Made by a program: the position numbers and the translations under genes. A stretch of 64,000 nt of DNA from Medicago truncatula. Lineage: Eukaryota; Streptophyta; Magnoliopsida; Fabales; Fabaceae. A model generated the notes under the pieces. The model searched no databases and was not told the DNA's origin. It saw only the letters and a program-made list of their open reading frames with translations. Of the stretch, positions 1 to 64,000 are shown piece by piece; the stretch's first letter is position 1; every line of letters begins with the position of its first letter. The stretch covers positions 14,146,001 through 14,210,000 of the forward strand of contig NC_053043.1 of the NCBI RefSeq assembly GCF_003473485.1. The letters are read 5' to 3'.

Positions 1-2
1 GG

Positions 3-113
3 ATTCTGGTAGGTCATGTGAGCAAATACGACCTACCGGAAGTTAGATTCCGATGGATGAGGAGGGTGATTCAAAGCAACCTAGGAGATTCAGCTGCACC
101 CATAACTTTTTGA
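3..113 (+). other. Short open fragment, possible 3' end of a gene
   Basis: A reading frame is open from the window edge to a TGA at 111-113 (36 codons, including the run EVRFRWMRRVIQ). The composition is basic and looks protein-like, but the piece is too short to assign to a family. It could be the last exon of a gene lying outside the window, a transposon fragment, or chance. Confidence 0.2.
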
Positions 114-559
114 GTGCAAAAGTTGTTCTTAACTTAATCTCATTTACTACTTAAAAAAAAAAAAAAAATTATCTTATTTAAATGAAATGTCCTTTTTCAG
201 TGTGGATTAAATATTATCGAATGTGGTAAGGTATGATCACCTTTTTAGTGTTCTTAATTTCTTTCATGCCTGATAATCTAACCTCCCATTAGGATGTTGT
301 AACAAGGTATGGTTATCCAGTTTTCACTTAAAGTTCGTGCTAAAAGAATATCATAAAGTAAATAAAAAAGTAAACATTAATATTTTTTTTCTTCGCAAAT
401 AGTCTTTCTTTATCTAAAAAAGCCAATATAGACACAACAAAGAAGACAATTTTCAGCTTCAAGCACTACAATAGAAAATAATAAGAATACAAGAGGATAT
501 AACTTTATTTAATTTTAATTTTATAAATATCCTCCTTTGTAGATCTGTGGTTTAATTAA
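114..559. other. Intergenic AT-rich stretch
   Basis: AT-rich DNA with an A-run near 152-168. The part next to 560 is the likely 3' untranslated and polyadenylation region of the minus-strand phylloplanin-like gene. No other structure seen. Confidence 0.4.
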
Positions 560-1209
560 TCAAGTTAAGGGAATGAAATGAAATCCTGATGGTGCAATAT
601 TGGCAAGAGTGTGAGTTCCAATACGACTGATTCCAACATATTTGAGAGTTGAAATGAGGCCACCAACAGAAGGAAGTTTTGTGTTGCATTTGGAAAGTGG
701 TGTAGGAACCATTAGGTTACAACCAGTGAGTAGTGAAGACAAATCATAGAGTAGAGGATTGTCCATCATCATTGAAAATTTTCCATCACCATCAGTTGTT
801 GCATTAGATAGCATGTTTCCTCCACATTTTAATTGTACTTGAGCATCTGAAATATTATTATATACACACAACTATATGGTTATTCTATACATAATTAATG
901 ATAAAAGTGTATTAGTAACATACAAATTATTTAAAAATGTATTTTTCATTCACATGTCTAGTTAAAATAGTTATTATTTTAGGATAAAAGTCAAAATATA
1001 GTAAGATGAATGGCAGTGAGAATTTTGGCCTTACTTGAAAAACCAGGGGTTGCAGCACCATTGACATCACCCACATTGTCCTTAGAAGTGCAAAGTACAG
1101 TTCCTTGGATATTAGCAGAACCCAAGAGATCATTGATAATACCAAGCTGAGCTTTGTTTGAGGGAATTACCATTACAACAATTAAGAGATATGCAATTAA
1201 ATATTTCAT
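560..1209 (-). CDS. Phylloplanin-like secreted protein (Pollen Ole e 1 / extensin-like family), two exons
   Basis: Exon 1 is 1035-1209 and exon 2 is 560-846. The 188-bp intron has a GTAAGG donor and a TTTCAG acceptor. The joined frame gives 153 aa, close to the roughly 150 aa usual for phylloplanins. I chose the ATG at 1209 because it starts directly with a signal peptide (residues 1-20, MKYLIAYLLIVVMVIPSNKA); upstream in-frame Met codons at 1272 and 1215 would bury it. The mature protein begins QLGIINDLLG, followed by the family block IQGTVLC and, across the splice site, NAQVQLKCGG. Cysteines sit near residues 40, 66, 101 and 112. Known: tobacco phylloplanin is a leaf-surface, trichome-secreted protein that inhibits oomycete spores. 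The same role here is inference. A TATAAAT lies on the minus strand at 1271-1277, about 65 bp upstream of the start. No defect seen. Confidence 0.88.
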
Positions 1210-2779
1210 AGTCATGACTCTAAAATCAAATGTATTGATTAATTGTAACAAGTTAGCAATGGACCTAAACAATTTATACTACAAGGAAGCACCAAATTAG
1301 AATTTGTTAGTGCGTGTGATATGGTATGTGGCATAGTGCCAATTTGACAATATTCTTTTTTTCTCAATTTGAACCTTAACGTATTTTAGAGTGTTGTCAC
1401 TTTTAATTTACATATGTAGTAAATGTTGATTACTTATAAGCAAATATTATAAGCACCATTTGCATATCAAAATAAGCAACTTGTTCTATTGTTCACAAAA
1501 GATTGACACATAACACAATCGTGATTCGCATATCATAGTACTTTTGTTTCCACACCGTCCATCACTTTGGTTTGTTCATCATTATTTTTCAGTGGAGACG
1601 TAAAGCAAAAAAATTACACTGCACATTTATTTTAAGTCCGTTCATTCTTGCCTTCACTCACGTCCCTAAATTATTTTTTGATTTATTATTTTACTTGATG
1701 TCGAACAAGAGATTTAGCATATGTATCAGCTGATAGTTCTTAATTGTGATTCTCTTTCGTAAGCTGATTAATACGAGTGACATAATTTTGTCTATCAATT
1801 GTAGGTTCTTTAACCGCTACAGTAGAGCGTTAAATATGATTATTTTGGATTTTTTGCTATTAGATTAAAAAATATATGTAAATAAAGATAAAGACAAAAA
1901 GATAAAGAGATAAAATAACATATATACTTGATGTTTGATTGATAATGTGTTTTGAAAATTGTACAATGATGGGCATTTATACGAAAAACTATTTCTACCG
2001 GACGAAATGACATGATATATAGTCTTTAGCCTTGCTCGGTTATTTGTGCGATAGTGCGTTGATTTTCCTTTGCTGAGGGGTTGTGTGGTGTCCCACGACA
2101 ACTTTCTTTTATTGGCATGATTCGTTGACAAGATCCAATACGAGTAGCTTTCTTGCTTAGCACTTTGTGCAATTATTAGCGCTATAAACAGAGAGTGTGG
2201 GTTGAGTACCTCATTGTCAAGTTATACTAATCCTTGACTTGGTATGATATCTTGAAGACCCACATAATAGAGTCGAAAAATAATAGGTTAACCCTTGTTC
2301 GATTGAATTCACGCTCAACTAACCTTCCATTGGTTGAGGAGAAACTCTCATATCCTTAAATCACATATTTACCACAACTAACATGATTATTATTTCTAGG
2401 TGTAAACAAATGCGCCCTCCCTACATTGCATTATTGGTTAGTTATGAGTGACTAGATGATGCAACATAAATTGAACTAGTCGCGTAAAAATAATATCATT
2501 ATTGCGTCGCAAAAACAAGAACCTAGTTGTTAGAAATATTTATTTGGCTTCCGATTCGTTAAAAGCTAACAACTCTTTCCAATTTGCTTGCTTCAATGGT
2601 AAATCATAATTCTCTCAACTTATTTGGTGATATCACTACCTGATCACAAGGTGATCCCTTTGTATAGCAACCCCTTTTACCTGACATGTCATTCCACTCT
2701 TCATATTCTACCACTCTTTCTTCGCGTCGTCTTGGGTAATTCATCATGGTGCATCTTTCCACCCCCAAATCCAATACTA
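1210..2779. other. Promoter of the phylloplanin-like gene, then unassigned intergenic DNA
   Basis: The first 150 bp or so should hold the minus-strand promoter (TATAAAT at 1271-1277). From about 1350 to 2780 I recognise no gene. Short open frames such as 1865-2131 and 2604-2831 have no family signature, and the sequence reads as decayed repeat. Confidence 0.4.
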
Positions 2780-3345
2780 GAAGTCGATAAGTTTCAACAA
2801 CACAAAAAGGTATTAATGATTCCTCATTCATTGACGATCAATCATGTTCTTAATCTTGTCATTCTAAGGGAAGAAGGCCATTAGTTTGGAAAATGGAAGG
2901 GAGAGGAGAAGGGATAAACATTGTTGCCTCGAAAAAGCTAGTTGAAGGTTCACAATGTCCAAATAGGCTAAGTTACTTTCTTAGATGATTTCTAGAATTA
3001 CTACTTTTAATTGTCAAATGGCTTCTTAATATTGTATTTTAAGCTACATAATGCACCTTACTTAAACACTGAAATTTTGTAGACGTTAATATTTATTTAA
3101 TGCTTCAATGCTAAGCTACGATATCTTGACCACGAGTTTTTGTTTCATTTAATGCCCTAGTTCAATGGTAAGAAGAGCACTCTCAAGAATGGACTTGTCG
3201 GGTACAAATACAAACCGCGTATCCGAAATGCAATGGTGAAGAATTCTTTTCAACCTATTCGCGAGAATATTTGAAACCAGTTTGTACAAAACATTACATA
3301 ATATAAGGCAATGGGTCACCAATCTTTCATTGTCTTTTGTTCACT
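2780..3345 (-). mobile_element. Decayed LINE reverse-transcriptase fragment
   Basis: This stretch is repeated, diverged, at 8353-9000. Read on the minus strand it gives pieces of the non-LTR reverse transcriptase, including PIALYNV near 3300 and, after shifts, an N-R-L-K-like stretch and a HHCIS block near 3230. Known LINE RTs carry a D-W-R-P-I-S-L-x-N-V-x-Y-K motif here. Several stops and frameshifts show it is dead. The boundaries are only where similarity to the second copy fades. Confidence 0.7.
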
Positions 3346-3485
3346 ACCTTTTGAAATAAGGGCTATGTTCGTGACTTTCAGAGATGACATAAAGATGCCC
3401 TCATTTTTCTTTTCTTATAGGCCAAAAGATAGGTGGGCATCAAGATGAAGCTGATTAACAAATATTCCTATCATTTGCCGCCTAC

Positions 3486-3830
3486 TCATAATATATTATT
3501 AAAAAAAAAAAAAGGAAAATATATATCCATGAGGGGGGCTAAACCAAAACCTAAAAAAAGCAAGAAAAAATGTTTTTTATGCTTCTTCGTCAGATAAGGC
3601 GTTGAAGGAACGTCGTTATTTTTACCTTGAATAAGATATTCGCTAACAAGATCAAGTTCCTTTTGAAGTTGCGGACAAATACGAGCTTTAACATGAACTT
3701 GTGCGCTAACATTTGGGATATTTTCAGCGGGCGAACTCAAGAATGAATCCAAAGGTGCGGCTGCATCTTGTTCCTTCTGGAATGTCGGGCATGAATGAGC
3801 TTCTGTAGCAACTGGTGCGGTATTTGTCAC
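3486..3830 (-). CDS. Unrecognised 114-aa reading frame
   Basis: An open frame lies divergent to, and just upstream of, mTERF copy A. Two related internal motifs are visible (AHSCPTFQKEQD and ARICPQLQKELD, about 40 residues apart), suggesting an internal duplication. The C-terminus runs into a low-complexity poly-Phe stretch encoded by an A-run, which argues against a real end. I do not recognise a family. It may be a transposon remnant or chance. The homologous region upstream of mTERF B does not carry it, because similarity between the A and B blocks starts only near 3845. Confidence 0.2.
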   Translation of the reverse strand: MTNTAPVATEAHSCPTFQKEQDAAAPLDSFLSSPAENIPNVSAQVHVKARICPQLQKELDLVSEYLIQGKNNDVPSTPYLTKKHKKHFFLLFLGFGLAPLMDIYFPFFFFNNIL

Positions 3831-4873
3831 TGCATATAACCCATTTCCCTTTCAATCTGAATCCATTTTCAAACTTCAACTCAACACTATGTTCAACTTC
3901 AATTCATGGCGTCATAGAAGAACTCTAATCTATCATCTCAAAGGCTTCATTACCCCACAAACATCACAATCCCTAAACCCTAGCCCTCTTTTCCACCATT
4001 TCTGCACCAACCCTTCAGATTCAACCTCTTTTGCAGCCTCCTACCTCATTCACAATTTTGGGTTTGACCCACAATTTGCTTCCAAACTATGCTCCACTCA
4101 TCGTCTTCGTTTCAATTCCACCCAAAAACCTGAATCTGTTGTCACCTTCTTTAGAAACTATGGTTTTTCAGATTCCCAACTACGTGATCTGATTGCTAAG
4201 ATGCCAGGGCTTCTTTCCTGCAAACCCTTCAAAACGGTGTTGCCAAAGTTTCAATTTTTTCTCTCCAAAGGTGCTTCTAACTCTGACATTGTTAACCTTG
4301 TGTGTAAGAACCCTGTGTTCCTTACTGCTAGTTTGGACAAAAAAATAGTCCAAACCTATGAATTGGTGTGCAGATTCTTGCAATCTGACAAGGAAACTTT
4401 GGCATTGTTGAACTACAATGCAAATTTACTTTGTGATCCTTATGTGCGAAATAACATCACAATGCTGATTGAGAAATGGAGTGTCCCACTCAAACATGAA
4501 AAAATTGGTTAGGAAACATAGTCGGATATTCAAGACACGTGACATGCTGAAGTCGGTGAAGGAAGTCAAGGATTTGGGGTTTAATCCTTCAAAAACAACT
4601 TTTGGTGCAGCATTGATAGCCAAAACATTTGTACACAAAACCCTATGGAAAGAGAAAGTTGATGCCCTAAAGAAATGGGGTTGGTCTGAAGAAGATTCTC
4701 TTGAAGCATTTAGAAAGAAACCTTATTGTATGTTAACATCCATTAAAAAAATAAATTTAGTGATGAACTTTTGGGTCAATCAGTTGGGATGGGATGCTAT
4801 GGCCATTGCCAAAACACCTTTTATTTTGTGCTCAAGTTTGGAAAAAAGGATCATTCTGAGGGCCGCTGTTGTG

Positions 4874-4882
4874 CAATTTCTT
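4874..4882 (+). repeat. Left 9-bp target-site duplication CAATTTCTT
   Basis: An exact CAATTTCTT occurs at 4874-4882 and again at 6367-6375, flanking the insertion in mTERF copy A. Intact copy B carries the same 9 bases once, at the matching codons. A 9-bp duplication is the hallmark of Mutator-like elements. Confidence 0.9.
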
Positions 4883-6198
4883 GAAGAAAAAAAATTTCTG
4901 CCCTAATTTTTGCCAAAAAAAACACAAAAATACCCCACTTTTTCGAAAAATTGCAGAAATGGCCTACTTTTTCAGGGGTCTCAGGTACCACTCCACTTGG
5001 AGTTGTGGGGTACCTTAAAAGTTAGTGAAAATTTTGTCCTTATTATACCCCTCCACTTGGAGTTGCGGGGTATTTTCCCTTTTTATTTTTATTTTTTATA
5101 AATAGCCCTCCATCTTGACTTGCGGGGTATTTTCTTGTTTTTATTTTTATTTATTTTTATTTTTAAATACCCCTCTACTTGGAGTAGAGTGGTATAATAA
5201 GGACAAAATTTTTTTTGAAGGATTGGGATACGTATGCATGCGGCGTTATACTTTACCTCGCATGCAGCCAAGATCACTCACCCCAAGTCATGCGTATATT
5301 GAGTGGTTGACAACCGTATGCAACCCACGTCTAAGGATTTCAATTGACACAAAACCATCAGATTCAGATCCAGACGAAGAAGAAGAGGCGGAACATAAAC
5401 CTGAAATTCACACCAACCAAACACCAATTCATTATATTTTTGGGATCAAGACATTTTTTTCTCAACTACAAGATCATCAATCCCAACCACATACAACACA
5501 AAAGATACATGGTTCTGTAACGTATGAATTTCTCGACACCCTCCAACAAAATATCATCCAACAACCACCATATACATCTCCTAGAAATGCATATGAGCCC
5601 CATTATCAGTCAACTTACCAACAAAATTCATTGCCAAACTATGGTTACAATGACCCAAACCAAGCTAGCACATCCAACAGCAACTACTTCTCCTATAATG
5701 ACCCAAACCAAGCTGGACCGTCCAACACCAATTATCCCCCCTACAACAACCCACAATACCCAATGTACACCAACCAAAACTACAACCACCCACCAACACC
5801 AACAAACTTACTATCTCAATTCTCTCCGGCTTCGTTGGACTCCAATGAATAATTTCTGGATATGGGATGGCCAACAAGGGAACACGATGTGTCGTTGTCG
5901 TTGGGTTATGGTAGCCAAATACAATCAACTACAGATAACAATGACGAAGACCAACATGACCCTCAAGTAAATCGCGGAAGACATCGTTGAAGACGAGGGT
6001 GTGGGACGGCAGGGCATTTATAATAATTGTAATTTATTATTATTATTATTATTATTATTTATGCATGCATACGTGTATCCCAATCCTTCAAAAAAAATTT
6101 GTCTTTATTATACCACTCTACTCCAAGTAGAGGGGTATTTAAAAAAATTTAAAAAAAAAAAAAACAAGAAAATACCCTGCAAGTCAAGATGGAGGGGT

Positions 6199-6235
<37 letters not shown>

Positions 6236-6366
6236 AAAAATACCCCGCAACTCCAAGTGGAGTGGTACCAGAGACCCCTGAAAAAGTAGGGCATTTCTGC
6301 CATTTTTCGAAAAAGTGGGGTATTTTTGTGTTTTTTGGCAAAAACTAGGGCAGAAAAAAAAAATTC
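4883..6366. mobile_element. Mutator-like (MULE-type) element with long terminal inverted repeats
   Basis: The 1484-bp element is flanked by the 9-bp duplication CAATTTCTT. Its ends are inverted copies: TTTCTGCCCTAATTTTTGCC inward from the left, and CTGCCCTAGTTTTTGCC on the opposite strand from the right. Inverted similarity extends to about 5245 on the left and 6060 on the right, roughly 310-360 bp per arm. The left arm is longer because it holds extra copies of a unit containing CCACTTGGAGTTG. No transposase is seen, so it is probably non-autonomous. It carries one reading frame (5115-5852). Confidence 0.88.
5115..5852 (+). CDS. 245-aa reading frame inside the MULE-type element, possible plant-mobile-domain tail
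   Basis: The frame begins within the left inverted repeat, so its first 40 or so residues (Phe/Leu-rich) are probably not a real N-terminus. Residues from about 42 (RRYTLPRMQPRS, then HAYIEWLTTVCNP) resemble the end of the plant mobile domain carried by many legume MULEs (MAIN / phosphatase-7 long-form type); this is a weak resemblance. The rest is acidic (DPDEEEEAEH), then rich in Asn, Gln, Tyr and Pro, with a repeated YNDPNQA unit. An overlapping frame at 5524-5970 is its shadow. It may be a captured, truncated gene segment. Expression is unknown. Confidence 0.35.
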   Translation: MTCGVFSCFYFYLFLFLNTPLLGVEWYNKDKIFFEGLGYVCMRRYTLPRMQPRSLTPSHAYIEWLTTVCNPRLRISIDTKPSDSDPDEEEEAEHKPEIHTNQTPIHYIFGIKTFFSQLQDHQSQPHTTQKIHGSVTYEFLDTLQQNIIQQPPYTSPRNAYEPHYQSTYQQNSLPNYGYNDPNQASTSNSNYFSYNDPNQAGPSNTNYPPYNNPQYPMYTNQNYNHPPTPTNLLSQFSPASLDSNE

Positions 6367-6375
6367 CAATTTCTT
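6367..6375 (+). repeat. Right 9-bp target-site duplication CAATTTCTT
   Basis: This is the right-hand copy of the duplication. The mTERF coding sequence resumes here in the same codon phase as copy B. Confidence 0.9.
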
Positions 6376-6525
6376 CTCAACAAGGGTTTGACAGATAAGA
6401 ATGCAAGCTTAACTTATCCATTTGTCGTGACTGATAAGTTGTTTCTTAGTATGTTTATAAAACGTTTTGAGAATGAGGCTTCTTATCTTTTAAAGTTGTA
6501 TGAGGAAAAACGCAATCTAGGATAG

Positions 6526-7420
6526 ATCAGGGACAAGACATGCATGTCATGATTAGGTTTTCATGTCTTTTAGACTGAATATGTTATTCTTGTTCCATAT
6601 TCTATTTGAAATGTATTTGGTATAGCAGACTGTGATTCAATCTAATTAGCTTTGCTTAGTTTGACAAATGCTGGTTTTGTATTGATTGATATTTCTTCAA
6701 AATCTTATTGTTTATCAGTCTTAATAACATCAAACATTTTCTAGTACTACGTGTGAAAATTTAATTTTCTAGCATTCATGGGCATGGAATACTTCTTTTT
6801 GGAGTGTAATTTCTCCTTCCATGTTTGTATAGTCCAATTATCCATTGCATAAATTCAGCTATACCAGAATATGTTGTTGGATTTAAAATGGTTTCAAGTT
6901 GTAGTTTAATCATGGGCAAATGCAGCCATAGTGGTAGCTGTCTGTGCACTTGTGATTTCGGATTTGTGGACTACTTGCAGTTAGCATTATACCACAGCCA
7001 GGGAAGATCTTACATAACACATAATTTCTTTACATATTGTCAAGTATGTTGTTATGTTTACCTGTTGGCCAATTGATATGAATTTGGTTGAGTCATGTTT
7101 AAATATCAGATGTTGTCCATGTTCAGTGTTTTATGCGACTACATTGCGTCAAACAGTAGCTTGAATGGCTTGTTCTTGGTATGATTTGAGAGCGATATTC
7201 CTTAACTGCTTTTGGATATTATAACCTTGTAGAGTAATTTGGGGATGCATGTAATGGGATTCTAACCTCTGGAGTGGACTTCTTACTAATTTTTGGCCTT
7301 ATGTTTCTTACCATTGTTCACTTTGAAAGGCAATTTTATTTTAAAGAATCTCACGTACAATGGAAGTTTTTTCTTAATTGAAGCAATATGAAGGAAGTTT
7401 TGGTCCTTCGATGCAACAAA
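6526..7420 (+). repeat. 3' flank of mTERF copy A, duplicated downstream of copy B
   Basis: This stretch aligns closely with 12994-13890. Shared landmarks include CATGTCTTTTAGACTGAATA just after the stop and TTTTTTCTTAATTGAAGCAA near the far end. With the coding part, it defines duplicated blocks of about 2.08 kb (A without its insert, about 3845-7420; B, about 11815-13890). Small open frames inside it (6825-7076 and 13271-13492) correspond to each other and are not conserved as proteins. It probably includes the 3' untranslated region. Confidence 0.8.
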
Positions 7421-8352
7421 ATCATTTTGAGATGTTGCGGTTAAGATGATGTGTTGAGTGCTTTTGATTGAAAAAGATGCAGAACAATAAAGAAAATAAA
7501 AATTAATACGTTTAACTTGATTTAAATAAATTACCTTGATGTAGTTATTTAATTCGTTGAATTTATCTTTCATATGTCTTACTATTCCAACTATCATTAT
7601 AAACTCATTCTAGGTTCACACAATTTACTGAGAAACCCTCATGCTTTGGATTCTAACTAATTTTTCTTTCGTTGGTTCTCCACACATTGCTGTTTATAGG
7701 GAAGATTTAGTGTAGTTTCTGTTACTGATATAAATTTTGATTGTCTTCTTGAACCACTTAGGCTCATTGTTTATTTTTCCATTTAGAGAATATCTTTTCT
7801 CCAATCCATTTGCTTTCTACTTTTATATGTATGTATTACTTCGAATTTTGTGTACTTGCTAATTTTTCCAGTTGCATTTGCTACTTAGTTATCCGCTGTC
7901 AATCACCAGAATTTATTTTCAATAATCAGGCAGCTGCTTTGCAGAAATTAGTTTTACTAAGTTAAGGGTTTGAATACAAGTCAAGCTATTCTAACTAGTA
8001 TTAAGAATCTGGTGTTGTTAGGTCCCTTGCATCCTAGCCTTGTGAGCCATTGGGCACATTTCGTTGCTAGGGAAAAGGAATGAAGGGGTAGCATCCGAAA
8101 ATTGCATGTCAGTAATTCATTTGAGGGACTGGTTTTAGGAAGGATTAACTGGTGGTCTCATCTCAGCGCATATCTTAACCACTCATTTGGAGTTTGGACA
8201 CATCAAAACCAGGTGCAAGTTCAGGGTTCAACTGTGAGGTATAATGCTTAATAGTGTTATGGTTTAGTCTCGTTATTTCCCATCAACATTTTTACAAAGA
8301 TGAGATGATACATCATATCAAAATTCTTAGATATGCTCAAACACAATACAAG
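7421..8352. other. Intergenic, no gene recognised
   Basis: Unique AT-rich DNA. Around 8100-8250 a plus-strand frame reads protein-like for about 45 codons (it includes INWWSHLSAYLN), but I cannot place it in a family; it may be an exon relic. Confidence 0.3.
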
Positions 8353-9000
8353 TAGTCGATAAGCTTCATCAACACAAAAAGGTGTTGATGATTCCTCATT
8401 CTTTGACAATTGATCCTTTTCTTAATTTTGTCATTCTAAGGGAAGAAGGACATTAGTTTAGAAAATGGAGGGGAGAAGAGACTTGATAAATAACCCTTTG
8501 CTTGAAGAAGCTAGTTGAAGCTTCACAATGCTCGAATAGGCTAAACTTTAAATTCTAACCTCTAATGGGGTTCTGGTGTAAAGGAAAAGTTGTTTTCTTA
8601 AATAATTCATAGGATTACTACGTCTTTTAATTTTGAAATAGCTTCTTATTCCTACTCAAACACCGAGACATTTTGCTTCTTCGTCCCTGTCACTCCTCTC
8701 CCTTTGGTGTGCATCTCTAAAGGGGAAATGAAGAGAAATTTTGCAGACGCTAATCTTCATATAATGCTTCAATGCTACACAATGATCTTGACCTCAAGTT
8801 TTTGTTGCCAAATAGTGCATTAGTTCAATATCAACAAGAGCATTATCAAGAATGGACCAGCCGGGTACAAATGTAGACTGCGTACCCGAAATGCATTTAT
8901 GAAGAATTCTTTTTAGCCTATTCATGAGAACCTTTGAAACCAGTTTGTACAGAACATTACATAAGGCAATGGGTCACCAATCTTTCATGGCCACTGCCAA
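8353..9000 (-). mobile_element. Decayed LINE reverse-transcriptase fragment, second copy
   Basis: On the minus strand from about 8990 the frame reads MKDW-stop-PIALCNVLYKLVSKVL, then MNRLKRILHKCIS, then TFVPGWSILDNALV. These are consecutive blocks of plant LINE RT (consensus D-W-R-P-I-S-L-C-N-V-x-Y-K, A-N-R-L-K, and S-A-F-V-P-G-R-S-I-x-D-N). An in-frame TGA after MKDW and the loss of both ends show it is dead. It is the better preserved relative of 2780-3345. Confidence 0.82.
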
Positions 9001-9539
9001 CATTCATGATATATATCATCACTACATATATTCCAGGACTGCTGATAAAATCATGGATTAAAACCATCATGACCAGGACATTTGTTAGGCTGCTTAGAAA
9101 ACATTGCTTTTTTAAATTCCTCAATTTGACAAGGAAGCAACTAATTGTGCATGGTCTTCAGCATCAACGACATGATCAATAACATTTATCATCGGTGCTC
9201 CAATGCTTTCCTTTTTTTTTCTTTTCTTGAGGTAGCCGCAACAAGAAAATACTCTGTTCAAATCTCCTTCACGATACGGATGCATTTGCATTTTTGCTCT
9301 TTACCTCCAATACATATCATTCTGCACAAGAAGATGTGTCATTCTTTTCATCAGATTTTAAAATTGCAGCTCCTTTTGAGCCTCTCTAATAATGATCGAA
9401 TTGATAATTTATTGAAAAAAGTTAAATATATTTTAGTTCGCTATCAGGTTTTATCCAAAGAAAATTATTTAGCAAATTTATTTTTTTTTAGGGAAATATT
9501 TAGCATACATCATTTACATTTGCAACTCACTGTGTATTT
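9001..9539. other. Intergenic between two LINE fragments
   Basis: The first part (to about 9230) may extend the LINE RT remnant. The rest is AT-rich with T-runs. The open frame at 9145-9657 has no family features. Confidence 0.3.
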
Positions 9540-10910
9540 TTTTAGAGGGAAAATAGCTTATAGCTTTTCATTATTAATCAAAGTCAAAATACATAGAGGT
9601 ACATTATTAAATACATGGGGACCAGCTGAGAATATGGCCTCTTTAGCAAGAGTATGAGCGACCTCATTCGCTTGTCTCCGACTGAACTCATCCTTAGAGT
9701 TTTCGAAAAAAGCATTACGGCATCTTTTGCATTCCTCCAAAATTGAACCAAACTCAGACACATCATTGCTACCTTTGTTAAAACAGTCTACAACTTTCTT
9801 TGCATCCATCTCAAAATCTACATTTGTAAGTTGTAGTTCCTGTACCCATTGAATAGCATAAAATAATCCCAACGCTTCTCCAACCTCCGGCGTGCACATA
9901 GGATTAGACCACATCACCTTGGCCCTTAAGAAGTTACCGGCAGCATCACGTAAACACATACCAAATCCTACATGGTTCAATGCTTCCGAAAATGCCGCGT
10001 CTATATTACATTTAATTCTGCCTTGCTGTGGTTTAACCCATCTGATCTGTGCTGGCAGCAAGTGTTGTGCTCCTGCAGAATCAGCACTGACAGCAGCTCC
10101 CGAGTCTGCTACAACACCAACAGCACTGGAAATCAGCTTCGGTCTATTTGCTTCACGCCATTCATACAACAGCTGTTTTGCTCTAGCTGAAATCACTTGG
10201 GACTTTTCTGAAATATTCTCCCATACTCGTAAGTTCCGACTCTTCCATAAACTCCATAAATTCATAGCAAACTGCTCAGCTTTCTCCCTTGTTAGTTCTC
10301 ATAATAGCGCAGAAATGATTTCAGCTGCTGTGTTATTATTGAGCATTACCGAAATCACTTTGTCTATCAGAGAGCAATTCTGCCAAACGCTTCTTGCCTT
10401 CGTACAATCAAACAAAACATGAGTCGCATCCTCATAATTATTTTCTGTCACACATTACACACGTGGATGGACAATTCACCCCCTTATCCAACAACAGTGC
10501 ACGCGTTGGTAGACACCCTCTACAAATTCTCCACAACAGATCTTTCACTTTCGGAGGGACCTTCAAATTCCAGATACTAGACCAATTACCAGGACGATGC
10601 AAAAATGAATTATCCGCAATAACTTCCATATACGGTCGATATGCCCTTCTAACCGAATAACAACCATTTTTTTCTAATTTCCAAATTAATTGATCCTCCA
10701 CCACTTTACTAAACAGAGGCGTTTTAAGAATCACTTGAACCACATCATTATCAAAGTAATACGAGATCAACTGATGGTTCCAACTGTTATTCTCATAATC
10801 AATAAGAGAGTGGATTCTTGACTGTTGAATAACTTCACTCGACTGTCCAAAACCTGATATGCGCCCCCCATTGCATAACCAAGGTGCTTCAAAACCTGAT
10901 ATTTGCAAAT
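9540..10910 (-). mobile_element. 5'-truncated LINE: zinc-binding RT-associated domain plus RNase H
   Basis: Minus strand. 10438-10908 encodes the zf-RVT region (WKLEKNGCYSVRRAY, then WNLKVPPKVKDLLWRICRG, then CVMCDRK). 9558-10265 encodes a plant LINE-type RNase H (RIKCNIDAAF, GFGMCLRDAAGNF, EALGLFYAIQWVQ, RRQANEVAHTLAKEA). The two frames are separated by disrupted sequence, so it is not functional. The RT domain is absent, as expected of 5' truncation during insertion. The 3' end lies near 9540 beside a T-run that could be the A-tail. Confidence 0.88.
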
Positions 10911-11499
10911 TGTCTTTGCCAATTGAGCTATCTCACTGGACAATTGTCTAACAATTTCGACAATAGGAATGATATTTGTACAACTAATCTTAGACAACTT
11001 TTTTGACAACCACTTTTCCTCTCTTCTTATTGGATAAAAACAATAGAGAAAAAAAAAAAAAAAAAACACATGCGAATGAGAAAGAGAAATGGATTAAATT
11101 AGTGACACGCGGCGCGTTTCAATTGATTGCTTAGATTTTTATCATCTTAATAATTTGAACTCAATTATTTCATTGCAAATATTTTTTTTTTAATTTTTTC
11201 TCTATAAATAGTGACGTGGATCATTTGATTTGAACACAGAAAAAAAAAATCAAGTTTTTCACTCTCTTAATCTTATTATTAGCTTTTCTTTTGAAGTTTT
11301 CGTCTTAATGTTAAGTGTTTTTTTATAAGAAATAAAAGGTGGTGGGGCAGAGTGTTGAATGAAAAAACCATTGAAGATGGTAAAAGTTGAATGGGTGTTG
11401 AATTAAAAGAGAGAAAATGATGTGGAGTGTTGGGAATTGAAAAAGTGGGTGTTGAATGTTGTTGAATGGTTTTAACCATTGTACATGTTCTAACACATA
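10911..11499. other. Intergenic, low complexity
   Basis: Contains an A-run near 11045-11066 and AT-rich sequence. No gene recognised. Confidence 0.4.
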
Positions 11500-11637
11500 C
11501 TCCCTCCGTTTTTAAATATAAGCAAAATTGATTTTTTTAGTTCATTCATTTAAGGATGCATGTGATCCATATTATGAACCACATACATCATTAAATGAAA
11601 TGAATGAAGCTAAAAACTCAATTTTGGACTGAGGGAG
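11500..11637. mobile_element. Stowaway-like MITE
   Basis: 138 bp beginning CTCCCTCCGTTTTTAAATAT and ending in the inverted GACTGAGGGAG. It is flanked by TA on both sides (11498-11499 and 11638-11639), the target duplication of Tc1/mariner-type Stowaway elements. It lies about 210 bp upstream of mTERF copy B. Confidence 0.85.
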
Positions 11638-11847
11638 TACGTAACACCAGCCATTCAAAAAAAAAAAAAAAAAACGTAACACCAGCCACCGTGTTTCACA
11701 TGATCATCACCTTCACTTCCGTCGCACCGCACTTGAAGCCACCTAATATTGAAGTCGCTAATTACCCAGCTGGCAAGAATAGATTGAAGGTAACAAACTT
11801 CAATTTCCTTTTCAATCTTTCATTTTTTCAAACTTCAACTCAACACT
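11638..11847 (+). promoter_or_regulatory. Promoter-proximal and 5' untranslated region of mTERF copy B
   Basis: Includes TTGAAGGTAACAA at 11784-11796, a motif also found just upstream of mTERF copy D on its strand (22000-22012). AG|GTAACA looks like a splice donor, so a 5' leader intron or an alternative upstream exon is possible. Similarity to copy A begins near 11815. Confidence 0.35.
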
Positions 11848-12993
11848 ATGTTCAAGTTCTTCAATTCATGGCGCCACAGAAGAACCCTAATCAATTATCT
11901 CAAGGGATTCACTACCCCTCTAACATCACAATCCCTAAACCCTAACCCTCTTTTCCACCATTTCTGCACCAACACTTCAGATTCAACCTCTCTTGCAGTC
12001 TCCTACCTCATCAACAATTTTGGTTTTGACCCACAATCTGCTTCCAAACTCTGTTCCACCTACCATCTTCGTTTCAAGACCACCCAAAAACCTGAATCTT
12101 TTCTCACATTCTTTAGAAACTATGGATTCTCTAATTCCCAACTACGCCATATGATTGCCAAGATGCCAGAGCTGCTTACCTGCAAACCCTCCAAAACTGT
12201 GTTGCCAAAGTTTCAATTTTTCCTCTCCAGAGGCGCTTCTACCTCTGACATTGTTAACATTGTCACCAAGAGCCCTAGAGTCTTGTATGTAAGCCTCAAC
12301 AATCAAATAGTCCCCGCCTATGAATTGGTGTACAGATTCTTGCAATCTGACAAGGAAATTTTGGAAAAGTTGAATTACAGTGCAAATTTACTTTGTGATT
12401 GTACTGTGCAAAATAACATCACAATGCTGATTGAGAATGGGGTGTCTGACTCAAACATTAAAACATTGCTGAGAGAACAGACTCGGATATTCAAGAGACG
12501 TGACATGCTCAAGTCGGTGAAGGAATTAAAGGATTTGGGGTTTAATCCTTCAAAAACAACTTTTGGTGTAGCATTGCATGCCAAAACAACTGTAAACAAT
12601 ACCCTGTGGAAAGAGAAAGTTGATGCTTTTAAGAAATGGGGTTGGTCTGAAGAAGATTCTCTTGAAGCATTTAGAAAGAAACCTTATTGTATGTTAACAT
12701 CCATTGATAAAATACATTTAGTGATGAACTTTTGGGTCAATCAGTTGGGTTGGGATGCTATGGCCATTGCCAAAACACCTTATATTTTGTCATTAAGTTT
12801 GGAAAAAAGGATCATTCCGAGGGCCGCTGTTGTCCAATTTCTTCTCAACAAAGGTTTGACAGATAAGAATGCAAGCTTAACTTATCCATTTGTGGTGACT
12901 GATAAGTTGTTTCTTAATATGTTTATAAAACGTTTTGAGAATGAGGCTTCTTATCTTTTAAAGTTGTATGAGGAAAAATGCAATCTAGGATAG
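11848..12993 (+). CDS. mTERF family protein, copy B (intact, 381 aa)
   Basis: Intronless 381-aa mTERF protein, likely organelle-targeted and acting on organelle transcription or RNA processing. The N-terminus MFKFFNSWRHRRTLINYL is basic and amphipathic, fitting a transit peptide. From about residue 50 (SYLINNFGF) come the helical mTERF repeats, each with Pro-Leu-type turns such as MIAKMPELLTC and IAKTPYILSLSLEKRI. The conserved FKKWGWSEEDSLEAFRKKP block and the FWVNQLGWD block are both present. The length matches copies D (389 aa) and F (392 aa). The ATG aligns with copy A and with D. The exact target (mitochondrion or plastid) and nucleic acid ligand cannot be read from sequence. It is the only intact member of the plus-strand pair, so any function of the A/B pair rests on it. 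Confidence 0.92.
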   Translation: MFKFFNSWRHRRTLINYLKGFTTPLTSQSLNPNPLFHHFCTNTSDSTSLAVSYLINNFGFDPQSASKLCSTYHLRFKTTQKPESFLTFFRNYGFSNSQLRHMIAKMPELLTCKPSKTVLPKFQFFLSRGASTSDIVNIVTKSPRVLYVSLNNQIVPAYELVYRFLQSDKEILEKLNYSANLLCDCTVQNNITMLIENGVSDSNIKTLLREQTRIFKRRDMLKSVKELKDLGFNPSKTTFGVALHAKTTVNNTLWKEKVDAFKKWGWSEEDSLEAFRKKPYCMLTSIDKIHLVMNFWVNQLGWDAMAIAKTPYILSLSLEKRIIPRAAVVQFLLNKGLTDKNASLTYPFVVTDKLFLNMFIKRFENEASYLLKLYEEKCNLG

Positions 12994-13890
12994 ACCAGGG
13001 ACAAGACATTCATGTCATGATTAGTTTTTCATGTCTTTTAGACTGAATATGTTATTCTTGTTCCATATTCTATTTGAAATGTGTTTGGTACAGACTGTGA
13101 TTCAATCTAATTTAGCTATGCTTAATTTGATAAATTCTAGTTTTGTATTGATTGATATTTCATCAAAATCTTAATTGTTTATCAGTCTTAACAACATCAA
13201 ATATTTTTCAGTACTACATGTAAAAATTTAATTTTCTAGCATTTATGGGCATGGAATACTTCTTTTTGGAGTGTCATTTATCCTTCCATGTATGTATAGT
13301 CCAATAATCTATTGCATAAATTCAGCTATACCAGAATATGTTGTTGGATTTAAAATGGTTTCAAGTTGTAGTTTAATCATGGGCGGCCATAGTGGTAGCC
13401 GTATGTGCACTTGTGGTTTCGGATTTGTGGACTACTTGCAGTTAGCAATTAGCATTATGCCACAGTCAGGGCAGATCTTACATAGCACTTAATTTCTTTA
13501 CATATTGCCAAGTATGTTATGTTTGCCTGTTGGCCAATTGATATGAATTTGGTTGAGTCATGTTTAAATATCAGCTGTTGTTTTCTTTATATACTGTTGT
13601 TGGCATTTTGTCCATGTTCAGTATTGTATGCGACTACATTACGTTAAACGGTAGCTTGAATGGCTTGTTTTTAGTGTGTTTTGAGAGATATTTTCCTCAA
13701 CTGCTTTTGGTTATTTTTAGTGTGTATTGGGAATTTAACCTCTGAAGTGGACTTACGTATTTTTGGCCTTTATGGTCTTACCATTTATTCACTCTGAAAG
13801 GCAACTTTTTTTTAAGAATCTCACCTACAATGGAAGTTTTTTCTTAATTGAAGCAATCTGAAGGAAATTTTGGTCCTTTTATGCAACTAA
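12994..13890 (+). repeat. 3' flank of mTERF copy B, duplicated from or to copy A
   Basis: Pairs with 6526-7420. It differs by small indels; for example, an extra segment near 13580-13605 is absent from the A copy. Confidence 0.8.
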
Positions 13891-14250
13891 TCTTTAAGTA
13901 GTTGTTGCTAGATAGCAGAACCTTACAAAATTCAACAATTCTCCCTAGCTCACTATTGGTATCTTTCTTACTAGTCAAAGCTTGAATCACTTGGCAGACA
14001 ATTCATTTCAATCATAATATTATACTGCCTCCATTCGCGCAGCCATTCCAAAGCCACGAGCAGACCATAGGCCAGCTTCGGCTTCCGCAGGCCTGAGTAA
14101 GCCTCTAAACCAGGCCGTGTAAGACTGGAGCATGAGACCCTGTGCATATACCCACAACCAAAAGTGTTTGAATCCGTAGTGAATAGTTTAGGATCTGCAT
14201 TGGTCTCTGTTTGGGTGAACAACACTGCATTGACATGCTTGTTTCCATAT
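13891..14250 (-). mobile_element. LINE RNase H fragment
   Basis: The minus-strand frame 13971-14225 contains GLRKPKLAYGLLVALEWL and YNIMIEMNCLPSD, matching the E-A-x-A-L-x-x-A-L-x-W-x ... I-E-x-D-C pattern of plant LINE RNase H domains. No catalytic start block is present. It abuts the end of the duplicated mTERF block. Confidence 0.65.
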
Positions 14251-15316
14251 TTACTTTAAGTTGATACTAAGTAGTGGTGTATGTACTTCACACATTCTTC
14301 ACATATTTTCATGTGAATTTATTATTGGAGAATATTACAGTATTTGGTTAAAAAAGATGGAGAATCTGAATAAGTTGAGTTTTGACTATACAAGACTCTT
14401 ATTTAGAGACTAAAGAATGAATTTCTTGTCATAGTATGAGGATTGCAGGTGATGCCAAAGGCGTGTTTACACATTAACATTGATAAAGGAAAGTGGCTCA
14501 ACACAGAATTCTAATTTTTGAACATGAACGCCAACAATATTTCCCGTATCATACACCTAACTTTTCTACATGATATAAGGTGACAAATTGGTGAAATGGA
14601 ATTTGCAAAGAAACTATACACCTAATATCTCTATACAAGTTGGAAGTGTAGATTAGCAAATCTAGTTTTAGTTGTGGAACACAATGCAAGTAAAAAAGAA
14701 CAATGACAAATCTACAATGTACAAAGCAACAAGTCGTAGTCACATGCTATTAAAAACCAGACAATTAAGTCGGTTTCTATTTAACAAAATCGTTTTTCAA
14801 AGGTTGCAAATTAGATGTGACTTGTGAGGAATCCTTTTGATTGGGAAGGATATTGAAGAATCTTTTGTTCTTTGGTTATGGATTAATCATTTTAGGTTTA
14901 AATATGGTAACTACACACACTATTATTGCACCTGAGTTTCTGTCTTTCCAGTTGTCTTTTCTTGATGATTAAGACATACTATAAGTTTTTATGTTTACCT
15001 CCACTTTATACAAATTTGTTCTGATGAGAAACTACATATTTATAATATGAATGCATGAATCAATTTTAACTGATGTATCTTCTTGCGACCACACTTTGTC
15101 TTGAATGGTTCGAGTCTTGTAATTTTTGAGTTTAACAAATTATAGCATGTTCTTTTTGATTTAGATTTGTTGCATTTTATTAGTTTCTTATTTGTTTAAA
15201 GGGACATGCCGTTATCTTCAATTGTTTAACCATATTAAGGAATAGCAAATCAGTTAACAACCTTGGCGACCGAACTTAAAACGTATTTCTGGATCTTATC
15301 TAGTTTAGAGTCTGTG
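14251..15316. other. Intergenic, no gene recognised
   Basis: AT-rich DNA without recognisable coding, repeat or terminal-repeat structure. Confidence 0.4.
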
Positions 15317-15583
15317 CTAGACTGTTGTTTTGAAAGAAAGAACCACAATCTTTGTTCCACTGCTCACCATGGTGTTGTTTGGTGAGGTCGCAGTATAATT
15401 GAATTTAAACAAGGACCGTCTTGGGAAATCAGGAGTGTAAACTCCATTAGATTGTCCAAAGAAATGAGATTGAAGAAGTGTTGTGTTTGAGAGTGAGAAT
15501 GATACATTGTTTACTGATGCTGCAATCATTGTTCCACTGGGTTCCTGAGAAGTTTGGTTGTTCTGACAAGGAATATTAGACAT
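15317..15583 (-). pseudogene. Laccase gene fragment
   Basis: 88 codons on the minus strand match the laccase segment between the second and third cupredoxin domains: [44 protein letters not shown] and GTKIVVLSF. Known laccases (multicopper oxidases of lignin polymerisation, apoplastic) continue with the copper-binding H-P-x-H-L-H-G block. Here a stop follows at once and no such block is seen downstream (15240-15316), nor do other exons appear nearby. It is a relic, not a gene. Confidence 0.85.
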
Positions 15584-17361
15584 GTGTTAAACATCATGTC
15601 TAATAATCATATTTGATAGTTGTAACTATTTTGGTTGGCTTTGTATGGTTGGTCACAACTAACACATTTTTTTAAGACTTTCAACAATTATATTTGCTCA
15701 ACTGGCATAGTCTACTTTCATTCCCCAGGTAATTAACAAGTATACAAGCCTAAAAACTATGAGAAAAAGATGCATAGAGAAATTCAATGTTCAATCAAAA
15801 TCAATATCCAATTAACGAAATCTATCAAAAAGGTTAACTTTAAGCACCAAAATTGGTTCATTTTTCTTCTTGAAATTGGTTATCTATAGTTATAGTTCTG
15901 AACATTTTTCTTGCAACAATGACTTCAGTGAAGTAACTTTAAGAGTTCATTTAATTAGTACATTTTCTATATAATCTAGTCTTATTGTATCAAGTACAAG
16001 TGAGACATTGTAATGAACATTTGAATCATGTATAAAACTTTTAATTTTATATATTCAATGAATTTTTCCATTTGTTATCATGTTCAAAATTCAAATTGAT
16101 GAGTCATGTTTTACATCTATGTGGAATCAATGCTGATCCCCCTCCTTTTCTTGTTCCTTACAAGACCAGTTTAGTACAATTTGTTAGAATGCTTTATCTG
16201 AAACTAGTCTTCTGCTTTCTATATCATGCTCATTTTCCACTTCTCTGCACAAGATGACACCCCACAACCAGTTTTTTTTCTTTCTTTCTTTCTTTCTTTC
16301 CACATATCTATTCCAGTGAAATATGTGAATCTAAAAGTCCACAAACATTTAATCTGAAACAAAGGAACATTAACATAAAAGAAAATTTTGGTTCAATATT
16401 CAACAAGCAAAAAGGAGGATAACACATCATCAATTAAGGCATGACAGAATTTCAAACAAAAATATAGGAGTGCATTTTTACAATCATCCCAATCCTCGTC
16501 ATTATCATAACCCAATCTAAGGAACAAATTGAACAATTATCATAACCCACTGATCCAGAACCAGAAGCTTCAGCCAAGTTTCCTGTGAAGCCATATGGTT
16601 GTAAGGTCACACTTCAGCTTTAAGGTACACAGTTCGAGACTGACATCCAGAGAACCAGAAGCTTCATGACATATGAATGAGTCGTCGATATTTATTTTGT
16701 CACTTGCCAATCACATATGAAAGAAAATGGAGATGTCCATTTCCTCCCCATTTGGAGAGGATCCTAACCCCAAAAGAGTCCTGTGGCTGTTTTCAATCTA
16801 TCAAGTTGTTGATCAATTACAAAACTGATGCTTCTACAGGGGACCCTTCTTTCAATGGCCTGATATAAATCAAATAAAACTTCATTATTCAGATTGAAGT
16901 TTTTATCATAATAGAATGTAATAAAGTGAAGTATTAGTCAATTTTCAATTACCAAAATAAATAACATGGTTTTATTTCCAAAGTCTAATATAAATCATTG
17001 CAGTGGTCCATATTTTCTTCATCATACAAGGTAAAGGAACTATAAAACTGAATCAGGAAGTCAGCTACTTATTCTTTACTCTTATTTCATATTTTCTTAT
17101 ATGCACAAAAAAACTACAATGAGAAATGGTTCCATAAAAAGCATCTGCAGCAGCAGTCACTAGTTAAATCATTCCATCATTGTCTTTGCTTCACATTTAA
17201 GCAACATGGAATAAGAACATTCATATATTTCATATTCTTCAAAGGTCAAACTAGCTCCAATCAAGTTCTGAACAAGTATTCGAATCAAATAAGGAACAAG
17301 ATAACAAATTAAGGTTAAACACCTGAAAATTTGGTAAAGACATGCCAGCTTTGTCTCTTGT
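15584..17361. other. Intergenic, with a TTTC microsatellite and the 3' flank of mTERF C
   Basis: No gene recognised. A (TTTC)n run sits near 16277-16300. At 16992-17021 a stretch containing AAATCATTGCAG recurs downstream of mTERF copies E and F. Sequence from about 17270 aligns with the 3' flank of copy D. Confidence 0.4.
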
Positions 17362-18360
17362 TTATGCAAGATTCAGTTTTTCTTCATAAAGCTTTAACAG
17401 ATAAGGTAACTCCTCCTTAAACGATTTATATATGTGTCAAGGAACAACTTATCACTCATTAAAAATGGAGCAGTTAAGCTTGCATTCTTTTTTCGCAAAC
17501 CTTTCTTCAGAAGATATTGCAAAACTAATGTCCTTGGTATGATACTTCTCTCAAGACTAGAACTAATAACCCTTGGTACTTTGGCAATCGCCAAAGCATC
17601 CAAATCTAACTGATTGATACAAAAGCCCATTACCAAGTATTTTATCAATGGATGCTAACATGCAATGAGGTTGCTTTCTGGATGCTTCAAGAACATCTTC
17701 ATCAGACCAACCCTATTTCCTAAAGGCATCATAATTTTCTTTCCACCAGATTTTGGATAAATATGGTTTGGCAATCAATGCTATTGAGAAAGTTGACTGT
17801 GAAGGAACAAACTCTGAATCCTTGAATTCATCCACATACTCAGGCAAGTCACTTGCATAGAGTACCTTAATCGGGCTCTGAAGCAATCTTGCAATATTTG
17901 AGTTTGTTACTCCACTCTCAATCAGCACTCTGATGTTATGCACCCCATACGACTTTTTCCAAAGAAAGTTGGATTGTAATTCAACAAAGCATAAGTGTCT
18001 GTCAGGTTGCAACAAACCAATTCGTAGGTTAGGACTAATTGATTTTTCATGCTTGCTTTCAGGATGGTGGTGGGGTTCTTACTGACAAGCTAAAGAATGT
18101 CAGAGTAAGTGGCACCTTTGAGTATAAAAAATTGAAACTTGGGCAACACTCTTTCGGAAGGGTTGCAGGAAAGTAGCGATGGTGCCTTTGCAATCATCTC
18201 ATGTAATTGGATTTTAGAGAAACCATGGTTTGTAAAGAATGTGAGAACAGAGTAAGATTTTGGGTGGACTTGAATCAAACACAGTAGGTGGAGCAAAGGT
18301 TGGAAGCAGATTGTGGGAAGAACCCAAAATTATGGATGAGGCATCGCCAGTAGGTGGAGC
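17362..18360 (-). pseudogene. mTERF family gene, copy C: decayed
   Basis: Minus-strand copy closest in content to copy D. Pieces fall in separate frames: 18090-18296 (VLTFFTNHGFSKIQLHEMIA), 17713-18015 (VLIESGVTNSNIARLL, DEFKDSEFVPSQSTFSIAL) and 17394-17648 (FCINQLDLDALAIAKVPRVI). The end, after a shift, reads YLLKLYEEKLNLA to a TAA at 17362-17364. Several indels and stops break it. Upstream, similarity continues to a LIHNFGF-like stretch near 18350 and is then lost where transposable elements begin at 18388, so the targeting N-terminus is missing. It is not expected to make a protein. Confidence 0.85.
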
Positions 18361-18387
18361 TTTTTGGTTGTTAATTTATAGCAGCAC

Positions 18388-20037
18388 CAGCGGCGAAGCT
18401 AGCAAAATTTTCTTGAGGTGGCCACATATAAAGCAAAATAAAATATTTTTTAAAATTAATAGTAAACTTTACCAATAAGCAAAAAAGTAAATCACAACAA
18501 CTATTACTTATATAAAAGGCTTAATTAATGATTTGGTCCCTTAAGTTATTTGTTGGTTGCGTTTTGGTCCCATAAGTTATTAACGTTACGTTTTGGTCCC
18601 TTAACTCATACTCTGTTAGCCAAATAAATCCTTGCCGTCAACTTTTGTCATAAAATGTTAAAATTCATCACATTCATCATCAAACTCATAAAACTCACCA
18701 TCTTCATCAACACCCTTCATGATCTTCATCAACAACCCAGAAAGCTCATTATCTTCATCATCTCCTTCTTCTCTCAATGACCCCAAAATCCCCAAATTAT
18801 TTTTTCATATTTAAACTAATTTCAATACCCATGAACTTATATCTTAATCTCTTCTTTCCAATCCCTATTATTATTAAAAAAAAAAAAAATCAATACCTTT
18901 CACAGAATCAAGTAATTTGTTATTCTCATTGTTTTGTTCTCTCTCGCTTTGAATCATCACCAAAAAATTCCTCTCATAAAATTGTTCCAAATCCCTCTCA
19001 TCAAAACTCAAAATTGTGCCATGCTCTTGCTGGAATCATTGATTTGAAGTCTTTTCTTTTTTGTAAATTTAATTTTGGGGTTTGGTAATTGAATTCTGGG
19101 TTTGTTACAAGTTTTGAAACTGATTATATTTTTTGAGATATTGGGTTTTGATTATAATTGTTGAAATTGGGGTAGCAAGCTTCTTGACTGATATTAAGTA
19201 TACCTAAACATCGCTGATTCTTGAATCGAAAATGCTTTATTAGTTTGAGTATTGCTATTTGGTATGACAAATAATTATAACCAAAGGCAAGAATCACTAC
19301 GTGTAAATGTTTTAAGGAGTCAACAAACTCTTAATTTGCTATTTTGCATAAAACACCAATAGACCAATCACGCGTGTTTGTATTAACTCATGTAATTGTT
19401 CTTTGTTATAAACACCATTCTCCTATTAGTTGTTGAAATTGGGGAAGAAGATGGTTTAGAAGAAATATGAAAAATTTGAGGTCAGGGGTTTGAATTTGGG
19501 GAAAATTGAATATTGATGTTTAAATTAGATTATTGGGTTTCTTGAGTTTTTTTAATTTTTCTGGTTTTGTTGATGAATCTCATGAAGGGGGTTGATGAAG
19601 ATGATGAATTTTTTGGTTTGATGATGAATGTGATGAATTTCTAGATTTGATGATGAATTTTAACGGTTTTTGACAAAAGTTGACGGTAAGGATTTACTTG
19701 GCTAACAGAGTATGAGTCAAGGGACCAAAACGTAACGTTAATAACTTATGGGACCAAAACGTAACCAACAAATAACTTAATGGACCAAATCATTAATTAA
19801 GCCTATATAAAATGTACTTCATAAAATACACTTAAAGCAACAAGAATGGAATATAAAGGGTTGTAATTTACTAATTACTTATTTTTGTAGCTATAATAAA
19901 ACTTGGGGTAGCCAACTATATATTATTAGGGGTAGCTAAGTATACAAATATACCTACTTATTCAATGATTTTTTTCTCTTTGGGGTAGCCATAGCCACCC
20001 CTTGAGTATGAAAGCATCCACCCCTTGAGTATGAAAG
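18388..20037. mobile_element. Outer insertion in the 5' part of mTERF copy C (composite)
   Basis: AGCAGCACC occurs at the left edge (18379-18387) and again near 20042-20050, a possible 9-bp target duplication. The left inner edge, AGCGGCGAAGCTAGC, and the right inner part, GGGGTAGCCATAGCCACCCC, look like a decayed repeat seen in many plant genomes, but I see no clear terminal inverted repeats. The well-bounded element at 18518-19803 is nested inside. Boundaries are tentative. Confidence 0.4.
18518..19803. mobile_element. MULE-type non-autonomous element with 9-bp target duplication
   Basis: 1286 bp. Its ends are perfect inverted copies over at least 20 bp: GGCTTAATTAATGATTTGGT at the left and its complement at the right. 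Extended inverted similarity continues about 250 bp (tracts containing GTTAACGTTACG and CTCTGTTAGCC). It is flanked by TATATAAAA at 18509-18517 and 19804-19812. No transposase is seen; the open frame at 18777-19088 is low complexity. The 9-bp duplication and long inverted arms suggest a Mutator-like element. Confidence 0.88.
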
Positions 20038-20789
20038 CATCCACCCCTGAGCAGCACCGACCAACATCCAACAGCTCCAGTCCTTCTGGTTGGTTTGCTT
20101 GCACTAAAGTGCCTTAAGTAGCCCTCGATGAGTCCGTTTATATCCGTCTGAGCTTTCAAAGATATATCGACCATAGGCATCTTACTTACCATCAGATACC
20201 GACAGTGTAGCAGTACGACGCTTTTATTGCTCTCCCACAACCCTGTTTTCACGGTTGAGACTGTTCGTATTTCTCTATGGTTTTGTTCTTATTGTGCGCC
20301 TTGTGAGCGCGTTTGGATCTGCGAAGGCAATTGCTCGGGTGTTCCCCTAACCCAACCCCAGGGATTGAATCAATCCACAACTATTTGCGTTTTTGGTATT
20401 TGCAAAGTAATTAAAATTGCAACTCAAACCTAAAATCAGTTCAAACACAGCAACCTAGTTCGGTATAGCTTAACTTATGCTATAAATTATTGGACTAAAC
20501 AAATGGTGAAGGAGGAATGACTCTGTCACAAAAAAGTATCCATGACCATAAATGTAAGAAAAGATCAACTTTTACAAGTATTACAAGGAAATTATCAGGT
20601 ATTATTACGAGTACGACCGATATACATCACAATTTTGAAAAACTATCAATCATAACAAAACCAATATTTATCTGAGTGGGAAATGAAACAAGTTAACTAA
20701 TCTAGCTGCATTCACCGACTGTATGAAAAAGTATTCAAATCAAACACGGAACAAGATAACAAATTGAGACTATAATACCTGGGGGGGAT
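20038..20789. other. Flank of the composite insertion and 3' region of mTERF D
   Basis: CCACCCCTTGAGTATGAAAG is repeated in tandem at the edge of the composite element (from about 19997). A minus-strand frame to 20252 (containing DINGLIEGYLRHF) is protein-like but unrecognised. From about 20730 the sequence aligns with the 3' flank of mTERF C. Confidence 0.4.
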
Positions 20790-21959
20790 TCATGACATGC
20801 CAATTTTGTCCCTGGTGTGTGCAAGATTCAGCTTTTCTTCATAGAGCTTTAAGAGATAAGATGACTCCTCCTTAAAACGTATTATGTATGTGTTAAGGAA
20901 CGACTTATCAGTCATTACAAATGGAGTAGTTAAGCTTGCATTCTTTTTCCGCAAACCTTTCTTTAGAAGATATTGCACAACTGAGGCCCTAGGTATGATA
21001 GTTTTCTGGAGACTACAACTAATAACCCTTGGCACTTTGGCAATGGCCATAGCATCCCAACCCAACTGATTGACCCAAAAGTTCATCAGTAAATTAATTT
21101 TATCAATGGATGCTAACATACAATGAGGATCCTTTCTAAATGCTTCACCAATATCTTCATCAGACCAGCCCCATTTCTTAAAGGTGTCGACTTTCTCTTT
21201 CCATAGGGTTTTGTTTATAGTTGTTTTGGCAAGCAGCGCTATAACAAAAGATGCTTTTGAAGGATTAAACCTCAAATCCTTTAATTCCTCCACCAACATT
21301 GGTATGTCACTTGTCCGGAATACCTGACTCCAGTCCCGAAGCAATCTTGCCATGTTTGAGTCGGTCACTCCATTCTCAATTAGCAATCTGATATTAGATG
21401 ACACGTTACTCTGTCGAAAGAGATGTGAATTCCGAATTACACAAGCAATAGTGTCATGGTGAGATTGCAAGAATCTATAAACCAATTCGTACGTTGGGAC
21501 TAAAACATTTTCCAGGCTTCCAGCAAGAACCAAAGGGCTCTTACTGACAAGGTTAACAATGTCAGAGTTAGAAGCACCTTTGGAGAGAAAAAATTGAAAC
21601 TTTGGCAACACCCTTTTGGAGGGGTCGCAGGAAAGTAGCCATGGTGCCTTGATAATCATATGACATAATTGGGAGTCAGAGAAACCATGACTTCTAAAGA
21701 AACTGAGAACAGAATCAGGTTTTTGAGCAGTGTTGAAACGAACATTGTAAGAGGAGAAGAGTTTAGAAGCAAATTGTGGGGTGAAGCCAAAATTATGGAT
21801 GAGATAGGACACAACAAATGAAGGTGAATCTGAAGTTTTAGTGCAGAAATGCAAAGAAAATGGTAATGAGGAATGTTGAAAAGGATTAGGGTTTGGGGAT
21901 TGTGGGGAAGTTAATCCCTTGATATAATAGATTAGGGTTCTTCTATTGAACTTGAACAT
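20790..21959 (-). CDS. mTERF family protein, copy D (intact, 389 aa)
   Basis: Uninterrupted minus-strand frame, predicted organelle-targeted mTERF protein. The N-terminus MFKFNRRTLIYYIKGLTS is basic and Ser/Pro-rich after residue 18, fitting a transit peptide. SYLIHNFGFTPQFASKLF starts the helical array. Conserved later blocks are FKKWGWSDEDIGEAFRKDP, MNFWVNQLGWDAMAIAKVP and YLLKLYEEKLNLA. The length is typical of this plant subfamily. It runs about eight residues past the end of copy C because a stop in C is a His codon here. The chosen ATG matches copies A and B. Its role in organelle transcription or RNA metabolism follows from the family; the specific target is unknown. Confidence 0.92.
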   Translation of the reverse strand: MFKFNRRTLIYYIKGLTSPQSPNPNPFQHSSLPFSLHFCTKTSDSPSFVVSYLIHNFGFTPQFASKLFSSYNVRFNTAQKPDSVLSFFRSHGFSDSQLCHMIIKAPWLLSCDPSKRVLPKFQFFLSKGASNSDIVNLVSKSPLVLAGSLENVLVPTYELVYRFLQSHHDTIACVIRNSHLFRQSNVSSNIRLLIENGVTDSNMARLLRDWSQVFRTSDIPMLVEELKDLRFNPSKASFVIALLAKTTINKTLWKEKVDTFKKWGWSDEDIGEAFRKDPHCMLASIDKINLLMNFWVNQLGWDAMAIAKVPRVISCSLQKTIIPRASVVQYLLKKGLRKKNASLTTPFVMTDKSFLNTYIIRFKEESSYLLKLYEEKLNLAHTRDKIGMS

Positions 21960-23132
21960 GACGATAAATCAAATATTGAAAGGGATGAAGATGAATAACT
22001 TGTTACCTTCAAATTCAATCTCTTCCTCCGCCAGCGAATATTTGGTTCATCTGAGTGAGGTGGCTTCACGGCGGATGCGACGGCGGGTTTCAGAAAATGC
22101 AGAATCTCATGTCTATTTTTTGTCAAAGGAATGGAGTACGTGATCTAAGAAAAGGTAATGCCATTGAATGTGTAACTGACTACTGTAGTCAAAGTAGGAG
22201 TGAATAGGCAAATAGCATCTCCGAAATCGTAGAATATTGCAATTATCCTTCTGGAATTTGAGGGAGAAAAACAAACACCTCTCAAATTTGTAAATTGAAG
22301 TTGGTCCCTTCGTCTATTTTCTCTGTTAAAATTGATGATGTGTCCGTTAAATGATCATGTGTTAGATGAATAGTGACGCGGATATTTATCTATAATTCTA
22401 GGGGTATTTGCCCATTTTTTGAAATTTCACGAGGTATTTGCCACTTTTTGAATTCACCATTTTTCTATAGAATCATATTTTGCAACATATATTTTTCCCC
22501 CACCATATAATATAACCTTACTTCATGGAAATGAATATGTATTCATTGTTCGTCTAAAATAATTATGTGTGCATATTATTTGAAGTGTATAATAGAATTG
22601 TTGTGTGTTTTCTTTCTTTTGAACAAATTAGTTGGTTCATGTATGTATTATTGGTCTAAAATGATTGTGTATCATTGAATGGAAATAAATTTATGGGGTA
22701 AACTGCGGTCTAATAAATGTATGTTGACATAAGAGATGAGATGCTATAATTTAAGCATCTCTTAGAAGGAGAAGAGTGTAATATGGATAGTTGAAAATTG
22801 AAATAATAATTTGAATCTTAGAAGTTAGAAGAATTACTTACAAATCTAAAAGAGAGGTAATATGGATAGTTGGAAATTGAAATAATAATTCAGTAGAGGT
22901 ACATTAAATAATTTGAATCTTATTTGCCATACATCAAATGAAACATATCCATTACTGTATTTCCATACCCTTTTCAAGTAAAAGCACTTCTCACATCTTA
23001 TTTCCATAAGCTAAAAAATAAGTTTGTCTCGAAAGTCTAATAAAAATCATTGCATTATTCCATGTTTTTTCATCAAACAAGCTACAGATCCTCAATTCTA
23101 ATCCAACAAAGCATCCATTAAAAAATACAACT
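21960..23132. other. 5' flank of mTERF D and intergenic DNA up to a LINE tail
   Basis: The donor-like TTGAAGGTAACAA lies on the minus strand at 22000-22012. Two diverged direct repeats containing AATATGGATAGTTG occur near 22780 and 22862. At 23044-23072 is the AAATCATTGCA stretch shared with the 3' flanks of copies C and F; here it marks what is left of the 3' flank of copy E. No other gene is seen. Confidence 0.45.
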
Positions 23133-24495
23133 CTTTTTTTTTTTTTTTCTCTTTCTGACAAGCTAAAATGAGATTATATTAACAAATAAAAAGTTTTGCT
23201 CCCTAGCACAATGAGTGCAAAGAGAAGCAAAACAAAGTTACATCAAAAAGTCCTGAAGAGTAATGTTATAAATGAAAAATAAACTTCGGCCAATCCCCAA
23301 ACATGCAAGGGGATTCTGCCACCACATATGATAACCAAAGGGAAAGCACACATTTTTTGCTTTCAACCACCGAAAAGAATACATCTTCATCTTCTCCACT
23401 AATTGCACAGTCGTAATGGTTTTGTTGGTAAACAATATATGGTTCCTTTCAGTCCAAAGAACCCACATACAACATAGCCAAACCAAATGTAAGAATGACC
23501 GCCGTGGAGTATATGCAATTGAAGAATGAACAAATTGATAAAAATGATCCGTAACCTGTTGGGGATCCACTGAATACACACCAATCCAAGACTTAATATG
23601 CTTCCAAAGATCACCAAAAATAGTACAATGAATTATTAAATGATCTATGGTTTCCTGTTCACCACATCCTGAGACACATAGTTGATTTTCATTAGTAATA
23701 ACACCGCGCCGCACCAAATTATCCTTTGTCGGCCATCTATTGTGAAAGAGTCGCCAAGCGCAGATAGACACTTTCAAAGGAACACTCTTATGCCAAGGAG
23801 CATCCGCAGTGACATCATAGCTGTGTATCTCCTGCCTCATAAGCATATGATACACACCACGAACTGTGTAGCCAACTCCAATATTCGGACACCAAATGTA
23901 GACATCCGCCTCAGATTCCTGCAACGTAATGTTAGAAAGCAAGTTCCTGATCTCCAACACTAGATCCTCCTCCCAAGCTAACAATCTACGCCTCCACCTC
24001 CAGGCCCCCCATCTACGCCCCACCCTTGTGCATCGATAAGTCATAAAACCTCTTAAATCTCTCCATAAACGTGACCGCCCCCATCCAACAGCCGGACCAA
24101 AAATAAGTAATAAAACCATTACCAAGATGAAATGAAATGCTTTCTTCAAACTAACTACCACCCTCAACACCTATCCCCCCTCGGATTCTAACAATATCCT
24201 TCCACTACGCCGACCCCCACCTATCTCCCTCTCTAATCCGCCCCCTCTCTTCTCCATAACGGGACAACAAAACCTTATACAACAACCCACTTCTATCCAC
24301 TAAACACCTCCAACACCATTTACCAAGAAGAGCTATATTAAACTCTCTCAATCCCCTTACCCCCAAACCTCCAACAGCCTTTACTCATGCAAATAGAATT
24401 CCAATCCACCCAAGCAACTTTCCTATTATCCTCACTCCCACCCCAAAAAAAATTAATTAAAATAGATTCAATAGAAGAGATTATACTTGCGGGAT
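23133..24495 (-). mobile_element. 5'-truncated LINE inserted in mTERF copy E
   Basis: Minus strand from about 24495 to a 16-T run at 23133-23148, which reads as the A-tail. Domains in order: end of the RT (NFFWGGSEDNRKVAWVDW near 24430; FNIALLGKWCWRC near 24330), then zf-RVT in a long frame at 23238-24170 (VYIWCPNIGVGYTVRGVYHM, KVSICAWRLFHNRWPTKDNL, CVSGCGEQETIDHLIIHC, LWTERNHILF). It lacks the endonuclease and most of the RT, so it cannot move itself. Inserted in the same orientation as the mTERF gene. Confidence 0.9.
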
Positions 24496-25021
24496 TCAAC
24501 ACTGCAATAGTGTCTTTGTGTGATTGCAAGAATCTATAAAGCAATTCATAGGTTGGGACTATATGATTATTCAGGCTTGGAGACAAGACTATAGGAGTCT
24601 TAGTGACAAGGTTAACAATGTCAGAGTTAGAAGCACCTTTGGAGAGAAAAAATTGAAACTTTGCTAACACCCTTTTGGAGGGATCGCAAGAAAGCAGCCG
24701 CGACATCTTGGGAATCATATGGCGTAGTTGGGATTCAGAGAAACCATAGTTTCTAAAGAATGTGAGAACAGATTCAGGTTTTTGGGTGGTCTTGAAACGA
24801 AGACGGTGAGCGGAACAGAGTTTGGAAGCAAATTGTGGGGTAAACCCAAAATTGTGAATGAGGTAAGAGGCTGCAAATGAGGTTGAATTTGAAGTGTTGG
24901 TGCAGAAATGTAGAGAAAATGTTAGTAATGATGGGAAAAGAGGGTTAGGGTTTGGGGCTGGTAAGAAAGTTAAGGCCTTGAGATAGAGAGAAGGTCTATA
25001 TCGGGGATGGATATTCAACAT
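24338..25021 (-). pseudogene. mTERF copy E, truncated; its frame runs on into LINE sequence
   Basis: A 227-codon minus-strand frame. Residues 1 to about 178 are an mTERF N-terminal half: LHFCTNTSNSTSFAASYLIH, then HMIPKMSRLLSCDPSKRVLA and YELLYRFLQSHKDTIAVLN. From about residue 180 the frame passes without a break into LINE reverse transcriptase (SIESILINFFWGGSEDNRKV) and stops at 24338-24340. The C-terminal half of mTERF, which should follow, is missing; sequence like the mTERF 3' flank resumes only beyond the LINE tail (about 23044-23072), so roughly half the gene was lost at or after insertion. It may be transcribed as a chimera, but mTERF function is unlikely. Confidence 0.85.
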
Positions 25022-25264
25022 TTAAACAATTTAAAAAGCAAAACTGAAAGAAAAGTAAAGCATATGAATTTGAGAAATGTGAGAATTTGATTGCACAAAA
25101 TAAATGGGGAAAACATTGTTCATTACCTTACCTTTGAGTTCGAAACGAAATGTAAAGATGGAAGTTGTAGAACAAAATGGACGACCTGGGATAACAAGCG
25201 GTGTTGTGAAGAGAAGAATTAGCACCAGTATTAGGGTATTTAGGTCATTTTATCATATTTTAGT
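25022..25264. other. 5' flank of mTERF copy E
   Basis: Contains AAAGGTAAGG on the minus strand near 25125-25135, a donor-like sequence in the place where copies B and D have AAGGTAACA. The right edge is the target duplication of the next element. Confidence 0.4.
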
Positions 25265-25855
25265 TTAGGCTAAATTACATCCGAGATCTTTAAGTTTAAG
25301 GTTTGTAACAAATTGGTTTGGTCACACAGTCCTTTAAGTTTGTAAATGTTTTCAATTTAGTCATTTTATTAACCAAACGTTACAAAACAATGATGCAGCA
25401 GTTAAGTTTATGATGTAGCAGTTAATGAAAACGATGGACATTAGATGTAAGTTTTCATCAAAGGAAGAGTTTAAGGAAGCTTTTATCAATTATTTTGTGT
25501 ATAGTGACTTCAATTTGAGTTTCATAAAGAATGAAAATTAGAGGTTCAGAGTTGGTTCCAAGAAGAATAGTTGTTTTTGGATTGTTTTATATTCTAAGAT
25601 GTATGATGAGGATACATGTCACAACATACACTTAACTGCCATATGATTACATAATTGTTTTTGTAACATTTGCTTAATAGAAGGACTAAATTGAAAACGT
25701 TTAAAAACTTAAAGGGTTTATGTGTGAACAAGATAACTTAAAAATCAATTTGTTACGAACCTCAAAGTTAAAGACTTATGTGTGACAAAAATAACTTAAA
25801 GGACCTATCTATTACAAACATCAAACTTAAATGACACCTGATGTAATTTAGCCTT
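25265..25855. mobile_element. MULE-type MITE with 9-bp target duplication
   Basis: 591 bp flanked by TATTTTAGT at 25256-25264 and 25856-25864. Ends are inverted: TTAGGCTAAATTACATCC from the left and AAGGCTAAATTACATC from the right on the other strand. Further inward, AAGTTTAAGGTTTGTAACAA and its inverted partner extend the arms. No coding sequence. Confidence 0.85.
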
Positions 25856-25990
25856 TATTTTAGTAGATAGTCAAAATGTAAAATAACCATCAAAATTGAC
25901 GCACCGGTTAAGGGACATGGGTTTGAAAAACATTTTTAAAATTTTTAGAAAATCGACTATACACATCTTTAAAGACATAATTACTATGTG

Positions 25991-26117
25991 CTCCCTACGT
26001 CCTTTTTTATAAGAGGCAAATGAGTCGATAAAAGTTGATGTATTTGTTTTATATTATGAACCAAATACATAAACTTTTGTTGACTCATTTGTCTCTTATT
26101 AAAAAGACAAGAAGGAG
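25991..26117. mobile_element. Stowaway-like MITE
   Basis: Begins CTCCCTACGTCC and ends GAAGGAG. The arms pair over AGAGGCAAATGAGTC and GACTCATTTGTCTCT. TA follows on the right; TG stands on the left, a decayed TA. Confidence 0.75.
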
Positions 26118-26149
26118 TATATGATTCAATAGGAAGTGTTCTTAGGACA

Positions 26150-26480
26150 TTTAAGCTTTGTTTACGAGTTTAGAGCGGTAGGGAAATGAGAAGTTTGAAA
26201 AAAATGAAAGAACAAGTAGTAGAAATATATGACATTGAGAGAAGACTTTGCGGGATTATTTTTCTTCATAATATAAAATCATCATCATTTAAGAAACTAA
26301 AAAATTGTATTAGAATAAAGTTTTGGAGGGTTTACATAATTTTTTCAAATTTAATCTATGTTGTTATAATATTCTTAGAATTAAAAATATATTAACCATA
26401 AACATTGATTTATCATTCTTTAAAAAATTACCCTTTCCTTCAATTTCCAACCCTCCAAAGTTCTACCTTCCTCCCATTCA
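26150..26480. repeat. Small dispersed repeat shared with PRL1 intron 3
   Basis: The stretch with AATCTATGTTGTTATAATA at 26350-26375 and its continuation to TTATCATTCTT matches 55625-55745 inside the PRL1 gene. It is probably a MITE family member; ends not defined. Confidence 0.5.
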
Positions 26481-27614
26481 AAAAATTACTTTATAAAATG
26501 TGATTTTTTTTTTAAGGGGGTGATAATACCAACACTGTTAGGTTGGACACGTGATATTTTTTAATAGTTATATTTTTCTATTTGAAATATAAGTATATAA
26601 CTAATAGGAGAAGAGGCAAGTATTTCTCCAACTTATCCGAAGGTAAGAAATAAGAATGTATAATTGCTCACCATAGACAGCCATATCCCTTCTACTTTCA
26701 CATACTTACCCAGTGTAATATGAGTTCTACCATAGAAATTATCATACAACTCAATGAAAGTGGATGGTGATGCTAATTGCCTATATTCTTTCAGCACAGT
26801 CAATCAAACAACAATCCTGGTCCATAAAAATAATACATAACACCTATGCACACAAGACACAGTCAAAATTCAATGTAAAACAGTAGGTGAAGTCTTCCCA
26901 TATGAAGGGGAATACCTTTTCTTTTCAGTTTTTAATAACAGGAGAAAATATTTGGTCAAAAAAGATATTATCCCAAATGGAATGATGAAAGAAAACAATG
27001 GATCAATGAGCCTTATTAGCTCAAGAGTCATGACATCAATGTTGAATCTCATTGTACATCAGTAACAGAAACTACACAAAATCTTTAGAAGAAGAAATCA
27101 TTGCAGCAGTCCATATTTTCTTCACTAATGCTCAAAAACCTTTAAAATATTTCAAATCACAAGCCAAAGCCAACAGTTGAGATTCGTGAAACTAATAACT
27201 AAGTATCCACCCCAATACACACTCAAAATACAAGGATGAAGGATGATTGATGAATATTTCTAGCAAAGGTAGCAATAGCAGCATAAACATTCAGCTAAGC
27301 TAGGTTACAAATAAGCATTGGATATTAAAGAATTTGTACTTGTGCTTCAATAATTTATAAGCATCAAGTAGCTGACACACATTGCAAGTTCACAACTGTA
27401 ATGAAAATTGAAGAATACAACTATGAACAAGTGCTCCAAGTTCTACCCCATCATAATGAAATAACTCAGTTAAATTAATTGCAACTTAGACAGGTTTAAC
27501 ACAAGTACTTGAATATGGGATGAAGAAACATTAAGATGTTGAATTACACAAAATGTGTGCTTAGAAGTTAACCATTCAACAGCTTCCAGATGCTAGACCG
27601 TCCTCCCTGATTTT
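26481..27614. other. Intergenic and 3' flank of mTERF F
   Basis: No gene recognised. At 27095-27124 the sequence AAATCATTGCAGCAGTCCAT and its continuation match 16992-17021 and 23044-23072, suggesting shared ancestry of the 3' flanks of mTERF C, E and F. Confidence 0.4.
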
Positions 27615-28793
27615 TCAAACACCCATTTTTTCTAGGTATAACTTTAACAAATCATCGCTTTCCTCCTTAAAACACTGCACATACTTTTCAAGAAACACAT
27701 TTTCATTAACACCAAATGGAGTAGACAATTCAATATTCTTTTCAATCAAACCTTTGGAGATCAAATACGAAACAACACAAGCCCTCGGAACGATCCTATT
27801 CTCCAAACTATATGAAAAAACCTCCGGCCTTTTGACAAGAGCCGAAGAATCCCAACCCAACTCATTGACCCAAAATCTCATCACTTTATTAATTTTCTCC
27901 GTGGATGCTAACATACACAATGGTCGCTTCCTAAACGCTTCAAGAACCATTTCATCAGACCAACCCCATTTCTTAAAGACAACAACTTTCGCATCCCAAC
28001 GAGATTTCGACATGGCCCTTTTGGCTAACAATGCTTGACAAAAATTCACATTGGTAGGATCATCAAACCCCATCTCCTTAACCAAATCCAAAGCATTCCT
28101 CATATCGTAAGTCAATAATATAGACGGTCTTCTAAGCAATAAAAAAGTGATATTTGAGTGAATGACTCCATCATCAAGTAACATCTTAACATTTCTAATA
28201 AAATGAAAATGACCAAAGAAATGTTTACAATGAAGTATACGTTCAATAACTTTCTCATTAGAAGGAAGGAACATTCTTACCGATTCAAATGTAGGGATTA
28301 TACTATTCTCAAGACTAGAACCAAGAATTCTAGGGCTTCTTGTAACTATCTCCACAATATCAATATTTGAAGCACCTTTTGAGGTTAAAAATTCAAACTT
28401 TGGCAAAACCCTTTTGTAGGGGTCACATTTAAGAATGTCGGGTGCTTGTCTAATGATGTTTTTTATCTGAGAATCAGAGAAACCGTAGTTTCTGAAAACA
28501 GCGATAACTGAATCGGGTTTTCGGGAAGTGTCGAATTGAACTAGTTTTGAAGCTTTTGAAGCGGTTTCTGATGAGAAACCGAAATTGGTAATGAGATATG
28601 AAACTGTGAATTGGGTTTGTTGTGAAGTGGTTGAGGAGTTGTGGTTCAATGAGAGGGTTGAAAGAGAAGAAATGGATTTTGGGGTTGAAATGGGCACTGT
28701 TGTGATTGGATTTAGGCTGTGAAAGAAGGGTTTAAAGCTTAAGGATTTCAACATTGGAGAGTTCCAAGATTTGTTGTGCGTCTGAAACATCAT
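27615..28793 (-). CDS. mTERF family protein, copy F (intact, 392 aa, most diverged)
   Basis: Intact minus-strand frame. The first 65 residues are rich in Ser, Thr and Asn, few acidic, as in organelle transit peptides (PITTVPISTPKSISSLSTLS). The helical array starts at SYLITNFGFSSETASKAS and includes NIIRQAPDILKCDPYKRVLP, VVFKKWGWSDEMVLEAFRKR, RFWVNELGWDSSALVKRP and the end DLLKLYLEKMGV. It shares every major block with B and D but differs at far more positions, so it is an older branch of the cluster. Alternative starts are Met1, Met2 and Met15; all precede the transit-like region. Function as for the family; ligand unknown. Confidence 0.92.
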   Translation of the reverse strand: MMFQTHNKSWNSPMLKSLSFKPFFHSLNPITTVPISTPKSISSLSTLSLNHNSSTTSQQTQFTVSYLITNFGFSSETASKASKLVQFDTSRKPDSVIAVFRNYGFSDSQIKNIIRQAPDILKCDPYKRVLPKFEFLTSKGASNIDIVEIVTRSPRILGSSLENSIIPTFESVRMFLPSNEKVIERILHCKHFFGHFHFIRNVKMLLDDGVIHSNITFLLLRRPSILLTYDMRNALDLVKEMGFDDPTNVNFCQALLAKRAMSKSRWDAKVVVFKKWGWSDEMVLEAFRKRPLCMLASTEKINKVMRFWVNELGWDSSALVKRPEVFSYSLENRIVPRACVVSYLISKGLIEKNIELSTPFGVNENVFLEKYVQCFKEESDDLLKLYLEKMGV

Positions 28794-28896
28794 GATTGAA
28801 AGTGACTTCGATCGATTTACTAGAAGACAACAATTGACAGTGAAAGTGAAAAGTTATGTTTGTAGAACCATTTGTAATAATTTTTTCTTATTACCT

Positions 28897-29084
28897 TTTT
28901 TTTTTTTTTTTTTTTTTACTTTCGCACCGGTTTCCGACCCACCAATGGTAGACGACTAATCCGGCTCATGCGTAGAGACATGCGCACTGGTCAAGTGTTG
29001 TTCCCCCGGAGAATCGAACCCGATATTCCCCGAATACGTCCTTGGAAAGATCTCCTTGTCACTGGAGCCCAAACAACTTGGTTA
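28897..29084 (-). mobile_element. tRNA-derived SINE
   Basis: Minus strand. An A-box-like GGCTCCAGTGACAAGG lies near 29070 and a B box GGTTCGATTCTCC near 29012, ending in a long A-tail (T-run at 28896-28918). Imperfect flanking repeats, ATTTTTTCTTATTAC and ATTTTTTCTATTAC, look like a target duplication. This is a Pol III-type promoter, not a functional tRNA: no cloverleaf is possible. Confidence 0.85.
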
Positions 29085-30317
29085 TTTTTTCTATTACTTT
29101 TCATCCAGAAGAAAAGAGAAAGAAAAAAAAAAATTTGTCTTGAATGATTGTTCAGGTATCACTACTCCATTGAATAAGCACCTCCATCGTAACATTCGAG
29201 TGCATGTGAACAATGGTGGTTATTGAAGCACTCTCTCACTTCATTTTTTGTAATGATGTATAATTATTTGTCGAACCTATTTAATAATTTCTTTTAAGGT
29301 GTTGGGTTGGAGAAAATTTATGTTTATCAAATATTATCATAAAATGAGTGATGTCGACATAAATAGACCAATTCGATATCAACTTTATCTAAATTCGATA
29401 GCCTTCATAAGAGATTTTGAGTTTACTAGTGTATATCTCGAACTAGTCCTCATCATCTGTTTATACTTTCATATATTTAACCAACAAGAAAGTTGAGATC
29501 GATTTGAAATGGAGAACGATGATACAATTTCATAGAAGACGGAGGGTCGTGGTAGTAGACTTCAGAGCATTGGTGTGGTCGGGAAAATTTTAGGGTGGCA
29601 CCGTGATGGGTGCAAAACGTTCTTGCTAAGAACTCTAACCTAGCCAACGATGAGCCATTTACAAGGCCTTGTTGGTTGTGTATGAGGTAGGACGATTGTG
29701 AACGAGATTATGGTTAGCTACTGAACCTTATATATAGAAAATATTTTGCTTCCTTGCTTGCTCGCTCTTAAATCTTCCCTTAAGGTCGGCTCTGCATTGC
29801 TCCCCAAGTCAGGAGCGTATAGAACTCAAATGATTAGTTCTTTAGATCGCCATTGCACTTAAGTGGCAATGAGGGTATCAATTGAGTACCTAGCCTAGTC
29901 CAAAAACTTTTATATAATTTCGACATTCTCGAGGAATGTCATTTAATATTACATATTACGTATTAACATACAACTATTTTCTATAAGGGATAAACGGGTC
30001 AGCAAAAGTTGATGTATTTGCTTCGTAATATAGATCAAAACACATCACATAAACATTTAGGTGGTTTAGTCACAAAGCAACGAGGTCGAGGATGATGATC
30101 AAGTCACAATGGTCACTCTTAAAACACGGAGCTAACATGTTTGGCTCCATATATGAATCTTGCCTCACCATTACTGTTCCTTTCTCACATTCTTTCACAT
30201 CTCTTTGTTCATTTTACTACTAATAATCTTCAAAATTCACATTTTAAGGGGACAAAGAAAATTGCTTCTTTTACATTACAAAATCATTGATTCCCTCGTT
30301 CAAATTGATTCGTTCCT
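29085..30317. other. Intergenic and PPR gene 5' region
   Basis: No gene recognised. The part near 30150-30317 should be the PPR promoter and leader. Confidence 0.4.
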
Positions 30318-31829
30318 ATGTCACATTGTAGGATTTTCCACCACATTCTCAAACGCTGTAAAGCTTCTAAGAATTCCAAAACCGTTGCTAAAACTCACGC
30401 AAGGATCATTATACTTGGTTATGCCACATACCCATCTCTTGTAGCATCTCTAATATCAACCTATGCACATTGTCAGCAACCTAACATAGCCCATCATGTG
30501 TTTTCCAGGGTTATGAATTTGTTCAACATGAATTTGGTGATTGAAAGCCTAGTGAAATCTGGGGAATGTGATATTGCCAAGAAGGTGTTTGATAAAATGC
30601 CTGTTCGAGATGTTGTTACTTGGAACACTGTCATTGGAGGGTATGTTAAAAATTTGCGCTTTCTTGATGCATTGAGTATTTTCCGCGTCATGTTGAAGGC
30701 CAAGGTTGAGCCGGATGGGTTTACTTTTGCTTCTGTGGTGACGGGGTGTGCACGTCTCGGTTCATTTTGTAATGCGAAGTGGGTGCATGGTTTAATGGTT
30801 GAGAAAAAGGTTGAACTTAATTATATACTCACTGCTGCGTTGGTTGACATGTATGCTAAGTGTGGTAGGGTTGATGTTTCGAAAGAGGTTTTTGAGTGTG
30901 TGGTGCGTGATCATGTTTCTGTTTGGAATGCTATGATTAATGGGTTGGCCATTCATGGACATGCTTTGGATGCAACTGTGGTTTTTTCAAGGATGGAGGT
31001 GGAAAATGTTTTGCCGGATTCTGTTACTTTTGTTGGGATTTTGAAAGGTTGCAGCCACTGTGGGTTAGTTGAGGTAGGTCGCAAGTACTTTGAAATGATG
31101 CAGAATCGATTTTTTATTCAGCCGCAGCTTAAGCATTATGGTACCATGGTTGATCTCTTGGGACGAGCAGGGCATTTGGAAGAGGCCTATTCCATGATTA
31201 AGGCGATGTCGGTGGAGCCTGATGTTGTTATTTGGAGATCACTTTTGAGTGCTTGTAGAATCCACGGAAAGAAAGAACTTGGTGAATTTGCTATTGCAAA
31301 TATTTCCCGTCTTGAGAGTGGGGATTTTGTCTTGTTGTCAAACATGTATTGCTCTTTCAAGAATTGGCATGGTGCTGAGAGGGTGAGACACATGATGAAA
31401 AAGGGAGGAGTTCGTAAAAAGCGTGGTAAGAGTTGGATTGAATTGGGGGGCAGCATTCATCAATTTAATGCAGCTGATCAGTCACATGCTGAAATGAAAG
31501 CAATTTACAGGGTGCTGGAAGGTTTGATGCAGAGAGCTAAACTGGAAGGATTCACACCTTTGACAGAACTTGTTTTGATGGATGTTTCTGAAGAGGAAAA
31601 AGAGGCGAATTTAACATTTCATAGCGAGAAGCTGGCTTTGGCTTACGGAGTTCTGAAAAGTAGCCCTGGAACAAAAATCACGATTTCCAAGAACTTGCGT
31701 ATTTGTCAAGACTGTCATAATTGGATTAAAATTGTCTCAAGGATATTAAACAGAGAGATAATTGTGAGAGATCGCATCCGTTTTCATCAATTTGAAGGTG
31801 GATGTTGCTCTTGTGGAGACTACTGGTAG
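30318..31829 (+). CDS. Pentatricopeptide repeat protein, PLS class with E and DYW domains
   Basis: Intronless 503-aa frame. PLS-type PPR repeats run from about residue 30 to 330, with characteristic VFDKMPVRDVVTWNTVIGGY, ALVDMYAKCGRVDVSKEVFE, VSVWNAMINGLAIHGHALDA and HYGTMVDLLGRAGHLEEAYS. The E/E+ region follows (KSWIELGGSIHQFNAADQSH) and then a complete DYW deaminase-like domain. In the latter the zinc ligands H435-x-E437 (FHSEKLALAYG) and C463-x-x-C466 (CQDC) are present, and the protein ends in CGDYW. Known: such proteins specify and catalyse C-to-U editing in mitochondria or plastids. It resembles the Arabidopsis At5g50990 type (from memory). The N-terminus is short with a basic, organelle-like start. 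The RNA target cannot be told from here. Confidence 0.93.
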   Translation: MSHCRIFHHILKRCKASKNSKTVAKTHARIIILGYATYPSLVASLISTYAHCQQPNIAHHVFSRVMNLFNMNLVIESLVKSGECDIAKKVFDKMPVRDVVTWNTVIGGYVKNLRFLDALSIFRVMLKAKVEPDGFTFASVVTGCARLGSFCNAKWVHGLMVEKKVELNYILTAALVDMYAKCGRVDVSKEVFECVVRDHVSVWNAMINGLAIHGHALDATVVFSRMEVENVLPDSVTFVGILKGCSHCGLVEVGRKYFEMMQNRFFIQPQLKHYGTMVDLLGRAGHLEEAYSMIKAMSVEPDVVIWRSLLSACRIHGKKELGEFAIANISRLESGDFVLLSNMYCSFKNWHGAERVRHMMKKGGVRKKRGKSWIELGGSIHQFNAADQSHAEMKAIYRVLEGLMQRAKLEGFTPLTELVLMDVSEEEKEANLTFHSEKLALAYGVLKSSPGTKITISKNLRICQDCHNWIKIVSRILNREIIVRDRIRFHQFEGGCCSCGDYW

Positions 31830-32209
31830 TCACTTATGAGAGTTAATGCTTTGTTGCATTGTTGATTGGCCCTTGGCTGTTACACATTCTGATCATTTAG
31901 AGAAGAAGCTGCCAAACGTAAAGGAAAGGGATGGAACCAAAATGGGAAACTCTCTTTACAAACATCAAATTCATATCCACTTAGGTCTTTGTCATGTCTG
32001 TAAGCTTAAAAATGATAGTATGCACTATGCAATTGGCAATTGTTAATATCGTACCTTTTCTGCGTAACAATGGACAATTTGACCTGATGTTCTGCAAGCA
32101 GTAAGACCTTGAGGAGATGAAACAGAAGCAATTATTGAATGAGTCTCAGCAAGACACCAAGAAACAACATTTGCAGTGTGAGTCTCACATTGGATGAGAT
32201 ATGGTCTGA
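31830..32209. other. 3' flank of the PPR gene
   Basis: No gene recognised. An open frame at 31846-32046 is probably 3' untranslated sequence. Confidence 0.35.
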
Positions 32210-32494
32210 AAACGAGTTCATAAGTTTGAGACATCTCTCACCTTACAAGCTGGTTTTAGAGTTGAGTTAGGCCAAGCCCAAATTGAAGATAGTGAACCCA
32301 TAAGGGAAAAAGATGCAACTATTGCAGTGAACCTAGAAGGACAAGTAGTTTCTACATCTGCACCTATGCCAAAGCTGAACGACTCAGTCGAATGTTTAAA
32401 CAATGTAGCTGCTTCTAAATGTGCTTTTGGGTTAACTGTAATAGCTGTGCTTCTGGTTTCACTTCATGCTGACCTCCTAGTGGATCATTTCTAA
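32210..32494 (+). other. Possible orphan exon with a C-terminal hydrophobic segment
   Basis: A plus-strand frame without an ATG is open for 94 codons to TAA 32492-32494. It reads as an acidic stretch (QAQIEDSEPIREKDATIAVN), then CLNNVAASKC, then a hydrophobic run AFGLTVIAVLLVSLHADLL that could be a tail anchor. The order acidic-then-membrane is unlike random AT-rich DNA. No matching upstream exon was found; it could be a relic or a last exon. The minus-strand open frame at 32218-32403 is its antisense. Confidence 0.3.
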
Positions 32495-35394
32495 TACCAA
32501 TTATTACAAAAAGGAACAATGGTTATGATTGTAAGCAATTATTATTTACTTTACCTTTAATATTTACAAAATAGCTACTTAGAATTATTTCTAATTTACC
32601 TATTTTTTAATTCACTTCAAATCTAGTACATGGCATTTGTGGCGATCATGCAACAGCTTTGACTGTGAGCTGGGGCAGAGCATGTTACATCAGATAGCAA
32701 ACCTCGTAATATCAAGGTTTTATTTTGAGTTTTGCCTATTCAAATTAACCTTGTCTATTAAACGTTTGGACGTCATTAATCAATTTCCAGTGGATACATA
32801 AAATTGTAGTAGCCAACTCTAAAGATGGATGTCTGTAAAAATTTGGGCAACATCTGAAATTGAAATGCAGTGTTTTGACAAAATAACACAGTTCCTTTTT
32901 GCCTTTGTTGTGAGTTTGTAAAAGTCACACGAAAACAAGTTGACTGACATGTTTTATTCATCGAGTACATTTCGGTAGAAGGTATATGATTTTGCAATGC
33001 TTTGTCGAGTTACTAATTAATTGGAAAAGAGAAAAACCATTACCATTGGGAAGTGGTGAGAGTTGAGTTTCTCGTCTTAGCCTCTTAGGTTTAATAAGTT
33101 TTGTAAATTGAAAACACGAATAGAGCTGTTTCCTTCAAATGAGTCTATTTAGTTCAACTCACATTATTGTATTAATAACTTCTGGACACTTAGTTTTAGA
33201 TTAAAAAATGCAAAGAGGGATGTCCCCCTCAAATCACTTGCTTGTCAGGAGAAGTGAATGAGAAGATGATCAATCCTACTTGGGTTTAGTTTGGTTTGTT
33301 TTTTTGGATCTACAAGTTGGCGTTTGTTTGAAAAGAATGAAAAATTTGAAAGGTAATATAAAAATTGAGAAAGATGGAACGACCTGTATTGACATTGCAT
33401 AAAGTAATTAAGAAAATGAGTTTATCATCAAGTTTATTTTGGAACTAAAGTGTAAAAGCATCACTATAAGTTGCGAGATCCCAACCGAGCTGGCACCTCC
33501 AGTCTAACATTCATTTCCAACACCCAAGAAAATATAGACCAAAACTAAGCAACGGTTATTTGAACTGATAATTGGAAGACCCAACATGTTTCTGCCGTAG
33601 GACTCAGAGAAAGAATGTCACCAAAAACTTCGTAATGCAAAGCCTAAAAGAAGTCATTTGATCAACATAATTATGCTCACTTTAAATATTATTGCTGACA
33701 AGAAAAATATCACTTCAATAAATGAATTCGATGATCAATTTAAGACTCAAGTTAGATTCTTATGAGTTTCAATTTGATAGATTTATTGTTTTAAGTTTAT
33801 ACTTGCTATGCAAGAAACACATAAAGATGAACATAAGTTATGTAAAAACATTACGTATAAAATGCAGAAAAGTAACAAACAACAAAAAGTAACTGAAAAT
33901 TGTATACTATAAACGTAAATGTGGTACATACTTCATTTGATCAACAACTAATGAGATGTTTATCATGTGTGAGCGGGTGTATAATATAATTTATTAGACA
34001 AGTTAACATAAGGGAAAGGAACTCCCTAAAATGGAGAAGGAATCCCTTATTTATAGCAAAAGAAAGGAATTACTCTCGATGTTTGCATGCATGTCACATG
34101 TCCTTTAACTAACTTGAAGCTTTTTATGCAAGTCTCTTTTAGTCTTTGATTTCTAACTTATGATGGTTTTCTTGACAAATTTGTAGTTGCATTAACTAAC
34201 TTTCCAAAAAAAAATTGTACGCATTTGAAGAGGCAGTTATTTTGAATGTAAAAGACCCTAGTCTTCGAATGTTTCGTGAATTAGGATCTTTCGAGTGTTG
34301 TACTTGTAATCTACGAGGATGTTCCTTCGAGTGCACATACAAGATTAAACTTCTAGATTCACTAAGAGTGTGTAATTTCGAGGCATTTCTCAAGCATTCT
34401 TTACTTATCCCTGCCAACTAATTTAAAACTAGAGTTTTAAATTTTACATATAACAATGAGTAACTCTAAAATGCATGGAGTTAGTTAGAAGTAATTAAAC
34501 AAGAAACTATCCTATGATTGCCAAAGGATTGTAACACCAATAAAGAGTTGGTTATACGTCATTATAGCTGATATTAATTAATTAACTTTTTTTGTTTGTA
34601 AACATTGAAATATGGTTGCACTGTCCATATGTTTTCATGTTTGTGTCTTTGGGACTCTGAATTCAATTCCAAAATACAATGTTGATTGAGAGTGGAGATC
34701 AGACATGATCAGAGGCAGGGGTTTGAAGTGTTCAATTGAACCATCTGAACTTGAAAACAAAAAAGAAGCAAATATAGTAATTTTATTAGTTGAGTTGAAA
34801 CTTGTAGACAATAATCATATGTTTTTGTTGACAATGTTTACAACAATATATTCTGGACAAGAAATATACCATGCCAAAGAGGAGGGGAATTATCATATTT
34901 AAAACGATTTCATTTTGGTCCCGTAAAGAGCAAGAAATTTAATTTATTTTCAACGAAACAACTTTTAATCTCATACAGTTATTTATTTTCTATTTCTTCT
35001 TCTTTTTTCATTGAACAATCAAAATCACATAGCTTCTACATACAGTACTTTTGTCTCAAGTTAATTTTAAATCCTAAAATAAAATAAAAATAATTCACCT
35101 TCTTGCTCTTTCTTCCTCCTTATTTTTGCTGATTGTATTGTATTTTTGAATTATTTTTATTTGTTTTGTTGGTTGTATTTTCTCAGTATTACAGTGTGTG
35201 TTTTTTGGGATTTTAGGCTGTATTTGTTTGACCATTGTGTTTTAAATTTGTCAGTATCATTATGTTTTGGACTAGTTGATAGCATTGTGTTTGGTCATGT
35301 TATGTATTTTGAAAGATAACTATACCATACTAGAAAGATAAGAAATTTTAATTCACAAATCAATTTTAACATGGACAAAAAAAATTGATTAAAG
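32495..35394. other. Long intergenic region, nothing recognised
   Basis: AT-rich. Open frames at 34196-34421 lie on both strands over the same bases and have no family features. No terminal repeats were recognised. Confidence 0.4.
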
Positions 35395-35533
35395 TCCATA
35401 AAATCTAGCTCAACTGACGATGTCAAAATTGTTAGATCAAACACCTTCATACATGTTCGAACTCAGAATCTTATAATATGTGAGTTTCAATGGTCTTTAC
35501 CACTTCATCTATAGACCCAAAAAAAAAAAAAAA
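35395..35533 (+). mobile_element. tRNA-derived SINE
   Basis: Plus strand: A-box-like TAGCTCAACTGACG near 35407, B-box-like GTTCGAACTCAGAATC near 35456, and an A-tail at 35518-35533. A different family from the SINE at 28.9 kb. Confidence 0.7.
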
Positions 35534-35816
35534 TTATAAACAATAAGAGCTCTTTGCGTGGGAGGAATATACATGCCAAGCTAGAAGTTACCAGGTATGA
35601 TGCCTATATTTAGGAAAGCACTAAAAGAATGCTCATTTCCTTCCACATTTTTCTCTTTTCTTTTCCCATTGGACTCTCTCTTTTCATGCCAAGACATCCA
35701 TCATGACCAATCTCCTCTCTTTCTAAGTACATATAATCATGACATAAAATATCAACCTCACTCGCACACCTAAAAGTGCTAGCCTAAACAAATTAAACTT
35801 CAACTAATGCCAAAAA
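35534..35816 (+). promoter_or_regulatory. Upstream region of the 3-ketoacyl-CoA synthase gene
   Basis: Pyrimidine-rich stretches near 35640-35730 precede the start. I see no certain TATA box. Confidence 0.3.
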
Positions 35817-37184
35817 ATGGAACTTAACTCTTTGTATTCCTCATTTGAAATGCTTGCAAAACTTATGAGCACTAATGTCTCATCTAACCATTTTTTTGCA
35901 GTGCTTTTGGTAGTAGGTTTAGCAACCCTTTTCTTTGCATGTAGAAGAAAAGTGCACATTTATTTGATTGATTTTAACTGCTTTTGCCCCCCAAGTTCAT
36001 ATAGACTACCTAAAGCCATGTTTGAAGAGAACAACTTTTTTGATGATATGGAACAAGAAGCTATTGATTTCCAAAGCAAAATCAGTGCAAAATCTGGATT
36101 CAGTGATGAAACATCCATTCCTCCATGTCTTGCTCAAATACCTAAAAGTAAAGCTCTAACCTTTGCACTTGAAGAAGCTGAGTTAATAATGTATTCAGCA
36201 ATAAAAGACCTTTTACAAAAAACCAAAATCAACCCAAAATCCATTGACATTGTAATTACTATTAGTAGCATCTTCTGTCCTACACCATCTCTTAGTTCCA
36301 TGGTGGTTAACAAATTCAAGATGAGAAGCAACATCATGAGCTTTCATCTATCAGGTATGGGATGCAGTGCTGGAATTATAGCTGTTGGTCTTGCAAAAGA
36401 CTTGTTGAGAGTTCATAGAAACTCATTGGCTTTAATAGTAAGCACAGAGACACTTAGTTTAAATTGGTACACAGGTAAAGTTCCATCTATGCTACTAACT
36501 AATTGTCTATTCAGAATGGGAGGATCAGCTATACTGATGTCAAGCAGGGTTCAAGATAAGCATAAGGCAAAGTATGAGCTAAAACATATTGCTAGAACAA
36601 TCAATGCATATGATGATCAATCTTATGCATGTGTATACCAGGATGTGGATCCAGATAACAAACTAGGTGTATCGATATCGAAGAACATAGTCAATGTTTG
36701 TGGAGATGTGTTGAAGAAAAATATTGCTTCATTGGGACCATTGGTTTTACCATGGAGGGAGCAATTCTTATATGTCGTTTCAATTATTTATCACAAACTT
36801 TGGAGTAGAAGAAGAAGAACAAGCATATATACTCCGAAATTCAATAGGGCTTTTGAGCATTTCTGCATACATTCAGGAGGAAGAGCTGTTATACAAGCCA
36901 TTGAGAAAAATTTGAAGCTAAGGAGAGAGGATGTTGAACCATCAAAAATGACTCTGTACAGATTTGGAAACACTTCATCTTCTTCAATTTGGTATGAGTT
37001 GTCATACATTGAAGCAAAAGGGAGGATGAAATGTGGAGATAGGGTGTGGCAAATTGCCTTTGGAAGTGGATTCAAGTGTAACAGTGCAGTGTGGAAATGT
37101 TTAGGTGACGTGAAGCCTGATACCACCACTGCGTGGAGAGACACTATTCACTCATACCCAGTAGATATTTTGGGAACAAACTGA
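35817..37184 (+). CDS. 3-ketoacyl-CoA synthase (fatty acid elongase condensing enzyme), 455 aa
   Basis: Catalyses the first, chain-length-setting step of very-long-chain fatty acid elongation in the ER, condensing acyl-CoA with malonyl-CoA; products feed waxes, suberin and sphingolipids. One membrane segment is visible at about residues 26-42 (FFAVLLVVGLATLFFAC). The catalytic triad is present: Cys183 in SGMGCSAGI, His352 in FCIHSGGRAV and Asn385 in YRFGNTSSSSIWYEL. Later blocks WQIAFGSGFKCNSAVWKC are intact. Intronless, as many KCS genes are. Oddities: family members usually show two N-terminal membrane segments and a Y-K-P-like motif after them, while here the region reads YLIDFNCFCPPSSYRLP; and the active-site neighbourhood reads NIMSFHLSG where N-I-x-S-x-N-L-G-G is usual. 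It is therefore a diverged member whose substrate range cannot be predicted. Confidence 0.93.
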   Translation: MELNSLYSSFEMLAKLMSTNVSSNHFFAVLLVVGLATLFFACRRKVHIYLIDFNCFCPPSSYRLPKAMFEENNFFDDMEQEAIDFQSKISAKSGFSDETSIPPCLAQIPKSKALTFALEEAELIMYSAIKDLLQKTKINPKSIDIVITISSIFCPTPSLSSMVVNKFKMRSNIMSFHLSGMGCSAGIIAVGLAKDLLRVHRNSLALIVSTETLSLNWYTGKVPSMLLTNCLFRMGGSAILMSSRVQDKHKAKYELKHIARTINAYDDQSYACVYQDVDPDNKLGVSISKNIVNVCGDVLKKNIASLGPLVLPWREQFLYVVSIIYHKLWSRRRRTSIYTPKFNRAFEHFCIHSGGRAVIQAIEKNLKLRREDVEPSKMTLYRFGNTSSSSIWYELSYIEAKGRMKCGDRVWQIAFGSGFKCNSAVWKCLGDVKPDTTTAWRDTIHSYPVDILGTN

Positions 37185-37613
37185 TACAAAGTATGAACAT
37201 TGTGTTGTGCTTGATCTTTGTTTGACTTTCATAAATGTGTACTAAAATATTGTAGCTCTGCATAAATGATTTAGATTGTAATATAATTATGGAGGTATTA
37301 TTTTTTGTTAAAAATATCATTTATAAATGATTTATTTTGTTAGATGTTGAAAAACAAAAATCAAAACTCATACAATGTATTCAAAAAAAAAAAAAAAAGG
37401 AATTCGGATTATATAATTCAAACGAAGATATTTTTGGAATTTAGTAGGGCGGATGAAAGGAGTGAGGGTGAAAAAAGAAATAGTAGTAAAAAAAAATGAC
37501 AATAGTAACTGATGATTACCCTAACAGTCAATCCCGTCTCCTCCGATTCTTATTCTGAAACCCCAAACCCTAACAGTCTCAACCAAACGCTAAACCCCCA
37601 TTCTCAAACAATC
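37185..37613. other. 3' flank of KCS and start of the duplicated block
   Basis: From about 37473 (AAAAGAAATAGTAGTAAAAA) the sequence recurs at about 41263, giving a duplication period of about 3.79 kb. Confidence 0.6.
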
Positions 37614-38598
37614 ATGGCTGATGAATTAATAGCTGATGATTTTCGTCTTGAAGATTACCAGTCGGTATGTCGAGACTTACCTAATGAGGATCGCCAATAT
37701 ATTGATTACTAGGGTCGACGGCTCGTTGTAAGAGTCACCTCCGATTCTGAAATTGTTAATCAATGGGTGAATGTAATACATAGATGTTGGACCTTGGACG
37801 GAATTTGCAGTTAACCCCAACACTCCAAACCGATTATCGGTGCGGTTTTCGGCTAGTAAACGGTCTGGAATTACAACTGCAGCTGCAGCTACCTTGACGT
37901 TATCGCACTGTTCACATATTCTGATATACGTGATTCCTAGTTTTGAGCCTATCCCTGAAGAACTCGATCGTCTATTACGTGACCATCGGATCAAGTTCTT
38001 GGGAATGATGACCGATTATCAACGAACCCTACTACGCAATTCAAGAGTTGTTGTTCGTTGTTCAGTGATATATCTGTTCAACGAACTCCCACATGAAGAT
38101 AGGACGGAATCCATGGAGTTTATTATCCGTAAGCATGATGATTTGTTGTATCGATTTCCTAACGGATTGATCGAGGTAGGTGATGTTGGAATGTCAGATG
38201 ACGATATTTTTACATCCTCTCTACTGACTTTGGCACTTGAAGATGTTTACGTGAGGTTGTTTTCTGTTCGCTATGTTTCTCTCACCAGTACGAAGGTTCA
38301 TGTACATTATGTTTAATACATTCTCCAGGCTGCGACTTTCGGTAGAGCGTCAGTTATATACATGTCTCGTCGAGCTACTGCGCAAAGCTGGTTGGAGGAT
38401 TAACTTGAGTTGCCGCCGGGTAAGAAGATGGACTTCGGTTCTTTTGTTGCAAAGAAGACCAACGATCTAAGGCCGGCCGACTCTTATTAGCTTATCAGTT
38501 GGTAACAGGGTCTTGATATATAGGTTGAGTGACCTTGCTTCAAATGATGCATCGAATTTGTGGTCTGTTCTGGATGGAGATAGACATGTTCTTCTATG
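37614..38598 (+). pseudogene. Decayed gene, Werner-like 3'-5' exonuclease-like, copy P1 (5' part)
   Basis: Begins MADELIADDFRLEDYQSVCR at the ATG at 37614. A TAG replaces a Trp codon (37710-37712; copy P2 has TGG), and a frameshift follows VTSDSEIVNQWV. The longest piece, 37840-38316, includes FEPIPEELDRLLRDHRIKFL. Out-of-phase pieces continue to WSVLDGDRHVLL at 38598. The order V-T-S-x-S-E-x-x-x-x-W, then I-P-E-x-L-x-x-x-L-x-D-x-x-x-x-x-L-G, resembles plant Werner-like DEDD exonucleases, but catalytic acids cannot be placed with confidence. At 38599 a probable LTR splits the gene; the frame resumes at 40690. Confidence 0.5.
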
Positions 38599-38784
38599 TG
38601 TAACGCCCTATTTTATTTATTTAATTATTTTATTGAGTTTAGAGTCCTTTAGAGTAATATTTTTAATTTATTGTGATGTGTGTTATTTTTGTGTTATATG
38701 TTGGTGTTTTTAGTAGCATATTATGTTATTTGGTGTAGAAATATTACATTATTTGGTGTAGAAATATTATGTTATTTGGTGTAG

Positions 38785-38786
<2 letters not shown>

Positions 38787-38832
<46 letters not shown>
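38787..38832. repeat. (AT)n microsatellite
   Basis: About 46 bp of alternating AT inside the probable LTR. Just before it, GTTATTTGGTGTAGAAATAT is repeated three times. The second LTR copy lacks the AT run. Confidence 0.95.
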
Positions 38833-38837
<5 letters not shown>

Positions 38838-39429
38838 TAGAATATTGAGGCTGAGGGGCGTAATAGGAATAAGGAAGAATGTGTTAGGTTTATAAAAAGA
38901 AAGGTTAGAAAGTCAGAATAGAGAAGACGTAGAAACTGCTTTTGGGAGAAAAAGGGAGAAAGTGAGAAGTTAGAGAAGAGAATAATCTTGTGAGAAGAGG
39001 AGCAATCTTGTAGAGTTCGATCATCTAATATAAGGTAAGGGTGGGACTAACCTTCTTTAATCATGAGTATGTAATCCTGAAAAAAGGTTTATCCTTATAC
39101 TTGTTAATAGATTTTGATGTTGTGGAATTAGGGTTTGAAACTAAAATTGATTGTAGAAAGAGTAGATAATCTGATGAACTAGGTTAATAATTGGTGTTCA
39201 GGTTGTGGAATAATCATAGGTAGTGTTTCCTATCAAATTTGAGATTTGGATTGGAGAAATTAAGGGTTTTTGCTGAAATCTGTGTTCTGCCCTGTTTCGT
39301 GTTCTTGCGTCTGTTTCATACGTTTCTGCTTTGAGTTGGTCTTTGATATAAACATGAAAGTTGTTGATAATTGTGTTATCTTTCCGGTAGTCTTGGTTTG
39401 ACATGAAAATCTTTTGTGGATAATTTATT

Positions 39430-39830
39430 ATGTTTCTACGAATATATATGATGAATTATTGTTGTTGAATATGATGTTGTTTATGATTGATGAATCATTA
39501 TATGAATACATATGTTGATGAATGTGATGTTATATGATGTTGTCCATGCTTGATGATTTATTATATGAATGTATATGTTGATGAATATGATATTATATGA
39601 TGTTCATGGTTGATGATTTATTATATGAATGTATATGTTCATGAATATGATGTTATATGATGTTGTTCATGCTTGATGAACTATTGTATGAATGTATATG
39701 ATGTGATGAATATGATGTTATATGTTGATGAATATGATGTTATATGATGTTGTTCATGCTTGATGAATTATTGTATGAATGTATATGATGTGATGAATAT
39801 GATGTTGTTCATGATTGATGAATTAACAAG
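39430..39830. repeat. Minisatellite, about 62-bp unit
   Basis: Imperfect copies of a unit containing GATGAATATGATGTTATATG and TTGATGAATTATTGTATGAA. The same array, longer, is at 43190-43970. Confidence 0.85.
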
Positions 39831-39889
39831 TCATAATGTGAAGTTGTTGTTGTGCATTGGTTGTGTCAACACATAATCATTTTAATCGA

Positions 39890-39970
39890 AGGGAGCTTGA
39901 TGCTCTGTTATTTAACCGAAGAGGGCTTGATGCTCTGTTGATTTTAAACGAAGAGAGCTTGATGCTCTGA
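39890..39970. repeat. Hairpin-bearing short tandem repeat (3 copies)
   Basis: Three copies of a roughly 33-bp unit around GAAGAGAGCTTGATGCTCTG. Each core, AGAGC-TTGAT-GCTCT, can fold as a 5-bp stem. Four copies occur at 44035-44150. Confidence 0.85.
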
Positions 39971-40689
39971 TGGTACCACATACATATTGCATTTGATGAG
40001 TTGTTGTTGTTGCGTTGTTGAGTAAAGTTAATTGATGATTTATAGTTGAAATCATGTGAAGCATTGTTGATGATGATTTGAATGATGATGATTAATTTAT
40101 CTTGACGATGAGAGTAATGAAGTATAATTATGATGTTGATTTGCCGTTGTTTTGCGTTGGTGAATTCTCTTACTTAAAATATTGTTTATTAGTATTGTTA
40201 ATGATGAATTGATGCTATTTTATGTTGTTGAATTCTCTCACATGAGTTATTGTGTATTAGTATTTTTATGATGAATTGATGTTGTTATGTGTTGTTAAAT
40301 TCTTTTAATGAATTATACACTTATTATTATTGAATATGAAATCTCACCCCTTCTGTTTGAATGTTGCCTCTACGTGGGTAACGTGCAGATAACCAGGAGT
40401 AACCGCTGATGTGAGTTGATTCCTTGTGTCGTATGAATTTATTGTTGGACCATTTTAATGGATTTTAATTACGTTGTTTATGTTGAGGCCTTGATGCCAA
40501 CTTGTTGAAAGAATAAATATTTTCCGCTGCGACGTTGTTGAAGTTTATTGAAAGCAGATGTTTTAATAAATAGTGATTTTTAACTCTATTGTATTAAATG
40601 TTATTTTTGAAGAAAGAATGTGACATCCTGTTGTGGTGAAACTCTAATTATTTTGCATTATTTACATGTTGGGAAAACGAGGTGTTACA

Positions 40690-40800
40690 CTTGGTTTGCA
40701 TTCAAACTTCGACCAAGTAGCCTTCGGCTGGTCAGGTCGTCCAGTTTACTGCGCTTTCGTGAGAGTGTCTTACATAAGACGAGAATAGCATGGAGTTAGA
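40690..40800 (+). pseudogene. Copy P1, 3' part beyond the LTR
   Basis: The open stretch reads LHSNFDQVAFGWSGRPVYCA and then FVRVSYIRRE before a TAG. This continuation shows that the 2.1-kb element interrupted a longer coding sequence. Similarity fades by about 40950. Confidence 0.5.
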
Positions 40801-41468
40801 AGATCTATTTTATAGCAAGTTTGGAATTTCTTGTGAGTTTGAGAAAACTGTTGATCATCGCTGGGGTGATGATGATTTGGAGGAAAATCATATAGTAACG
40901 GCTGCCGTGATACCTATATTTACGATGCAGCTGCAAGAATCATCACTTAGGCCTGGAATGGTTTGAAATTGCTCAAAAACAACAATGCAATAGGATTCAA
41001 AAAACTTACTTGTTTTTGTGATTGAAATTGGCTTGGAATGGCTAGAAATTGCACCTTGGATATCAAAAAACGTAATAATAGAGTTTTGGAAACTCTTATG
41101 TCTGTTATGTTCTTATAAAAAAAATTGGCAGTATACTCCCGAGGTTTTCCACGGCAGTTAACTGCAGACGGTTTTTGAATTCCTTGGCAGTTAACTGCAA
41201 TAGCGTATTTTACTTGTGTGCCTGAGCCTTATGTAATATGTCAACAGCAATTTTCGCGAAAAAAGAAATAGTAGTAAAAAAAAATGACAATAGTAAAAAG
41301 AATGTTACTTTTAACTTAGACTCTACAGTATTAACCCACCCATGTTGTTCTCACTCACTCCAAATGCTGCTAAACCCTAGCAGTCAATCCTGTCTCCTCC
41401 GATTCTTATTTTGAAACCCCAAACCCTAAGAGTCCCAATCAAACATTAAACACCCATTCTCAAACAAT
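40801..41468. other. Decayed 3' flank of P1 and junction of the tandem duplication
   Basis: Short repeats of TTGGAATGG-type and GGCAGTTAACTGCA-type motifs occur at 40960-41200. The duplicated block restarts near 41263. Confidence 0.4.
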
Positions 41469-42440
41469 CATGGCTGATGATTTACGTCCTGAAGATTACC
41501 AGTCAATATGTCGAGACTTACCTAATGAGGATCGCCACTATAATGATTACTGGGGTCGACGGCTCGTTGTAAGAGTCACCTCCGATTCGGAAATTGTTAA
41601 TCAATGGGTGAACATGCAATACACAGATGTTGGACCTTAGACGGAATTTGCAGTTAACCCCAGCACTCCAACCTATTATCGGTGGGGTTTTCGGCTAGTA
41701 AACGGTCTGGAAATGCAGCTGCAGCTGCAGCTACATTGAAGTTATTGCATTATTCACGTATTCTGATATACGTGATTTCTAGTTTTGAGCCTATCCCTGA
41801 AGAACTCGATCGTCTATTACGTGACCATCGGATCAAGTTCTTGGGAATGATGACCGATTATCAACGAACCCTACTGCGCAATTCAAGAGTTGTTGTTCGC
41901 TGTTCAGTGATAGATCTGTTCAACGAACTCCCACATGAAGATAGGACGGAATCAATGGAGTTTATTTTCCATAAGCATGCTGATTTGTTGTATCGATTTC
42001 CTAACGGATTGATCGAGGTAGGTGATGTTGGAATGTCAGATGATGATGTTTTTACATCCTCTCTACTGACTTCGGCACTTGAAGATGTTTACGTGAGGTT
42101 GTTTTCTGGTCGCTATGTTTCTCTCACCAGCACGAAGGTTCATGAACATTATGTTCAATACATTCTCTAGGCTGTGACTTTCGGTAGAGCGTCAGTTATA
42201 TACACGTCTCGTCGAGCTACTGCGCAAAGCTGATTGAAGGATTACCTTGAGTTGCCGCCGGGATAGAAGATGGAATTCGGTTCTTTTGTTGCAAAGAAGA
42301 CCAACGATCTAAGGCCGACCGACTCTTATTAGCTTATCAGCTGGTAACAGGGTCTTGATATATAGGTTGAGTGACTTTGTTTCAAATGATGCACCGATTT
42401 TGTGGTCTGTTCTGGATGGAGATAGACATGTTCTGTTTGG
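41469..42440 (+). pseudogene. Decayed Werner-like exonuclease-like gene, copy P2
   Basis: Tandem duplicate of P1. It starts MADDLRPEDYQSICRDLPNE and reads farther in frame (YWGRRLVVRVTSDSEIVNQW) to a TAG at 41637-41639 where P1 has TGG. It shifts frame at RWGFRLVN, then continues as a 162-aa frame at 41682-42170 (HYSRILIYVISSFEP; LFNELPHEDRTESMEFIFH; FPNGLIEVGDVGMSDDDVFT). P1 and P2 carry different stops, so each has decayed on its own since the duplication. The right edge is the second LTR. Confidence 0.5.
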
Positions 42441-43189
42441 TGTAATGCCCTATTTTATTTATTTAATTATTTTATTGAGTTTAGAGTCCATTAAAGTAAT
42501 TTATTTAATTTATTGTGATGTGTGTTATTTTCGTGTTATATGTTGGTGTTTTTAGTAGCATATTATATTATATTATATTATGTTATTTGGTGTAGAAATA
42601 TTATGAGTAAGGAAGAATGTGTTAGGTTTATAAAAAGAAAGGTTAGAAAGTCAAAATAGAGAATACGTAGAAACTGCTTTTGGGAGAAAAAGGGAGAAAG
42701 TGGGAAGTCAGTGAAAAGAAGAATCTTGTGAGAAGTGAAGCAATCTTATAAAATCCGATCATCTAATTTAAGGTAAGGGTGGGACTAACCTTCTTTAATC
42801 ATGAGTATGTAATCCTGAAAAAAGATTTATCCTTATACTTGTTAATAGGTTTTGATGTTGTGGAATTAGGGTTTGAAACTAAAATTGATTGTAGAAAGGG
42901 TAGATAATCCGATGAACTAGTTTAATAATTGGTGTTCAGGTTGTGGAATAATCATAGGTAGAGTTTCCTATCAAATTTGGAATTTGGGTTGGAGAATTTA
43001 AGGGTTTTTGCTGGCATCTGTGTTCTGCTTTGTTTCGTGTTCTTGCGTCTATTTCATACGTTTCTGCTTTGAGTTGGTCTTTGGTATAAACATGAAAGTT
43101 GTTGATAATTGTGTTATCTTTCCAGTAGTCTTGGTTTGACATGAAAATCTTTTGTGGATAATTTATTATGTTTCTACGAAGATGTATGA

Positions 43190-43970
43190 TGAATTATTGT
43201 TGTTGAATATGTTGTTTATGATTGATGAATCATTATATGAATACATATGTTGATGAATGTGATGTTATATGATATTGTCCATGCTTGATGATTTATTATA
43301 TGCATGTATTTGTTGATGAATATGATGTTATATGATGTTGATGTTGCTCATGCTTGATGATTTATTATATGAATGTATATGTTTATAAATATGATGTTAT
43401 ATGATGTTGTTCATGCTTGATGAATTATTGTATGAATGTATATGATGTGATGAATATGATGTTATATGATGTTGTTCATGGTTGATGATTTATTATATGA
43501 ATGTATATGTTGATGAATATGATGTTATATGATGTTGTTTATACTTGATGAATTATTGTATGAATGTATATGTTGATGAATATGATGTTGTTTATACTTG
43601 ATGAATTATTGTATGAATGTATATGTTGATGAATGCTTGATGATTTATTATATGAATGTATATGTTTATAAATATGATGTTATATGATGTTGTTCATAAT
43701 TGATGAATTATTGTATGAATGTAAATGATGTGATGAATATGATGTTATATGATGTTGTTCATGGTTGATGAATTATTATATGAATGTATATGTTGATGAA
43801 TGTATATGTTGATGAATATGATGTTACATGATGTTGTTCATGCTTGATGATTTATTATATAAATGTATATGTTGATGAATATGATGTTATATGATGTTCT
43901 TCATTCTTGATGAATTATTATATGAATATATATGATGTGGTGAATATGATGTTCATGATTGATGAATTAA
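43190..43970. repeat. Minisatellite, about 62-bp unit, expanded copy
   Basis: The same unit as 39430-39830 but roughly twice as long, showing unequal expansion since the tandem duplication. Confidence 0.85.
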
Positions 43971-44034
43971 GATGTCATAATGCGAAGTCGTCGTTGTTGT
44001 TGTGCATTGGTTGTGTCAACACATAATCATTTTA

Positions 44035-44150
44035 ATCGAAGGGAGCTTGATGCTCTGTTATTTAACCGAAGAGAGCTTGATGCTCTGTTGATTTTAAACA
44101 AAGAGGGCTTGATGCTCTAGTTATTTTAAACGAAGAGAGCTTGATGCTCT
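44035..44150. repeat. Hairpin-bearing short tandem repeat (4 copies)
   Basis: Four copies of the unit around GAGCTTGATGCTC, against three in the first LTR. The 93-codon minus-strand frame at 44062-44343 is an artefact of this array. Confidence 0.85.
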
Positions 44151-44295
44151 GATGGTACCACATACATATTGCATTTGATGAGTTGTTGTTGCGTTGTTGA
44201 GGAAAGTTAATTGATGATTTATAGTTGGAATTATGTGAAGCATTGTTGATGATGAGTTGAATGATGATGATTAATTTATCTTGACGATGAGAATA

Positions 44296-44665
44296 ATTAG
44301 ATCTGTTCAACGAACTCCCACATGAAGATAGGACGGAATCCATGGAGTTTATTTTCCGTAAGCATGCTGATTTGTTGTATCGATTTCCTAACGGATTGAT
44401 CGAGGTAGGTGATGTTGGAATGTCAGATGACGATGTTTTTACATCCTCTCTACTGACTTCGGCACTTGAAGATGTTTACGTGAGGCTGTTTTCTGGTCGT
44501 AATCGCTATGTTTCTCTCACCAGTACTAATGTTCATGAACATTATGTTCAATACAATTTTATCTCTCTTGATGTATGTAGGCGAAACATAGAAGTTTTGT
44601 CTCTGATGGTTAAATATGTGCATGCCAATGATTTCTTGAGGAGAAATGAATTTTATAATGACTAA
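44296..44665 (+). pseudogene. Exonuclease-like fragment, copy P3
   Basis: Starts abruptly with LFNELPHEDRTESMEFIF, matching the middle of P1 and P2, and runs to ALEDVYVRLFSGR. There it has two extra codons (NR) and diverges after HEHYVQY. The 107-aa frame ends at 44665 in unrelated sequence. It lacks both the start and the end of the gene. Confidence 0.55.
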
Positions 44666-44794
44666 AACAAAACATCAAAGATCATATAAGCATCGTTATA
44701 TACACAATTTTTAGAATTTAAATATTTTTATAAACTTATACACTTGTACAATTCTCTTATGTCACTGAAAGGGTGAAGGTCCTAAAAATTCTTA

Positions 44795-45650
44795 CTAGGT
44801 GTCATTTAACTTGGACCCATTGAGGTATTGGTCCATGATGGACCAATTATTTCAACCATTAGATTGGATTATCTACAAAAGCTTATCATAGTCTATCAAC
44901 ATCAAATTTAACTCATCAACTCTCTCTCATTGCACTTTCTTCTTCCTTTGTCCAGAAAACCCATTTATAGCTGAAGGTGAGTTTCTTTCATTGATGATCT
45001 TTTGGCTATTGATTCACCGAAAAATAAATCTGTATGTAAAGCCAGCTTCACCAATTTTAATAATCTCAATTGTATGTAAATTTATACATTAATTGTCCAT
45101 TTCCCCTATTAACTTTTAGTTTTTTTTCTCTACCTCTGATTTTTTTCTCGTCCACAGAAACTTCGTTTTCTTTTATAAACATTTGACTCTTTGATTATTT
45201 CATTTTTATTTTATTCATAACATTGAACTAGCAGATTTACTATCCAGCTTACAAAGATTTTATCAGTTTATATAATGAAAGGTTATTCAAGAAATTAATG
45301 TTCAAATTTAAATTGACAAAATTCCAGCAAATCTGTAGTTTTTGTTAAGGATGCCGCAAGATACCAAAATGATTCATAACAAAGAAACTAAAATTTTAAT
45401 TTTTGGATTGAGCTTTTGTTAAGGTGAACCACTCGGTTAGGAGTGAAAAATTGAGAAGAAATGTTGTAGTTTTATTGCATAATTGGAGGAGAGAGAAGAG
45501 AGGTACAATGACAGAAGATAAAGTTGGAGTTTAAATTTATTATGAGTGAACCATGATAAAATTGGATAGGTACCATAATCAAACCGTTGAAAAAAATTGG
45601 TTCATGATGAACCAATATTTTGATGGGTCTATTCTATACGGAACCTTCTT
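44795..45650. mobile_element. Terminal-inverted-repeat DNA element
   Basis: The left arm near 44810-44880 (GGACCCATTGAGGTATTGGT) is inverted at 45560-45635 (complement AGACCCATCAAAATATTGGT). Each arm carries a near-palindrome: TTGGTCCATGATGGACCAA at the left, TTGGTTCATGATGAACCAA at the right. Exact ends and target duplication not resolved. No transposase. Confidence 0.6.
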
Positions 45651-45689
45651 ACTATATTATGCTAGCATGGCTCTCAACAACCCTATGTC

Positions 45690-45917
45690 CAGGGGCGGTT
45701 CTAAGGCCCGGCGACCCCAGGCACTCGCCCGAGCTCCGGGCCAAATTTTTTGTAATTTCTTGTGTAAATCCCTATGAATTTCTTATATAAACCCCTATAA
45801 ATTGGGCAATTTCTTTACACTTTTTATTATTTGCTTGCAATTTCTTATGTACGCCCTATAAATGTGTTGCAAATTTTTTTTTGCCCGAGCTTTACAATAT
45901 TCCTGGCTCCGCCACTG
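45690..45917. mobile_element. hAT-type MITE
   Basis: 228 bp beginning CAGGGGCGGTTCTAAGGC and ending CTGGCTCCGCCACTG. The 8-bp flanks CCTATGTC (45682-45689) and CTTATGTC (45918-45925) differ by one base. CAG-G-GGCGG ends with 8-bp duplications are typical of hAT elements. Confidence 0.82.
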
Positions 45918-45979
45918 CTTATGTCGGTGTTTAAATGGTGGAGAAGGGTTTATTTTTATTGTTCCTTAATTTGAGTGTT

Positions 45980-46143
45980 GGTGTTCATAAGTTGAATAGT
46001 GCAATTGAAAGGTAGTGTTTTGCCTATGCAAAAATAGTATAATAGCTTATTCACTTATATTGGTGTTCATAAGTTGAATAGTGCAATTGAAAGGTAGTGT
46101 TTTGCCTATTCAAAAATAGTATAATAGCTTATTCACTTATATT
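45980..46143. repeat. 82-bp tandem duplication
   Basis: Two adjacent copies starting GGTGTTCATAAGTTGAATAG at 45980 and 46062; they differ at only one position that I saw (TATGC against TATTC). Confidence 0.9.
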
Positions 46144-46383
46144 TATGTTTTTGAGATTAAAATTGTTTGCAAGATAATTTTCTATATAGACAAAACTTGA
46201 TACTACCTAAAGCCAGGGGATCCTGTGAGCTCTAGCCACTAGACCATTTGATAAAAAAAAAAAATTCTTCAGAAAATGACATGTTATGTTCTACATTTTT
46301 ATAGCATCATCTCTCTCCACTTGTCTTGATCTTTTAAAAACAATGAAAATCTCATAATTATTACGATAAATACATCATCACTA

Positions 46384-46490
46384 ATTAAATTATATTTGGA
46401 TTGAAGGTTTTGAAGGGGAGGGCTTACTTTTCTTTTTTAAATTATAAACATTATAAAATGTTTTTGAAAATAAACTACTTCATGAATAAC
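46384..46490. repeat. Half of a MITE related to the one in PRL1 intron 3
   Basis: Contains GGAGGGCTTACTTTTCTTTT and matches, on the opposite strand, the right half of the repeat at 56027-56205. It directly abuts the inverted PRL1 fragment. Confidence 0.65.
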
Positions 46491-46492
46491 TA

Positions 46493-47299
46493 CTTGAATA
46501 AGCTTGCCAAACACCTTTTTTCCCAACAAAAAGGAAGTCTAGTTTCATCGCAGCCGAACTGTGGACTACCAGGGCCCACTTCCCCCGGAACCGAGAGTTG
46601 AGACAAAAAAAAGAGACTGAAGACCATGCAACTGAAGTCTGAATGAATGATTAATGTAAACACATAACTGAAACCCTATCTGAGCGCTAAACTTCTAATA
46701 AAATGGTAAACGCAGAACTGAAACCATACAAGCTTCAACTAATACAAATGCCAGAAAACAGAAGGCAAAGATAATAACACACGGTAGCATCAGCTGAGCA
46801 TCTCTTTACTTCAATATTAATAAAGAATCAGATAGTTTCCTGTGAGATAAATCACAAAAGCAAGATCAATTTGTATTTGTTTGTTAGTTGTCTATAATTA
46901 ATATTCATGTTCAAGTTATACTGCTTCAAAGATATTGGTTAGACAAATATTCTTTTATAATAATTGACACATTTTCATTATTTGTTGTATTTGCAGCTCT
47001 CAACAGAAAACTATTATCAATGCAATGGCTGTCAATGAGGAGGGTGTTATGGTTACCGGAGGTATTGGCCTAGAATTTAATAAAGTTCTGTTGGAGATTT
47101 TGTTTGATACAATAAACTAATTTAATCCTTGTCCACTAATTTTCATGATCTTGTAACAAGGGATTAAATTCCCCATTATTTACTTGTCATATGGAATTTA
47201 ATTTTAAACTTTATTTTCCCTGTTTCAGGTGACAATGGCAGTATGTGGTTCTGGGATTGGAAGAGTGGTCACAATTTCCTGCAATCTCAAACAATTGTA
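46493..47299 (+). pseudogene. Inverted partial copy of PRL1 (exons 15-16 with introns)
   Basis: Aligns with 50423-51252 on the opposite strand: part of PRL1 intron 14, exon 15 at about 46997-47061 (STQQ-less start, then MQWLSMRR in a shadow frame; in the true frame [20 protein letters not shown]), intron 15, and exon 16 from GTGACAATGGCAGTATGTGG at about 47229. Copying ends within exon 16 at ACAATTGTA. One base change turns CCAGCAATC into CCTGCAATC. Since introns are retained, it arose by DNA duplication, not retroposition. With the real gene it forms a large inverted repeat. Confidence 0.9.
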
Positions 47300-47603
47300 T
47301 TTCATTAGCTTTGCAATTTGGTTTAGTGTATAAAATACAGAACCCACAAAACACAAGCAAAAAGAAAAAAGAAAGAATTTTGTCAGTCTATGCTTTTGTG
47401 ACATTGTTTGTCTAATTTTCTGTGTATCCGTTCATTCAAGCAAAGTTTTTGGTGTAGTTTAAGGGTTAGGCAGGAAACTTATAGTCTAAAATGTGACTAC
47501 CTTTTTACTTCAACGATTTTCTTTTTACGTTATGTGTAAGTTTTAATTTCTTTTTAACATATTATGGAAAATAAAATAAAATCATTTATTTGTTATGAAT
47601 ATA

Positions 47604-47835
47604 ATAAGTGGATGTCCAGAAACCCTTGTATTTATCTGTTAAGTGACAACATATTACTTTTCTTTTAAGTCACATCTATTTGTACTTATCCTTACTTAAC
47701 TTTTGAGTCATATCATTGTACTTCTCTATAAATAGAGACCACATGTAACATAATTGTACACCACAAGAGAATATTGTTTCTCTCTTCTTCTTTACTTCTC
47801 TTTATTCTTGTTCTTATTTTAATAGTTTCATAACA
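47604..47835 (+). mobile_element. Possible copia-type LTR
   Basis: TATAAATAGAGACCACATG at about 47730, then a pyrimidine-rich stretch and an end at TTTCATAACA followed by CGCTCTAACAC. This layout (TATA box, short leader, CA end, then A-A-C-A-C-G) resembles copia LTR ends. The start is uncertain and no second LTR was seen. Confidence 0.4.
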
Positions 47836-49998
47836 CGCTCTAACACAATTTCATCAATTGAAATTAGTGTCTTATAGATACAATAAATCATTATTATGTG
47901 AATGATATTATATTATTGTGTTTACTTATTTCATATACAATCCTAAAGTATTGCATAAGGATTGATCTCATATTATAAAATATTATGTAGTTCTTGAAGA
48001 ACTCAATATTATTCTATGTGAATTCCGGAAGAATTTAAAAGCGTGGTTCCTGAAGAACTCACTATTATTCTTTGTGAATTCTGAAGAATTCTAAAGTCTA
48101 ATTATCGAAAAAATCAATATTATTATCTGTTAATCCGAGAAGAATTCATCAAAAGAATTACATCCCTGAAAGATGACTTGGAGGATTAATTTTATTGTTT
48201 AAATTTGTTGTAAAGAACTTAAAAAGCTAATATTTATTCTTCATGAATAATTCTCAGGAATTGAACAGTGATGCATCCTTGGAGTATTGCACATAGAATT
48301 GATTTGATTGTGTGTAATTATCAAGAACTTAAAAATTCAATTTTTATTATCCATGAATTACTGGAAGAATTCAACCGTGATACGTCTATGCAGGATTGCA
48401 TAAAATATTGATTTGATTGTGTATAGTTCCTCAGGAGAGCTTCTAAACACAATTTTTATTCTCTGAAAATTACAAAAGAACACAATAATGATGCATATCT
48501 CAAGCAGATTGCGCAGTAATTGATTTGGTTGTGATTGTTGTTAATATGTCACGCTTAAATATTTTTGTGAAAATATAGAAAATTATTTATTTTTCCGTTA
48601 CATGATTTTGTTTGGTCAAGTTTCGGTTACATGGTTTAATGTATCAATATGTATTGCGTAGGTGGTATTTTTTATAACAGCAATATTACTTTTTTGGAAA
48701 TAACAAACTGATACAAAAACATAATGTAACTAATTTAATTTTTCTTCTAATTATATGGCTCATATTATTTGTTTTATATAACCAATAGCAATATCATATC
48801 ATGGTTATGATAATTAATTTAGTTGATATTACTATATAATAATAGGTCATAAAATAATTTAGTTGATATTACTATATAATAATAGGTCATAAAATTCCAT
48901 TAGTATAAACTTGTATCAGTTGGGTTGGGAAATTAATGTCATATTAAAGATTTTAATGATACGATCATATTTCTATTATATGGATTAAATCATGCAAGAT
49001 TGTTTCCTTATTCTTAGATAATTAAAGTTTGGTAATGATTTTCTTCTTTTTTATTGCATAAGAGTTCTAGAATGCTTGAATCACAGGCTAAGCACAAACT
49101 CTTCTCTACATAATTTTTGAAAATATCTTCTATGAATTGATGTTCTCTTATGTACTTCTAAATCCTTCAAGATTATTTATTATCTCGTAAATATTATATG
49201 TTAGATATGTATATTTTCTTATGAAATAAATTTATTTGATCTTGATCTTACATATAATATAAGTTTTAGAGATGTCAAACTTTAAAAAAATGTATATATA
49301 TATTCTATTGATAATTTGTGCTGCCTAACTACTCACGTGAGAAATTTGATGATTTATAAAATCTTATTTGTTGGAAAAATTTTGTGTTTAACTTTTTCTC
49401 TATCTATGCTAATGCAAAAGATAAATAAAGATTTTATAATATTTATTGTATAGCTTCACTTTGACATAATATTTTTTGTTCATTATTGTTTCAAATAGAC
49501 AAAAACAAATGAAACACATAATGTTGTAAACCGGAAGTTTACAAATCATGTTTCAAATTTCAAATGGATTAGCACAATTGAATCATATATTATTGTAAAC
49601 TTGAAGTTTACATATTATATTATTAGTGCAATGGAAGCAAATATTATTGTAAACCAGAAGTTTACAAATCGTTGGCAAGACAGGTTGGGTTATCCTGAAT
49701 CTATTATGTGCATAAACTATTTGAAAAAATGGATATATATATTGAAGAGTCAGAAGATTCTTCAATCTAGTAACTATTATATGTTACTAGTTTCCATATA
49801 AAGTTGTCAATTTAAAAGAATGAGTTCCTCACTTACTTATATAAGGTGCTATTTAAATTAATACAGGAGTCACATAAATCACTTGGATACTCACAGCTAG
49901 AAGTTTGTGAGATTATTATGTCAACAAACTTGGAGATTCATTCTTTAGACGTCTAAAGTTAATTGTATGATTAATACTATTGGCAGTACAATGGTACA
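47836..49998 (+). mobile_element. Decayed Ty1-copia internal region
   Basis: At 49601-49801 a plus-strand frame reads FTNRWQDRLGYPESIMCINY, matching the gag-pre-integrase block (x-L-W-H-x-R-L-G-H-P-x-x-x-x-x). The rest is AT-rich and broken; recurring GAAGAATT and CTGAAGAACTC motifs at 48000-48500 look like a repetitive leader. A 40-bp direct repeat lies near 48812-48892. It fills the space between the two PRL1 arms. Confidence 0.55.
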
Positions 49999-50118
49999 AA
50001 AAAGATGAGAAAAGTATGTTACAAAGAGAAGTGTGACTAAATAATTGTACATCAAGACCTCCAAGTAACAGAACATCTAATCAAAATGTGCATTACACGA
50101 CCGAATAGGACCGCGTAA

Positions 50119-53100
50119 CTAGAATCGACGGATGTCTTTAGGAGGCCTGAAGTTGAGGGGATGTGTTTCTGGAGTGGCATTGTCATCTTCTTTCCACATT
50201 TTTATGGTCTTGTCTGCTTCACATGATATAAGCCTCGTGCCCGTGACATCATAGGTTAAAGCATAAATACCAGCTTCACTGTCCAGTGAACCTGTAAGAG
50301 GGAAGGTTGGGGAAAGCGGAAAACAGATAACAGTCATTATATATGTATATCAATCATGTGCATAACAGCCAACTAGCATCAAACTGAGCATGTAAAAGCA
50401 GTCAAATATGCATACCAGGTTGTACAATTGTTTGAGATTGCTGGAAATTGTGACCACTCTTCCAATCCCAGAACCACATACTGCCATTGTCACCTGAAAC
50501 AGGGAAAATAAAGTTTAAAATTAAATTCCATATGACAAGTAAAGAATGGGGATTTTAATCCCTTGTTACAAGATCATGAAAATTAGGGGACAAGGATTAA
50601 TTTAATTTATTCCATCAAACATAATCCCCAACAGAACTTTATTAAGTTCTAGGCCAATACCTCCGGTAACCATAACACCCTCCTCATTGACAGCCATTGC
50701 ATTGATAATAGTTTTCTGTTGAGAGCTGCACATACAATAAATAATGAAAATGTGTCAATTATTATAAAAGAATATTTGTCTAACCAATATCTTTGAAACA
50801 GTATAACTTGAACATGAATATTAATTATAGACGACTAACAAACAAATACAAATTGATCTTGCTTTTGTGATTTATCTCACAGGAAACTATCTGATTCTTT
50901 ATTAATATTGAAGTAAAGAGATGCTCAGCTGATGATATCCATTTTCTATGTGTATACCGCGTTTATTATCTTGCCTTCTCTGTTTTCTGGCATTTGTATT
51001 AGTTGCATCTTGTATCGTTTCAGTTCTGTGTTTACCATTTTGTTAAAAGTTTAGCGCTCAGATAGGGTTTTCAGTTATGTGTTTACATTAATCATTAATT
51101 CAGACTTCAGTTGCATGGTCTTCAGTCTCTTTTTTTTTTGTCTCAACTCTCGGTTCCTAGGGGAAGAGGGCCCTGGTAATCCACAGTTCGGCTGGGATGA
51201 AACTAGACTTCCTTTTTGTCGGAAAAAAAGGTGCTCGGCAAGCTTACTCAAGTTATCATTTGTGTTAGCACATCATCTCACCAAGGGCAAGGCTCTTTCT
51301 ACCTCCATAGTCACAGTTTGTGATCCAAGCTAAAAATGTGTGGTCCATATCAAATTCTCAATGGCTCACACCCTCGTTTAGCTTGACGGGGGAGAAATGG
51401 AGTATAGAGATGCTATGTTGATATTCATCTTCCAACAAGTTCACTTTTGTTTATTCGCTAGCCTTCTCTGTTTTCTAGCATTTGCACTAGTTGCAGCTTG
51501 TATATTTTCCGTTTTATGTTTATTAGTTTTATTAGAAGCTTAGCTTATTCTAAAATATTTTAATCTGTAACTAACTCAAAGCAACTCAGTTAGTTACAGT
51601 TATTTAGCAGCGTAGTATCTACAATCTATATATATCTTAGACTACTGCAATTTTTTCTTCCGATTAATTTCAGCAACATTTTACAATTACAGTCCACTTT
51701 CATTTTTCTCTCTTCTACCATAAAAGGTAAACCTAATAGTCAATGTTCCCCATAACCACACAAGTTTGATAAGAATAAGTTTATGAACTCACAGCATATT
51801 GTGACAAAATTCTCCTTTTGGAAGGGTGAACTTTTTAATATTATCAGCTGATGCAGATGCAAAAGCTTGCCTGCAGCCAACAAAGAAGAAAAGGTGAGAC
51901 TGAGAAGACAAATCGAATAACATATTTAAATAATATTAACAAACAATTCAACCGTAGTTAAATAGTTAATCGTTCTACAAGTAACAATCAACTGATATTG
52001 AACACATACTCTTTAGGATGCTGAGCCATTGCTCGAACAGACTTTTTATGGTTTGTAAGAGTTGACATTGTTTTACCTGCATGAACGCATTGTGTGTAAG
52101 ATTGGTGCAAAACACATTCAGGAACTAAATTCAAGTGCATATATAATCACCAGCAGAAAGAAAGAAAAACAAGTTACAAGAAAAACAACAATAAATTACC
52201 ATATCTAAGGTCCCACATCTTGATTGTAGAATCGTGAGAACCAGTGACAACTTGAGGGTCCTATTAACAAAAATGAGCAAAATAAGGCTCCCCAGAGAAT
52301 GGAAAAAATAAGGTTTAAAAGTATAAAACTATATTAAGACATATTTCAAAGCCGCATTTGAATAATGAAGTCTGAGTACACATTTATCATATCAAAGAAC
52401 TTGTAGTGGAACTAAGCCACTCAGATAACCCTACATGCCATTATTACAGATATTTATATGTCAGAGGACAGAACTAGGGACACGTAGATTACTGACCATA
52501 CAATATTAGGATTACCAATATTAAAAAATATAGACAACAGGAAAAGAATCTACGTACCGTTGGCCGTGTAAACACAGAGCAGACAGTGTTCTCATGACCT
52601 GAAAGAGCATGAATCTGCATTTTACTGCGTATGTCCCAGACCTGAAAATTTAGTATCATCAAAGTATAGTGTCACATTTCTACTTCCATAATAATATATT
52701 TGTTTTTTAAAAATTGAAATAGATGCGCCGAAAGTATTGCATCCATCTAAATCTAAATATACCATCAATTAACTATATCAACAATGTCCATACCCGGCAG
52801 ACAGAATCACGTCCTCCAGTCAGTAAAATGTCAATTGTGGGATGAATAGCCAAGCAATAAACACCACTCAGATGACCGTGATAAGACCTAATAACCTAAA
52901 TAAAACAATATAACATGCTTTAGTGGCCAGATATATTCAATAGAGTTCCGTAATTGCTGAAATATTCACCAGAAAAACAAATACTGTAGGAATTTTACCT
53001 TATTCTGTTCAAGATCCCAACATTTAACTTGTTTATCATCACCAGCAGAAAACATGTAGGTATGTTTGTGGCTAATAGCAAGGCCTGTAGAGAAAGCACG

Positions 53101-56100
53101 GTGTTAATACTAACCCAGTTCACAATAGCTGCCACAACTATTAAATAATTATATCTTGGCTCCTCACCTCTTACTTGTTCAATGTGACCTGTTAATGTGA
53201 GCTTTAAAACACCACTTGCCAAGTCCCATATCTGCCCAAATGAACAACTTAGCAAAAACAAAAAACACCCAAAGCTTTGAATAGGACAGAAAAAAAATTA
53301 TAAACTCGGCATGAATAAGTTAATTAACTATTTCAAAGTTCCTAGCTTCAGTTTAGAGCAAATATTGAGTCAATATTTATAATAGATAATTGACATGATG
53401 TGTATGGATAACTCTAGGAAAATAATATATATCCTTTCAAAAACAAAAACAAAACAACAAAAAACTCAAGGAAAAGAATACAGAGAAATTTAACTTCTAA
53501 TATTTAACAAAAAATTGCAGCAATTTAAAACTTGAATCTGAAATTAATTAACAAAAGGTATAAGCATAGCGAAGCCACGCACAAGCCAAACATACATCGT
53601 GCATGGCTTGGGTCACTGCACTAGTTGCTTAAAAAGGACGGTTGTTTTAGATTAAATTGCAAATAAAGAAACACACAGAATGAACAATTCAACATGGGTC
53701 CCATGTTTACCATCTTATCTACATGCCTTCTCATAACAAGAAACAATGACATACATTTTGTGAACAAATACCTTGATAGTTCGATCTGCAGAACCAGTAG
53801 CAAACCATGTATTACTGGGATCAACTGCAACAGATCTCACCCATCCTAAGTGACCACTGATGACCTACAGAAAATAACTAATGGTTATATTTCTGAGCTA
53901 AAAATATATCAGAAGTATTACAATTTAAAAGGATATCAGAAAAATTATGTGTGCTAGACCTGATTAGAATGAACGAATTAAGCCATTAGCAAACACACAA
54001 ACCATTATTTTGATATAATGTCAGCCTATGAATAGCCAAGCTTTAAAATTGAAATTTGTGGTGTTGAGTAGAACCTGTAAAGCATTACCAGTTCTATGTT
54101 TTAAATGGATTTTAAAATTGATTCTTTTTTACTGTATAGTGGATGCCAATGTAGATCTCTTTCTCATTATTAACCAGCACAAAATTTTGCTAAGCCCCTA
54201 CAAACAATAAGATAATGATCCAAATCCAGCAGATGAATGGAAATTATGAAAGTAATTAATCCAAGGTATCCTTGCACTTATGGTAAGAAAATGGGGCTAT
54301 AGGAAGGTGGAATTAAACAGGTCCTTCGTCTAAACTACTGGCTAGTGTACCAAACATCCCCAACTAACATTGGTTTTGGTTCACAGAATCTGAGAATGAA
54401 AAAGAACAAACCTAATACCATCATCGATCATCTTTTTTTTTTAATGGAAAATGTTAGTATGTTAATTTTCATGTTAGTTTTTTTCTCCCCAGAACTTGAA
54501 CACTGGACCTCCAACTCCTTAACCCTTAGCTCAAACCAGTTGAGCTACCCGTCCCCCCAACCACTCATCTATCATTAAATAGTTAAAGAAGTGGTCAAGT
54601 AGTTCTCACCCTGTAGTTTTTCCATGGTGCATGCCACACAGGTCGTGGCCATTTACTTGGCATTCTTTCCATCAAAGCGGATGTTGAGAAATTCCTGTAA
54701 TATTTCGAAACTACAAAAGTTTAGTCAAAAAGGTCAAACCAACAAAATGTCAATCCTAAATATATTCAAATTGAGTAAAAAAAACAGATGATAGTGTGCA
54801 GAACCAACAAAATGCGCATAAAAATAAGCTATTAAATATAGAGGCATCGAGAGAAAGCCAGAACCTTTCAGATGAGCCAGAGGTAGAAACAACTACTGTA
54901 TTTTTGCCCTGAAAACCAAGACCATTCCTGTAAATAAACATAACATAAGAACCAATCAATCAAGCACCCTTAACAGCTGCTCAAAAACTTTGCATGCTGC
55001 ATGTAACACAATCTATGTTTATTTGGAACCTATTATGGCTTTCCTTTCTACAACAGAACGGAATAGTAATGAAAAGTGAATTCAAGATATTGTATTAAAA
55101 TCTTCTTTTTGGTGTAAAATATTGTATCAAAATCTATGAATTTTCAAAAAACATCAAAACACAATAAAAGATAAATGGAACATAATATTTCCCTATGCAT
55201 GAAATACTTTTATATTTTTCTTTTGAAAATAAAATTTCACACCTTAGCAAATTTTCCTCAACTTCTGCAATCTTTTCTCGTGTTTACATCATAACAGTTT
55301 TATAAAATATTGAAAGCCAAATAGGCTCTTCAAAAATATTTCATAATACTGAACATAACAGGATTTATTATTAAGCTTTTGCAAGCAGAACGTATGATTC
55401 AAATCACAACTGTTAGGCAAAAATCATATAACTATGACCAAATCAGATTATTCATGAGCAAAAGATTGTTCCTAGCCAAAATGTGTACAAGTTAAAGAAA
55501 AAATATTCTTACGTAGCAGTGGATGGCATAGATGGACCAACAACCAAAGCATTGTGGGCCCCTCCTTTCTGGAGATCCTTGGAATCTCCTGGACCTGTCG
55601 TTATAATACATAAAAACACTCTCTCAAATCCAATCTATGTTGTTATAATACTCAAATTAAAATTATACTCTCTCAAATCCAATCTATGTTGTTATAATAC
55701 TCAAATTAAAATTATATTAATCATAACATTCTTTTATCATTCTCTGTAAAAACACTCTCTCAAACCAGGTGCAAAATTTCTCTCTATTTTCCTCTCCTGC
55801 TCTCCCCCCATATCCCTCCCCTCACCTCCAAACTCTCAAACAGAGCCTCCAGGTCTGCAAAAGCCTATACACATTACCCTCAAAAGTTAAAACAAAGTTT
55901 CCATAAACCAATATAAATAACACTTACTCTCCTACAAATTCAAATCCCAAAAAGGAAAAACACAACAATATTACAGGCAGGCTTACTGATGTAATACAAA
56001 TAATGGCAATATAACAAGAAACTAAGGGTCCATTTGGGAGGGGGTTTTGGAGGGCTAAGTCTATATCTTGAAATATAATTGATATTTAAAAAAATAAAAA

Positions 56101-57348
56101 ATTTAAAGAACACTTAGTTTATTTTAAAAAACATTTTATAGTGTTCGTAATTTAAAAAAGAAAAGTAAGCCCTCCCCTCCAGAACCCTCAATCCAAACAT
56201 AATTTAAATGTTAACCACATTAGCAAAAAGATTCTTAGAAACCATTACGAACTAGGTGTCAATTCATCAATATTCCACCAACTAGATAATCATATTCATA
56301 AACCAAGATGATAACTATAACTATGAGTCCCATATTCATACCTGGAAGAGCAAGCACGTTAGAAGACCCTGCTTGTTGAGAGTGATTCTGTGTAGCAGAA
56401 TTTGTCTGCTGGGAAGGTTGAGCGGTACTTTTAATTCCACCATACTCAACATGTACCTAATGTCCATTACAAACCATATTAGCATACTACACCTATTCAT
56501 ACTAATCAACAACAACAACCAAGCATTACCCCAGTAAGTGAGGTCGGGTACATGAATCAAACGATGTCATAATGCTCTATCGTATACCATATAGTTTTTC
56601 CAAGTCTTCCTTTGCCTCTAGTGATTTGACTACTCTCCATCTGACCTACTCTCCTTACTAGTTAGAGAATCTACAAGTCTTCACTCTACATGCCCAAACC
56701 ACCTAAAGCCTAGTTTCCACCATCTTTTCTACTATAGGTTCATTCATAATAATCTTAAATAAAATAAAAAAACTAAAAAACTTAATAGCCCTCAGAAAAA
56801 TCCAAACTTTATACAATTAACATCCCATCCCAATCAAGGGCAATATAAGAGTACCAAATATAAGTATAATTAAGATAAAACTAAACTCATTATGACTACA
56901 AACCGCATTAGCATAACTACACATCTATTCATAATAATCCTGAAAGAAAAAAAAAAAAAAAAAAAAAACTTGATAGCCATCAGAAAAATCGAAACTTCAT
57001 ACAAAACTCAAAATCAAATCCATGATTATAAGTAACTGCATTATGATTACTAAGTTATTAAAATTAACAAAATTAAAAACAAACCCATTACGAGTAAGTA
57101 TAATTAAGATGAAACTAACCTTGTAATTGACACGAATTTTCTTGCTGCAAAAGAAAAAAAAAAGGAATAAGCGTTGAGTATATGAAAAGGGGAAGAATTA
57201 AGAAGAGAAAAGGAAAAAGGAGGAACCTTTCGGCATCAGGAGGAGGGAGTTGTTGATGAACGGGAGAGAAGAGATCGAGGGCACGTTTAAGGGATTTGAA
57301 GCTAAGCTTTTTTAGGGATTGGGGTTCAACTGGTTCTATTGCCTCCAT
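50119..57348 (-). CDS. PRL1: PRL1 (pleiotropic regulatory locus 1) WD40 protein, 17 exons, 480 aa
   Basis: Nuclear WD40 protein of the Prp19/NTC (MAC) spliceosome-associated complex; in Arabidopsis PRL1 affects splicing, sugar and hormone responses and immunity. Exons in transcript order: 57227-57348, 57120-57144, 56342-56456, 55513-55594, 54865-54927, 54610-54694, 53772-53864, 53168-53231, 52999-53084, 52794-52895, 52558-52641, 52200-52260, 52010-52076, 51793-51870, 50661-50725, 50416-50493, 50119-50291. All introns are GT..AG and the sum, 1443 nt, is exactly 481 codons; Arabidopsis PRL1 is about 486 aa. The N-terminus reads [20 protein letters not shown], conserved in the family. Seven WD repeats run from about residue 165 ([58 protein letters not shown]-like; [13 protein letters not shown]) to the end [14 protein letters not shown]. 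Introns hold a SINE and two MITEs. PRL2 is a possible alternative name. Confidence 0.95.
50423..51252 (-). repeat. Right arm of the PRL1 inverted repeat
   Basis: The part of PRL1 (end of exon 16, intron 15, exon 15 and part of intron 14) that is present inverted at 46493-47299. Differences are few, mostly small indels and substitutions. Confidence 0.9.
54430..54565 (-). mobile_element. tRNA-derived SINE in PRL1 intron 6
   Basis: Minus strand: A-box-like GTAGCTCAACTGGTTTGAGC near 54550, B-box-like GGTCCAGTGTTCAAGTTC near 54495, T-run at 54431-54441 as the tail. It lies in the PRL1 sense orientation within the intron between exons 6 and 7. Confidence 0.7.
55597..55860. mobile_element. MITE-like repeat with internal 53-bp duplication in PRL1 intron 3
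   Basis: CTCTCAAATCCAATCTATGT with the following 30 or so bases is present twice in tandem (about 55618-55670 and 55669-55720). The same family is at 26150-26480. The left edge touches the 3' splice site of PRL1 exon 4 (acceptor bases 55595-55596). Confidence 0.65.
56027..56215. mobile_element. MITE in PRL1 intron 3
   Basis: Inverted ends: GGGTCCATTTGGGAGGGGG with GGTTTTGGAGGGCT on the left, and AGCCCTCCCCTCCAGAACC with CTCAATCCAAACAT on the right. About 180 bp. Half of a sister copy is at 46384-46490. Confidence 0.75.
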
Positions 57349-57480
57349 TACGACGAGGTTTTCTGGTTTAGGGTTTAATTCCTAATTGCAGAGCGTAAAA
57401 TGATAATAGGAGGAGAGGGAACGAAGCCAAACAATTGAAATTTTTACTTGCTTCAATGTTAATATAGTCGATGATAATTT
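57349..57480 (-). promoter_or_regulatory. PRL1 upstream region
   Basis: Immediately upstream of the PRL1 start; AT-rich with no certain TATA box. A repeat-rich element begins at about 57490, so the proximal promoter is short or includes it. Confidence 0.35.
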
Positions 57481-57489
57481 TGAGTTAAT

Positions 57490-58195
57490 TATTGGATTAG
57501 GATTTTAAAGAACAATTTTTGTTTAAAAAAGTTTTGAGGATTTTAAAAGACTTTACAAAATTTTGATGACTTTGATGATTTTAAAAGACTATTAAGGATT
57601 TTAATGGATTTAATTCATAAGATTTTAAAGGATTTGAAATGATTTTATGGATTTCAAAAGATTTCAATAGATTTTATGAATTTTAAGAAATAATTAGAAA
57701 AAAATATCATAACACACTCTTTCACAAAATCTCAATAAAGACTCTTTTATTTATTTTATTTTATTTTTTACGGGAGAGTTAGAGTTAGAGAGAGAGGTTT
57801 TTTACGGGAGAGCTAGAGAGAGAGAGATAAGGAAGGGGGGGGGAGGGAGAGAGATAGTAAAATCTTAAAAGAAAAAAACAATCCTAAGAAATCTCATGTT
57901 TTCATGAAAGATTTTTTCATGCTAAAATTTCACTAGAAAATCCCACAAAATCCATCAAAATCTGATTTATTAAACAATCCTTCGAAATTTGAATGATTTT
58001 GAATACCACTGGACTTTTTTTAAGTGATTAAGAGTCTTGATTGAATACCACAAGACTTTTTTTAAATGACAAAGAATTTTGATTGAATAACACAAGACTT
58101 TTTTAAATTAGAAAGAGTCTTGATTGAATACCACAAGACTTTTTCATGATAAAAAAGTCTTTTAAAATCCCTTAGAATCATGATCCAATACACCA
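57490..58195. mobile_element. Repeat-rich TIR-like element upstream of PRL1
   Basis: Left GGATTTTAAAAGACTTT near 57540 is inverted at the right (GTCTTTTAAAATCCCTTAG near 58158). Inside are a G/A-rich tract at 57770-57855 and three to four copies of a unit of about 57 bp containing TTGATTGAATACCACAAGAC at 58000-58140. No coding sequence. Confidence 0.55.
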
Positions 58196-58212
58196 CCCTT
58201 TATCTTCCAATC

Positions 58213-58326
58213 ATTTTTTTTTTTTTTTGGTCAATTCACGTGAATAAGTAGGCTGTGGAGTTCGAACCCAACCGATCCCGCATATAATAATGCATTATCC
58301 TACCAACTGAGATATCATCCCGGGAC
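58213..58326 (-). mobile_element. tRNA-derived SINE
   Basis: Minus strand: A box GATATCTCAGTTGGTAGGAT near 58310, B box GGTTCGAACTCC near 58265, A-tail as a T-run at 58215-58230. Flanks CTTCCAATCAT and CTTTCAATCAT are an 11-bp target duplication with one mismatch. tRNA-like head, but embedded in a SINE. Confidence 0.85.
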
Positions 58327-58329
58327 TTT

Positions 58330-59589
58330 CAATCATATTTTTTATTTTAATTATTTTATATTTTGTATAATATTATTTTAATCTTTATCTTTGATAAATG
58401 AATTTGTTAAATCTTATTATATCATGTACAATTGCATCGTAATGTAAATAATATAAGTCGAATTTTTATTTTATTGTGGTATATTCAATAAGCAATATAA
58501 CTAAATACAATAAAATAATTATATAATTAAGCACAATTAAAAAACAGGAAGAGGGAGATGTTAATGTCAGTCTTTATGAAAAAATATAGTTAAAAAAATC
58601 TATAATTTTTTTAGATATTTTTAAAAAATCCAACAAAAGTAACTTCTAACATAAACTAGTCAAACCAACTCCATGTTTTACAATTTTACTCGGTGTTCCC
58701 ATATGTAAACACAATATACAACAAGTCAGCTATTTTGTGGAGCAACATATGAGGAGCATTAAGAATAATCTTATATCAATAAAGAAGTACATTATTTATT
58801 TAAGCTAGAAAAAAGAATAAATGAAATGCAATCTAAATACATCACTTTACAGTTCTCACTTCCTGACCTAATAGTCATATCTTTGGTCGCCTAAGACGCA
58901 TTAAGTTATGATCCAAAGTCTCTCATTTGTCATTTGATACAAGTATGGTTGTGTGTGGATTTTGTTATCCCTCTTCAATGCATCTCATTCATATCGAGCG
59001 TGTGAAATTAAGACGCACTTAAACGATGTTGTTTGTTCGTGCATGCCACATGGAGCTGAAACACACGTAGATCATGTCACTGCATTGTGTGGCAAGTTAT
59101 GAAGCACTTGGTAAGGGGACCACAACAAGTTGACATGCACAACCTTGTTCAGAGTGATAGAGACATGACTTGAACAATCAAACTAGTGTTGAGGTAAGAT
59201 TTGATTAGGTGAGGTAAGCAGGTATGACTTGAACAATTAAGGTAGTGTTGAAGTATGACTTGTTTGGCTGAGGTGAGTCATGACTTAAACAGTTAAAACT
59301 AATGTTAAGTAAGACTTGGTTGCTAAAACTGAAATATGTCGTTCATACCAGTCTAAGTTGGAGAGTGAGACGATGCACGTTTTGGTTAGGCATGTCACAC
59401 AAAAATTGGAAGCACAACAAAAAATAAGTAAAGTAGCATAAATGAGCCAAGTAAAAATGAAGAAGGAAAATGAGTTAGTACTTGAGATATAGGAGTTGGG
59501 TTTTGAAGAAGAAAAGAAAGCAAAGGCGGATGTATGTTGTTGGATGTGTGGGCATGTGCCTACACATAAACCTTTATTTTTAATATTAT
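58330..59589. other. Intergenic, imperfect repeats at 59165-59330
   Basis: No gene recognised. A unit of about 55 bp containing TGACTTGAACAAT is repeated three to four times, diverged. Confidence 0.4.
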
Positions 59590-59860
59590 TCCCTCTGGTC
59601 CTTTTTATAAGAAGAGAAATAAAAAAATCATCAAAACCAAGACAATCATTAGTTATCCTAATTTTTTGAATGTTTTTACAAATATACCCTCATAAAAATT
59701 TGTGAAGTATTAAATATACTCACTAATATTGAAAAGATCAACATTAAATGAGGGTTAAAAAAGTCTTTTAAATAATAAATGTATCTTAAAAGTTGTGACT
59801 TTTCTTATAAATAGGATCAAGAATTTTTAAAAAAAAATTCTTATAAATAGAACCAGGGAG
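59590..59860. mobile_element. Stowaway-like MITE
   Basis: Begins TTCCCTCTGGTCCTTTTTAT and ends AGAACCAGGGAG, with long inverted arms (TTATAAGAAGAG against CTTATAAATAG). Confidence 0.65.
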
Positions 59861-60029
59861 TGCATCATATTTTTTATTTTAACCACTTTTCAATATAACT
59901 TTAAAAATTGTAGGCATTCGTTGGGAATCATGGTTAATTGTGTTATGTATATGGATTAGAAATTGCTACACTTGATGTCAAAATTTTCACTTTTAATAAA
60001 CAACAAATAAATATACATTTAGTTAAAGT

Positions 60030-61125
60030 ATAAGTCAAATACCTCTTACGATCATTTAAGTTTGATGTTTATAATAAATTAGATTTTTTTTTAAAAGTTT
60101 TTTATGCAACAAATTAGTCATTTGAATCATAAAATGTAGGGTTAAATATGTATTTGGTCCCTATAAAATTGACATCTTTTAAGTTTAGTCCTTACTTAAT
60201 TTTAATAGCTTTTTTAGTCCCTACAAAAAATATTTACAGGTAATTTTAGTCTCTGCTAAAACAAAGTTTGTTTAATTATCCTTAAACTCTTAAATTTTTG
60301 AACAATTTTTCTGAGACAAGCTTAGAACATTACAAAAGGTTCATTTAATAAAATTTAGAATTTTTTAACATGAAATGAATTAAATATGGATTTTTTTTAA
60401 ATGACAAAAGTTCAAGATAAAAGCAAAAAAAAATTGGACGTAGAAATCAAATTTTGAGATAATTTTTTTTACGGATGAACTTTTAGTAATGTTCTTAACA
60501 CGGCTACAAAAAATTATTCACAAACTTAAGAGTTTAAGCATAATTAAACAAATTTGAATTTAGTATGGACTAAAACTAAGTGCATAAATTTTTTATAAAG
60601 ACTAAAAAACCTATTAAAATTAAGCAAGGACTAAAATTAGAAAGTCCTGATTTTATAGGGACTAAAAACATATTTAACTCTAAAATGTAAGCACCATACC
60701 CTTTTTTCAATAAACTCGGTTAAAAAGTGATATGTGGTCATTCAATACTAAATTGGTAGTTTCAATTTTACGGCTCTCAAAACTATGATTCATAAGTGTA
60801 TTATTCGGTCTTGGTTTGAAACAAAATTGATTGATTACTTGATTTATAATGTTGTTGATAAAATATTTATTATTAAAATTAGGTTTGGATTCAAAAAACA
60901 TGAAGAAAATGTGTGCACGTAATATTTTGTGTTATAAGCACTTTTTATACGTACCACATCAATGTTAAATGGTTCACTAAATACTTTTTAACGGAGTTGA
61001 ATGAAAAAATGATAGTAGTGTAGATATTTTATGACTTAAATGACCAATTTATTATATAAAAATAAAAATGATCAATTTATTATAAATATCTAAACTTAAA
61101 GAATCACGAGAGATATTTAACCTAT
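60030..61125. mobile_element. Outer TIR element enclosing a nested MITE
   Basis: CATTTAAGTTTGATGTTTAT and AATAAATTAG at 60053-60083 recur inverted at 61075-61110 (complement TTTAAGTTTAGATATTTATAATAAATT). The nested element 60139-60680 sits inside. Target duplication not resolved. Confidence 0.5.
60139..60680. mobile_element. MULE-type MITE with 9-bp target duplication (nested)
   Basis: 542 bp flanked by TAAAATGTA at 60130-60138 and 60681-60689. Ends are GGGTTAAATATGTATTTGGT and the inverted GAGTTAAATATG. Arms extend through GTCCCTATAAAATT. Confidence 0.87.
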
Positions 61126-61500
61126 AACACAAAGAAAATCTACTTAATCTAAAAAAATCATGTTAGACAAAGATAATATTTCCATATAATCATCATGTTT
61201 TCACCATACTCACTCATCTCCTACCTGCTATATTACCGAATTTTAACATCAAAGTGTCTCTTGCAAGTATATTTGAAAATTTGATTTAGGCTAGATGTAA
61301 GCCCAAACCTAAACTCTCTTTCTTACAATGCGACTTCCCCGATCTGCAACAAAATTATAATTTTAAATACCATGATGTCATATTTAGGAAGAAATTTAGA
61401 ATTCAACCACTAGCATCTTTGATATTTTTTTTGGAAAGCATCTTTGATACATGTCAACCACCAACCTCAAAGGCATCTTTGTTAACCTTAAACTACAAAT
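61126..61500. other. Intergenic, nothing recognised
   Basis: AT-rich with no recognisable structure. Confidence 0.4.
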
Positions 61501-62240
61501 CCTAAGAGGAAATCAGACGTAGTTGTTGTGAATTCGGAGTCAAAATCATACCAACACAAACTATGATATGTGGAGTAAAGGAAAGTAGTAATCAATATCA
61601 AAGTGAACGCAAGCAACAACAATAATAACAACACCTAGATCTAATCTAGTAATCAAAGTGAAAAGCTTAAAACCACAAGCAAAAGATAAAGAGAGAAGAG
61701 ATAAACAAACACACCAAAGATTGTTGACCCAGTTCGGTCCTAATCTTGGGGAGAGATTGATCTCTCCAATCTACTATCAATGAGTTCTTACAAAGGATGA
61801 GTTACAAGAAATTAGCTTAAACAAGCTCACAAAGAACAAACATAATTTCTACCCATTTTCCCAATCTCAGAAATGAAAAAGACACACTCAATAATTTTCA
61901 CTCACCCAAGGTGTTTACAATGTTTCCCAACCCAAGAGAACTCTAATCAAAGACCCTCAACCATAAAGTTACCTCATTTGATTTCCCAAGTTTTCCTCTC
62001 TTGAAGTTCTCTCTCCTCTTCCTTCAAAAATGAGCTGAAACACTTAAGTAGTACACAGTGACAGACAAAATCGCACTGCGCCAGTGAAAATCGCGCCACG
62101 GTTGAAGCGTACGACAACCTTATCCACAAAATCGCGCCACGATTTGCTTCAGCAGAAACCATCCATTCTGCCAGCAAAATCGCGCCACACCTCTGAAAAT
62201 CGCCCCACGATTTTCAGCTTTCAGAGCATCACAATTTGAA
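61501..62240. mobile_element. Probable LTR-retrotransposon fragment
   Basis: The run GTTGACCCAGTTCGGTCC near 61722 and the surrounding layout are familiar from legume copia-type repeats. AATCGCGCCAC occurs four times between 62085 and 62190, with variants. No coding region; the assignment rests on recognition and is moderate at best. Confidence 0.4.
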
Positions 62241-62484
62241 GACAATTTCAATAGTAGTAAATACTATTGTTCCCACTCATAAAGTATATAGTGTTCAATT
62301 TTGTGAAAATAATTTTCTACACGCAAAACCAGATTTAATTCCTACTCATATAGTATAGTCTACAATCATAAAAGGAATGCACACGTAGTAAAAATTTAAT
62401 AGCATGGCTCCCACATAGTTTCAATTTTGTAAAAATAATATTCCTCACGTAAACCCAACTTTAATTAATTCACTTCACATTTAG

Positions 62485-62812
62485 TTCTATAAATTGGAAC
62501 AATTTTGTAACCAATTCATTCCATGCAATCACAAAAAAAATAAAAGAAAATCTCATTGATATAATATAAGCTATGGCAAAATTCATCTCTGCTTCAATTG
62601 TTTTAGTTCTTCTTGTTGTGACAACTATGATCAATGGAGCCTACTGCTGTGGATAAATTTTGAATTAAATTTAATTTATGTCTTCGGTTGTGTTTATCCA
62701 CTGACGAGTACAGCAAGTTTTGCTCAAACATTGCACCAAGTGGTAGTGATTCTCCTCCTATGCCTGAAAACACTCTTCCATGATTATTGTTACTGAACAT
62801 GGCTGGTGTGTC
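62485..62812 (+). pseudogene. Possible decayed gene for a small secreted peptide
   Basis: A TATA-like CTATAAAT at 62488-62495 lies 80 bp before an ATG at 62573 that opens a clear signal peptide (MAKFISASIVLVLLVVTTM, then INGAYCCG) but stops at TAA 62654-62656. In another frame, 62664 to a TGA at about 62780, the sequence reads LCLSTDEYSKFCSNIAPSGS and ends DSPPMPENTLP. Signal peptide, Cys pairs and a Pro-rich tail together suggest a secreted Cys-containing peptide broken by indels. No GT..AG intron joining them was found. I cannot name the family. Confidence 0.4.
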
Positions 62813-63479
62813 TTAATAATATATCTATATCTATATATAATAATGTTGTGTGAGAGATTGCTATAATATCCAATATTATATAGCTAAATAACCTTTATGG
62901 GCAGGGCCTCTGGCTCTTTGTATTACCTAAATAACATTTAAGCACTCTTTAAGATATATATATATATATATAATTTCTTTTTGTACTGATATAATATCTC
63001 ATTTCCCCATCCATTAATTAGAGAAAGAAAGATCACAATTAGAACAAAAAAAAATTAGATAAAGAAAGATGAGTTAAACTAGAGAGGGTTGGTCAAGAGG
63101 AGGACTTGTGTTAGACATACATGGTTTAGATTCAAATGTTCCACTACTTTTTTTTTTATATGCAGATTACATATATTTTATATAGGTTCTATTTTCTTTT
63201 AACATATTTTATATAAGTGCTCGATAGAATTTAACCCGTCAATCACTCAATCTAAGTTGGATATGCTAATTTGTAACTTGTATTATTGGTTTTTGGCCAG
63301 TTTTATTTTGTATTTGATACTTTGTTCTTCTTCCGGTTAGACACACCTTATATTTGATAAGGATTTTTTTAAATATATATTTTGTCTTTGGTTGCTTACA
63401 AAAATCAGTAGCAATACAATCAGACAACAAATCAATTACCCAAGGATTAATCATATATATAACCGTCCCTAAATAAATA
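62813..63479. other. Intergenic, AT microsatellite
   Basis: TATATATATATATATA near 62955-62971; otherwise nothing recognised. Confidence 0.4.
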
Positions 63480-63840
63480 CTCATTTAACGGGCTACCTTA
63501 TTGGCCTTCCTTCTAGAGAATTCAACTAACAAGTTTGAACATAAATGATGAAACCATAGATAGACAAATCCAAACATAAATTATTAAAGCTATCCACCAC
63601 TAATTTTGCATAAAATATAACATTGTTAAGCCTCAATTCACCAATCTGTTTTGATAGTTTACTCTAACCAAAGGTCTCTCCATCCTTGACTTGAAGAGAT
63701 GGAGCAAAAAATGTGTTTTAATCTCGACAAGGTTATCCTCATAATCTCTAACACACATATTAATACCAATTACCAACCTTGTTATTCAAAAGAGTTGCAT
63801 CCACGTTACATTTCAATAAAGGAATGCTTCTTTAAATGAA
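63480..63840 (-). mobile_element. LINE RNase H fragment
   Basis: Minus strand: PLLKCNVDATLLNNKVG near 63815, then in a shifted frame IGINMCVRDYEDNLVEIKTH, and SRRKANKVAR near 63490. These match the start (K-C-N-x-D-A), middle (G-x-C-x-R-D) and end (R-R-x-A-N-x-V-A-H) blocks of plant LINE RNase H. Frameshifted; the middle has partly decayed. Confidence 0.72.
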
Positions 63841-64000
63841 CTATACTAAGATGATAAGATGCACTTCGTTTCAATTATTTCCTACATTGTTGCGTAAGTA
63901 ATACTTAGGTGTATTTGGCCCAACTTTTTGTAGGTCTAAAGGTTACTTTAAGAATAAAGTTGAAAATTAAAACTTGAAAGTTAAAGTTGTTTTGCACTTG
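63841..64000. other. Window edge, nothing recognised
   Basis: AT-rich; no feature seen. Confidence 0.4.

Follow-up and report, generated by a model that had tools for sequence, protein, structure and literature searches.

An inverted fragment of PRL1 beside its parent gene in Medicago truncatula, the probable scar of a faulty repair event

An incomplete copy of part of the PRL1 gene of Medicago truncatula lies inverted downstream of the gene itself. We consider it most likely, with a probability of about 0.6, that this copy (the left arm in what follows) is a non-functional gene fragment that goes back to a single error of repair or replication next to PRL1. Its sequence suggests that DNA was inverted there and that about 0.8 kb was copied into one of the joints. 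The window analysed is a stretch of 64,000 nucleotides (NC_053043.1, positions 14,146,001 to 14,210,000). In the original prediction, made from its sequence, the locus was described as a large inverted repeat derived from part of PRL1, introns included, and this is borne out by self-BLAST of the window, by a repeat search and by alignment of the arms. The picture of the left arm was incomplete: the arm runs on into PRL1-downstream DNA, and this favours an inversion scar. The features concerned are listed in Table 1.

Table 1. Features of the PRL1 inverted repeat and its surroundings, in window positions
Feature	Position	Strand	Remarks
Truncated dispersed repeat, probably MITE-like	46385-46477		borders the left arm on its left
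Left arm	46492-47299	+	inverted partial PRL1 copy, PRL1 sense on plus strand
Antepenultimate exon copy in left arm	46997-47061	+	65 of 65 nt identical, donor GT kept
Penultimate exon copy in left arm	47229-47299	+	its first 71 nt (of 78), with a single change, Q to L
ATTGTA at left arm/X joint	47294-47299	+	same hexamer closes the PRL1 tail
X	47300-47562	+	reversed here; downstream of PRL1 in the partial copy
LTR-like unit, TGTTATGA...TCATAACA with TATAAATA box	47591-47835	+	reads towards PRL1
Repeat sequence, probably retrotransposon interior	47836-49978	+	from one or two elements; truncated at 49978
8 nt linking retrotransposon to PRL1 tail	49979-49986		extra bases at the joint
PRL1 3' tail	49987-50118	-	match to partial copy ends with ATTGTA (49987-49992)
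PRL1	50119-57348	-	stop ends at 50119, likely ATG chosen at 57348; 13 exons modelled
PRL1 penultimate exon	50416-50493	-	78 nt, 71 within right arm
Right arm	50423-51253	-	within PRL1
PRL1 antepenultimate exon	50661-50725	-	65 nt, wholly within right arm

The gene model lacks some N-terminal exons. Its splice sites have GT at 12 of 12 donors and AG at 11 of 12 acceptors, the single exception belonging to an exon (54610-54711) whose position in the model is off by one base. An open C-terminal protein of 350 aa is encoded by the last twelve exons and matches PDB chains of PLRG1, Prp5 and Prp46 (best E-value 1.1e-179). The two exons in the arms had been called 15 and 16; in the incomplete 13-exon model used here they are the antepenultimate and the penultimate exon.

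Self-BLAST of the window aligns the arms in inverted orientation at 93% identity including gaps (E=0), and the repeat search of 44000-54000 gave an ungapped core of 515 nt with 97% identity. The spacer between the arms is 3,123 nt. This is the arm-to-arm distance; the inverted copy, formerly placed 3.1 kb downstream of PRL1, begins 2.8 kb from the stop of the gene. The right arm contains, besides the antepenultimate exon and 71 nt of the penultimate one, the 167-nt intron between them and 528 of the 1,067 nt of the next, upstream intron. In the left arm, the intron between the exons retains both donor and acceptor, and the arm stops inside the penultimate exon. As its introns are retained, the left arm was copied from DNA, and with its truncated coding region it belongs to the class of non-processed pseudogene fragments. 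By eye, its start may be ragged, reaching to about 46479. The right arm as a query found 14 matches in the genome (429.9 Mb, 42 contigs): itself, the left arm, the partial PRL1 copy discussed below, which is also on this contig (75%), a 127-bp piece at 90% identity and ten repeat pieces of smaller size.

The refined alignment of the arms has 32 mismatches in 807 aligned bases and a further 25 gap columns in nine gaps. Exons differ at 1 of 136 positions and introns at 31 of 671 (Fisher p 0.03), as would be expected if the exons of the right arm are under selection. Alignment also allows the event to be dated, as the original prediction had foreseen: an intron distance of 0.048 corresponds to 1.8 My if 1.3e-8 substitutions per site and year are assumed, and to 3.7 My with 6.5e-9. 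Nothing beyond the repeat itself suggests an artefact of assembly, which is very unlikely, since the arms, as given in the assembly sequence, differ throughout; the joint between left arm and X is found nowhere else in the genome, and the contig is 52 Mb long.

The older arrangement can be sought in the second, partial copy of PRL1, which lies 7.8 Mb away (C2:6.409-6.413 Mb), begins at about residue 160-180 and is 73-82% identical piece by piece (78% over the two longest pieces). Two pieces of X have counterparts there in the orientation of the left arm, 47297-47401 at C2:6409776-6409880 and 47444-47562 at C2:6409452-6409565, so that X is reversed in the window relative to PRL1 and to a ketoacyl-CoA synthase. 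The end of a synthase gene stands beside the partial copy (6408797-6409348) and matches window positions 36681-37287, where a gene with a product similar to FAE1/CUT1 (35808-37184) has its end. In the partial copy, synthase end, X and PRL1 tail share one orientation relation, with X between the two genes; in the window, synthase end and PRL1 keep this relation and X alone is reversed. The gene order of the partial copy is probably the older one. This alternative order is seen in one relative only, itself a diverged partial copy. A query with 47300-47600, very common words being skipped, found three genome matches, all accounted for: one is X itself, the other two lie in the partial copy. Past the PRL1 tail, the partial copy reads TTTCA, then about 0.2 kb with GTATTTCA at both ends, and then X; the GTATTTCA-bounded stretch, at C2:6409881-6410096, is provisionally read here as a later insertion in that copy.

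The joints themselves are informative. At the junction of left arm and X, the exon runs to CAATTGTA and is followed by TTTCATTAGC, and the PRL1 tail closes with CCATTGTA, so that exon and tail have the hexamer ATTGTA in common. On the gene strand from 49987 to 50493 this hexamer occurs exactly twice, flanking the 436 bp that are missing from the left arm. Among random same-strand joints in 46-58 kb, 0.3% share at least 6 nt and 7% at least 3 nt. The 6-nt microhomology would shrink to GTA, 3 nt, if the 0.2-kb stretch of the partial copy is no insertion; X would then have begun after AAGTA, the 7% figure would apply, and the coincidence of the two joints would lose its force. The second joint uses the same position of the PRL1 tail, 49987, at which the match to the partial copy ends; beyond it come the 8 nt and then the repeat, cut at 49978. 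Four genome copies of the retrotransposon stay alike for about 65 nt beyond the point at which the window diverges; a fifth fetched copy (L026), which has no match up to that point, was left out of the comparison.

These observations are best explained by a chromosome break at the border of the PRL1 tail and X, right behind ATTGTA, provided that X originally touched the tail. The end of X would have primed on the ATTGTA inside the penultimate PRL1 exon, and from this primer about 0.8 kb of PRL1 would have been copied, through exon, intron, exon and intron. Rejoining of the copied end to a break in the MITE-like repeat on the left would have reversed X together with part of the retrotransposon, and the other, cut end of the reversed segment would have been joined to the PRL1 tail via 8 extra bases. 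A break at this border, copying primed by the hexamer and rejoining in reverse would explain why one position serves at both joints. Template switching of the MMBIR/FoSTeS type is characterized by microhomology at joints, nearby DNA copied in, extra bases and reversal of a neighbouring segment. The PRL1 scar resembles such cases in its short shared stretch, in a left arm drawn from the nearby gene, in the extra bases at the other joint and in the reversal of X relative to the partial copy. Unlike them, it is an old scar only, the number of its steps being reconstructed.

A simpler inversion by staggered breaks, in which the arms would be the duplicated ends of an inverted segment 47300-50422, was rejected because the partial copy has the order exon, last intron, last exon, tail, X, and the last exon is not reversed. 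Two successive steps are a more serious alternative to the single event, though rather unlikely: fold-back duplication would first have inverted and copied more of the PRL1 end, together with X, 436 bp would then have been deleted between the ATTGTA repeats of the left copy, and the original X would have been lost separately and replaced by retrotransposon sequence. The two hexamers are indeed direct repeats that flank exactly the missing 436 bp, and X would travel with the copy, making a separate inversion unnecessary. However, the cutting of the real PRL1 tail at the very same base is then left as a coincidence, and the genome search, in which very common words were skipped, turned up X again only in the partial copy.

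The left edge of the left arm bears on another origin. The truncated repeat that adjoins it has at least 45 non-self matches in the genome, out of at least 47 for the whole query (46150-46491, 40 of 482 candidates scored), and an inverted copy of 91% identity at 56115-56207. When the flanks of five genome copies of the retrotransposon-like repeat (about 1.5 kb a side) were compared with the window, they matched over only 39 bp, inside the MITE-like repeat; as they match nothing else to the left of the arm, further loss of sequence must be assumed under the single-event reading. A DNA transposon or Helitron might have captured a piece of PRL1 and inserted it here, and the neighbouring repeat is what one would then look to. 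This is very improbable, as the fragment passes into PRL1-downstream DNA rather than into the ends of an element, and all five inverted pairs of at least 30 nt in 44000-54000 are pieces of both arms.

The cut repeat between X and the PRL1 tail is presumably Copia-like, and the terminal TGTTATGA and TCATAACA and the TATAAATA box of the unit preceding it are taken here as signs of an LTR. With its TATA-like box and its orientation, this unit could read rightwards and make RNA antisense to the 3' end of PRL1, in which case the left arm would be irrelevant to any effect on the gene. There is very little to be expected of this, since the sequence that follows is degenerate, has stops in all three plus-strand frames and is cut off.

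It had also been proposed that read-through from PRL1, or another transcript across 46.5-51.3 kb, folds into double-stranded RNA. Silencing of PRL1 from the inverted repeat is possible in principle; a working hairpin that is diced and lowers PRL1 is, in our estimate, unlikely. Unspliced, the arms are predicted to pair over 785 bp at -1316 kcal/mol, whereas 20 random 808-nt stretches of the window average -215 kcal/mol and reach -267 kcal/mol at the lowest. Of the 811 21-mers of the right arm, 341 are perfect in the left arm, and so are 76 of the 103 exon 21-mers (45/45 in one exon and 31/58 in the other). Pairing on this scale would need unspliced RNA; a spliced read-through RNA retains only 135 pairable exon bases. 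The left arm would moreover enter a read-through RNA, as antisense, only after a further 2.8 kb of transcription past the PRL1 stop, behind retrotransposon sequence. On past methylation of the arms the signs are mixed: their CpG observed/expected ratios (0.33 and 0.40) are below that of the window (0.50), weakly and not decisively in its favour, but transitions are not in excess among the mismatches (17 transitions, 15 transversions), which speaks against it.

Known silencing loci offer precedents on both sides. In the Arabidopsis VIM4-VIM2 repeat, siRNAs are reported for Cvi (about 96 bp between start codons, 99.86% identity, a 50-bp unpaired centre) and not for Col-0 (about 2.8 kb between start codons, 92.22% identity) (PMC13213937). 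Spacer and arm identity change together between these two accessions in that report. The PRL1 repeat resembles VIM4-VIM2, and PAI4-PAI1, in being a gene-derived inverted repeat of a silencing-linked gene, with introns included and with inversions and transposon activity nearby (PMC13213937). In contrast to the Cvi locus, with two genes head to head and siRNAs shown, it consists of a fragment of 0.8 kb and its parent gene placed tail to tail, with 96% identity over the aligned bases and a 3.1-kb spacer. The soybean I locus (GmIRCHS and the CHS1-3-4 repeat) is likewise a tail-to-tail inverted repeat, in which a broken gene copy has functional members of the family close by (PMC13051633). GmIRCHS is described as having the promoter part of another gene, GmJ1, a 78-bp centre and detected dsRNA, whereas the PRL1 repeat has no known driving promoter. 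The candidate CHS silencer of soybean i-i is given arms of 10.91 kb and a centre of 5.71 kb in the same report (PMC13051633), so that a long spacer is unfavourable and not prohibitive. Two long, near-identical inverted arms with exon sequence, as found at siRNA loci, are present at PRL1; the short unpaired centre that is usual there, and not strictly required, is replaced by 3,123 nt (78 bp in GmIRCHS, 50 bp in VIM4-VIM2 of Cvi).

Rice pairs of pseudogene and parent that yield siRNAs are similar in layout, with a non-processed fragment less than 10 kb from its parent, but those pairs were called from small-RNA reads (PMC2708354). Within 10 kb lie 21 of the 38 siRNA-yielding gene-pseudogene pairs in that account, and 437 of 11,956 pseudogenes overall (PMC2708354); the first proportion against the second raises the prior for silencing somewhat, and the second indicates that the layout alone is not rare. 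The loop requirement stated for rice is less than 2 kb, and the PRL1 spacer of 3.1 kb exceeds it. In two ecotypes of M. truncatula, 5,701 inversions and 9,038 duplications are reported among 78,634 variants (PMC8862580). The rice and ecotype figures serve as context, not as a base rate for such repeats in this genome. Taken together, the left arm is best regarded as a scar of an ordinary kind, and the chance that it really regulates PRL1 is small. Among titles and the beginnings of abstracts on PRL1 or on siRNA or hairpin repeats in M. truncatula, none concerned this locus.

A MIRNA precursor or a known RNA family was ruled out, the arms being 3.1 kb apart, without a compact foldback, and 46000-51600 having no Rfam match at gathering score. 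Part of a gene in inverted copy is all the same what the inverted-duplication model takes as the starting material of MIRNA genes (PMC3237417), although such genes, as treated there, differ from the PRL1 repeat in their compact foldback. Inverted gene pieces are likewise regarded as a source of silencing loci, and read as a scar, the locus shows at base resolution how a break beside a gene can leave such a piece behind.

PRL1 is reported to promote the accumulation of miRNAs and siRNAs and to help Dicer-like enzymes make small RNAs (PMC4256206), so that a PRL1 hairpin would act on its own processor. If siRNAs are made, the repeat would act as a natural restraint on such a factor, comparable with VIM4-VIM2. 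One might go further and suppose, with hardly any expectation of its being true, a self-limiting loop in which the repair scar has given rise to an autoregulator dependent on the state of splicing. Only PRL1 RNA that has escaped both splicing and termination could form the long double strand, so that an overload of splicing would bring out the hairpin; it would be diced with the help of the PRL1 protein, and PRL1 would be lowered. Relatives of PRL1 sit in the spliceosome. At the level of DNA, the repeat allows a prediction of its own: if the arms recombined, the spacer would be inverted and with it the last PRL1 exon, which would then be separated from the gene.

On the contig that carries the window (C2; coordinates so prefixed are contig positions), a second copy of the splicing-factor gene PRL1 lies 7.8 Mb away, adjoining the end of a ketoacyl-CoA-synthase-like gene (C2:6408797-6413028). 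This copy is partial, beginning at about residue 160-180, and an in-frame stop occurs shortly before its end. The whole looks like a copied segment in which the two genes stand tail-to-tail. In the window, repeated blocks at 37470-44555 (1.25 kb at 92% alike; 258 bp at 95%) now stand between the synthase gene and PRL1. A Pfam search with the open frame 37777-38313, which lies in these blocks, gave no match.

About 0.7 kb of PRL1 intron sequence (50751-51457) is mostly absent from the partial copy on C2, and a 127-bp piece of the intron (window 50755-50880) recurs alone, ~90% alike, at C2:2705090-2705216. Shorter repeats in PRL1 introns and near the left arm, an inverted partial copy of PRL1, are listed in the table.

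Repeats in PRL1 introns and near the left arm (window positions)
Feature	Positions	Unit	Identity
Dispersed MITE-like repeat, two inverted pieces	46385-46477 (abuts left arm); 56115-56207 (PRL1 intron)		
Tandem pair, units abutting	45978-46141	82 bp	99%
Repeat pair at the 0.7-kb PRL1 intron region	50961-51041; 51449-51529	81 bp	81%

Elsewhere in the window, mTERF-like genes are clustered in both orientations at 3799-28853, and both of the two frames tested from this cluster matched Pfam mTERF. The initial part of reading frame 24338-25021, also in the cluster, is mTERF, and its end resembles LINE sequence.
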